Program-made: the position numbers and the translations under genes
In this document: positions 1-36,091 of the stretch, piece by piece
How positions within the stretch are numbered: the first letter of the stretch is position 1
Layout: each line of letters starts with the position of its first letter
The notes under the pieces: model-generated
Seen by the model: the letters and a program-made list of their open reading frames with translations, nothing else
The model's database searches: none
What the model was told of the DNA's origin: nothing
Assembly: GCA_012719415.1 (NCBI GenBank)
Contig: JAAYAK010000121.1
Span: forward strand, 1-36,091
Source of the DNA: Syntrophorhabdus sp.
Lineage (GTDB): Bacteria; Desulfobacterota; Syntrophorhabdia; Syntrophorhabdales; Syntrophorhabdaceae
DNA length: 36,091 bases
Direction: 5' to 3'

Positions 1-137
1 CCCCACCGCCTGCCCGGGCAATAGTGGCCGTAAGGCGCACCACGATACATGCCTCTTCTCATGGGCTGCCCCACCGAGACAGCGGGCAGCGTCAACACCA
101 CAAAAAGAAAAACAATAAAACACATGATGCGCTTCAC
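1..137 (-). CDS. Small secreted Gly/Tyr/Arg-rich protein, 3' end outside the window
   Basis: The first 45 codons of a gene that runs off the left edge. I chose the GTG at 135-137 because GGGGAG lies 8 bases upstream. It gives a typical signal peptide: VKRI, then a hydrophobic core rich in F, V and L, ending near SVGQ. The mature part starts MRRGMYRGAPYGHYC, with closely spaced R, G, Y, H and C. This resembles the Gly/Tyr-rich tail of the ZraP-like protein just upstream, so it may be a second periplasmic metal-binding or stress protein in the same operon. The gap from the ZraP-like stop codon is about 65 bases. Too little is present to assign a family. Confidence 0.55.
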   Translation of the reverse strand, partial: MKRIMCFIVFLFVVLTLPAVSVGQPMRRGMYRGAPYGHYCPGRRW

Positions 138-201
138 AGTTCAAACTCCCCGGGGAGCACGGCCACGGTTGTGTTCCGCGGTCCTGCTCCCCGCCTGTCC
201 T

Positions 202-645
202 TTACCACGTGCGGCAGTAACCACCGCCGAAGCCGGGTCCGTAACCACCTCTCAAGCCGGTCTTGAAGCCGGGTCCGTAACCACCGCGGCCCATCATCCA
301 GCCGCCGTGACCCCGACCGTAGCCGGGACCGTAACCCCTGTCAGAGAGGCCCTTCGCCCGAGCCGTGCTCTGGATCTTCGTCCTCAGATCGACCATCTCT
401 TTCTGAAGGGTCGCTATGCGGTTCCAGTCCGGATTCTCCTTTGCGTACTCTGTCTGGATCTCAGCCCTTTTTGCAATCAGTTCGTCCCTTAACGGAAGGG
501 TCTCCTTCTGAAAGCTTCTCAGGGCATTGACGTCAACCTTGGTGCCGTACGCCGGACCGGGAGCCGCTCCCCACGCCGTACACACCATACCTCCAAGGGA
601 GAATCCCACCGCCACAACCAATGCTGCTACCAGTACCTTCTTCAT
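202..645 (-). CDS. ZraP/Spy-like periplasmic metal- or stress-responsive protein
   Basis: Predicted periplasmic protein of 147 residues with an N-terminal signal peptide (MKKVLVAALVVAVGFSLGG, cleaved near AWGA). A helical middle part (DVNALRSFQKETLPLRDELI and following, with repeated charged heptads) matches the zinc-resistance-associated / CpxP-Spy type of helical hairpin. The last 45 residues are a Gly-Tyr-rich tail with repeated GYGPG motifs plus His, Met and Cys residues that could bind metal. The start is set by AAGGAGG six bases upstream; a 17-codon upstream extension has no ribosome site. The gene follows a sensor kinase and response regulator on the same strand, the usual arrangement for CpxRA-CpxP or ZraSR-ZraP systems, where this protein is both target and feedback modulator. 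The function is inferred from family and context. Confidence 0.75.
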   Translation of the reverse strand: MKKVLVAALVVAVGFSLGGMVCTAWGAAPGPAYGTKVDVNALRSFQKETLPLRDELIAKRAEIQTEYAKENPDWNRIATLQKEMVDLRTKIQSTARAKGLSDRGYGPGYGRGHGGWMMGRGGYGPGFKTGLRGGYGPGFGGGYCRTW

Positions 646-681
646 CTGAAACCTCCTTGTGTGTGTGAATTTCATGTACAC

Positions 682-725
682 AGTATAAGGAAGCACTGTG
701 AAGAGGTAACGAAGAGATCATGAAG
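682..725 (-). promoter_or_regulatory. Candidate activator-dependent promoter of the ZraP-like gene
   Basis: Reading the minus strand, three head-to-tail 11-base units start with CTTC (715-725, 704-714, 693-703), followed after five bases by TATACT (682-687) as a -10 element and no good -35 box. Direct repeats with an 11-base period just upstream of a -10 are the layout PhoB/OmpR-family regulators use, and such a regulator is encoded two genes upstream. An overlapping inverted repeat CACAGT-N10-ACTGTG (679-700) is an alternative operator. The first repeat overlaps the kinase stop codon. Confidence 0.4.
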
Positions 726-2085
726 AATTGTGAACGACCTCAGGGGGGAAAAGGATCGTAAAGGATGAGCCTTCTCCCGGCATGCTCTTCACCGTTATGC
801 TCGCGCCGTGGGCTTCCACCAGCTCCTTCACTATCGTAAGGCCGATCCCGAGACCTCCTCCGGGACCGTGATAGAACCTTTCAAAGATCAAAGGAACGTC
901 CTCCTGTCTGATCCCGCTGCCCGTGTCTGTGACGATGATCTCCAGGCCGCCTCCCGCCGGTCCCACCCGGATCGAAACGCTCCCACCGGCGGGAGTGGCC
1001 CTGAGGGCGTTGGCCAGGAGGTTCAGGATCACCTGGCTCAATCGTTCGGGGTCGGCGTTAAGGCTCATACCCTCGGGGCACATAAGGCCCATCGTCACTC
1101 CCCTCTCCTGAGACTGTGTCCTGAACCTTTCCACGATGTTCTGAAGGAAGGGCCCGAGGTCCATCCATTGACGCTTCAGCGAGAGCAGGCTCGCCTCTGC
1201 CCTGCCCAGTTCCTCGATGGCGTCGACCATGTTCCTGAGTCTCCCCGTTTCCTCGTAGAGCGATTGGAAACGAGCGGGATCGCTGGGTATCAAACCATCT
1301 ATCAGGCCCTCCAATTCTCCCCGCATGACGCTGAGAGGGGTTCTCAGTTCGTGCGCGACGTCGCTTATCAGTTTTCTCCTCAACATCTCCTGGGTCTCAA
1401 GTGCCTTCGCCATGTAGTTGAATCTCTCCGCCAGTTCTCCAACCTCGTCATGCCTCGATACGACAACGCGCCTCTTCAGGTCGCCCCGGCTGATGGCGGA
1501 TGCCGCCACCGCCAACTCCTTCACAGGACCCGTAAGACGGCGGGAGAAAAAGACGCTCATAAGTACGGCGATACCACCGATGATAGCGATCGAGAATACC
1601 AGGAACCAGTTGGACCTCTGGAGAAATACGCCTTCTCTCACGGGACGCAGTTGCCTGATCTCCAGGGTCCCTATCTGCTTTCCGGCGAGGAACAGGGGAT
1701 AGGGCACGAACGCGCCGGCCCCGCCGGGCACATTGAACTGCGCGAGGGCCTTCAATCTCCTCTTGACAAGGGGAGAAGCGCTCTCGATGGCATTGTTCGT
1801 GTCGATAACGAGCTTTCCGTCCTCATCGGTAAGCCTCATCTCGAAACCGGACATCAAGGCCCGTATGGCCTCCTCAGCCTGGACATCGGTCTTCCATCCA
1901 CCGCTGCGTTCGTATGAACCTTCCAGATCAGCCTGTATCAGGTAGACCCTGTCCTCAGCCTCCCCTTCCAGGTAGGCCTTGAAATCCTCGATCACAAAAT
2001 GCCGGAACAGAACGGTGCTTGCCAGGGAGATGGCAACGACTGCGAGAAGGAGGAGAAGGAACTTGAGGTGAAGACTCCTAAGCAT
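718..2085 (-). CDS. Membrane sensor histidine kinase (HAMP, HisKA, HATPase_c)
   Basis: A 455-residue two-component sensor kinase. TM1 lies at about residues 8-28, a periplasmic sensor domain at 29-155, TM2 at about 159-180 and HAMP at 181-232. The dimerisation helix contains the phospho-acceptor His245 in SDVAHELRTPLS. The ATP-binding domain shows the N box (LNLLANALRA, near 355), the G1 box DTGSGI and the G2 box GLGIGLTIVKEL. The ATG at 2083-2085 was chosen over a 43-codon longer frame because it overlaps the regulator gene by eight bases and begins directly at TM1. It should autophosphorylate on His245 and pass phosphate to the regulator encoded just upstream. The ZraP-like gene downstream suggests that the signal is metal or envelope stress, which is inference. 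Confidence 0.92.
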   Translation of the reverse strand: MLRSLHLKFLLLLLAVVAISLASTVLFRHFVIEDFKAYLEGEAEDRVYLIQADLEGSYERSGGWKTDVQAEEAIRALMSGFEMRLTDEDGKLVIDTNNAIESASPLVKRRLKALAQFNVPGGAGAFVPYPLFLAGKQIGTLEIRQLRPVREGVFLQRSNWFLVFSIAIIGGIAVLMSVFFSRRLTGPVKELAVAASAISRGDLKRRVVVSRHDEVGELAERFNYMAKALETQEMLRRKLISDVAHELRTPLSVMRGELEGLIDGLIPSDPARFQSLYEETGRLRNMVDAIEELGRAEASLLSLKRQWMDLGPFLQNIVERFRTQSQERGVTMGLMCPEGMSLNADPERLSQVILNLLANALRATPAGGSVSIRVGPAGGGLEIIVTDTGSGIRQEDVPLIFERFYHGPGGGLGIGLTIVKELVEAHGASITVKSMPGEGSSFTILFPPEVVHNSS

Positions 2086-2779
2086 CTCTTTTTCCCGTGA
2101 ACCGGTAGCCGACACCATAGACCGTATGGATGAAGACAGGATTCTGCGAATCGTCTTCGAGCTTCCTGCGGATGTTCTTGATATGGGCGTCGACGCTCCT
2201 CTCGTAACCTTCAAACTGGTAACCGAGCGCCTTCTCCACCAATTCGCTCCTCGTAAAGACCCTGTCCGGGGACCCGGCGAGGGTGAAGAGCAGCTTGAAC
2301 TCCGTCGATGTGAGCCGCACGGGATTCCCCTTCAGCGTAGCCATGTAGGTCTGGCCGTCGAGAAGGAGCGACCCGTTGTTGAAGCTTATCGGCTCGGACC
2401 CGGAAAGGTCCCCTTTCTGAAACCTTTTCAGGACGGCCTTCACCCTGAACACAAGCTCTCTGGGGCTGAAAGGCTTTACCACGTAGTCATCGGCACCAAG
2501 AGCAAAACCCGCGACCCTCTCCTCCTCGGAAGACTTGGCCGTAAGCATGATCACGGGTACATCCGCTATCTCCTTCAGCTGAAGACAGAGTTCCTCTCCG
2601 CTCATGTCGGGCAGCATCAGGTCCAGAATTATGAGGAGGGGCCTCTCTTTCTTCGCCTCCTCCAGCGCGTCCTTCCCCAATCCTGCGTGCACTGTGCGGA
2701 ATCCGGCTCCTTCCAGGTAGACCTTGACTATATGCGCTATCTTTTGGTCGTCTTCAACAATGAGAATGGGATAAAGCAT
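2078..2779 (-). CDS. OmpR/PhoB-family response regulator
   Basis: A receiver domain fused to a winged-helix DNA-binding domain, 233 residues from the ATG at 2779. Numbered from a GTG one codon earlier, the receiver has the acidic pair D11/D12, phospho-acceptor Asp54 (in LIILDLMLPD), Thr81 and Lys103 (VVKPFSP). The C-terminal half has the OmpR signature TSTEFKLL, then the recognition-helix and wing pattern ending HTVYGVGYRF. It is the first gene of the operon with the kinase and the ZraP-like protein. Neither candidate start has a clear ribosome-binding site; a TATGAT at 2794-2799 would put the transcript start only about eight bases upstream, so a leaderless message is possible. It probably activates its own operon and the ZraP-like gene. 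Confidence 0.93.
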   Translation of the reverse strand: MLYPILIVEDDQKIAHIVKVYLEGAGFRTVHAGLGKDALEEAKKERPLLIILDLMLPDMSGEELCLQLKEIADVPVIMLTAKSSEEERVAGFALGADDYVVKPFSPRELVFRVKAVLKRFQKGDLSGSEPISFNNGSLLLDGQTYMATLKGNPVRLTSTEFKLLFTLAGSPDRVFTRSELVEKALGYQFEGYERSVDAHIKNIRRKLEDDSQNPVFIHTVYGVGYRFTGKRDA

Positions 2780-2793
2780 CACATCAAATGTAC

Positions 2794-2813
2794 ATCATAA
2801 TGTGCTTTGCACA
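2794..2813 (-). promoter_or_regulatory. Possible -10 element and palindrome upstream of the response regulator
   Basis: On the minus strand TATGAT (2794-2799) could be a -10 box for the two-component operon; no convincing -35 lies 17 bases upstream. Next to it is the perfect palindrome TGTGC-TTT-GCACA (2801-2813), which could be an operator. It lies between the divergently transcribed regulator and serine hydrolase genes. Weak evidence. Confidence 0.28.
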
Positions 2814-2874
2814 CAATAGGGCTCTATCCCTCGGCAGCAAACATCCGAACCTCACATCGTGCGGTCACATGTGA

Positions 2875-2903
2875 TTGACATGAAAGACCAATCTTCTTAT
2901 ACT
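2875..2903 (+). promoter_or_regulatory. Sigma-70 promoter of the serine hydrolase gene
   Basis: TTGACA (2875-2880), a 17-base spacer, then TATACT (2898-2903): a near-consensus housekeeping promoter. Transcription would start near 2910, about 45 bases before the ATG at 2955. It also supports that start over an upstream in-frame ATG inside the promoter region. Confidence 0.75.
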
Positions 2904-2954
2904 CCTTTCCATAAGGAAGCTTCGTTTCGCCACGACAGAAAAGGGAGGGTGTTA

Positions 2955-4982
2955 ATGTCAAGGATCAGACTTGTCGTCGCAGTCTGTCTCTGCTTCGTGC
3001 TCGTGACCTCACTTGCATCAGGCAAAACAGCAAAAGAAGGGCCTGATCTCTACAAAAGCGCTATTGCAACGGCCCGCAGCGAGATCTGGCAGGCCATAAA
3101 CAACGGTCAGTGCGGGAGCGCCACCGCTGCCATAACGGTCAACGGCAAGGTCGTTTACGCCGAAGGCTTCGGCATGGCGAACAGGGAAAAGAGCGTCCCC
3201 GTCGACAGGAACACGCTGTTCAACATCGGCTCCATCAGCAAGATGTACGTGGCTGCCGCGATCATGCTGCTCGTCGAGGACGGCAAGGTCTCCCTAGACA
3301 AACCGGTCAGGCTCTATCTCCCGGAATTCAAGATGGCCGACGACAGGTACAAGACGATCACCGTAAGGATGCTGTTGAACCACACGTCCGGCATGCCGGG
3401 GACCCAGAACGCGAATTCCTTCTGCTTCAAGTACGATGACAATCTGAAGCAGGAAACGATGAACACCCTGGCCCGCGCCCATCTCAAGCATGACCCGGGT
3501 GCGATGGCAGCGTACTGCAATGACGGGTTCACATTGGCGGAGATGATAGTGGAACGGGTAAGCGGCCGGAGATACACGGACTTCCTCAATGATAGGATCT
3601 TCAAGCCGCTGGGTCTCAAGAACACCGGCATGGGCCTGGGGGAGATCAAGGACAAGCCCGTGGCTTTATATTATGAACCTGAGACCGGAAAAGCTCATCC
3701 CCTCGAAACGATCTCGATCCTGGGTGCCGGAGGTTTGTCGTCAACTGCCGAAGAGCTTTGCCTTTTCACGGATTCCTTGCTGGCGAAGGATAAGCTCTTG
3801 AAGAGATCATCTCTCGCGGAGATGAGATCCGCGCAGCCTTCGGCCCTCGCACCCGCGCTGAGGAATCCCTCATTTTCATATGGGCTTGGCTGGGACCTGA
3901 TAGGCCTTCCTCGCTATGACGCGAAAGGGATCCAGGTACTGGGCAAGAGCGGAGGCACCGCCAACTATTCTTCGATGGTCTACACCGTTCCCGACAAGAG
4001 AATATCCGTTGCGGTCATTGCTTCAGGAGCCGAAAGCGGCGCAATGATGATCGCGCTCAATATACTGGATGCGGTGCTGGTCGGGAAGAAGCTCATTCCG
4101 AACAAAGAGAAGACCGTATCGATACCGCCGGAACCGCAAAAACTGCCGCAGGGTCACGCCTCCCATGGCGGCTATTACGCAGATGACACCAAATTGGGCC
4201 GGATCGTTTTCGATGAGGACAAGGACACCGCCATTTTGTATCTTTACAAAGAACAGGAGAAAACGCCGGCAGTCGCTTTCATATATAGTAATGGTTATTA
4301 CCACGGCATAAAAGGCGACACGTACTACTTTCAGCGCGCGGGTGGGGAAGACTATCTGGCAGCCTCCATTTCCGCATTCGGGATCGACAGGATCGTTATG
4401 CAGAAAGTGAAACCGGTGGAGAACCCGCAACGTCTCAAGATCGACATGGATGGCAAGGTCTGGCTGAGGCGCAATGTCTCTCCCTTTGAGTCGATCCCGG
4501 TGACGCGATCCCATTTTGTGAGATCATCGCTCTACAACGATCTGCCGGGTTACGTGTTCTTTAGCGGCCTCAAAAGGATCGGCTCTCCCGATTTCGCGGG
4601 CATGTCCTTTGACTCTGTCCGTGACCAAACGGAACTTGCCCTTTTCGAGAAGGATGGGGCCGCGTGGGCCTGGGTCTCCGACATGCTGTACAGCCCGAAG
4701 GAAACAGCCATCGCGCTGAGAACCGGCGAGAATTCCGTGAGGATAGGAAACGATGGATACAGTGAGTGGCTGGCAGCCAACGAAAATGCCGTCCTGAGTT
4801 TCACCAGATCCCAACGGGGAAGGATCGTCGTATTCTCCCCCGACGGCACCCCGACCTACGACAGCGCGCGCGATACGGGGGAAGCGTATGCAGCCAAGGG
4901 CAGTTATATTGAATGTGCGGGTCTTGCGGACGATGCCTTCACGATCAAGGCCAGGCCCGCTGCCGCAAGCGAGAAGAAGTAG
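2955..4982 (+). CDS. Exported serine hydrolase, class C beta-lactamase / penicillin-binding family
   Basis: A 675-residue exported protein. The signal peptide covers about residues 1-23. A class C beta-lactamase-type catalytic domain spans about 38-395. All three catalytic motifs are visible: SxxK as Ser93-Ile-Ser-Lys96 (NIGSISK), YxN as Tyr186-Cys-Asn188, and KSG at 330-332 in LGKSGGTANYSS. About 280 further residues form a beta-rich C-terminal region, of the kind that follows the catalytic domain in some EstB/D-aminopeptidase-like and esterase-like members. The substrate (peptidoglycan peptide, D-amino-acid peptide or ester) cannot be told from sequence. The start is supported by GGAGGG five to ten bases upstream and by the promoter. 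It is monocistronic and converges on the ankyrin gene. Confidence 0.85.
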   Translation: MSRIRLVVAVCLCFVLVTSLASGKTAKEGPDLYKSAIATARSEIWQAINNGQCGSATAAITVNGKVVYAEGFGMANREKSVPVDRNTLFNIGSISKMYVAAAIMLLVEDGKVSLDKPVRLYLPEFKMADDRYKTITVRMLLNHTSGMPGTQNANSFCFKYDDNLKQETMNTLARAHLKHDPGAMAAYCNDGFTLAEMIVERVSGRRYTDFLNDRIFKPLGLKNTGMGLGEIKDKPVALYYEPETGKAHPLETISILGAGGLSSTAEELCLFTDSLLAKDKLLKRSSLAEMRSAQPSALAPALRNPSFSYGLGWDLIGLPRYDAKGIQVLGKSGGTANYSSMVYTVPDKRISVAVIASGAESGAMMIALNILDAVLVGKKLIPNKEKTVSIPPEPQKLPQGHASHGGYYADDTKLGRIVFDEDKDTAILYLYKEQEKTPAVAFIYSNGYYHGIKGDTYYFQRAGGEDYLAASISAFGIDRIVMQKVKPVENPQRLKIDMDGKVWLRRNVSPFESIPVTRSHFVRSSLYNDLPGYVFFSGLKRIGSPDFAGMSFDSVRDQTELALFEKDGAAWAWVSDMLYSPKETAIALRTGENSVRIGNDGYSEWLAANENAVLSFTRSQRGRIVVFSPDGTPTYDSARDTGEAYAAKGSYIECAGLADDAFTIKARPAAASEKK

Positions 4983-5044
4983 AAGGACTTCAAGCGATCG
5001 CGGGCCCGGGTACGGGCGGCGGGAAACCTCCCGGAAGGCAGTGT

Positions 5045-5560
5045 TCACACCGTCTTCCTTTTCGTGGAGTACTTCTCCAGGTACTTATCCACGTCGAGCT
5101 CGGGGTGGTATTCCCTGAAGGACTCGATGATCGCCTCGACCTCTCCTTCCTTTTCCTCTATGTATTTGCCCGGCAGGTATTCCCTCGGCGCCAGTTCGTC
5201 CAGCGGGGTCTTGTCCAGTACGTCCCTGGCATTCACGTCCGCCCCCGCTTTCAGGAGGACTTCGATGATGTCGACGCGGCGGGCGCGGCAGGCGCGGTGC
5301 AGGGGAGTCGTCTCGTTGCCGGTGTTATCCCCGTTCACGTCAGCGCCCGCGTCGAGGAGGAGCTTGACTATCTCCACCTTGCGTCCCTCACAGGCCCAGT
5401 GGAGGGGTGTCTTGCCGCAATTGTCCCTCCCGTCTATCTCAAGCACTCCCTTCTCAAGGATCTCGCGGACGCGGTCGGCGTCACCCGTCTCCACGGGCCC
5501 GTGGAGACGGGTACGGTCCATGTAGCTTAAGCCTTCCAAAAAATCTTCATTCAACTCCAT
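5045..5560 (-). CDS. Ankyrin-repeat protein
   Basis: A 171-residue soluble protein with no signal peptide. At least two full ankyrin repeats are clear: one with KTPLHWACEGRKVEIVKLLL then DAGADVN, the next with TPLHRACRARRVDIIEVLL then KAGADVNARD. They are flanked by a degenerate N-terminal repeat (GDADRVREILEKG) and a capping repeat (KTPLDELA). The C-terminal 45 residues are charged and predicted helical. GAGGAGG lies 13 bases before the ATG, a slightly long spacing. Such proteins usually mediate protein-protein contacts; no partner is evident. It is transcribed towards the serine hydrolase gene with 62 bases between the stop codons. Confidence 0.85.
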   Translation of the reverse strand: MELNEDFLEGLSYMDRTRLHGPVETGDADRVREILEKGVLEIDGRDNCGKTPLHWACEGRKVEIVKLLLDAGADVNGDNTGNETTPLHRACRARRVDIIEVLLKAGADVNARDVLDKTPLDELAPREYLPGKYIEEKEGEVEAIIESFREYHPELDVDKYLEKYSTKRKTV

Positions 5561-5858
5561 GACACGTATAGAACCTCCTCAAAATGATCCTGTGCGGGCC
5601 GGTACTGACATGCCTTCATTCACGAGCGCCACGCGCGTCTTCCGTGAGGGCGTCAGCCTGCACGCTGTTTTGGACCAAGTTGGTACTTATGGAAGACTTT
5701 ATATCAAACTTGACAGGAGAAGCAAGACGGAGCTGATTGAAAGCGGAAGGTCGAAACGCGCGATCGGCAATCAGCGAGGCCGATAACCCGCGAAAGATTG
5801 CGGGCTTCGATCCTGGTGATGAGAGACGCCGCGTAACGGACCTGAAGCCCTCCTCTCC

Positions 5859-5898
5859 CGTGGAAAGCCAGAGAGGTTCCTAATACCACGTTTTTTTT
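5859..5898 (+). terminator. Rho-independent terminator-like hairpin with T8
   Basis: CGTGG (5859-5863) pairs with CCACG (5886-5890), with an inner AGCC/GGTT pairing, and is followed by eight T's (5891-5898). No plus-strand gene lies upstream within 870 bases, so it would end either readthrough from the hydrolase region or an unannotated small RNA. Confidence 0.4.
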
Positions 5899-5925
5899 GA
5901 CACCTCTCTGACAAAAATGTAACAT
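5897..5925 (+). promoter_or_regulatory. Sigma-70 promoter for the autotransporter region
   Basis: TTGACA (5897-5902), 17 bases, then TAACAT (5920-5925). Transcription would begin near 5932, giving a leader of about 210 bases before the first ORF with a ribosome site (6142) and about 390 before the autotransporter. The leader contains the TTGTCATG/CATGACAA inverted repeat. Confidence 0.5.
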
Positions 5926-6141
5926 GTCTGCAGGTCTTTTCCGCATCGTTGCCAGAGCATAAGAAAACAGCCATTCACCGCTTCATGGGAAGACATGGGT
6001 TTCCCGAACAGGCGTGGCCTCACGGGATTGTCATGTATGACCGCGTCATTACGGCCGCATGACAAACCTGTTGAGGTCCGGGCTCCCGGTTGTCCCAGGG
6101 GGCTCGCAGGCCTCAGGTGCCGTGCTCTTCAAGGAGGTGCA

Positions 6142-6306
6142 ATGGCTTGGATTATGCCATCGCGACATGCAGGTTTTGTTCTGTGCGTCTTCCTGTCCGC
6201 CCTTCTGCCCATAACTGCCATGGCGGCAGATTATGTGGTCCCCGGAGAGCCGGCTTTCAGCAACGGTAATTTCCCGCTCAACGCGGGCGACACCCTATCA
6301 ACCTGA
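6142..6306 (+). pseudogene. Short export-signal ORF, probable stub of an autotransporter gene
   Basis: A 54-codon ORF with a strong ribosome site (AAGGAGGT just before the ATG). It encodes a clear signal peptide (FVLCVFLSALLPITAMAA) followed by DYVVPGEPAFSNGNFPLNAG, the kind of short beta-helix start seen in autotransporter passengers, and then stops. In the +1-shifted frame the reading continues INLTSRRTVMELSG into the autotransporter gene, so one frameshift would fuse the two. It is either the remnant of a decayed 5' end or the leftover of a second autotransporter. A short functional leader peptide cannot be excluded. Confidence 0.45.
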
Positions 6307-6323
6307 CGTCGAGGAGGACGGTC

Positions 6324-8945
6324 ATGGAACTTTCGGGTCATCTGTTGTTCTGCCGGTACATTGCTTATGTCCGGGCATTCCGCAAAACACTTTTTTCCCC
6401 GCAGCTATATCTTGCGAGGACACTGATTTCGCTCCTGCTCCCTGTATTGTTCACTGTTACGCCAGCGTACGCCGCCTCTAATATCAATGGGTTCAGCCCC
6501 CTCCATGGTCTGTTGACAGCGTATGGCGACGTCGAGGTTACAGCAAGTCCCTTTGTAATCACATCTACTGGAAGATTAACAATTGAAAATGCTAAGCTGA
6601 CCAACACCGGTGGCATCAACAACTCGGGCATCTTCGAGCTCTCTACGGGCAGTTCCTACGACTTCACCGGCGGTACCCTCACGAACACCGGGAACTTCAT
6701 ACTCCGCAGCGACTTCACCTTCAACGGGACCGACGGGGGAACGGTGAACCTCAACGCCGGCGGGACACTCACGAACTACTCCACCCTTACCAACGCGGCG
6801 GGGTATACCCAGACGAACGCGGGCACGATCCAAAACCGGGGAACGTTCGACAACCTGGGGACGTTCACAAACAGCGTCGGCGGGACCATCAGCAACTACA
6901 CCGGAGCCACCTTCACCAACAACGCTGCCATCACGAGCAGCGGCACCTTCACGAACTCGGGAACCTTCAACAGTTCGGGCACCATCACCAACTCCGGCAC
7001 CCTGGAGCTCGCCTCCGGCAGTTCCTACGACTTCACCGGGGGGACCCTCACGAACACCGGGGACTTCATACTCCGCAGGGACTTCACCTTCAATGGAACA
7101 TCGGGGGGAACGGTGAACCTCAACGCCGGGGGGACCCTCACGAACCATGCCACGCTCACCAACGCGGCGGGACATACCCAGACGAACGCGGGCACGATCG
7201 ACAACCTGGGGACGTTCGACAACCTGGGGACGTTCACGAACAGCGGCACCTTCACGAACTCAGGAACACTTATCAACAACGGAACGCTGAACAACACCGG
7301 CACATTCACCAACTCCGATACATTCACGAACGTCGGTAGCTTCACCGGTGACATGACAAACTCCGGCACTCTCTCGGGTACCGGCACGATCACGGGCAAT
7401 GTCATCAACAACGGTATCCTCGCCCCGGGCAACTCCATCGGCACCATGACGATCACCGGCAACTACAGCCACAACGCGGGCGCGACCTACCAGGTGGAGG
7501 TGAACAGCTCCGGCCAGTCGGACAAGCTCGTCGTCACCGGGACGGCGACCTTGAACGGGGGCACCGTGTCCGTCCTCGCCGAGTCGGGCACCTACAACGT
7601 GAGCACCACCTACACCATCCTCACCGCGGGGAGTGTGGTGGGGACCTTCTCCAGCGTGACGAGCAACCTCGCCTTCCTCACCCCGTCCTTAAGCTATGAC
7701 CCCACGAACGTCTACCTGCTCCTCACGAGGAACACAACGGGTTTCGCCGACGTGGCGGCCACCTCCAACCAGTACTCCGTGGCGTCCTCCCTCGACAGGA
7801 TAGCTCCCGTCGCGACGGGTGACATGGAGGGTATCATCAACACACTGCTCGGCATGAGCGCATCCGGCGCCAGGGGCGCCTACGACCGGATGGGGGGCCT
7901 CGTCCATACCTTTCTTCCCGGCGCCGTCCTCTCCTCCTTCGGCCGGTACATGGACGTCATGTCGGGGAGGATGGGGGGGTTTCTCTCCGGGGGACCCCGA
8001 TCGTCCTTCGCGAACCTTCCCGTCATGCTCGCCTCGAGAACGGACAGGGCGAGCGACGCGGGCGGCACCCTCATGGCGGCCCTGGGGAGCGTGGCTGAAA
8101 GAAGGGACATCCTCTCCCGGGGACTGTGGGCCGAGGGGTACGGGAGCCTGGGCCGCAGGAGGGGCAACGACATATCCTCCCGGTACGACTACGACACGGC
8201 GGGGTTCGCGGCGGGGTTCGACAGGGCCGTCACCCCCTCTCTCCTTCTCGGCGTCTCCCTGGGGTACTCCTATACGAAGGCGGACATGAAGGACCTCTCC
8301 GACGATGCCGTCATATCCTCCTACCAGGGTTCCCTCTACGGCATCTATGACATGAGCCCCTTCTACCTCTCCGGTATCGCCGCCTACGGGTACAACCGGT
8401 ACGACACGACGAGGGACATCGCCTTCGGGACCATATCGAGGAGGGCGAAGGCCTCCTACGCGGGTCAGACGGTGGGGGGATACATCGAGGGGGGATACCG
8501 GATGGCCACCCCTTCCGTCGATATCATCCCTCTGGCGTCCCTCACCGGCATCCACCTCACGAGGGACGGTTTCACCGAGAGGGGGGCCGGGGCGCTCTCC
8601 CTCGACGCGGGCTCCGATACCGTCTCCTCCCTCGTATCCTCCCTGGGTGTGAGGCTCACGAAGGACTACGGGGTGTCGTCGGGTATCCTCACCCCGGAGA
8701 TAAGGGTGACGTGGGACCATGAGCTCATGAACGGGGACTACGCCCTTGACGCCTCCTTCGCAGGCTATCCCGCGTCCACCTTCACCGTGGAGGGAGACAG
8801 GCCGGAGAGGGACTCGGTGGGCGCCCGTATGGGCATCACCTTCCAGGCGAAGGAGAACCTTCACCTCCACCTCGCCTACGACGGGAGCTTCTCCGGGGAC
8901 GACACCCGGCACGCGGGGATGGCGGGGTTAAGGTACAGGTGGTGA
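6324..8945 (+). CDS. Autotransporter (type Va secretion) with Asn/Thr/Gly repeat passenger
   Basis: An 873-residue surface or secreted protein. A long signal peptide (cleavage near Ala50, VTPAYA) has a charged extension before the hydrophobic core. The passenger (about 51-480) is made of short repeats of the type GTFTNSGT, predicted to form a beta-helix, closing with PGNSIGTMTITGNY and following residues, as in autotransporter-associated beta-strand junctions. A linker (about 485-590) leads to the C-terminal beta-barrel (about 590-873), which starts LWAEGYGSLGRRRG and ends in alternating strands with the terminal Trp typical of outer-membrane barrels. GAGGAGG precedes the ATG. No catalytic motif is visible in the passenger, so adhesion or surface coating is more likely than enzyme activity. 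Confidence 0.9.
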   Translation: MELSGHLLFCRYIAYVRAFRKTLFSPQLYLARTLISLLLPVLFTVTPAYAASNINGFSPLHGLLTAYGDVEVTASPFVITSTGRLTIENAKLTNTGGINNSGIFELSTGSSYDFTGGTLTNTGNFILRSDFTFNGTDGGTVNLNAGGTLTNYSTLTNAAGYTQTNAGTIQNRGTFDNLGTFTNSVGGTISNYTGATFTNNAAITSSGTFTNSGTFNSSGTITNSGTLELASGSSYDFTGGTLTNTGDFILRRDFTFNGTSGGTVNLNAGGTLTNHATLTNAAGHTQTNAGTIDNLGTFDNLGTFTNSGTFTNSGTLINNGTLNNTGTFTNSDTFTNVGSFTGDMTNSGTLSGTGTITGNVINNGILAPGNSIGTMTITGNYSHNAGATYQVEVNSSGQSDKLVVTGTATLNGGTVSVLAESGTYNVSTTYTILTAGSVVGTFSSVTSNLAFLTPSLSYDPTNVYLLLTRNTTGFADVAATSNQYSVASSLDRIAPVATGDMEGIINTLLGMSASGARGAYDRMGGLVHTFLPGAVLSSFGRYMDVMSGRMGGFLSGGPRSSFANLPVMLASRTDRASDAGGTLMAALGSVAERRDILSRGLWAEGYGSLGRRRGNDISSRYDYDTAGFAAGFDRAVTPSLLLGVSLGYSYTKADMKDLSDDAVISSYQGSLYGIYDMSPFYLSGIAAYGYNRYDTTRDIAFGTISRRAKASYAGQTVGGYIEGGYRMATPSVDIIPLASLTGIHLTRDGFTERGAGALSLDAGSDTVSSLVSSLGVRLTKDYGVSSGILTPEIRVTWDHELMNGDYALDASFAGYPASTFTVEGDRPERDSVGARMGITFQAKENLHLHLAYDGSFSGDDTRHAGMAGLRYRW
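6648..6875 (+). repeat. Internal duplication in the autotransporter passenger, copy 1
   Basis: About 228 bases beginning GGCAGTTCCTACGACTTCAC that recur, with scattered substitutions and no frameshift, 369 bases (123 codons) downstream. Both copies encode SSYDFTGGTLTNTG and so on to DNLGTFTNS. Confidence 0.85.
7017..7244 (+). repeat. Internal duplication in the autotransporter passenger, copy 2
   Basis: Second copy of the block at 6648-6875. The exact 123-codon offset keeps the beta-helix register, which points to passenger growth by tandem duplication or unequal exchange. Confidence 0.85.
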
Positions 8946-8964
8946 GGGGGGGAGCGGCCCCCCT
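8945..8964 (+). terminator. GC-rich hairpin after the autotransporter
   Basis: AGGGGGG pairs with CCCCCCT around a six-base loop, starting at the autotransporter stop codon. No T run follows, so it is a weak or factor-dependent terminator at best. Confidence 0.3.
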
Positions 8965-9103
8965 AGGCGCCGGATCGTGCCGCATATCATCGGTATCCCC
9001 CTGTCGTGCCGCGGGCGGCAGTCCCTGTGACCCCGTAACGCGCCTCTTGGTCACCACATGGTCTTGTGTTGACTGGTTCTGTTGTTTCAGCAAGCTCATG
9101 CTA

Positions 9104-9132
9104 TTGACAACGCACTCGCTACAGTCTACTAT
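9104..9132 (+). promoter_or_regulatory. Sigma-70 promoter of the marC-family gene
   Basis: TTGACA (9104-9109), 17 bases, then TACTAT (9127-9132). Transcription would start near 9139. The first ribosome-site-like sequence in the leader is AGAGGAAG at 9172-9179, which bears on the start codon question for the next gene. Confidence 0.6.
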
Positions 9133-9212
9133 TTCGGAAATTGCCGCCTGTGGCACAGCGGTCAGTAAAATAGAGGAAGTGTACGACGGAATTCGCCAAA
9201 TCAACAGCTTTG

Positions 9213-9794
9213 ATGCTTGTGCTTCTCAATCCCTTCCTGATCATCGTTTATCTCATTGATATCGTGGAGAAGCTGGACAGGGGACAATTCACCCGGGTGA
9301 TCGTTCGCGGCGGGCTGATAGCGACGGCAGTCTTCCTGTGCTTCGCTATTCTCGGCGACGTCGTGTTCAGCAGTGTCGTGCAGGCGGAGTTCGCTTCTTT
9401 CCAGATCTTCGGGGGCCTGGTCTTTCTTCTCATCGGTTTCCAGTTCGTCTTTCAAGGCCCCACGGCAATTGAGATACTGCGGGGCGATTCCAAGCAGCTA
9501 GCAGGTGCGATCGCGATGCCCGTGCTCATCGGGCCGGGCACGATCAGTGCCAGCATCATCGTAGGGAAAAGACTTGCCCCCCTCGCGGCGTGCGCCTCCG
9601 TGTTAAGGGCAGTCACTATTTCCATCCTGATAATCATGGGTCTCAAGATAGTTCACGATTTTGCACGCCCAAGGCGAGAGGCACTGATCAAGAGATACAT
9701 CGAGATCGCGGGACGGATCACGGCGTTGGTCGTCGGAACCGTCTCTGTTGAGATGATCATGCAGGGGGTTCGGACCTGGGCAGATAAGTTCTGA
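9213..9794 (+). CDS. MarC-family (UPF0056) integral membrane protein
   Basis: A polytopic inner-membrane protein of about 194-204 residues. Hydrophobic segments include LNPFLIIVYLID, GGLIATAVFLCFAILGDVVF, FQIFGGLVFLLIGFQFVF and GAIAMPVLIGPGTISASIIV. The PVLIGPGTIS motif and the NPF near the start are characteristic of the MarC/YchE family, whose transport role is still unclear. The first ATG is at 9213 (TTG at 9210), but both lie more than 30 bases beyond the only ribosome-site-like sequence (9172-9179). The open frame continues upstream as TTEFAKSTAL to a TAG at 9171, so an ACG at 9183 or 9186 or a one-base sequence change may set the real start. It has its own promoter and stands alone. Confidence 0.85.
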   Translation: MLVLLNPFLIIVYLIDIVEKLDRGQFTRVIVRGGLIATAVFLCFAILGDVVFSSVVQAEFASFQIFGGLVFLLIGFQFVFQGPTAIEILRGDSKQLAGAIAMPVLIGPGTISASIIVGKRLAPLAACASVLRAVTISILIIMGLKIVHDFARPRREALIKRYIEIAGRITALVVGTVSVEMIMQGVRTWADKF

Positions 9795-10002
9795 AGACCC
9801 AGGTCACCGGATCAACACTCCAGCCACCCTTCGACGTCGCCCGAAGTCAGCGCAGTCGCCCTTCTTTCATCTGTTATGCTTGTCTTCTCACTCTCCCGGA
9901 AATTCCAAAAGCCGGTTATCCTTAACAGGACAGCGGAATTGGAACGAAAAAGCGACACCGCGAAGTTGACGGAAAAGCGGCTGCGGTCAGGTACCTGCGT
10001 CA

Positions 10003-10398
10003 CTATCTAAGGATTATCTTGTCTATCTGTTCAATGTGTTCGAAATGCCGGTCCCGTGTGAGGAGGGTACCACCCACGCTCATGCAGGAGGCGGCTATCC
10101 AGACGTCGTTTATAGGAATCGGGGTTCCCTTCGCGGAGAGCGCGGAATATATGAGCGAGTATTTTCGAGCAACCTCTTCATCGACGTCTATTATCGACAC
10201 CCCAAGCTCGGTGACGAAGCGCCGAAGCGTTGTCTCGTTGTCTGCACTCTTGCTGCCCTTCTGAAAACCATAGAATAGCTCTCCCAGGACGATGACGGGC
10301 AACAGGACCTCCGTGCTTTGCCCTGCAATGAGGTCCACCACCTCTTCTTTCCCCTGGCCGAAATCGATGTAGATGTTCGTATCAAGAACAAGCCTCAT
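10003..10398 (-). CDS. vapC: PIN-domain ribonuclease toxin (VapC type)
   Basis: A 131-residue PIN-domain protein. The four acidic active-site residues expected for a Mg2+-dependent endoribonuclease are present: Asp6 (LVLDTNIYID), Glu40 (VLGELFYG), Asp98 (INDVWIAA) and Asp116 (LLTRDRHFE). VapC toxins stop translation by cutting initiator tRNA or rRNA; the target here is unknown. The start codon overlaps the antitoxin stop as ATGA, the classical coupling of a type II toxin-antitoxin pair. The pair lies directly beyond the last pilus gene, where it could stabilise the element. Confidence 0.9.
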   Translation of the reverse strand: MRLVLDTNIYIDFGQGKEEVVDLIAGQSTEVLLPVIVLGELFYGFQKGSKSADNETTLRRFVTELGVSIIDVDEEVARKYSLIYSALSAKGTPIPINDVWIAASCMSVGGTLLTRDRHFEHIEQIDKIILR

Positions 10399-10634
10399 TT
10401 CCAGTCACCCTCTCGAATCTCTTCAAAGACCTGAAGGTCCTCTCTCAACTCCGAGGCCTCCTCGGGTGTCAACCAGCCCGCCGCTTTCCTGATGCGTTCT
10501 TCACGGTTCGCCGCGAGGCCCAGTTTCTCATCGATCGCGTCCAGTATGAACGCGGTCTTCGTCTTCCCCTCTTTCCTCGCCGCCCGCTTGATCATCTCTT
10601 CTTTCTTCGGCGGAATCCTAAGACTGATAGGCAT
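10395..10634 (-). CDS. Ribbon-helix-helix antitoxin partnered with VapC
   Basis: A 79-residue antitoxin. The N-terminal 40 residues (MPISLRIPPKKEEMIKRAAR, then KEGKTKTAFILDAIDEKL) have the strand-helix-helix pattern of a CopG/DUF1778-like ribbon-helix-helix DNA-binding domain. The C-terminal half (LTPEEASELREDLQVFEEIR) is acidic and probably wraps the toxin. The ATG at 10634 was chosen for AGGAGG seven bases upstream and for a promoter that ends just before it; the longer open frame would start upstream of that promoter. It should neutralise the PIN toxin and repress the operon. Confidence 0.85.
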   Translation of the reverse strand: MPISLRIPPKKEEMIKRAARKEGKTKTAFILDAIDEKLGLAANREERIRKAAGWLTPEEASELREDLQVFEEIREGDWK

Positions 10635-10664
10635 CTTGCAGCCTCCTGTATCGCAAATATACCT

Positions 10665-10693
10665 ATTGTATCTCATCTGTCCATCTCCGTCAA
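10665..10693 (-). promoter_or_regulatory. Sigma-70 promoter of the RHH-antitoxin/VapC operon
   Basis: On the minus strand TTGACG (10688-10693), 17 bases, then TACAAT (10665-10670), about 30 bases before the antitoxin ATG. A short inverted repeat ATAC-N5-GTAT overlaps the -10 and start region and could be the autoregulatory operator. Confidence 0.65.
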
Positions 10694-10790
10694 GAAAGCC
10701 TTCCTCCATCCCTTCTGATACATCAGCCGGAGATCGTCTCGCCGCAGGTGGGAACGACCTCCTCCCCTTGTCCCCCTCGGTCACACCCCG

Positions 10791-11864
10791 TCACTGCGGA
10801 TAGATCACCCTCTGCGAATAGACCCATTTCCCGTCACTCATCACCCCCACCGTCCCTCCATAGGGAGGAAGTGCCGCCGACCACGACCATTTCGGGCACG
10901 GGACAGGCGGGGCATCGCCCACCGGTGTTCCATCCACCTTTGTTATGAGGCGCACCGTAACGGGGTTCCCGAAACCGTCCGTGCGATACAGATCGCCGGC
11001 ATTGATGGCGGTGAGAACAGCCAGGATCGTGGCGGATGTTGTCGTGTTGCTGGCAGTCTCTTTGCTCCATATAGAACTGCCGAAGGTCCCGCAACCACAT
11101 CTGCCCTCCGTCGCCCCTGAACACCTCGCCCCGGGGGCGCTCCCTACGGCCTGCCAGATCCAGGGGATCATGATGTCGTCGTTGCTCGTCAATCCACCAG
11201 TCGCTCCGCAGGGATTCGATATCGCTTCCGTGGTAAGGCGGCTGAGATGATATGACTTCATTGCCCGTGCAACGGTCAGGAGCTTTTCCTGAGATCTGAC
11301 CATGTATTCGCTGTCGAGATGGCCTGAAGTCCACGTATCCGTCATCGACGTGTTCCCGCCCGCCGTTATGGTCACACTGTAAGGCATTCGGTTGTACCCG
11401 TTCAGATAGAGAGTCCCGGCGGTGTGTTCCTTCGTTGCTGTGAATGTGTAATCAGACCCGTATCCATCCACGCACGCAGCACGGAACAAGGGCGATTCGC
11501 CGGAAAGAGTGCAGTTCGCTTCACGAAACGCGCTCACCACCGCGTCGCTTTCGGTGGAAATGGCAAGGGTCTTCCCCGATGCATCGTCGTCGTCCACAGA
11601 AGGAAGGATCGCCAGAGCGCTGCAGACGGGGTCGGTCCAACCGTGGCAGTTCTCCTCCACGTATCGAACATTTTCCCGGTAAAGGACCTCAAAGGCGCCC
11701 TCGATCTTCTCGAACCTCTTGATGGTGTCTGCCGTGCCTTTGAAATGGATGACCCTCTCCATGAAGGTCACGACGGCACCCATGACGACGGAGGCGATGG
11801 CGATGGTCACGATGATCTCCAGCAAGGTGAATCCTTTGCGATCTCCTATAAGAGTCGTTGTCAT
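10791..11864 (-). CDS. Long prepilin-like protein (PilV-like minor pilin position)
   Basis: A 357-residue protein with a type IV prepilin leader: MTTTLIGDRKG, cleavage, then FTLLEIIVTIAIASVVMGAV with Glu at +5, and a long N-terminal helix to about residue 50. The rest is an extended globular region with several Cys residues and a DGFGNPVTV stretch like the DPWGNP motif of pseudopilins. It is the last gene of the pilus block, overlapping the upstream gene by four bases. In the R64 thin pilus the last gene encodes the PilV tip adhesin of similar length, so a tip or minor pilin role is likely by position. There is no sign of a shufflon (no repeated inversion sites) downstream. Confidence 0.7.
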   Translation of the reverse strand: MTTTLIGDRKGFTLLEIIVTIAIASVVMGAVVTFMERVIHFKGTADTIKRFEKIEGAFEVLYRENVRYVEENCHGWTDPVCSALAILPSVDDDDASGKTLAISTESDAVVSAFREANCTLSGESPLFRAACVDGYGSDYTFTATKEHTAGTLYLNGYNRMPYSVTITAGGNTSMTDTWTSGHLDSEYMVRSQEKLLTVARAMKSYHLSRLTTEAISNPCGATGGLTSNDDIMIPWIWQAVGSAPGARCSGATEGRCGCGTFGSSIWSKETASNTTTSATILAVLTAINAGDLYRTDGFGNPVTVRLITKVDGTPVGDAPPVPCPKWSWSAALPPYGGTVGVMSDGKWVYSQRVIYPQ

Positions 11865-12439
11865 CGCAGGTCAACCATGTCATAGAAAGAGCATCCGGAG
11901 TCCGTTGCGGGTCTGGAATAGTAGTAATGCCGAACGGTGCCCCCTGAGTCTTCCGTCAGCATCTCCTCCGGGATCGCCTCCCTGAAGAGATGCCTGCCGT
12001 ACCGCGCGTAATCGACGTCCGTTGCTCCTTCGCAGTCGAAGCTCGTTGAGACCGGACCCGCGCGTATCTCGGCGACCGGGCCGCTGTCGTTCGGCATGAA
12101 GCTCCAGAGAAGAGCCATGTCATCCTTGCCGCATCGATCCTGCAACGCAACGCAGGTATCGACCATGGCCTGTTCGATCATGGCCTTGCGCCACTGCCTG
12201 CCTTCCTGCACCCCCCGGCGCACGGGAAAGAGATCCAGCTTATCCGCATTGACAGTAATCTCCATGCCCAACACCGTAACGTTCCCGGGCACCTGTCCCG
12301 TCTCGTGAAAAACAGATCTCGCCCGGTCATTCGCCATCTTCTCATATTGAGAGGATGGCAGTCCGCTTATCCCGGCGAGAACGGAGAGAAGCACGAAGGG
12401 CAGGACTGCAAGCATCAGGAATGCCATGAAGGGGAACAT
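11861..12439 (-). CDS. Membrane-anchored protein of unknown function in the pilus locus
   Basis: 192 residues. The N-terminus (MFPFMAFLMLAVLPFVLLSV) is one hydrophobic helix; the remainder is soluble with Cys residues in DTCVALQDRC, a possible disulfide. It sits between two prepilin genes but has no Gly-Phe prepilin cleavage site, and no strong ribosome site precedes the ATG, so its start is uncertain. The stop overlaps the start of the long prepilin gene. It might be a pilin-like minor subunit that skips processing, or an assembly factor. I do not recognise the family. Confidence 0.6.
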   Translation of the reverse strand: MFPFMAFLMLAVLPFVLLSVLAGISGLPSSQYEKMANDRARSVFHETGQVPGNVTVLGMEITVNADKLDLFPVRRGVQEGRQWRKAMIEQAMVDTCVALQDRCGKDDMALLWSFMPNDSGPVAEIRAGPVSTSFDCEGATDVDYARYGRHLFREAIPEEMLTEDSGGTVRHYYYSRPATDSGCSFYDMVDLR

Positions 12440-12471
12440 AAAGGATCAGGAGACTGCTCCCGCAAACTCCC

Positions 12472-12945
12472 TCAGCGGCAGCGGGCCGTACCCTGGAATG
12501 CCGTTAGAACACAATCAATACCCAGGTTAGCATTAACAGTCGAGCTATCGGCACAAATTCTCTGGTCTTTGAGCCTAGTCAGGATAGCGCCCGCCGAGTC
12601 TGTGCTCTCGAACGTAGGTGTCTGAAGGACCACGTCGCTTCCAGCACATTGATATCCATGGGCGATCGCACCGGTCCTGAAATCAGCCTCCACATAGTCC
12701 TTGAGGGCCTCGGGCCAGTCCGTGGTCATATCCGCTGCCACTGGCAGCGAATGCTTGAACATGGCGTATTCTGTCAATCCTGTTGAAATAGCCCTGATCC
12801 TTTCCTGGGTTGTTGAGAAGTTGGCGGCAGCTTTGCCCTTCGCAAGAAGGATCGCCGTCAGGCCTATCAGGGCCGCCGCGAGCGCCACAACAACGACAAA
12901 TTCGATCAAAGTGAAACCGCCCTTGTTTTTCAGACATTTCTTCAT
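12472..12945 (-). CDS. Type IV prepilin, likely major pilin
   Basis: A 157-residue prepilin. The leader MKKCLKNKGG is followed by FTLIEFVVVVALAAALIG, with Glu at +5 of the mature protein: a textbook substrate for prepilin peptidase. The globular domain has four Cys residues in its C-terminal half, consistent with a disulfide-bonded pilin. GAGGAGG lies four bases before the ATG. By position (after the PilQ/PilR-like assembly genes) it corresponds to PilS of the R64 thin pilus. However, the short leader and N-terminal Phe are of the type IVa or pseudopilin kind rather than the long-leader IVb kind. Confidence 0.85.
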   Translation of the reverse strand: MKKCLKNKGGFTLIEFVVVVALAAALIGLTAILLAKGKAAANFSTTQERIRAISTGLTEYAMFKHSLPVAADMTTDWPEALKDYVEADFRTGAIAHGYQCAGSDVVLQTPTFESTDSAGAILTRLKDQRICADSSTVNANLGIDCVLTAFQGTARCR

Positions 12946-12957
12946 AATTCCTCCTCT

Positions 12958-14178
12958 CTAGATTTGCCCCTGATCGACCCTGTCGAGAAGCTCCATCTTC
13001 AGGTAGCTGTCTATGACTCCCTTTTGCTCCAGTACCGAGAGGGACATCTCGAATGTGACGGCATTCTTTATCGCGTTGCCGCGGAAAGCGTTTTCCACCT
13101 CGTTATATGCCCCCCTTTCTATACCGGCTCTTATCGTTGCCGGAAAGAAGAGGACCTCCGGGACAAGGATATAGCCCGTCTTCTTCGAGCCGTTTACAGT
13201 GTATTCCTTGTGGATGAGCTTCTGACTGACGATCGCCGTAAGACACTGGGCCATTTTCTTGCGCCATGCGTCGCGGTCATCTCCGTAGCCGTCGAGGAGG
13301 CGCAGGGTTGTCATGGCGTCGGGGGTGTGGATGCTGGAGATGACGAGGAACCCTTTTTCCGCGGCGGTGAAAAGAGCTGTAACCTCCTCGCGCGTGCGCA
13401 CCTCGCCAACGACGAGACCGGCAAGGTTGTTCCGTAAGGACATCCTCACCCCTTCCAGGATGCCCGGGATATGGGTGCCGATCTCATACTGGCGAAACAC
13501 TGTCCTCTTGTTCTGGTAGACATACTCTATGGGGTCCTCGAGGGTATAGACGGCGCCGTTCATCCGTTCCGCCAGATAATCGAGTTCCGATGCAATGAGG
13601 GTGGTCTTGCCGGAGCCAACCACACCCGTATGGAGAATGAGTCCCCGGGGATAGGAATAGGAGAAATCGAAAAGACCTCTTATGCCAGCCAGCATGTTAA
13701 AAGGGTCAAGCTCTTCCAGTCCGGGTATCGTGTAGGGCAGGACGCGGGCCGCAAAGCCAAGCCCTTCCTGCGAACTGGAGACGCTCATGCGGAACCTGCC
13801 TATATCCTTCACCGAGAAGGCATATTCGAAGTATCCCTTGTTTCTGATGTGCTTTATGATGGCCGTGCCGGCATCGGTGTCCGTTTCTTCGTCGAATTTC
13901 CTCTGGCGGGTTTCGGCGATGGCGGCAAGGATCTCTGTCTTGCCTGGTTTTACCACAATGCCTTCGCCAATCTCCATGACCTCGCACTTCTTGAGGATGC
14001 CAAGCCTGACAGGCCGCTTCTCAACAACGATGATATCCGTGGCGTTTCTTTCCTTTGCATAAACGAGGACGTCTCGGAACCAACCGAGGTTCTCGATATT
14101 GAGTTCCGCCACGTTGACGTTGATGCCGCCATTTCCTGCAGTCATGTTCAATGTCGCGTCTTCTCCCTTTCTTTCCAC
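12958..14178 (-). CDS. PilT-like secretion/retraction ATPase in the pilus locus
   Basis: A 406-residue hexameric ATPase of the type II secretion/type IV pilus superfamily. Walker A is GVVGSGKTT (about residue 184), the Asp box YTLEDPIEYVY, the Walker B region LAGLVVGEVRTREEV and the His box ISSIHTPDAMTTLRLL. Length and architecture (a short N-terminal domain, no zinc tetracysteine) match PilT/retraction-type enzymes rather than PilB. In the canonical C-terminal position the AIRNLIRE motif of PilT appears only as a weak relative (PATIRAGIERG). The GTG start is preceded by GGGGAGG. The R64 thin pilus operon has no such second ATPase, whereas BFP has the retraction ATPase BfpF. It probably powers pilus retraction. 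Confidence 0.85.
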   Translation of the reverse strand: MERKGEDATLNMTAGNGGINVNVAELNIENLGWFRDVLVYAKERNATDIIVVEKRPVRLGILKKCEVMEIGEGIVVKPGKTEILAAIAETRQRKFDEETDTDAGTAIIKHIRNKGYFEYAFSVKDIGRFRMSVSSSQEGLGFAARVLPYTIPGLEELDPFNMLAGIRGLFDFSYSYPRGLILHTGVVGSGKTTLIASELDYLAERMNGAVYTLEDPIEYVYQNKRTVFRQYEIGTHIPGILEGVRMSLRNNLAGLVVGEVRTREEVTALFTAAEKGFLVISSIHTPDAMTTLRLLDGYGDDRDAWRKKMAQCLTAIVSQKLIHKEYTVNGSKKTGYILVPEVLFFPATIRAGIERGAYNEVENAFRGNAIKNAVTFEMSLSVLEQKGVIDSYLKMELLDRVDQGQI

Positions 14179-14189
14179 GCTTGCCTCCC

Positions 14190-15212
14190 CTAGAACATTT
14201 TGCCCGCAGCCGATCTGTCGATGAAGGTGAAAAGCATGGTATATACGGGCGACATCAGGACTACGATCTGGACAGCAACAAAAACAAAGGCAAAAACGTT
14301 CACAAAAGATCCCACGACGGCAAATCTCGAGATGGCGTCGTTGATCATCTTCGTACCGATCATGGCAAAACCCTCAGACATGTTCGCCGTGTCTATCTTC
14401 ACCTTGAGTAATAAATAGCTTTCGAAAGGCAGATATTCTTCGATCTCATCGATAACCTCCGAAAAACTCCGCGATACGGATTCCTCGGCGACCATCCGGA
14501 ATATCTGTGTCCAGACGCCTTGCGAGAATTCCGCCACGCGGCGGAAGGCACTTGCCGGGGAGAGACCTGACATGAGGGCGAGAGATACAACCCTGAACGC
14601 CTGGCCAAGAACGAGAGAGTTGTACACATTGCGTATGACAGGCATCCTGTCGGCATTTTTTGCCACAACAGCGATGACCCCGGCGGCACTTCCCGCATAC
14701 AGAATGAAAAGGATGCTGCGGTTGGCAACGATAAACTGACCCATTTTGTAGGGCAGTTCCCTCTCGATGCCTGGAAGCTTCAGCGCATTGAGAATGTTCC
14801 CGAGCACAAAGGTGAGGCCATACCCGACCGCTATCGATACGCCTGTCACCACCAGGGGATAGATGATGCCAGAGATGATCTTCTTTTTCGCAGCGGCCAG
14901 TTCTTCTTCCATGTCGATGAGTTCCTTGAGGACTGTATTGAGGTTTCCCGTCTGCTGCCCTATCTCGATAAGGTCTACATATTTTTCGAAAAGACCCACC
15001 TCGCGCATCGCCTCGGGAAGCGTGCGGCCCTCTTTACTCACCATGTCGGAGGCAACTGACAGCCGGTCCGCCATTTCACTGTCGGGAAGCTTGTCCGCTA
15101 CCCTGCGCAGCGCCTCCTGAATGGATATGTTCGCGACCATGAGGAGGTGAAGGCTCTTCATGATCGCGATTTCGCTGACCTTCTTTCCGATATAGCAAGA
15201 GAGGGTGTTCAT
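14190..15212 (-). CDS. PilR/PilC/GspF-type inner-membrane platform protein
   Basis: A 340-residue polytopic protein of the type II secretion F family, the platform on which the assembly ATPase works. The N-terminal cytoplasmic F domain (about 15-115) includes SIQEALRRVADKLPD and LIEIGQQTGNLNTVLKEL, followed by a transmembrane pair (about 118-195), a second, more divergent cytoplasmic domain and a final membrane helix near the C-terminus. At 340 residues it is shorter than PilC/GspF (about 400) and close to R64 PilR. The ATG at 15212 overlaps the stop codon of the ATPase gene by one base (TGATG), so translation is coupled. Confidence 0.88.
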   Translation of the reverse strand: MNTLSCYIGKKVSEIAIMKSLHLLMVANISIQEALRRVADKLPDSEMADRLSVASDMVSKEGRTLPEAMREVGLFEKYVDLIEIGQQTGNLNTVLKELIDMEEELAAAKKKIISGIIYPLVVTGVSIAVGYGLTFVLGNILNALKLPGIERELPYKMGQFIVANRSILFILYAGSAAGVIAVVAKNADRMPVIRNVYNSLVLGQAFRVVSLALMSGLSPASAFRRVAEFSQGVWTQIFRMVAEESVSRSFSEVIDEIEEYLPFESYLLLKVKIDTANMSEGFAMIGTKMINDAISRFAVVGSFVNVFAFVFVAVQIVVLMSPVYTMLFTFIDRSAAGKMF

Positions 15213-17038
15213 CAAAGCAGCCTCGTGACCGCGTCCATGTCTATGGTTCCAAGGGTCAGCTTGTTGTAAGCATCCATGAGAATGCTGTGGCTCATGTCCG
15301 CCGCCTCCACCTTCGCTTCCATGTGGTAACCGGATATCTTTCCGTCGGAAAATTGGCCGGGCCTGAATTCGATGGCCTCACCGAGGACCGTGCGGCCCGA
15401 ATAACCGGCTGAGAGCAGACGCCGCGCCGCGCCGCGACCGATGGTCTTTCTGCAGGCATCGCAGCCGCCGGCCAGGCTCGGGACAAAGAATTTCTTCTCG
15501 CGAATACTGTCGAGGAAAAGGTCTCTGTCGGGATAGCGGAGTTTCCTGATCCACTCAGGTATGGTGCCCAGAGGTTCGTTCATCTCCTCTTTGCAGGCAC
15601 TGCAGAGCTTCTTCACCAGGACCTGGTTGACGCCCATGATAAGGTTGTCCGCCACGGCGTCTATGGAGACCCCGTAGTCCTCCACCAGCATCTGCGGGAT
15701 CTGCGTGGCCCGCGATACGTGGAGGGTTCCCAGTACCAGGTGTCCCGTCTTGGAGAGGTGCACCGCCGTGCTGACCGTTTCTTCGTCGCGCAACTCCCCT
15801 ATGAAAATGACGTCCGGGTCGTGCCTCTTGAAGGCCCGCGCAAACTCCGGAAAACCCACCACGTGTATGCTGGCTTTGCCGCCCTTCTCGCTGCCCGCGT
15901 CCTCAACGTACTCAAAGGTCTGAAACTGCCTTCCGCCGGGTATCTGGTACTCGATGGGGTCCTCGACACAGAGTATGCATTTTGTTGACGGAAGACCTGC
16001 CAGAAGAGTGTTCACCGTTCTCGACTTTCCGCTCCCCGTGGGACCGGTAACGAGGATTATTCCCCGGTTGCGGCTGACGGCCGTTGCGAACATACCCGCA
16101 TGGTAGTCCAGATATCCTAGGTCCTGGAGTTTCTCGTTGCGGATGTCCGTCCTGGCAAGAACGCGGAGCACAACGTCGCTATTTGCCCCGTCGGGCTTCC
16201 AGATGAGCGACATCCTGAGATCCACGTCCGTGTGCCATCCCACGTCTTCCTTTCTGCATATGATCTTGCCATCCAGCGGCCTTCGCTTCTCGTCCGTTTT
16301 GAGGGAGGGCGTCATTTCCTTTGCCCAGTTGATGAGCACGTTGACAAGGGAACGTCCCTTTTCGGCCTTCAATGTATGGACGTCGACGAGATCGCCAAGG
16401 AGCCTGAAGCGGATCTTGTATATATCCTGAGTGGGGAGTGGAAAGATATGGATGTCCGTGGCGCCGTGGACGAGGGCGTCCCTGATGAAAGGATGGATGA
16501 AATTTCTCGACACCTGCGTATCGGCCACCACGGCCCTGGCGGCATCCGTCGGTGACGCGAACCCGCTTTTGATCTCGATGTTATGGAAATCATCTTTTCT
16601 GAGAAGAAAGAACCTGTCCTCGCCGATATGGTCCATCTCGAGGTCTTTGAGGGCCATGGGATGCCAGGCATAGACATGGGTGGAAGAGCCGCCCCGGCCA
16701 TCCTCGATCGTGGACGTGATGAGACTGCCGGCGTTGACATACCGGATGCGTCCCTCCACACCCTGAGCCGTGGGGATCCCCGTGAGGGATTGGAAGACGG
16801 TACGGAGTTCCTCGTAGGTCATTACGTTCTCTATTTCGCAGATGACGTTATAAACGCTCTGATCTATGTGTTTTGCCCTGTCAAGGTAGAGACCAAAGGA
16901 CTCCTGTGCCATGCATTTCGTCTCGACAAGATACCGCGAGATAGCGTTCTCCACATGGAAGCGATCGAGCGATCTGATCCGGTCAGCTATTTCGGCGGCT
17001 GAGCACGCATCAGGCATGATCGAGGGCCTATCCGTCAT
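15212..17038 (-). CDS. PilQ/GspE-type pilus assembly ATPase
   Basis: A 608-residue assembly ATPase. An N-terminal region of about 180 residues is followed by the conserved nucleotide-binding core. Walker A is GPTGSGKSRT (about 332-341), the Asp box ILCVEDPIEYQI, Walker B DPDVIFIGELRDEETV and the His box LGTLHVSRATQ. A four-cysteine zinc motif (CSAC then CDAC, about 43 residues apart) is typical of GspE/PilB extension ATPases and absent from PilT. The start overlaps the upstream stop as ATGA. It corresponds to PilQ of the R64 thin pilus and should drive pilin polymerisation with the platform protein encoded next. Confidence 0.92.
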   Translation of the reverse strand: MTDRPSIMPDACSAAEIADRIRSLDRFHVENAISRYLVETKCMAQESFGLYLDRAKHIDQSVYNVICEIENVMTYEELRTVFQSLTGIPTAQGVEGRIRYVNAGSLITSTIEDGRGGSSTHVYAWHPMALKDLEMDHIGEDRFFLLRKDDFHNIEIKSGFASPTDAARAVVADTQVSRNFIHPFIRDALVHGATDIHIFPLPTQDIYKIRFRLLGDLVDVHTLKAEKGRSLVNVLINWAKEMTPSLKTDEKRRPLDGKIICRKEDVGWHTDVDLRMSLIWKPDGANSDVVLRVLARTDIRNEKLQDLGYLDYHAGMFATAVSRNRGIILVTGPTGSGKSRTVNTLLAGLPSTKCILCVEDPIEYQIPGGRQFQTFEYVEDAGSEKGGKASIHVVGFPEFARAFKRHDPDVIFIGELRDEETVSTAVHLSKTGHLVLGTLHVSRATQIPQMLVEDYGVSIDAVADNLIMGVNQVLVKKLCSACKEEMNEPLGTIPEWIRKLRYPDRDLFLDSIREKKFFVPSLAGGCDACRKTIGRGAARRLLSAGYSGRTVLGEAIEFRPGQFSDGKISGYHMEAKVEAADMSHSILMDAYNKLTLGTIDMDAVTRLL

Positions 17039-17940
17039 TGCGCCGTTACCTTGAGAGTTCTTCCGCTTTTCAGGCGGACCTCGTTTATGGTGATCGCCGT
17101 GACGGCATCGCCATCCACCAGGGAACCGACCCTCAACTCGCCTCTGTTCGTCAACGCTATTGAAGCCTCCCGGGTTTGTATGACTCCCACCACCCTGAGA
17201 TTCCCCGGACGATCACCTCCATCGGAGATGTCGGGAAGGATGGGAAGCTCGCCGCCCGTGAGGCCCGACCGCGAAGAACGGGGCACCTGACCTGATCTGG
17301 CTGAACGTCCTTTCTCTTTCAGGGAGGTCTTCGGCGTCCGGGCATCCTGGAACCTCTTCAGGAATTTCTCGCGAAAGGGGTTGTCGTCCCTCAACACAAG
17401 CTGACTCAGAAGCGTCCCGGGTTGATCCGGTGAGGCAGAGGGCTTCGACGCCATACCATCGCGGCCGGCCTTCTCCACGGGCGATGGAATTGTCCCGGGA
17501 GGAGGAGATACCTCCCTCACGGACGGTGTCTCGGACGCGACCTGAGCCCCGGCTCCTGTCTTTTCGGCTGACACATCACTGACCCGAGCATCCGGGGACG
17601 ACGGATGGGGCGTTCGCAGGGTTTCGCCTGCCCGGCCTTCGATGAACGGCGCCTCCCGCGAGGACGGAACATTCTCTCCTCCTCCGATATCGATGACCCT
17701 TACAGGTCCGGAAGGGTTACCGGAGATCCTCCTGTTGAGCGACCCACGTACGTAGTTGAGGTAATAGTAACCTCCCACCGCAGTCACGAGAACCAGGAAA
17801 ACCCCTGTGTACAGGGCAACCCTGAACAGGATGCTTCCGCCTCTGTTGGAACTTTCTCCCTCCACGGGATGATCGTTTCCGGCATACTCATCGCCGAAAT
17901 CATCATCTCTGTCTTCTTTCTTCATAAATGGAAGTCTCAT
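17035..17940 (-). CDS. PilP/GspC-like pilus alignment protein
   Basis: A 301-residue inner-membrane protein with an acidic cytoplasmic tail, one TM helix at about 37-61, a long Pro/Ser-rich low-complexity linker (about 75-225) and a compact C-terminal domain. That domain (NLRVVGVIQTREASIALTNR, then GELRVGSLVDGDAVTAITIN) has the alternating beta pattern of the PilP/GspC homology region, which links the inner-membrane platform to the secretin. GGGAGG lies about seven bases before the ATG. Its place between PilO-like and PilQ-like genes matches the R64 pil order. The linker is unusually long for PilP. Confidence 0.72.
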   Translation of the reverse strand: MRLPFMKKEDRDDDFGDEYAGNDHPVEGESSNRGGSILFRVALYTGVFLVLVTAVGGYYYLNYVRGSLNRRISGNPSGPVRVIDIGGGENVPSSREAPFIEGRAGETLRTPHPSSPDARVSDVSAEKTGAGAQVASETPSVREVSPPPGTIPSPVEKAGRDGMASKPSASPDQPGTLLSQLVLRDDNPFREKFLKRFQDARTPKTSLKEKGRSARSGQVPRSSRSGLTGGELPILPDISDGGDRPGNLRVVGVIQTREASIALTNRGELRVGSLVDGDAVTAITINEVRLKSGRTLKVTAQ

Positions 17941-17956
17941 AACCTGCCTCCCGGAT

Positions 17957-19102
17957 CTAGAACCTGTGGCATGTCAACTCTCCCGTCGTGTTTCCCCCAT
18001 TGACGGTGATGGTGTTGATCACAACAGGCGACAGGTAGATGTCGTTGAATATCCTCACAACATCCCTGTAGTCCTTCTGGGCCACCGTGAACTTCCACTC
18101 CCTGTCCCCCCTGGCCGCAACATCGCAAAGGTCCACGAGGGTTTCGAAGGCCTTGGTATTCTGCCGGGCTCTGGCCTCAGCGTTCAACGCCGCCCGCATG
18201 TCAGCCCTGCCTTTCGAGAACACGATCTCCTTTCCGAAGACAAAGAGATCGCCGCTCTTTTTGCTTTCTCGAAAGGGATAGAAGGACTCGAACTGAAAAG
18301 ACAATGTGCCTTTGAGCTCCTGTTCCCGTCCCTTTCCCCGGGGTGAGCCTGCGACGGGCAGGATGCGGAAAACAGCGTTCCTCAAGGCGATGTCTTCGGG
18401 AAGTGTTTCGACGTAGAGTTTGTACTTTACCAGGGCTTCGCCGGTGATGAGTATCGACAATGCCCGTATCTCCTCATGGGTAAGGGGTGGTATTTCCTTC
18501 GTCGCTCTCGCCTTCGCGCCGGGCTCCATTTTTCTCTTCGTAAAGACACCCGCATAGTTCAGAACTGCGCCCATGATGACGGCAACAACGACAAGCACGA
18601 CAACGGCTTGAAGGGAAGTGACCCCGATGGTCACTTCTCTAAGGAGCTTCTCGTAAGAGATATCAACGTAATCCGGTTCCATGGAAAGGGAAGCATCGCC
18701 GAATATCCCGTCGTACTGTCTTCCGGCCATGGCCATGAAGTTCCCGGGGCTGCTGTCCACGCTCAGCATGTACCGCGCCTCGATGGTCGTGTTCCCGGCT
18801 TTGATCTCCATGAAGACGTACTTGCCGTCCCCGCGGTCGAAGAACCCCGCGAGCACCGTCTTTTTGTTCTTCACCATGTAATGGGCCATAAGGTACGCGA
18901 AAGACACCCGTCGCGACGATATCCACCGGTCCCCTATCTTGTGGGAGAGCTTCCCCCGGGGCTTGAGCTTTCGTATGAATATAGGCTCCGCAAAGGGAAT
19001 GACCTTTGCCCCCCTTCCCGGTCTGATCGTCTTCGGATCAACCATTTTCCGGGCAAGAACATCGAAGACGACATTGTCGTCGAACTTCACGTAGAGCTTC
19101 AC
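17957..19102 (-). CDS. PilO-like pilus accessory protein (type IVb)
   Basis: 381 residues starting at a GTG two bases after the secretin stop. A cytoplasmic N-terminal domain (about 1-155) is followed by one TM helix in the middle (about 161-184, TSLQAVVVLVVVAVIMGAVL) and a periplasmic C-terminal half. This central-helix layout and the position secretin-X-PilP-PilQ are those of the type IVb pilin accessory protein PilO of R64. In GspL-like proteins the same layout couples the cytoplasmic ATPase to the periplasmic frame. Family membership is inferred mainly from layout and context. Confidence 0.6.
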   Translation of the reverse strand: MKLYVKFDDNVVFDVLARKMVDPKTIRPGRGAKVIPFAEPIFIRKLKPRGKLSHKIGDRWISSRRVSFAYLMAHYMVKNKKTVLAGFFDRGDGKYVFMEIKAGNTTIEARYMLSVDSSPGNFMAMAGRQYDGIFGDASLSMEPDYVDISYEKLLREVTIGVTSLQAVVVLVVVAVIMGAVLNYAGVFTKRKMEPGAKARATKEIPPLTHEEIRALSILITGEALVKYKLYVETLPEDIALRNAVFRILPVAGSPRGKGREQELKGTLSFQFESFYPFRESKKSGDLFVFGKEIVFSKGRADMRAALNAEARARQNTKAFETLVDLCDVAARGDREWKFTVAQKDYRDVVRIFNDIYLSPVVINTITVNGGNTTGELTCHRF

Positions 19103-19103
19103 C

Positions 19104-20540
19104 TCATATCTCCCTGTCGCCCTTCTCCTCGACGAAGTTGATGAGCACCGTCAACTCGGAGGTTCTGTCCCGGGAGCTGTTATATCCGAACAGATAGGAC
19201 AGGACGGGCAGATCGCCCAGGAGGGGTATCCCCACCCGCTTTTTGTCGGCACTCTTTATCTTGAAACCTGATATGGCAACCGTCTCGCCGACGGACATCT
19301 TGATGGGTATCGAAACGTAATTGCGTTCCACCTGCGGAAGTTCGACCTTCTCGACGACCTGAAAACCAAGAAGATTGGAAAGATCGACACTCGTGTTCAC
19401 GAGATATCCTTTGTCCAGTTTCAGGGGATTGACGGTCATTTTGAGTCCTACCTCCATGCTTGCCATCTGCGGTGTCGTGATCGTCTGGTTGTTGACGACC
19501 TGGATGACGCTGCCCGTGGAGTACCAGACCGTCTGTGACATCTCAAAGGGAAGGACCGCGCCTGAGACGGCCCTTGATTCCCACGAATGGACCACGTGGA
19601 CATCTCCGTAGGTCCCGAGCATCTTTATGAAACCCGCGAAATCCTCATCGATCACGAGCAGTGTGGCAACGTTGCTGTTACCCATCGTTTGAGTGAAATT
19701 CGCATTGAATTCAATGGAAGGGCTTCTCGACTTGAGCAGCGCCCACCAGTTGAGCCCGGTCTCATACTCGTCCTTGTAGTCTATCCGGACAAGGGTGATC
19801 TTCATGGTAATGGTCTTGCGTTTCCTGGAGTCGGCATCCAGCATCTCCCTGACCATCCTGACCCGTGACGGTATGTCCCTCACGTACACGAAGCCGCTCG
19901 TCATCGGCGTGACCACGCCCTTGGCCGAAAGCATCTTCCTGATGCTCTCGATGACCTTCGACATCTCACGATCTTCCGCCTTGTCACCCGTCGATGACGT
20001 TCCCGACGAGTTCCCCGATGTCCCCGAACCTGTGTATCCCACTCCTGCCGACGTGGAAGACGTTCCGTTCAGCGACCGGTTGTTCGATGATGAGGTTTCG
20101 CTCAGCGATTCTTTGTGCCTCACATATACGTCGTGAACATTGAGGATGGTCTCCTCGTAAGGGGTGACAAGGTATGCCCCGTCGGCCACCTTTCTGTAAG
20201 CATAGTCAAGACCGGAAACGATGGTCTCGATGGCCTCCTCGAAAGACTCCCCTTCGTAGTATGCGCTCACTTTCACCTTCGAGGAATCTATCTGGTGGTC
20301 GATGGTAATGCTCGCCCCCGCCTGTCTCCCCAGGGTAAGAAGAGCGTCATTGAGGGACACACCGTTGAAATGAAGGCTCACCGATCTCGCTCCCTCGCCT
20401 TTCACGACCGCCTCGGACAGGAGGGCTCTCTTAAGGGTTCCATCCACCGTTTCAGTGCTGTTTGCAAACCATCCCGGGGCGCAGACCGATGCAATGACCA
20501 CCGCTGCAAGGCCCCATCTGAAAATACCCTTTTCCCTCAC
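19104..20540 (-). CDS. Secretin of the type IVb pilus (PilN-like)
   Basis: A 478-residue outer-membrane secretin. The signal peptide is followed by an N0/STN-like domain (VSLHFNGVSLNDALLTLG and VKVSAYYEGESFEEAIE), a Ser/Thr/Gly/Asn-rich linker (about 145-185), a further N-domain and a C-terminal secretin domain ending with the signature VGIPLLGDLPVLSYLFGYNS. The start was moved to the GTG at 20538-20540: GGAGGAGG lies six bases upstream and the GTG overlaps the previous stop (GTGA). An upstream ATG at 20567 has no ribosome site. No lipobox is evident, unlike many PilN/BfpB secretins that are lipoproteins. It would be the outer-membrane exit for the pilus. Confidence 0.88.
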   Translation of the reverse strand: MREKGIFRWGLAAVVIASVCAPGWFANSTETVDGTLKRALLSEAVVKGEGARSVSLHFNGVSLNDALLTLGRQAGASITIDHQIDSSKVKVSAYYEGESFEEAIETIVSGLDYAYRKVADGAYLVTPYEETILNVHDVYVRHKESLSETSSSNNRSLNGTSSTSAGVGYTGSGTSGNSSGTSSTGDKAEDREMSKVIESIRKMLSAKGVVTPMTSGFVYVRDIPSRVRMVREMLDADSRKRKTITMKITLVRIDYKDEYETGLNWWALLKSRSPSIEFNANFTQTMGNSNVATLLVIDEDFAGFIKMLGTYGDVHVVHSWESRAVSGAVLPFEMSQTVWYSTGSVIQVVNNQTITTPQMASMEVGLKMTVNPLKLDKGYLVNTSVDLSNLLGFQVVEKVELPQVERNYVSIPIKMSVGETVAISGFKIKSADKKRVGIPLLGDLPVLSYLFGYNSSRDRTSELTVLINFVEEKGDREI

Positions 20541-21163
20541 TGAAACCCTCCTCCATCCGATGTGCATCTCTTTATCCGGCAGACAAATCCGTCAGGCGTG
20601 AGAAACGCCCCCTCGTCGCCTGAAAACGCGAGTAAAACCTTTCTTGTCGATCTTTGCGGTATGTAGGACACATTGAAGCCGTCCCTGTCGCTCATGATGG
20701 TGTAGAATGTCTTGCCAGTGCTGAAAGTCCCCCCCGTCGCGGGCACCATATGCAGGAAAGGCATTGTGCCGCCGGCAAAAAGGGTTCTTACCATGGGCCA
20801 CGTGATCTTTCTCGCCCTGTGGACCACGCGTTCTTCGCCGGTATCGAAGACGGCAATAATGAACCTCGGTCCTGGCGTCTCAAGCAATTTGAGGTTGAGG
20901 CCTTCAGGCGGCGGCGCGGCAGGTATATCGAGAACGGCGGCAAGCCTCGCCTGCCATTTTTCACCCTCTGTCGGAGACCGCTTTTCTCCTCCCGGGATGG
21001 TCTTCGCGACTATTGGCCCCTCACTCTTGACGGCTTTCGGTTTGTCGAGAAAGGCGTCTTCCAGTTCCGAAGACATTCCTTGTATCGACAGGACCTCACA
21101 CTGTCCTGAATGTGCATAAAGACATATACATGCCGCAAACAGCGTAGCAAGAACACGTTTCAT
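20537..21163 (-). CDS. Exported protein of unknown function upstream of the secretin
   Basis: A 208-residue secreted protein: signal peptide MKRVLATLFAACICLYAHSG, then a charged region, then a beta-rich domain (RFIIAVFDTGEERVVHRARK, KTFYTIMSDRDGFNVSY) and a Cys pair near the end (CRIKRC). The start was set at the ATG with AAGGAG seven bases upstream, overlapping the preceding stop as ATGA; a longer frame lacks a signal peptide at its start. It occupies the PilM position of an R64-like pil operon but shows no similarity I recognise. A periplasmic partner or pilot of the secretin is a reasonable guess. Confidence 0.7.
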   Translation of the reverse strand: MKRVLATLFAACICLYAHSGQCEVLSIQGMSSELEDAFLDKPKAVKSEGPIVAKTIPGGEKRSPTEGEKWQARLAAVLDIPAAPPPEGLNLKLLETPGPRFIIAVFDTGEERVVHRARKITWPMVRTLFAGGTMPFLHMVPATGGTFSTGKTFYTIMSDRDGFNVSYIPQRSTRKVLLAFSGDEGAFLTPDGFVCRIKRCTSDGGGFQ

Positions 21164-21885
21164 GGTCTCACTCCTTCCCGGGAGATCGCAACAAGGGCAT
21201 AGGTTGAGCTCCATGACAGGCGGAGCACGCAGAAGTGTCCGTGGCTGTGTTTTCCTTCCTTACCAAGCCTCGTAACCAGTTTCCTGAGCTGGGGCACCGT
21301 CCGAAAGGTTCCGAGCATATCGCATGTCAGGCCTTCCAGTCTGCTTCCTGCGTCCATAAAGGCCACAAGCCTCCGGGTTTCGTTCTCATACACCCCTTTC
21401 ATCCGGATAAGGAGATTGCATTTTGCATCGACGCTCACATCCGCGTTCCAAGGAAACCATGCCGGATAAAACTCGACAGGCGTGTAAAGACCGGGTATTA
21501 TCGCAAGCCTGCCGCCCATTGCATACCCTCCCCCGAATGGCACACGGTCCGACGCCGACGTTTCCCAGTTGTACGATCTGCGAAAGGATTCAGCCGGTAC
21601 GATCCGCAATTCCTCTCCCGCGACGACGATCTTCATGTTTTCGTCGCCTCCCTGAGCCATTGACAGGATACCTGACTCCCCTTCGCTCCCGTCCTCTTTC
21701 GTTATCCTGTAAAGGTAACGGGAATAGGGTCTTGACGCCGCCGCACCACCAAGTATGTTCCGCATGTCGGCGGCCGTTGCCGTTAACGACGAGTCGCCCG
21801 GACCTAGTCCCGCGTGTTCAAGACCGTTGCAGCCCGTCACCGCGGCGATGATAATGAGGACCTGGAGGAGAAGTTTCGTGCGCAT
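21160..21885 (-). CDS. Lipoprotein in the PilL position
   Basis: A 241-residue predicted outer-membrane lipoprotein: MRTKLLLQVLIIIAAVTGC with the lipid-attachment Cys at residue 19. The remainder is globular, with YSRYLYRITKEDGSEGESG and a Trp-rich segment (YPAWFPWNADVSV). No family is recognised. In the R64 thin pilus the gene two places before the secretin, pilL, encodes a lipoprotein, so this is its positional counterpart, though no TcpQ-type domain is apparent. It is followed with stop/start overlap by the secreted protein and the secretin, suggesting a shared outer-membrane subassembly. Confidence 0.7.
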   Translation of the reverse strand: MRTKLLLQVLIIIAAVTGCNGLEHAGLGPGDSSLTATAADMRNILGGAAASRPYSRYLYRITKEDGSEGESGILSMAQGGDENMKIVVAGEELRIVPAESFRRSYNWETSASDRVPFGGGYAMGGRLAIIPGLYTPVEFYPAWFPWNADVSVDAKCNLLIRMKGVYENETRRLVAFMDAGSRLEGLTCDMLGTFRTVPQLRKLVTRLGKEGKHSHGHFCVLRLSWSSTYALVAISREGVRP

Positions 21886-21901
21886 CCCTTTCTTCCCCGA
21901 T

Positions 21902-23053
21902 CTATGGCGTGAAATAGATCAACACGGGCACTCCCTTTTCCATAAGGAGGGTCGGGTTCTTTTTCGTCGAGCCCTCCACCTTCTTCGACAACCCCTGGAA
22001 GATCGTGTCTCCCGCCGCCAGGCCGCCTTCCCGCAAACGGTCGTCGCTTTTCGTCTGACCCGTCACCGTGACGCCCCCCGCCCCCACCTCTACCGTTGTG
22101 GTATCCTTTCTGAGGGCGTTGAGAAATGACGAGATCCCGGCCATGATCCCGCTCGTGACCGTGCCGGCGACATCCTCATGCCTTACCGCCGATACAACAC
22201 CGTCCGTCTCGTCAACGGATGCCACGTATCCTTTCATCTGATGATGGGCGTTGTCGGGACCGATCACGCCGGACACCTCCACGTGAAACCGGTTGTCGGT
22301 GAAATTGGGCACAGCCCTGCCGACCACTTTCCAACCTTTTACGGGAGGCTCGGCTCCGGTGGCAACAAATACGGCATTTGTCTGTGCCGACGTAAAGGTT
22401 CTATCCACTACTGCCCGGTAAGGCTTATAGTAGCTCACCTTCGGCCCCCCTGCGGCGCCTGAGGGGCCCACCTTCTCGCCATCCCGGTCCCTGGGGACGG
22501 ATTGCGGCTTGTTGACAAAACCACCGGAGCTTTTCTGAAAGTAGAGATACTCCCATGCTTTTCTTTTTGATTCGCCATCATCCCTTTCTCCGGCGCCTTT
22601 TCCTCTTTTTCCTCGTCTGGCGGGGTCGTTGTAAATGCTCTTCCCGTCCCCGTCTCCCGGCATGGACGGGTCCAAAGGATCACTCTCATCGGGTTCTTCC
22701 ATAACGATGTCATCCACAAGTGGATCGCCCCCCTTTTTCTTCTTTCTCACACCAACCCCGCCGACGTATCCGCCCTTGTCGCTTTCCTTGAGCATCTGCT
22801 GTTCTTTCCTGATCGCATCTCCTATGGTGCTTTCGGTCTTCCTGGCTTCGTCCACGATCCGGGACTCTTCCCGCTGTCCGACCTCCTCTCCGGTATTCTT
22901 CGATGGACTGCCCGACCGATTGACATCAAGCTGAGAGATGCGTGTCTTCCTGGAGGTGTTCTTCATGAGCATACCGACCATCACTGACAATATCACCGCC
23001 AGCACTACGACACCCAGCGTGATCGCCATCGCCGGCCTCGAGAACTTCCTCAT
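21902..23053 (-). CDS. VirB10/DotG(IcmE)-like T4SS scaffold protein
   Basis: A 383-residue protein with a single N-terminal TM helix (about 8-30), a highly charged periplasmic linker (about 35-165) and a C-terminal domain of the VirB10 superfamily. The segment TNAVFVATG, EPPVKGWKVVGRAV and then GYVASVDETDGV follows the pattern of DotG/IcmE and TraO C-terminal domains (a lumenal loop, then KG-x-L-x-G). The protein ends GVPVLIYFTP. VirB10 proteins span from inner to outer membrane and gate the channel. It lies three bases after the preceding small gene and 17 before the lipoprotein, at the junction between the T4SS and pilus blocks. Confidence 0.75.
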   Translation of the reverse strand: MRKFSRPAMAITLGVVVLAVILSVMVGMLMKNTSRKTRISQLDVNRSGSPSKNTGEEVGQREESRIVDEARKTESTIGDAIRKEQQMLKESDKGGYVGGVGVRKKKKGGDPLVDDIVMEEPDESDPLDPSMPGDGDGKSIYNDPARRGKRGKGAGERDDGESKRKAWEYLYFQKSSGGFVNKPQSVPRDRDGEKVGPSGAAGGPKVSYYKPYRAVVDRTFTSAQTNAVFVATGAEPPVKGWKVVGRAVPNFTDNRFHVEVSGVIGPDNAHHQMKGYVASVDETDGVVSAVRHEDVAGTVTSGIMAGISSFLNALRKDTTTVEVGAGGVTVTGQTKSDDRLREGGLAAGDTIFQGLSKKVEGSTKKNPTLLMEKGVPVLIYFTP

Positions 23054-23055
23054 CG

Positions 23056-23583
23056 TCAGAGCCCCGCCGCCAGAGGCCGGACGATATGCTTCGAACCCGA
23101 GAAGAGTATCGCGTTCCCGCCGCGTATCCTTGCCGATCCGACAGTGCCCCGCTTGTCATTGAAATAGACCGACAGGGCCCCGGAACCGTCGGGTCTGATG
23201 GCAACCATCACGTCCCCGAGATCGAGAGGTTCCTTTTCATGGAGGCAGTAAACGGCCTTTAAACTGTGTTGTGATTGAAGATACTTATACTCGTCCGGAG
23301 ATATCTCGCTCCATTTCCCGTCCACAACGGGCAAATGCTCACTGTCGAACACAAGGGCAATGATCTCGTTTCCGCCGCGGGGAGCAAAGATCTCTATCCT
23401 GTCCGGTATCTCGTATTTCCTGCGCACCTTCTCCAGAAAGGGATCCCCTGGGGGAAGCGCCTTCTTTCCACCCGAAAGCGTCTTCATTCCTCGAAGGAAC
23501 TCCCCCAGGGCGTCCATGGCGGAACCATCCGCCTGTTGCTTCTCCATTGCCGGCGCAGGCAGGGCGCCCACGGTGACGATCAC
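23056..23583 (-). CDS. Small exported protein of unknown function, T4SS cluster
   Basis: At least 175 residues from the first canonical start (GTG at 23583). That start leaves a truncated signal peptide and no ribosome site. The frame stays open upstream, and from the ATA at 23613 it reads IVLRTLIVLLVIVTVGALP, a complete signal peptide, with AGGAGGGGGGAG ending five bases before it. A non-AUG start is therefore possible (see findings). The mature protein is globular with motifs such as RIEIFAPRGGNEIIALVFD and KAVYCLHEKEPLDLGDVMVA. It lies between VirB4 and VirB10 genes and may be a periplasmic component of the channel. No family is recognised. Confidence 0.65.
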   Translation of the reverse strand: MIVTVGALPAPAMEKQQADGSAMDALGEFLRGMKTLSGGKKALPPGDPFLEKVRRKYEIPDRIEIFAPRGGNEIIALVFDSEHLPVVDGKWSEISPDEYKYLQSQHSLKAVYCLHEKEPLDLGDVMVAIRPDGSGALSVYFNDKRGTVGSARIRGGNAILFSGSKHIVRPLAAGL

Positions 23584-23641
23584 GAGCAGTACGATCAGTG
23601 TGCGAAGGACTATGATATCTCCCCCCTCCTCTCATATTTCC

Positions 23642-26383
23642 TTATGAAAAATAGCCGTCTGAATCGATCTTCTTCATTACGGCCCCGATATCGATGGATT
23701 GTCCGATACTCCCGAGAGGAAACATGTCCGAGAGAACCTCGACGGCAACCGCCTGAGCACGCCCTTGCGATACCCCCCTCTCCCTGAGCGTAGATGCCAC
23801 GGTCTCCCTCAGGTAGCGTTCGTCCTTGTGGGTCGTGTAACTCCACCGGGTCCGGGGCGTCTGAACGTTGACAAGAACACCCTTGCCGATATCCTCGTTG
23901 AGTGCCAGGATCTCGGCGTACCTGCCGGGATAGAACTTCAGCGATAGGAGAAGCTCCCTTTCCTGGCTGCAAAGACCAATGATCCTCACCAGGTTGTCAA
24001 CGCCTTCCATTGTCGGATTGTCGGGGGATACGTGGCGTGTGAAATACTTGTTCGACGCGGCGGAGATAAAGTGTTTGCCCTTCTCCGCGACATCGAGGAT
24101 ATCCTGCGTCACAAGGTAGGTCGCAAGCCCCAGCGTCCTTTGCTGCCTTGCGTCCTTGTCGAGCACGTCAAGAATGGGCTCGTTATTCTTCAGGTTATGG
24201 AACTCATCGTAGACAAACAGCTTCGGCCTCCTCTGAGCGGCGAGGATCCAGTCGATAGAGGCGGCAGTGAGAAAAGGCGGCATCTCGTTCGGAAGATAGA
24301 CCGCCTTGCGGTACGCGAAGTCCCGGTAGAGGAGCAACAGGAGCGCAAGGATCTCCTTTCTCTCACTGACAAGGCCCATGTGGATGCAGAATATCTCCCT
24401 GTCAACGGAGAAGTTCGTTACCCCGTTCAGTAGCGCAGCCTGCTCGCCCTGCGCGTACAGATTGAGGATCCGTCTCATCTCTTCGGCGATCTGCCTGTCC
24501 CTGGCGTTTGTATTGATCGCCGGGTCCGATGCGAGGATCCGCATAAGGTCGTTGAGGGTCGGGGTGGCGAGACACTGTGCCGTCTCCGCCCGCTGAAAAT
24601 CCTTTCTCTCGCCCGTATTCAGGAACCGTTCAATATAATGGTTGCGATACTCGATATATGTCTCAAATAGAGGTGCGTCCGAAAAGATCTCTTCCTGGGC
24701 TCCGTTCGTTATTCTCACATTCCGCACAAGCCGGGGCTCCTCTTTGAAAAGACTGTCATACATCCTTTTGACGGCCCGTTCCAGGATGGATCGGGTCTCT
24801 TTGGCAACACCTCTCCCCTCCTCGCCAAGCATCGCCGCGAAAATGGCGTTGAGGGACAGGATCTTCGATCCTGCGGGCTGCTCGAACCCCACCCTCAGGT
24901 CAAACATGTTGACCCTGTTGTCACTGCTCCCAAAGGTTAGGGGGATGAAGCTGCCGCCATAGCTGGAAACAACAGGTTCATACGAAGAGGCCTTCGACAT
25001 ATCAATGACCACGACAACGGGGTCATAGGCCATGGCCCCGGCAATGATCCCGTTGGTGAGAACCGACTTTCCGCTGCCCGTCGGCCCGATGACAAGGCCA
25101 GCCCACCTGTTCTGTCTTGAACTGAAGGGATTGAGTGCCGTAACACCGCCGTAACGGTTTCTGAGAACGATCGCCGGCTCGCCTCGGTCCCCACGGTACA
25201 TCCCGCGCAGCGGCACAAGCTTCAACACGTCATGACCAAAAACGACGTGCGGATCATAGCTCCTGACGGCACACCCCGGAAGGGACGCAATGAAGGCCCC
25301 CTCCTTTCTCATCCATTCGGCGAACACACCTGCCCCATCCACTGCCTTGGCCACGGCCACACGTATGGCCTGGATCTTCTCCTGGAGCTTTTCAATGTCC
25401 TTGTCCCAAGCAAGATAGCTGTTGAAACATTTGACGAGGTTCCAGCCCTGTCTTGCCCGGTCCTGCAAAAGATCGTCGATGGCGGTGATCTTCTCCCTGT
25501 TCTCCACGGCGGCGGCGGTCCTTTTCCCGCTGAAGATGTTCGCCATCAGCCTTTGCCGCGCCAGGTCCCGGGTGATGGTCGACAGGTCCTCGCACAGGAG
25601 GGTCGTGTTCATAACCATCGGGAAATCAACGTTTTGCAGGATCCTGGAACCCGATCCCACCGGAATGACAGTGGGGATGGTATCCATCACCAGGGTTGCG
25701 AAATAGTAGCGTCCGTTGGTCAGGTAATAGTCTTTCGAGTAAAAATCGCTGTTGAACACCCTTTTTCTCAGCGGCAGGAGCATGCCGCATTCCGACATCC
25801 TCATTTCAGGCGGCGGGTCTTCAGGGTTCACCATCCTGGAGATGGCTCGCATCATCTCGGCACCCGAAAGATCTCTCACGGTGTAACCGAGGGGTACCAG
25901 AGTGTCTTTTAGGATCGCCACCGCTTCCCTCATCTGTCTGTCGCGGTTCAGGAAGTCACTGCCCTCGAAACGCTTCTTTTTCTTGCCTTCTATGGAAGCT
26001 TTGGCGGAGAGCGGAACGATCACGGTGCAGTAGAGCGATGTGTCGACAACACCTCTGCCCGACATGAGCTCAGCGATGCTCTCCATTGCCATCGATTCCG
26101 ACAGGGGATCGACATTGAGATGCCTGTACCGGTCAAACAGATCCTTAAGGTCACGGTTGACATGCGTTGTGAACTGGATGAAAACATTCTGTGCTGTGAG
26201 GTTTTTCAAGAACTCGGAACACTTGTTCACTTCCATTTCCATGACCGAAAACTCGACTCCCTCGGCGCCGGCCTGGGTGATCTCGAACCCTCTGGCCTTC
26301 TCGAAGTTTTCCAGGACCAGATGATCGTTACCGACCATGTTGATCGGTATGCGCCGATAGAAAGGAGAAGACCCCTGAAACAT
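23642..26383 (-). CDS. virB4: VirB4/TraC-type T4SS ATPase
   Basis: A 913-residue ATPase, the energy-coupling protein conserved in all conjugative T4SSs. Walker A is GPTGSGKSVLT (about residue 432) and the Walker B region KLFVYDEFHNL (about 720). Between them are a typical VIDMSKASSYEP segment and the C-terminal motif VTQDILDVAEKG, which matches the QxxxD motif of VirB4 proteins. The first 420 residues form the CagE/TrbE-like N-terminal domain. The ATG at 26383 was chosen for AGGAGG eight bases upstream; a 20-codon longer frame overlaps the preceding gene. It sits in the same transcription unit as the three VirB5-like genes. Confidence 0.93.
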   Translation of the reverse strand: MFQGSSPFYRRIPINMVGNDHLVLENFEKARGFEITQAGAEGVEFSVMEMEVNKCSEFLKNLTAQNVFIQFTTHVNRDLKDLFDRYRHLNVDPLSESMAMESIAELMSGRGVVDTSLYCTVIVPLSAKASIEGKKKKRFEGSDFLNRDRQMREAVAILKDTLVPLGYTVRDLSGAEMMRAISRMVNPEDPPPEMRMSECGMLLPLRKRVFNSDFYSKDYYLTNGRYYFATLVMDTIPTVIPVGSGSRILQNVDFPMVMNTTLLCEDLSTITRDLARQRLMANIFSGKRTAAAVENREKITAIDDLLQDRARQGWNLVKCFNSYLAWDKDIEKLQEKIQAIRVAVAKAVDGAGVFAEWMRKEGAFIASLPGCAVRSYDPHVVFGHDVLKLVPLRGMYRGDRGEPAIVLRNRYGGVTALNPFSSRQNRWAGLVIGPTGSGKSVLTNGIIAGAMAYDPVVVVIDMSKASSYEPVVSSYGGSFIPLTFGSSDNRVNMFDLRVGFEQPAGSKILSLNAIFAAMLGEEGRGVAKETRSILERAVKRMYDSLFKEEPRLVRNVRITNGAQEEIFSDAPLFETYIEYRNHYIERFLNTGERKDFQRAETAQCLATPTLNDLMRILASDPAINTNARDRQIAEEMRRILNLYAQGEQAALLNGVTNFSVDREIFCIHMGLVSERKEILALLLLLYRDFAYRKAVYLPNEMPPFLTAASIDWILAAQRRPKLFVYDEFHNLKNNEPILDVLDKDARQQRTLGLATYLVTQDILDVAEKGKHFISAASNKYFTRHVSPDNPTMEGVDNLVRIIGLCSQERELLLSLKFYPGRYAEILALNEDIGKGVLVNVQTPRTRWSYTTHKDERYLRETVASTLRERGVSQGRAQAVAVEVLSDMFPLGSIGQSIDIGAVMKKIDSDGYFS

Positions 26384-26396
26384 TGCCTCCCCCCTC

Positions 26397-27893
26397 CTAA
26401 AACCCTTCGGGCAATCCGCTGTCCTCAGCATACCGGGAAACATCGGGATCTTCCGTGGTCAGCGACTCCGTCATTGCCCGAAGCGCAAGGAGCTTGAGCC
26501 TCTGGTTCTCCATGCTCAGCAGATAATAGTTGAAACGAGCCAGATCCTTCCAGGCCATGTCCTCGTAACCACGGTCTATGGTCGCCGGATCAAACCCCGA
26601 GAGGCCCGACCTGATAGCGGTGGCCATCTCCAGCGATATTCGGGCGACAATATAGTGCCTCACCGCCAGCTTTCTGCGCAGCATTGACGAGTTCCTTCCA
26701 GCGAGGAGGACCGTTATCTTCTTGATGTCTTCCCGGTCAAGAAGCGACACCCTGGCGTTCTCCCGTGCTATGGCTGCAAAGGATCCGGCATCGCCAAGAA
26801 GCCCCTTGACCTCCTGCTCTATCCCGTTATAAAGGCGATCTATGGCACGTTCCTTTTCTTTTTCCAACGACACGGCTTTGTTGACGACCAAAAGAACTGC
26901 GGCGATCCCATCCCTCATTCTTGCCGTCAACGAGGTTCTGATCCCTGCCGCCATATCGACAAGTTCAGCGGTGGATGTCCGCACATATTCCGAAGGAGCG
27001 CCGGTCGCCGCTCTGTCCACGCTTTCGAGGACCCTGGCGATATCCTGAGGGGAAACGGAGGCTTTGCCTTCCAGGCCGCGAAGCTTCTCAAGCCGCGCTG
27101 TGAGATACGTACCGCTGGCACCGCAGAACCCTCTGCTTATCGAATCTGCAAGAGAAACCTCCGCAATGGCGGAAATATTCTTGAGGCCCCCTTTTGCGTG
27201 TATCGCGCACTCGTCGAGTATCTGCCGCGTATTGCCGCTGACCTCGGCGCCTCGCTTTGCCTGTATCCCGTCGGCCACGTCCATTTTCCCGCCAAGCACC
27301 GTCATACGGGAAAGCAATCTTGCAGATACCGGCAGGAACTCCGCGGTCCGGGTTTGAAAGTCCCTGACCTCATCCGCATAGGTAGCCAGGGCTCGCCGGG
27401 AATTGAGAAACTCTCTCCTGTAGTCGCTGAGGACCTCATGAACTCGGCTTTCCTCAAATCCAAGCCGCTTCAATTCCCTGCTCAAGGCCGAGAGTACGGC
27501 CTTGTTCAGGCAGGAGGCAAACATCTCAACGTTCATTCGGGTCTTGAGGAAGGCAAGCTGTGAATCAAGGCCATCGCTGACAATACCGTCGACGAGTTTC
27601 GAAAGATCCGTGGCACCGCGAAGACGTTTTTCGAGCGCTCTGAAACTGCCGGGCAAGAGTGCGAGGTCCAACCTTTCGGAAAGACAGAGTCTGAGCTCCG
27701 TGATAAGGTGATCCTCAACGAGGTTCTTCAGCAAAACCGAGAAATATGGGTAATTCGTCACGGCAATAACAGGTGAGCACTTGACGAAGCAACCACCCTT
27801 GCGTGGAAAAAGGCCGGCGCCCAAAAGAATGCCGCCAGCCACGAGAAAAGACACCAGAAGCAATATCCGTTTCCTGGCCCCGATACGGTTCAT
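26397..27893 (-). CDS. Exported helical protein, VirB5-like paralogue 1 (long)
   Basis: 498 residues with an N-terminal hydrophobic signal or anchor (about 9-27). The rest is almost entirely helical and rich in charged residues. The C-terminal segment SGLSGFDPATIDRGYEDMAW, then KDLARFNYYLLSMENQRLK, is clearly related to the ends of the next two upstream genes. VirB5/TrbJ minor pilins are secreted helical proteins that end in a similar helix with repeated Leu/Ala/Gln, and they usually lie next to virB4, as here. I therefore call it VirB5-like by layout only. The extra 250 residues are unusual for that family. Confidence 0.65.
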   Translation of the reverse strand: MNRIGARKRILLLVSFLVAGGILLGAGLFPRKGGCFVKCSPVIAVTNYPYFSVLLKNLVEDHLITELRLCLSERLDLALLPGSFRALEKRLRGATDLSKLVDGIVSDGLDSQLAFLKTRMNVEMFASCLNKAVLSALSRELKRLGFEESRVHEVLSDYRREFLNSRRALATYADEVRDFQTRTAEFLPVSARLLSRMTVLGGKMDVADGIQAKRGAEVSGNTRQILDECAIHAKGGLKNISAIAEVSLADSISRGFCGASGTYLTARLEKLRGLEGKASVSPQDIARVLESVDRAATGAPSEYVRTSTAELVDMAAGIRTSLTARMRDGIAAVLLVVNKAVSLEKEKERAIDRLYNGIEQEVKGLLGDAGSFAAIARENARVSLLDREDIKKITVLLAGRNSSMLRRKLAVRHYIVARISLEMATAIRSGLSGFDPATIDRGYEDMAWKDLARFNYYLLSMENQRLKLLALRAMTESLTTEDPDVSRYAEDSGLPEGF

Positions 27894-27896
27894 TTT

Positions 27897-28517
27897 CTAC
27901 CGTTCCCCCTCAAGAGCGTCCATCATCTTCAAAAGGGAGAGCAATCTGAGTTCCTGTGCCTGGACCAGTCCTCGAAGATATGCAAGCTTTGCAGCATCTT
28001 TCTGCGCCTGGTGGCGGGAGCAGAAATCGAAGGCCGTGGGCGCAAATTTCTCCAGGGCCTTCTCCATCCGGGAGGCCTTCGCAAAGGCCCTTTCCCCCGC
28101 GGAATATGTTATCAGTCCGGCACCGGACTTCAATGCCCGCAGCTTTGCCGCGACCACATCTGCCACCCCCTGATCCCTGAAGCTGACACGGCGGGCAGCT
28201 TTTTCAATTCTCTTCGCGGTGCTTGCAGATTCTTCAGTGACCCTGAATATCTCCGACATCACGGAGGTCTGCCGCAACACGCCGGCGGCCAACTTCCGCT
28301 TCAGCAGGATGTTGCGGCGCTCATCAAGGTAAGCACAATAGGGGGTTTTGAAAAACGCAGCCCATTGCTGTGCCATTTGAGTGATCGTTGCGTCGGTGGC
28401 AAGAGGACACGGTGGAACTGTTGCGGAGGAATTTCGGGCAAGGCCAAACGTCAGAAGGACCGACGCAATGATCATTACGATGATAAGCCGTGACATCGCG
28501 GGAGGGCTCGACTCCAT
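27897..28517 (-). CDS. Exported helical protein, VirB5-like paralogue 2
   Basis: 206 residues; signal peptide MSRLIIVMIIASVLLTFGLA preceded by seven further codons. The ATG at 28517 is used, but the ATG at 28496 would begin exactly at the signal peptide. The mature protein is helical, with a Cys pair near the N-terminus (PPCPLA and PYCAYL), and ends KDAAKLAYLRGLVQAQELRL, then LSLLKMMDALEGER. This is nearly the same end as paralogue 3 (KDLAKLAYYNAILQSEMLAV). It starts two bases after paralogue 3 stops and is followed three bases later by paralogue 1. Role inferred as a secreted T4SS subunit. Confidence 0.68.
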   Translation of the reverse strand: MESSPPAMSRLIIVMIIASVLLTFGLARNSSATVPPCPLATDATITQMAQQWAAFFKTPYCAYLDERRNILLKRKLAAGVLRQTSVMSEIFRVTEESASTAKRIEKAARRVSFRDQGVADVVAAKLRALKSGAGLITYSAGERAFAKASRMEKALEKFAPTAFDFCSRHQAQKDAAKLAYLRGLVQAQELRLLSLLKMMDALEGER

Positions 28518-28519
28518 CG

Positions 28520-29275
28520 CTAGCGACCCTCCAGCGCCCGGCGCATTTCGCCCTGAGACATTACGGCAAGCATCTCCGATTGGAGTATGGCGTTATAGTA
28601 AGCGAGCTTCGCCAGGTCCTTGACGGCCTGGTCGGACGTGGCGCCATCGATATACGCAGGATCGAAAGAAGATAGTTCCTTCCGGAATCTTTCAGCCACA
28701 TACACCCCCTCGGATGCCTTCTCGTAGGCCGCTACCGACGCCTGGTTGAATACATCGCGGATCTTCACCGCCGCGTATTCGGCCGTGGTGAAATGCTTCA
28801 TTTTGTCGGTGCCGCCGCCCGGAGCACCGGCGAGCAGGATGGATACCTCGCGGATCTTTTTCTGGAACTCCTTGAAATCAGAATTCGCCGACGGGATTGT
28901 GGGTACCGTCTTGCTCTTTGCCGTCTCGGCGAAAAGCTTGCCGTCGCCTCTGGCAAAGGCCCCCGCATTGTTCTTCATATGCTGAGATATCATCTTGTCC
29001 GTGAAGGAGGAGATGTTGTATTTGAGGAAAGAGACGGCTTTGGTATTGATCGTGCCGGGCTCGAGCTTTATCTTCACCTCTTCGTTCCAGACCGCCTTTA
29101 TCTTGTCCGTGATCGCCTGTGTGACCATCTTCTGCACCATGCTCATAAGGGCGGGAAAGTTGATCACCTGCACCGCGGTCCCATAAGCGCTCGTGGCTAG
29201 CAGGAAGAAGATCACGACCCCGCAGATGACCTTCCCCATTGTCGTTCCCGGAATCATTCCTGGTCTGTCTTTCAT
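28520..29275 (-). CDS. Exported helical protein, VirB5-like paralogue 3
   Basis: 251 residues. The ATG at 29275 has GGAGGA five bases upstream; a longer frame reads into the Fic intergenic region. The signal peptide (VICGVVIFFLLATSAYG) follows a short polar start. The mature part is helical and ends with KELSSFDPAYIDGATSDQAV, then KDLAKLAYYNAILQSEML, sharing both the FDPAxID motif with paralogue 1 and the final helix with both paralogues. It is the first gene of the downstream half of the T4SS cluster, so it must be transcribed from a promoter in the 238-base gap before the Fic gene or by readthrough. Confidence 0.68.
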   Translation of the reverse strand: MKDRPGMIPGTTMGKVICGVVIFFLLATSAYGTAVQVINFPALMSMVQKMVTQAITDKIKAVWNEEVKIKLEPGTINTKAVSFLKYNISSFTDKMISQHMKNNAGAFARGDGKLFAETAKSKTVPTIPSANSDFKEFQKKIREVSILLAGAPGGGTDKMKHFTTAEYAAVKIRDVFNQASVAAYEKASEGVYVAERFRKELSSFDPAYIDGATSDQAVKDLAKLAYYNAILQSEMLAVMSQGEMRRALEGR

Positions 29276-29317
29276 ATCTTTCCTCCGAGATATGTAATAG
29301 CCTTCAAAACCGAGAAC

Positions 29318-29335
29318 TCGACCTGGCACGGTCGA
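29318..29335. repeat. Inverted repeat upstream of the VirB5-like genes
   Basis: TCGACC-TGGCAC-GGTCGA, perfect six-base arms, 43 bases upstream of the ATG at 29275. It may be an operator for the downstream T4SS/pilus operon or a simple hairpin; I found no consensus promoter next to it. Confidence 0.35.
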
Positions 29336-29440
29336 CAAAAGGTTTTATTCGCTCTGCCGGTGCACGCTCATTGATGGGCCGGAGTAATTCGAGGTCTCCG
29401 GTAAGTTCTCTTCACGACGGACCCTTGGGGAAGACACTAA

Positions 29441-29473
29441 CCTTATTCTCCGCACCTCATGCGGATAATAAGG
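29441..29473. promoter_or_regulatory. Upstream operator of the fic promoter
   Basis: A 33-base inverted repeat with 14-base arms (one mismatch) and a five-base centre, core TCCGCA-CCTCA-TGCGGA, flanked by CCTTATT and ATAAGG. It ends on the base before the fic -35 box. Confidence 0.7.
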
Positions 29474-29502
29474 TTGACTTTGCGAAGATTAGGGCTTATA
29501 AT
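29474..29502 (+). promoter_or_regulatory. Consensus sigma-70 promoter of fic
   Basis: TTGACT (29474-29479), 17 bases, TATAAT (29497-29502). Transcription should start near 29509, only about five bases before the GTG start of the Fic gene (or 14 before the alternative TTG), giving a leaderless or nearly leaderless mRNA. Confidence 0.82.
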
Positions 29503-29524
29503 CTCCGCATTAGGTGCGGAGATT
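29500..29524. promoter_or_regulatory. Downstream operator overlapping the fic -10 and start codon
   Basis: A perfect inverted repeat, AATCTCCGCA-TTAGG-TGCGGAGATT, with the same core and the same five-base spacing as the upstream operator; the two centres are 55 bases apart. It covers the end of the -10 box, the predicted transcript start and the GTG start codon. Binding here would block both transcription and loading of the first codon. Confidence 0.72.
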
Positions 29525-30638
29525 GACCGCTTACATCCATCAACTGCCCGATTGGCCACACTTCTTCTGGGACGATAGACGCTTGTCGCGCCAACTCGCT
29601 CTCGTTCGCCACAGACAGGGAAGGCTGATCGGCCACATCGAAGCCCTTGGGTTCTCGTTGAGGACCGAGGCGGTCCTCAACACGCTGACGCTGGATATCG
29701 TGAAGTCAAGCGAGATCGAGGGATCGGTACTCGACACGGTCGAGGTGCGGTCTTCCATTGCCCGGCGGCTTGGTGTGGATATCGGCGCCACAACCCCGGC
29801 AAGCAGGGACGTAGAAGGCGTCGTCGAGATGATGCTTGATGCCACTCAGAACTACGACAAACCCTTAACGGAGGAACGTCTCTTCGCCTGGCATGCTTCT
29901 CTCTTTCCCACCGGCCGCAGTGGACTGAGCAGGATAAAGGTCAATGCCTGGCGCGATGACAGCAAAGGTCCGATGCAGGTCGTGTCGGGAGCCGTCGGCC
30001 AGGAGCGTGTTCATTTCGAGGCCCCGGCTGCAAGCAGGGTGGAACAGGAAATGAAGGCCTTTCTCGATTGGTTCAACACTGATGACGACACGGATCCGGT
30101 CTTGCGGGCAGGTGTAGCCCACCTCTGGTTCGTCACCATCCACCCCTTCGATGATGGCAACGGCCGCATCGCGCGTGCCATTGCCGATATGACCCTGGCC
30201 CGCTCAGAGGCAAGCTCACAGCGTTTTTACAGCATGTCGGCCCAGATCCGCAACGAGCGGGACATCTACTACGACACGTTGGAACAGGCCCAGCAGGGAA
30301 CACTGGATATTACATCCTATCTGGACTGGTTCCTCTCCTGCCTCCACCACTCCTTTGACGGCGTGGACGGCACTCTCGGAACCGTTCTGAGGATGGCCAG
30401 GTTTTGGGACACCCACGCCAGCGAGACTTTCAACGTGCGGCAACGTCTGATCCTGAGCAAACTGCTCGAGAGCTTCGAGGGAAAGCTGACATCAACAAAA
30501 TGGGCAAAGCTGTCCAAGTGTTCCCAGGATACAGCACTGCGCGATATCCTCGATCTTGTCGCAAGGGGGATCCTGGTGAAGGACCCGGGCGGCGGCCGCA
30601 GTACGAGCTATTCACTCGCGAATGACACAACGTGGTGA
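29514..30638 (+). CDS. fic: Fic-domain AMPylase-type protein with C-terminal winged helix
   Basis: 374 residues. The Fic catalytic loop is complete: HPFDDGNGRIAR (His210 to Arg221). An N-terminal inhibitory helix carries the (S/T)xxxE(G/N) motif as Ser65-xxx-Glu69-Gly70, making this a class II, self-inhibited Fic enzyme. The N-terminus (TAYIHQLPDWPHFFWD) is the DUF4172-type domain common in bacterial Fic proteins. The C-terminal 90 residues (RQRLILSKLLE to WAKLSKCSQDTALRDI and VKDPGGGRSTSYSL) form a winged-helix DNA-binding domain that could bind the two operators upstream. It is expected to transfer AMP to a protein target, which is unknown. It is the only plus-strand gene in the T4SS region. 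Start: GTG at 29514 or TTG at 29523. Confidence 0.92.
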   Translation: MRRLTAYIHQLPDWPHFFWDDRRLSRQLALVRHRQGRLIGHIEALGFSLRTEAVLNTLTLDIVKSSEIEGSVLDTVEVRSSIARRLGVDIGATTPASRDVEGVVEMMLDATQNYDKPLTEERLFAWHASLFPTGRSGLSRIKVNAWRDDSKGPMQVVSGAVGQERVHFEAPAASRVEQEMKAFLDWFNTDDDTDPVLRAGVAHLWFVTIHPFDDGNGRIARAIADMTLARSEASSQRFYSMSAQIRNERDIYYDTLEQAQQGTLDITSYLDWFLSCLHHSFDGVDGTLGTVLRMARFWDTHASETFNVRQRLILSKLLESFEGKLTSTKWAKLSKCSQDTALRDILDLVARGILVKDPGGGRSTSYSLANDTTW

Positions 30639-30674
30639 CCAGTCTCCGTGAAGTCCCCGTCTTGTTAACACCCG

Positions 30675-31061
30675 TCACCAGAAGGTCTTTATTTTGTATT
30701 TGGCTATATCGGCGTCTCGTGTGACGACAGCCATCTTTTCGAGAATTGACTGGGCTATGATAATGCGATCGAAGGGATCACGGTGGATGGCCGGAAGCCG
30801 GGACACATGGAGCGCATGGCTCATCTCGACAGGAAGCGGCTCGATAGCATTCTTCATCAGCTGGCCCGGAATGAATCGATCAGGTCTGTCCGGCAGACGA
30901 AGCCTTCCCAGATTGACCTTTATGGCTATCTCCCAGGCGGAAGCCACGCTCAGGAAGAGCTCGTTCGTCTGATTCCTCATGACATCGCGCACGCGAGACG
31001 ACAGTTGCGGGCTATCGATTATCCACCAGAGGAACACATGGGTGTCCAGGATAAGCCTCAT
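30675..31061 (-). CDS. vapC: PIN-domain ribonuclease toxin (VapC type)
   Basis: A 128-residue PIN-domain toxin with all four acidic residues: Asp6 (LILDTHVFLWW), Glu44 (SAWEIAIK), Asp98 (RDPFDRIIIAQ) and Asp116 (VVTRDADI). The sequence LDTHxxLWW with SAWEIAIKxxLGRL is typical of the VapC subgroup that pairs with Phd-type antitoxins, as here. The ATG overlaps the antitoxin stop by four bases. It ends 36 bases from the convergent fic gene. It is clearly different from the other PIN toxin in this window, so the two modules were acquired separately. Confidence 0.92.
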   Translation of the reverse strand: MRLILDTHVFLWWIIDSPQLSSRVRDVMRNQTNELFLSVASAWEIAIKVNLGRLRLPDRPDRFIPGQLMKNAIEPLPVEMSHALHVSRLPAIHRDPFDRIIIAQSILEKMAVVTRDADIAKYKIKTFW

Positions 31062-31288
31062 CCCTCGTACTCGCCAAGGATCGATTCGGGCAATGGTTCG
31101 TCGAAGTTCTTTTCGATGATCACTTTCCCTTTAGCCGTTCCCGCCACCCGTTGAGCGGTCTTGTCCCGAATGGGAACGAGGCGGGCTATTGGTGTCCCAG
31201 CCCTCGCTATGGTGATCTCTTCCCCGCTTTCCACCCGGTTGAGCAACTCTGATAATCTCGTTTTGGCTTCGTGTATATTCACTCTCAT
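31058..31288 (-). CDS. Phd/YefM-type antitoxin
   Basis: A 76-residue antitoxin. The N-terminal part MRVNIHEAKTRLSELLNRV, then ESGEEITIARAGTPIARLVP, is the Phd/YefM DNA-binding fold. The C-terminal 35 residues (ending EKNFDEPLPESILGEYEG) are acidic and should fold onto the PIN toxin. The ATG at 31288 is the start of family homology. It has no ribosome-binding site, but a promoter -10 box ends six bases before it, so the mRNA would be leaderless. A longer open frame upstream runs through the promoter and is rejected. Confidence 0.9.
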   Translation of the reverse strand: MRVNIHEAKTRLSELLNRVESGEEITIARAGTPIARLVPIRDKTAQRVAGTAKGKVIIEKNFDEPLPESILGEYEG

Positions 31289-31294
31289 AGACCC

Positions 31295-31323
31295 ATAATA
31301 GACTAAGTAGTGGACTAAGTCAA
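31295..31323 (-). promoter_or_regulatory. Sigma-70 promoter and direct repeats of the phd-vapC operon
   Basis: On the minus strand TTGACT (31318-31323), 17 bases, TATTAT (31295-31300), then six bases to the ATG. The plus strand holds two direct copies of GACTAAGT (31301-31308 and 31313-31320) filling the spacer, a likely binding site for antitoxin autorepression. Confidence 0.75.
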
Positions 31324-31397
31324 TATCACCATGTTGTATCGTTGCCCTCGCCCCTGTCCCCTGCTTCATGCTCCCTTTCCCTCTGCCCTTATCATTC

Positions 31398-32468
31398 TCA
31401 CTCCCTCATGAACAGTGCGGGGTCGTTCGTCGCCCTGCGGGCTTCCTCCTCCTCAACCTGTTCCGAATCGACAAGGACCCTGAGGCTCTGGTTGAGCGTC
31501 CAGCCTATCTGACCGCTTCGCTGCTGCTGGCGGAGCAGGTCATGTCTGCCCCGTACCAGGAGCTCGCGGGTACCAACATCCTTCGTGTCCAGCAATTCCG
31601 TGGCAAGGACCAGGCGTCCTGCCGTCGGCACCAGGACCTGCACCATCACGGCGAGGAGAACATCCGCAAGCTCCTCGATCATCCATTCCTGTTTTTCCAC
31701 CGGGAACATCGACGCTATCCGCGAGGGGACCTGGGTCGTCACGAGGGTGTGGATGGTGGTGAACACGAGGTGCCCTGTCTTCGCCGCCTGGATGGCCGCC
31801 GATGCCGTTTCGGGGTCCCTCACCTCACCCACGAGGATCACGTCGGGCCTCTGGCGCATCGCCGCCCTCAGCGCCCGCTCGAAGGAGAGCGTCGTGGTCC
31901 CCACCTCCCGCTCGATGATGTTGCCCATCCCTTCGGGGATGTCGTATTCGATGGGGTCTTCTATGGTAACGCAGTTGATGCATCTCGTCTCCACAAGATA
32001 GGCAATGAGGGAGGCGAGCGTCGTCGACTTGCCGCTGCCCGTGGGGCCGGCGATAAGGATCATACCCCCTGCCGGGCTTTCGAGGACCAACCGGAGGAGA
32101 TCGCCGGGAACGCCAAGATTGAGCGGGTTCGTCTCCACGGACTTCAGGCGTCTCATCACGATGGAAACCCCTTTTTTCGTCATGCACAGGTTGACGCGAA
32201 ACCGGAAGGTCTTCTTTCCGTGGCCGCTGCCCACCTGTCTCGCGTAGGACAGGTCCTTCTCCTCCCTGTCATAGAGTTGCGCCCGGGCGCCGGAGACCCG
32301 GAGGATCCGCTCTATCGCTTCGTCCATCTCGTACCCTTCGGGAGGACCGGAAACAGCGGCCATGCGTCCGTTTATCCTCAGGAAGACGGGACTTTCCGAC
32401 TGGATGTAAATGTCGGAGGCATCCTCACCGACGGCCCTGTCGATGATGTTGTCGAGAAAGCTGTTCAT
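31398..32468 (-). CDS. DotB/PilT-like secretion ATPase
   Basis: A 356-residue hexameric ATPase. The N-terminal PAS-like domain begins ASDIYIQSESPVFLRINGRM. Walker A is AGPTGSGKSTT (about residue 140), the Asp box VTIEDPIEYDI, Walker B RPDVILVGEVRDPETA and the His box FTTIHTLVTTQVPSRI. Length and order match PilT and the T4SS ATPases DotB/TraJ. At the position of the PilT AIRNLIRE motif it reads VGTRELLVRG, so it is probably not a retraction motor. Its place directly after VirB2- and VirB3-like genes argues for the VirB11/DotB role in the secretion channel. It is the last gene before the toxin-antitoxin/Fic insertion. Confidence 0.87.
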   Translation of the reverse strand: MNSFLDNIIDRAVGEDASDIYIQSESPVFLRINGRMAAVSGPPEGYEMDEAIERILRVSGARAQLYDREEKDLSYARQVGSGHGKKTFRFRVNLCMTKKGVSIVMRRLKSVETNPLNLGVPGDLLRLVLESPAGGMILIAGPTGSGKSTTLASLIAYLVETRCINCVTIEDPIEYDIPEGMGNIIEREVGTTTLSFERALRAAMRQRPDVILVGEVRDPETASAAIQAAKTGHLVFTTIHTLVTTQVPSRIASMFPVEKQEWMIEELADVLLAVMVQVLVPTAGRLVLATELLDTKDVGTRELLVRGRHDLLRQQQRSGQIGWTLNQSLRVLVDSEQVEEEEARRATNDPALFMRE

Positions 32469-32471
32469 CGT

Positions 32472-32792
32472 CTACCTGCATCGCAGCCATTCGGCGCCAA
32501 GAAGGTACGCGAGATACCTCCTCAGAACGCCCGAGCGGCTAAACCCTTTTTGCCTCATTTCCTCTCTTCTTTTCCCCCGAGCGAAGACGTAAAGCGCCAC
32601 AGACCCGCATATGCCCGTCGTGATGACGAAGACGCCGATCTCCTCGGAGACAAGGGACAGGATCGACGCGATGCCGTTGCCAAGCATGGCGGGGCAGATG
32701 CAGATGATGAGGTCCTCCAGGGATATGTTGAGCCTCGGCACGATGATGGCGCTGTTCACGTTCCGATAATCACGTCGCGTCCCGGGATCCAT
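32472..32792 (-). CDS. VirB3/TraL-like small inner-membrane protein
   Basis: 106 residues with a polar N-terminus containing IIVPRLNISLEDLIICICPA, then two hydrophobic segments (about 25-45 and 52-70), and a basic C-terminal tail (RGKRREEMRQKG, then RRYLAYLLGAEW). The IPR-x(n)-E/D start, paired helices and basic tail ending near a YL-x-G motif are the TraL/VirB3 pattern, and the gene lies between a VirB2-like gene and the ATPase, as in many T4SS operons. Similarity is by pattern only. There is no clear ribosome site, so it is probably translationally coupled to the gene seven bases upstream. Confidence 0.5.
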   Translation of the reverse strand: MDPGTRRDYRNVNSAIIVPRLNISLEDLIICICPAMLGNGIASILSLVSEEIGVFVITTGICGSVALYVFARGKRREEMRQKGFSRSGVLRRYLAYLLGAEWLRCR

Positions 32793-32798
32793 GGCCGT

Positions 32799-33191
32799 CT
32801 ACCCGGCGCTTGCCGTCATGGTCGCCTTGATGATCCCGAGGATCGCCGAAGTCGACACAAGGCAACCTCCAAAAGCGACCTTTTTCCAGGCACCCTGCGC
32901 CCCCTGAGGGTTGTTGTCCTTATTGGCCATGACCACAAAGCCCCATATGATGAGACCCGTCCCCGCGCAAAAAGAGATCGACAGGAGACCGTACATGATT
33001 ATGTTGGCGAGGTTGCTCAAAAACTCCCCGGCATCGGTGGTCTCCGTGGCCCACCGGCTCTCGTTGAACGTCTGAGACCATCCGTCACGGGCGCTCACGG
33101 CGCCGGACAACAGGCACAGTGCAGCGGGAAGACAGAACCTCCACAGTCTCCTCGGACTCTCCAACCTTCTCCTCGTTGATGCAGGGATCAT
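32799..33191 (-). CDS. VirB2/IcmD-like pilin or channel subunit
   Basis: 130 residues: a signal peptide (cleavage near AVSA, residue 34), a short periplasmic stretch and two TM helices (about 63-88 and 104-124) joined by the polar loop ANKDNNPQGAQGAWKK. This is the VirB2 layout, and the loop resembles the KAHKDNPTQ loop of DotP/IcmD. It would be the major T4SS pilin or a channel protein. GAGGAGG lies four bases before the ATG and the gene begins one base after the preceding stop. Confidence 0.62.
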   Translation of the reverse strand: MIPASTRRRLESPRRLWRFCLPAALCLLSGAVSARDGWSQTFNESRWATETTDAGEFLSNLANIIMYGLLSISFCAGTGLIIWGFVVMANKDNNPQGAQGAWKKVAFGGCLVSTSAILGIIKATMTASAG

Positions 33192-33192
33192 G

Positions 33193-33672
33193 TTACCTCC
33201 TCTCTTCCTTCCTCAGCACGTCCGCGAACATCGCCCTCTCATCGTCAGACTGGAAGTAAATGTCACCCCGGTCAAATGAGAGGCCTCCATAGAGACACCT
33301 TTCCACAGCAGCTTTGAAAGACACGGAAACGTAAACGACAAGGCCGCCACTGACGATGAGCTGGAGCACGGTGATGACGTTCAGACCCCTGGCACCGTTC
33401 GACAACGCTTCGAGGACGATGCCGTATCCACCGGCGCAAAAGGCTATGAGCAGAACGATGAGGCCCGCCATTTTCAGCCACATTGTCATCCTCTTCTGTT
33501 TCGACATGAGAGGGGTGCAATGATCGAGACCGATCTCCTGTCTTGTACCGTCGGCGGTCTCAAAGACAAGCTTCCCGCTGTTTCCTTCCTCGCGTCCGTG
33601 AGATACTATCTTTTTTTGAACAGGCACCGGGATCCTTTCGTCAAATCTACCCGGCAGGTATCTGACAAGCAT
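33193..33672 (-). CDS. Two-TM membrane protein of unknown function, T4SS cluster
   Basis: 159 residues. A cytoplasmic N-terminal domain of about 62 residues (KKIVSHGREEGNSGKLVFET) precedes two TM helices (about 65-87 and 98-118) and a C-terminal cytoplasmic tail (GLSFDRGDIYFQSDDERAMF). It has a good ribosome site (AGGAG) and tight spacing on both sides. No family is recognised. Its position between a lipoprotein gene and the VirB2-like gene makes it a probable inner-membrane component specific to this type of system. Confidence 0.65.
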   Translation of the reverse strand: MLVRYLPGRFDERIPVPVQKKIVSHGREEGNSGKLVFETADGTRQEIGLDHCTPLMSKQKRMTMWLKMAGLIVLLIAFCAGGYGIVLEALSNGARGLNVITVLQLIVSGGLVVYVSVSFKAAVERCLYGGLSFDRGDIYFQSDDERAMFADVLRKEERR

Positions 33673-33681
33673 CGTTGACTC

Positions 33682-34338
33682 CTATTCAACCCGTATCGCC
33701 TGACGGCCGAGTTTCCTGTAGAACGCCATAGCCACATCGCACCTTGCCTTGAAGGCCTTCCCGATCACCGCCCATTTACCGCCATCACCGTGAGGCGCCG
33801 TTGTCAGGAACACATCGTCGGGCTTCGGAGAGCCGCCGACGAATTGAAAGGCCTCCGCCTCCGTGGGGAATGAATCTACCAGGAAATAGCAGAAATTGGC
33901 CCGGTCCCTGCCGAACCAACCCTCCCCTGATTCATCGGAGACAAACCGGGGGGGCGACACGATCTTCCAGATGAGGGTCGGCGCCGAGTAGCTGCTGCCG
34001 TCCCGGCTTATCCTGGCCGGGTTGTAAATGAGCCTCACCTGTGCCGGTACGATGGCCCCACCCTTCGTCAATTCAAGATACAGGAGCTCATCGCGGTACC
34101 TCCGAACGAAGTCACGCAAGCGCTCATCCAGTTCCTCTTTGCAGAGGCGCGACCCTTCCCGCCTGCCTTGCTCTCTGCCTTCTTCCCGCGCGACCCGAAC
34201 GGCTTCCGACTCGATGACGTCTTCAGGCACCGCCCTGATCGTGGGGGTACATCCGGTCCCGCCGAGAAGGACCCCCGCCAGGGTCGTGATGCCGAAAAGC
34301 GAAAAGAGGAGCCTGTTCCTTTCCATACCCACCCTCAT
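33682..34338 (-). CDS. Lipoprotein, T4SS cluster
   Basis: 218 residues with a lipoprotein signal (LLGGTGC, lipid Cys at residue 30). An Arg/Glu-rich helix (REEGREQGRREGSRLCKEEL) leads to a folded domain (QVRLIYNPARISRDGSSYSA, WFGRDRANFCYFLVDSFPTE). DotC, DotD and VirB7/TraV lipoproteins fill the equivalent slot in known systems, but I cannot see convincing similarity to any of them. It probably belongs to the outer-membrane ring with the VirB9-like and VirB10-like proteins. The ATG overlaps the stop codon of the preceding small gene. Confidence 0.7.
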   Translation of the reverse strand: MRVGMERNRLLFSLFGITTLAGVLLGGTGCTPTIRAVPEDVIESEAVRVAREEGREQGRREGSRLCKEELDERLRDFVRRYRDELLYLELTKGGAIVPAQVRLIYNPARISRDGSSYSAPTLIWKIVSPPRFVSDESGEGWFGRDRANFCYFLVDSFPTEAEAFQFVGGSPKPDDVFLTTAPHGDGGKWAVIGKAFKARCDVAMAFYRKLGRQAIRVE

Positions 34339-34607
34339 TCTCCCCGCGCCTTCCCGTCACCGGCGGCAGGTTTGCCGGGTGCCGCTGCCCTGGACCCTTG
34401 CCGGAACTGGGAAGGGTATTCCACCGAGAATGACCTCACGAAGGCGATCTGTCGCGAAAGGACACGTGTGAGGGAAAAGCGGCCGGCATCGGGAACAGAC
34501 CCCTGCGGCCCCTCCTGAACCTGCCCCATGACCGGCGACGTGGAACCCCAGACGAGTACAAAGAGGGCCGCACAGCAGCTAACGGCCGTTCGTGAACGTC
34601 TTGCCAT
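34335..34607 (-). CDS. Small exported protein, T4SS cluster
   Basis: 90 residues with a signal peptide (AVSCCAALFVLVWGSTSPVMG) and a short basic mature chain without recognisable domains. There is a strong ribosome site (AAGGAGGG, six bases before the ATG). The gene overlaps the end of the VirB9-like gene by 29 bases and the lipoprotein start by four. It is similar in size to VirB7-type accessory peptides but lacks a lipobox Cys at the cleavage point. Function unknown. Confidence 0.6.
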   Translation of the reverse strand: MARRSRTAVSCCAALFVLVWGSTSPVMGQVQEGPQGSVPDAGRFSLTRVLSRQIAFVRSFSVEYPSQFRQGSRAAAPGKPAAGDGKARGE

Positions 34608-35427
34608 CGCCCACCCTCCTTACCGTTATTTCCCGGCTGCGCGAGGCCACCACGCTTGTCCCGTTGCCGAGGTCCATGACAAACTCGGCATCGCCCACGG
34701 GCATGACCTTCCCGGCTATCATGAAAACATGAAGCTCCGGGCTCGCGAGCTTCATCATCCGTATGAAGGGATAGGTCCCGAGATCCGTCAGCGATGGCGA
34801 CCTGTCCCCGAGGAGAATGTCTTCGACGGAGCCCTTCTCCGGGATGCGCCGCGTCGTGATGATACGCACCATGGCCTCCGTCGTGTCCGTTACACCGCCC
34901 GTGCCTCCCCGCCTGATGGTGACCGTAAGGTCCGCCTCTCCCGATGCTCCATCCTCGACGAGCAGGTAATGGTGGGGCACCCGCTCCCCCTGTGATCCTT
35001 CGAACACGATGATGTTGGTCGACTTGAACTCCTTCACCGGAAAGATGATGAGGGAATTACCCCTGACCTCGATGGAGAATTTTTCCCGGGAGCCTATCGC
35101 GATATCGTCGACGCTGAAACTGTACGGAAGATTGATGACGCTCCCGTAGCCGTAGGCCAGGCGGATGGTGGGCACAACGCCTGGCACTTCATCGATATCC
35201 CGCTCCCTCATGCGGGACAGCACGCGATCCTTTTCTATAAGAGGCTTCAAGCGCTGCGCCTTCTCCTTCATCTCGACGATGTCCTTCTCGGGAAGATCGA
35301 AGGGTGGGACAACGATCTGCCCCTCCGCCTGCTGCTTCGGCACCTCCTGTGGTGTCTCCGGCGCGGCCTCAGCCACCGGCAGGCTCAGAAAAACGGACAA
35401 TATACAGACCGAAAGGGTTCTCAACAC
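34579..35427 (-). CDS. VirB9/TraK/DotH-like outer-membrane complex protein
   Basis: A 282-residue exported protein: signal peptide LSVCILSVFLSLPVAEAA, then a beta-rich body. The segment GYGSVINLPYSFSVDDIAIG, then SLIIFPVKEFKSTNIIVFEG, is the N-terminal beta-sandwich pattern of the VirB9/TraK family (promoter-distal strands with TNIIVF). DotH/IcmK belongs to the same group. It starts at a GTG with AAGGAG six bases upstream and overlaps the VirB8-like gene by 59 bases. It should form the core complex with the VirB10-like protein encoded 12 kb further on. Confidence 0.72.
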   Translation of the reverse strand: MLRTLSVCILSVFLSLPVAEAAPETPQEVPKQQAEGQIVVPPFDLPEKDIVEMKEKAQRLKPLIEKDRVLSRMRERDIDEVPGVVPTIRLAYGYGSVINLPYSFSVDDIAIGSREKFSIEVRGNSLIIFPVKEFKSTNIIVFEGSQGERVPHHYLLVEDGASGEADLTVTIRRGGTGGVTDTTEAMVRIITTRRIPEKGSVEDILLGDRSPSLTDLGTYPFIRMMKLASPELHVFMIAGKVMPVGDAEFVMDLGNGTSVVASRSREITVRRVGDGKTFTNGR

Positions 35428-36058
35428 TGCGCGCTCCTTTGTACAGCTTTATCTCGTATGTCTTCACCTTGAGGTCTTCGCTCGCCGCTTCCTCTCCGAC
35501 AACACGGACGGCGTTGAGCCTGACCGAGGCAAGAACGACCGCTTCCCTGCCGCGTATCCTGGAGTCCTTGAGGGCGTTCCACTCAGCGGTGACGATGAGC
35601 TTCTGATCCGACAGGGACTTGAGATAGTTGTCCCGGTACGGCTCGTAGAAGGCCTTGAAGGACCCGGGATCGAAACGCTTCGACACGCGGCTCATCCGGT
35701 TGGTGAGATCGCCCTGCGATCTCACCTCCACGTAGGTCCAGCCGAGTATGTCCCTGATCGCGTCCCTGCAGAATATCTCAAGCTCGGGCCAGTGGATCCT
35801 GTCCGGATCATCGACGCGGATGAGCGATGGCCTTCCCGTGGAATCCATGAAGACGATCTTGTCCTTCCCTTTCCCCGCGACCACGATGACGATCGACGCC
35901 ACCACCATGATGATGCTGAGGACCACCGTGGCAACGGGAATGACAAGAAGGGCCCGGGATGTGAGCTTCAATCCCCGAAATATGCCTATCTCTATTGCAA
36001 GGGCCTCACCGCCTTCCGGCACCGGCGCCTTTTTCTTCCTTTTCCCGAAAACAGCCAT
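35369..36058 (-). CDS. VirB8/DotI(IcmL)-like inner-membrane protein
   Basis: 229 residues: a basic cytoplasmic start, one TM helix (about 36-61) and a periplasmic domain of the VirB8/NTF2-like type. WPELEIFCRDAIRDILGWTY near its start and YKGARSVENPFGLYIVRFSE at its end follow the pattern of DotI/IcmL and TraM (R64), which also end with a xxxENPxGxxxxxF motif. VirB8 proteins nucleate the inner-membrane part of the channel. It is the first complete gene at the right edge; the ATG has GGAG shortly upstream and the transcription unit probably begins outside the window. Confidence 0.75.
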   Translation of the reverse strand: MAVFGKRKKKAPVPEGGEALAIEIGIFRGLKLTSRALLVIPVATVVLSIIMVVASIVIVVAGKGKDKIVFMDSTGRPSLIRVDDPDRIHWPELEIFCRDAIRDILGWTYVEVRSQGDLTNRMSRVSKRFDPGSFKAFYEPYRDNYLKSLSDQKLIVTAEWNALKDSRIRGREAVVLASVRLNAVRVVGEEAASEDLKVKTYEIKLYKGARSVENPFGLYIVRFSEPAGG

Positions 36059-36091
36059 CCATCTCCTGCTATATGGTAAATAGCACCATCG

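Follow-up and report, generated by a model that had tools for sequence, protein, structure and literature searches.

In Helicobacter pylori, the type IV secretion system (T4SS) proteins CagH, CagI, and CagL are encoded in one operon, carry a common C-terminal motif, and together make up a pilus subassembly (PMC3164655, PMC10194873). The motif is needed for function, and the complex of the three proteins serves pilus biogenesis (PMC3164655). CagL has been called a functional equivalent of VirB5 without sequence similarity or clear structural homology to it (PMC10194873). Bartonella carries amplified copies of trwJ, its VirB5 gene, which evolve faster than the core of the system (PMC2883598). 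In I-type systems, TraW (IncI and IncL/M plasmids) and IcmX (Dot/Icm) are listed as the counterparts of VirB5 (PMC12624023).

The locus described here lies in a window of 36,091 nucleotides, positions 1 to 36,091 of contig JAAYAK010000121.1 of Syntrophorhabdus sp. (GCA_012719415.1); coordinates refer to this window unless a relative's locus is named.

Three adjacent paralogues

Three consecutive open reading frames on the minus strand encode an exported-type helical protein of 251 amino acids (p251; 28520..29275), the shortest paralogue, of 206 amino acids (p206; 27897..28517), and the longest, of 498 amino acids (p498; 26397..27893). Their positions, lengths, and C-terminal motifs proved to be as the initial annotation had given them: KDLAKLAYYN in p251, KDAAKLAYLR in p206, and KDLARFNYYL in p498. 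Its observation that two of the three share FDPAxID also holds, with FDPAYID in p251 and FDPATID in p498; p206 has FAPTAFD instead. In the window, 2 bp separate p251 from p206 and 3 bp separate p206 from p498, and across all genomes with the trio, neighboring trio genes overlap by at most 4 bp and are at most 4 bp apart. The p498 gene ends about 10 bp upstream of the gene for a VirB4-like ATPase.

A hydropathy scan found a single, conserved N-terminal hydrophobic segment in each protein, from which we infer export. Judged by eye, the N-termini of p251 and p206 look like cleavable Sec signals; the segment of p498 could be either a cleavable signal or a membrane anchor. None of the three carries a prepilin signal. 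The two cysteines of p206, C37 and C61, are both retained in 7/7 orthologues.

In the window's own genome, a tblastn search with p251 matched p206 (34% over 87 amino acids, E 9e-8) and p498 (35% over 65 amino acids, E 7e-5), and tblastn and profile searches recovered no relatives of the three proteins there other than each other. Alignment of whole-protein profiles with hhalign gave 97.1% for p251-p206, 96.6% for p251-p498, and 89.0% for p206-p498, values that became 97.8%, 97.4%, and 95.5% with the C-terminal domains alone. For the C-terminal domains of p251 and p498, the score of 64.3 compares with a maximum of 19.8 among 60 column shuffles. By these profile comparisons the three are true paralogues with a homologous C-terminal domain of about 70 to 95 residues, well above chance, so that the short shared C-terminus first noticed extends to a domain aligned at 95 to 98%.

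The first ~66 mature residues are also common to p251 and p498 (score, 31.1; maximum of 60 shuffles, 16.5). p251 is thus laid out as an N-terminal domain (residues ~33 to 80, common with p498), a middle region, and the C-terminal domain common to all three (~156 to 251). p498, whose N- and C-terminal regions both match p251, is therefore of the p251 type, enlarged by an insert of ~310 residues (~86 to 395) ahead of its C-terminal domain (~396 to 498). This insert evolves faster than the C-terminal domain, with 32 to 35% versus 54 to 55% identity between the most distant orthologues. p206, on the same alignments, is the C-terminal domain (~111 to 206) on a different, cysteine-bearing N-terminus that begins with the hydrophobic segment.

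The surrounding secretion system

The trio lies between the genes for two ATPases. Downstream is the VirB4/TraU-like ATPase (23642..26386, minus strand), recognized by Pfam P-loop_TraG and the NCBIfam VirB4 models and matching R64 TraU best; alignment of orthologues places its conserved start at 26386, not 26443. Upstream is a VirB11/DotB/TraJ-like ATPase (31398..32468, minus strand; Pfam T2SSE), for which the NCBIfam PilT family scores best, the TraJ model gives 7e-40, and R64 TraJ stands far above TrwD and TrbB. Three further candidates lie on the same strand: a DotI/VirB8-like protein (35369..36058; PF11393, E 2.2e-5, under the family cut-off), for which R64 TraM ranked first without significance; a DotH/VirB9-like protein (34579..35427; PF12293, E 0.008, and the VirB9 model TIGR02781, E 2.7e-4, under cut-off); and a probable DotG/VirB10-like protein with one N-terminal transmembrane segment (21902..23053), for which R64 TraO ranked first, again not significantly, and whose orthologue weakly matches TrbI (E 0.08). 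VirD4, which is TrbC-like, was read from relatives' longer contigs. The ATPases match R64 TraU (3.5e-8), TraJ (5e-32), and TrbC (4e-34) best, above the R388 and R751 proteins, and in terms of sequence the host system is a divergent I-type (R64/Dot-like) T4SS. On the relatives' longer contigs, the cluster starts beside proS, at the same site in different species; it is apparently chromosomal, since this site is fixed across species, and not carried on a plasmid.

In one relative (G004, locus L026), the order DotB-p251-p206-p498-VirB4 is uninterrupted, with no Fic and no toxin-antitoxin genes. Between the DotB and p251 genes of the window (29514-31369) lie a Phd/VapC-type toxin-antitoxin pair and, on the opposite strand, a Fic-domain gene. 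This arrangement is found in four genomes; G006 and G008 have the pair plus Fic fragments only.

VirB6/DotA/TraY went unrecognized by profile (TIGR04346 had no match in the window's own genome), and a simple hydropathy scan saw no protein with five or more transmembrane segments in the cluster. Over the window (1-36091) and the relatives' loci L021-L024, L036-L041, L046, and L047, the cluster is apparently without this component despite candidates of the VirB2, VirB3, VirB4, VirB8, VirB9, VirB10, VirB11, and VirD4 types. No relaxase was noted in the cluster. A search for the MOBP type (PF03432) located relaxases away from the cluster, on separate contigs, in some genomes but none in the system-carrying G002, G004, G006, and G007, of which G006 is only 74% complete.

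Several other genes accompany the cluster. Directly after the T4SS genes comes an R64 pil-like type IVb pilus cluster (10791-20567) with a secretin, PilQ-like and PilR-like genes, a second T2SSE ATPase, and two N-methylated pilin-like genes; a TacA1-like/PIN gene pair adjoins it (10003-10784), and an autotransporter with a strong beta-domain match lies at 6324-8945. A 159-amino-acid protein with two central transmembrane segments (33193-33672) is kept with the cluster and has no Pfam match above threshold. In relatives, the interval between VirD4 and DotI holds a small two-transmembrane pilin-like gene on the opposite strand (L046:932-1186, plus strand), which matches Pfam T4SS_pilin only at E 0.076.

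Distribution and selection

VirB4 and all three trio genes occur together in 7 of the 12 Syntrophorhabdus genomes, p251 having orthologues in six genomes besides that of the window, and the trio is intact in none of the other five. Every genome with the trio has each paralogue in single copy and the three directly before VirB4. The other five genomes lack VirB4. One of these (G001) is weak evidence of absence, because it is only 66% complete; another (G008) has no more of p251 left than its first ~65 residues. At this degenerate locus (L027, ~8249-8632), the p251 match ends at residue 65 and the sequence then diverges; p206, p498, and VirB4 are missing, and the VapC/Phd pair and upstream T4SS genes are still there.

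Beyond the genus, no relatives of the trio were found in the sampled members of the family and order, in 395 genomes across the phylum, or on viral contigs; plasmids yielded one chance match and nothing else, and a PDB sequence search gave matches at chance level only. In the same genome sample, close relatives of the cluster's VirB4 were confined to the genus.

A tree of the C-terminal domains resolved three orthologue clades (branch supports, 88/97, 90/87, and 100/99), and the duplications therefore most likely predate the species splits. Pairwise NG86 comparisons against the window gave dN/dS values of 0.07 to 0.13 for p251, 0.07 to 0.12 for VirB4, and 0.20 to 0.33 for p206 and p498, with the caveat that dS is above 1 and unreliable in several comparisons and that the most distant p206, p498, and VirB4 pairs were inestimable. 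By these estimates the trio genes are under purifying selection, and on the distribution and tree the trio is an old set, co-inherited with VirB4 over a long time.

Relation to VirB5, TrbJ, and TraW/IcmX

The trio had been described at the outset as a VirB5-like set at the position of virB5. What stands of this is that exported-type paralogues directly precede VirB4 in a T4SS operon; a signal of VirB5 homology is what failed to appear. None of the three proteins matches a Pfam or NCBIfam family, PF07996 (VirB5) included, and PF07996 has no match in the window's own genome at E 1e-6. Alignments by hhalign of the trio with VirB5, TrbJ, and TraW stayed at noise level, TraW not rising above shuffles. 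As controls, VirB5-TrbJ was detected (80 to 88%) and the accepted pair DotI-TraM was missed; profile comparison is a weak test of VirB5 kinship, because accepted pairs of this kind also fail it.

Three apparent leads were discarded. The p498-VirB5 alignment scored above all 25 shuffles, but it spans 16 columns at a probability of 1% and is one of nine comparisons made with the mature proteins, and we do not count it as evidence. TrwJ ranked first, second, and fourth among 43 T4SS proteins against the mature p251, p206, and p498 profiles, with scores that were all noise; the three queries are non-independent, and a combined 21-row profile puts TrwJ at rank 6. Equating the trio with R64 TraT, TraV, and TraW by size (266, 204, and 400 amino acids) was dropped because TraT and TraV, judged by eye, are without signal peptides and no comparison reached significance.

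Structure prediction had been proposed as a check, and it returned helical models of low confidence and no significant VirB5 match by profile or fold. An AlphaFold2 model from seven orthologues had a pLDDT of 36.8, and one from a 21-row composite alignment had 48.1. The composite model, of low confidence, is all-helical, with one helix at the N-terminus and two long ones at the C-terminus; its pLDDT reaches 58 to 69 only across the last ~90 residues. Foldseek searches with these low-confidence models gave best matches at E >0.8, an R388 stalk chain appearing at rank 29 (E 3.4, not significant); the VIA-align matches listed were mostly generic helical bundles with Z below 8 and included no VirB5 chain; and a library of viral protein structures gave no match.

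Of the traits by which VirB5 proteins might be known, the trio has a predicted export-type N-terminus and genes beside virB4. It shares with TraW/IcmX a gene adjoining a traU-type gene in an I-type T4SS; the DotA/TraY partner that goes with TraW/IcmX was not recognized in the system. No other VirB5, TraW, or IcmX candidate was recognized in the cluster. The VirB5-type reading is drawn from where the genes lie, from the export-type N-termini and helical make-up of the proteins, and from the lack of a competing candidate. VirB5 homology is for these proteins an unproven label: families, profiles, and predicted folds, none of them a strong test here, gave no significant match.

Proposed role and alternatives

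The interpretation to which we incline, with modest confidence, is that the trio forms a multiparalogue stalk/tip subassembly of one chromosomal I-type T4SS and works like VirB5, TraW, and IcmX; position and parallels suggest that stalk or tip is probably its function. The two-helix C-terminal domain might be a common assembly module that binds the trio members to each other or to the machine in the periplasm. The slowly evolving p251 would then be the structural core subunit, and the faster-evolving p206 and p498, the latter with its inserted domain, would be specialized subunits of the stalk or tip that may face the partner cell. Counting against a stalk/tip role, family, profile, and fold searches gave no significant match, no VirB6/DotA partner was recognized, and the gene order is unlike that of IncI, where TraW follows TraU, as the TraW gene directly does in several I-type plasmids. 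A bolder version, in which an I-type T4SS lost VirB6/DotA and a hetero-oligomeric stalk of three paralogues replaced the VirB5-VirB6 or IcmX-DotA pentamers, seems to us quite unlikely.

The strongest competitor, which we consider somewhat unlikely, makes the three proteins periplasmic scaffold or accessory parts of the envelope-spanning complex, outside the central stalk or pilus tip, akin to the additional subunits peculiar to individual expanded T4SSs. The N-terminal hydrophobic segments, operon position, and co-inheritance fit it equally well, a family limited to one genus is often what accessory subunits are, and the missing VirB5 profile match agrees with it. On that view, however, no protein of the system would be left as a VirB5/TraW/IcmX candidate, and the VirB4-side position and all-helical make-up weakly favor stalk proteins.

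Differing lengths with a common C-terminal region, together with the faster evolution of p206 and p498, might also be expected of surface adhesins or cargo secreted by way of the T4SS without belonging to the machine. The C-terminal domain would then be a secretion or sorting signal, and a sorting role has been suggested for the C-terminal hexapeptide of the Cag proteins (PMC3164655). Yet what is common here is a domain of ~70 to 95 residues rather than a short tail, and proteins with such Sec-like N-termini should enter the periplasm ahead of any T4SS step. Moreover, p251 keeps to the slow pace of VirB4, which is not typical of cargo, and loss of VirB4 goes with loss of the trio, so we regard cargo as unlikely. 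That the trio belongs to the R64-like type IVb pilus is highly improbable: the secretin, PilQ-like, PilR-like, and N-methylated pilin genes do lie downstream on the same strand, but the trio sits amid T4SS ATPase genes, several T4SS genes away from them, and has no prepilin signal.

If the stalk/tip reading is right and the trio makes up one such structure, it would be a case from a nonpathogen of a T4SS tip built from several paralogues, with distinct paralogue lengths kept across a whole genus. It would allow the idea of a hetero-oligomeric tip to be tested and could show what tips recognize in a syntrophic community, a setting in which contact between cells is central.

Comparison with known systems

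VirB5 (TrwJ, TraC; PF07996) and TrbJ resemble the trio as exported helical proteins of ~200 to 260 amino acids encoded, in the TrwJ type, near VirB4; they differ in being single-copy in most systems, and the trio has no Pfam or significant profile match. TraW and IcmX share export, an I-type T4SS, and a gene adjoining TraU/VirB4, and p498, at 498 amino acids, approaches TraW (400) in size. There is, however, one such protein per system, its gene comes after traU where the trio comes before, and a DotA/TraY partner is present.

The Bartonella TrwJ proteins are likewise several VirB5-type paralogues in one T4SS that evolve faster than the core, but their copy number varies between species and the copies recombine, whereas the Syntrophorhabdus paralogues are of ancient origin, differ strongly, and never occur in more than one copy each.

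By analogy, the closest functional parallel would be CagH/CagI/CagL: again three co-operonic, lineage-restricted, export-type T4SS proteins with a common C-terminus. The Cag motif is six residues long, although CagI and CagL have a wider C-terminal similarity than the three-way motif, and the trio shares a domain of 70 to 95 residues; the Cag system is also a different T4SS lineage, and the likeness is drawn from published descriptions. The initial remark that normal systems have one VirB5 tip protein has to be qualified, because Cag and the TrwJ copies are precedents for several, and its companion, that no described family fits, survives for the sequences (nothing in Pfam, NCBIfam, the PDB, or plasmids) and not for the concept. 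Given these two precedents, what the libraries searched did not contain is the sequence family, not the principle. The trio is a real set, undescribed in the sources searched, and most likely consists of stalk/tip parts of one T4SS.
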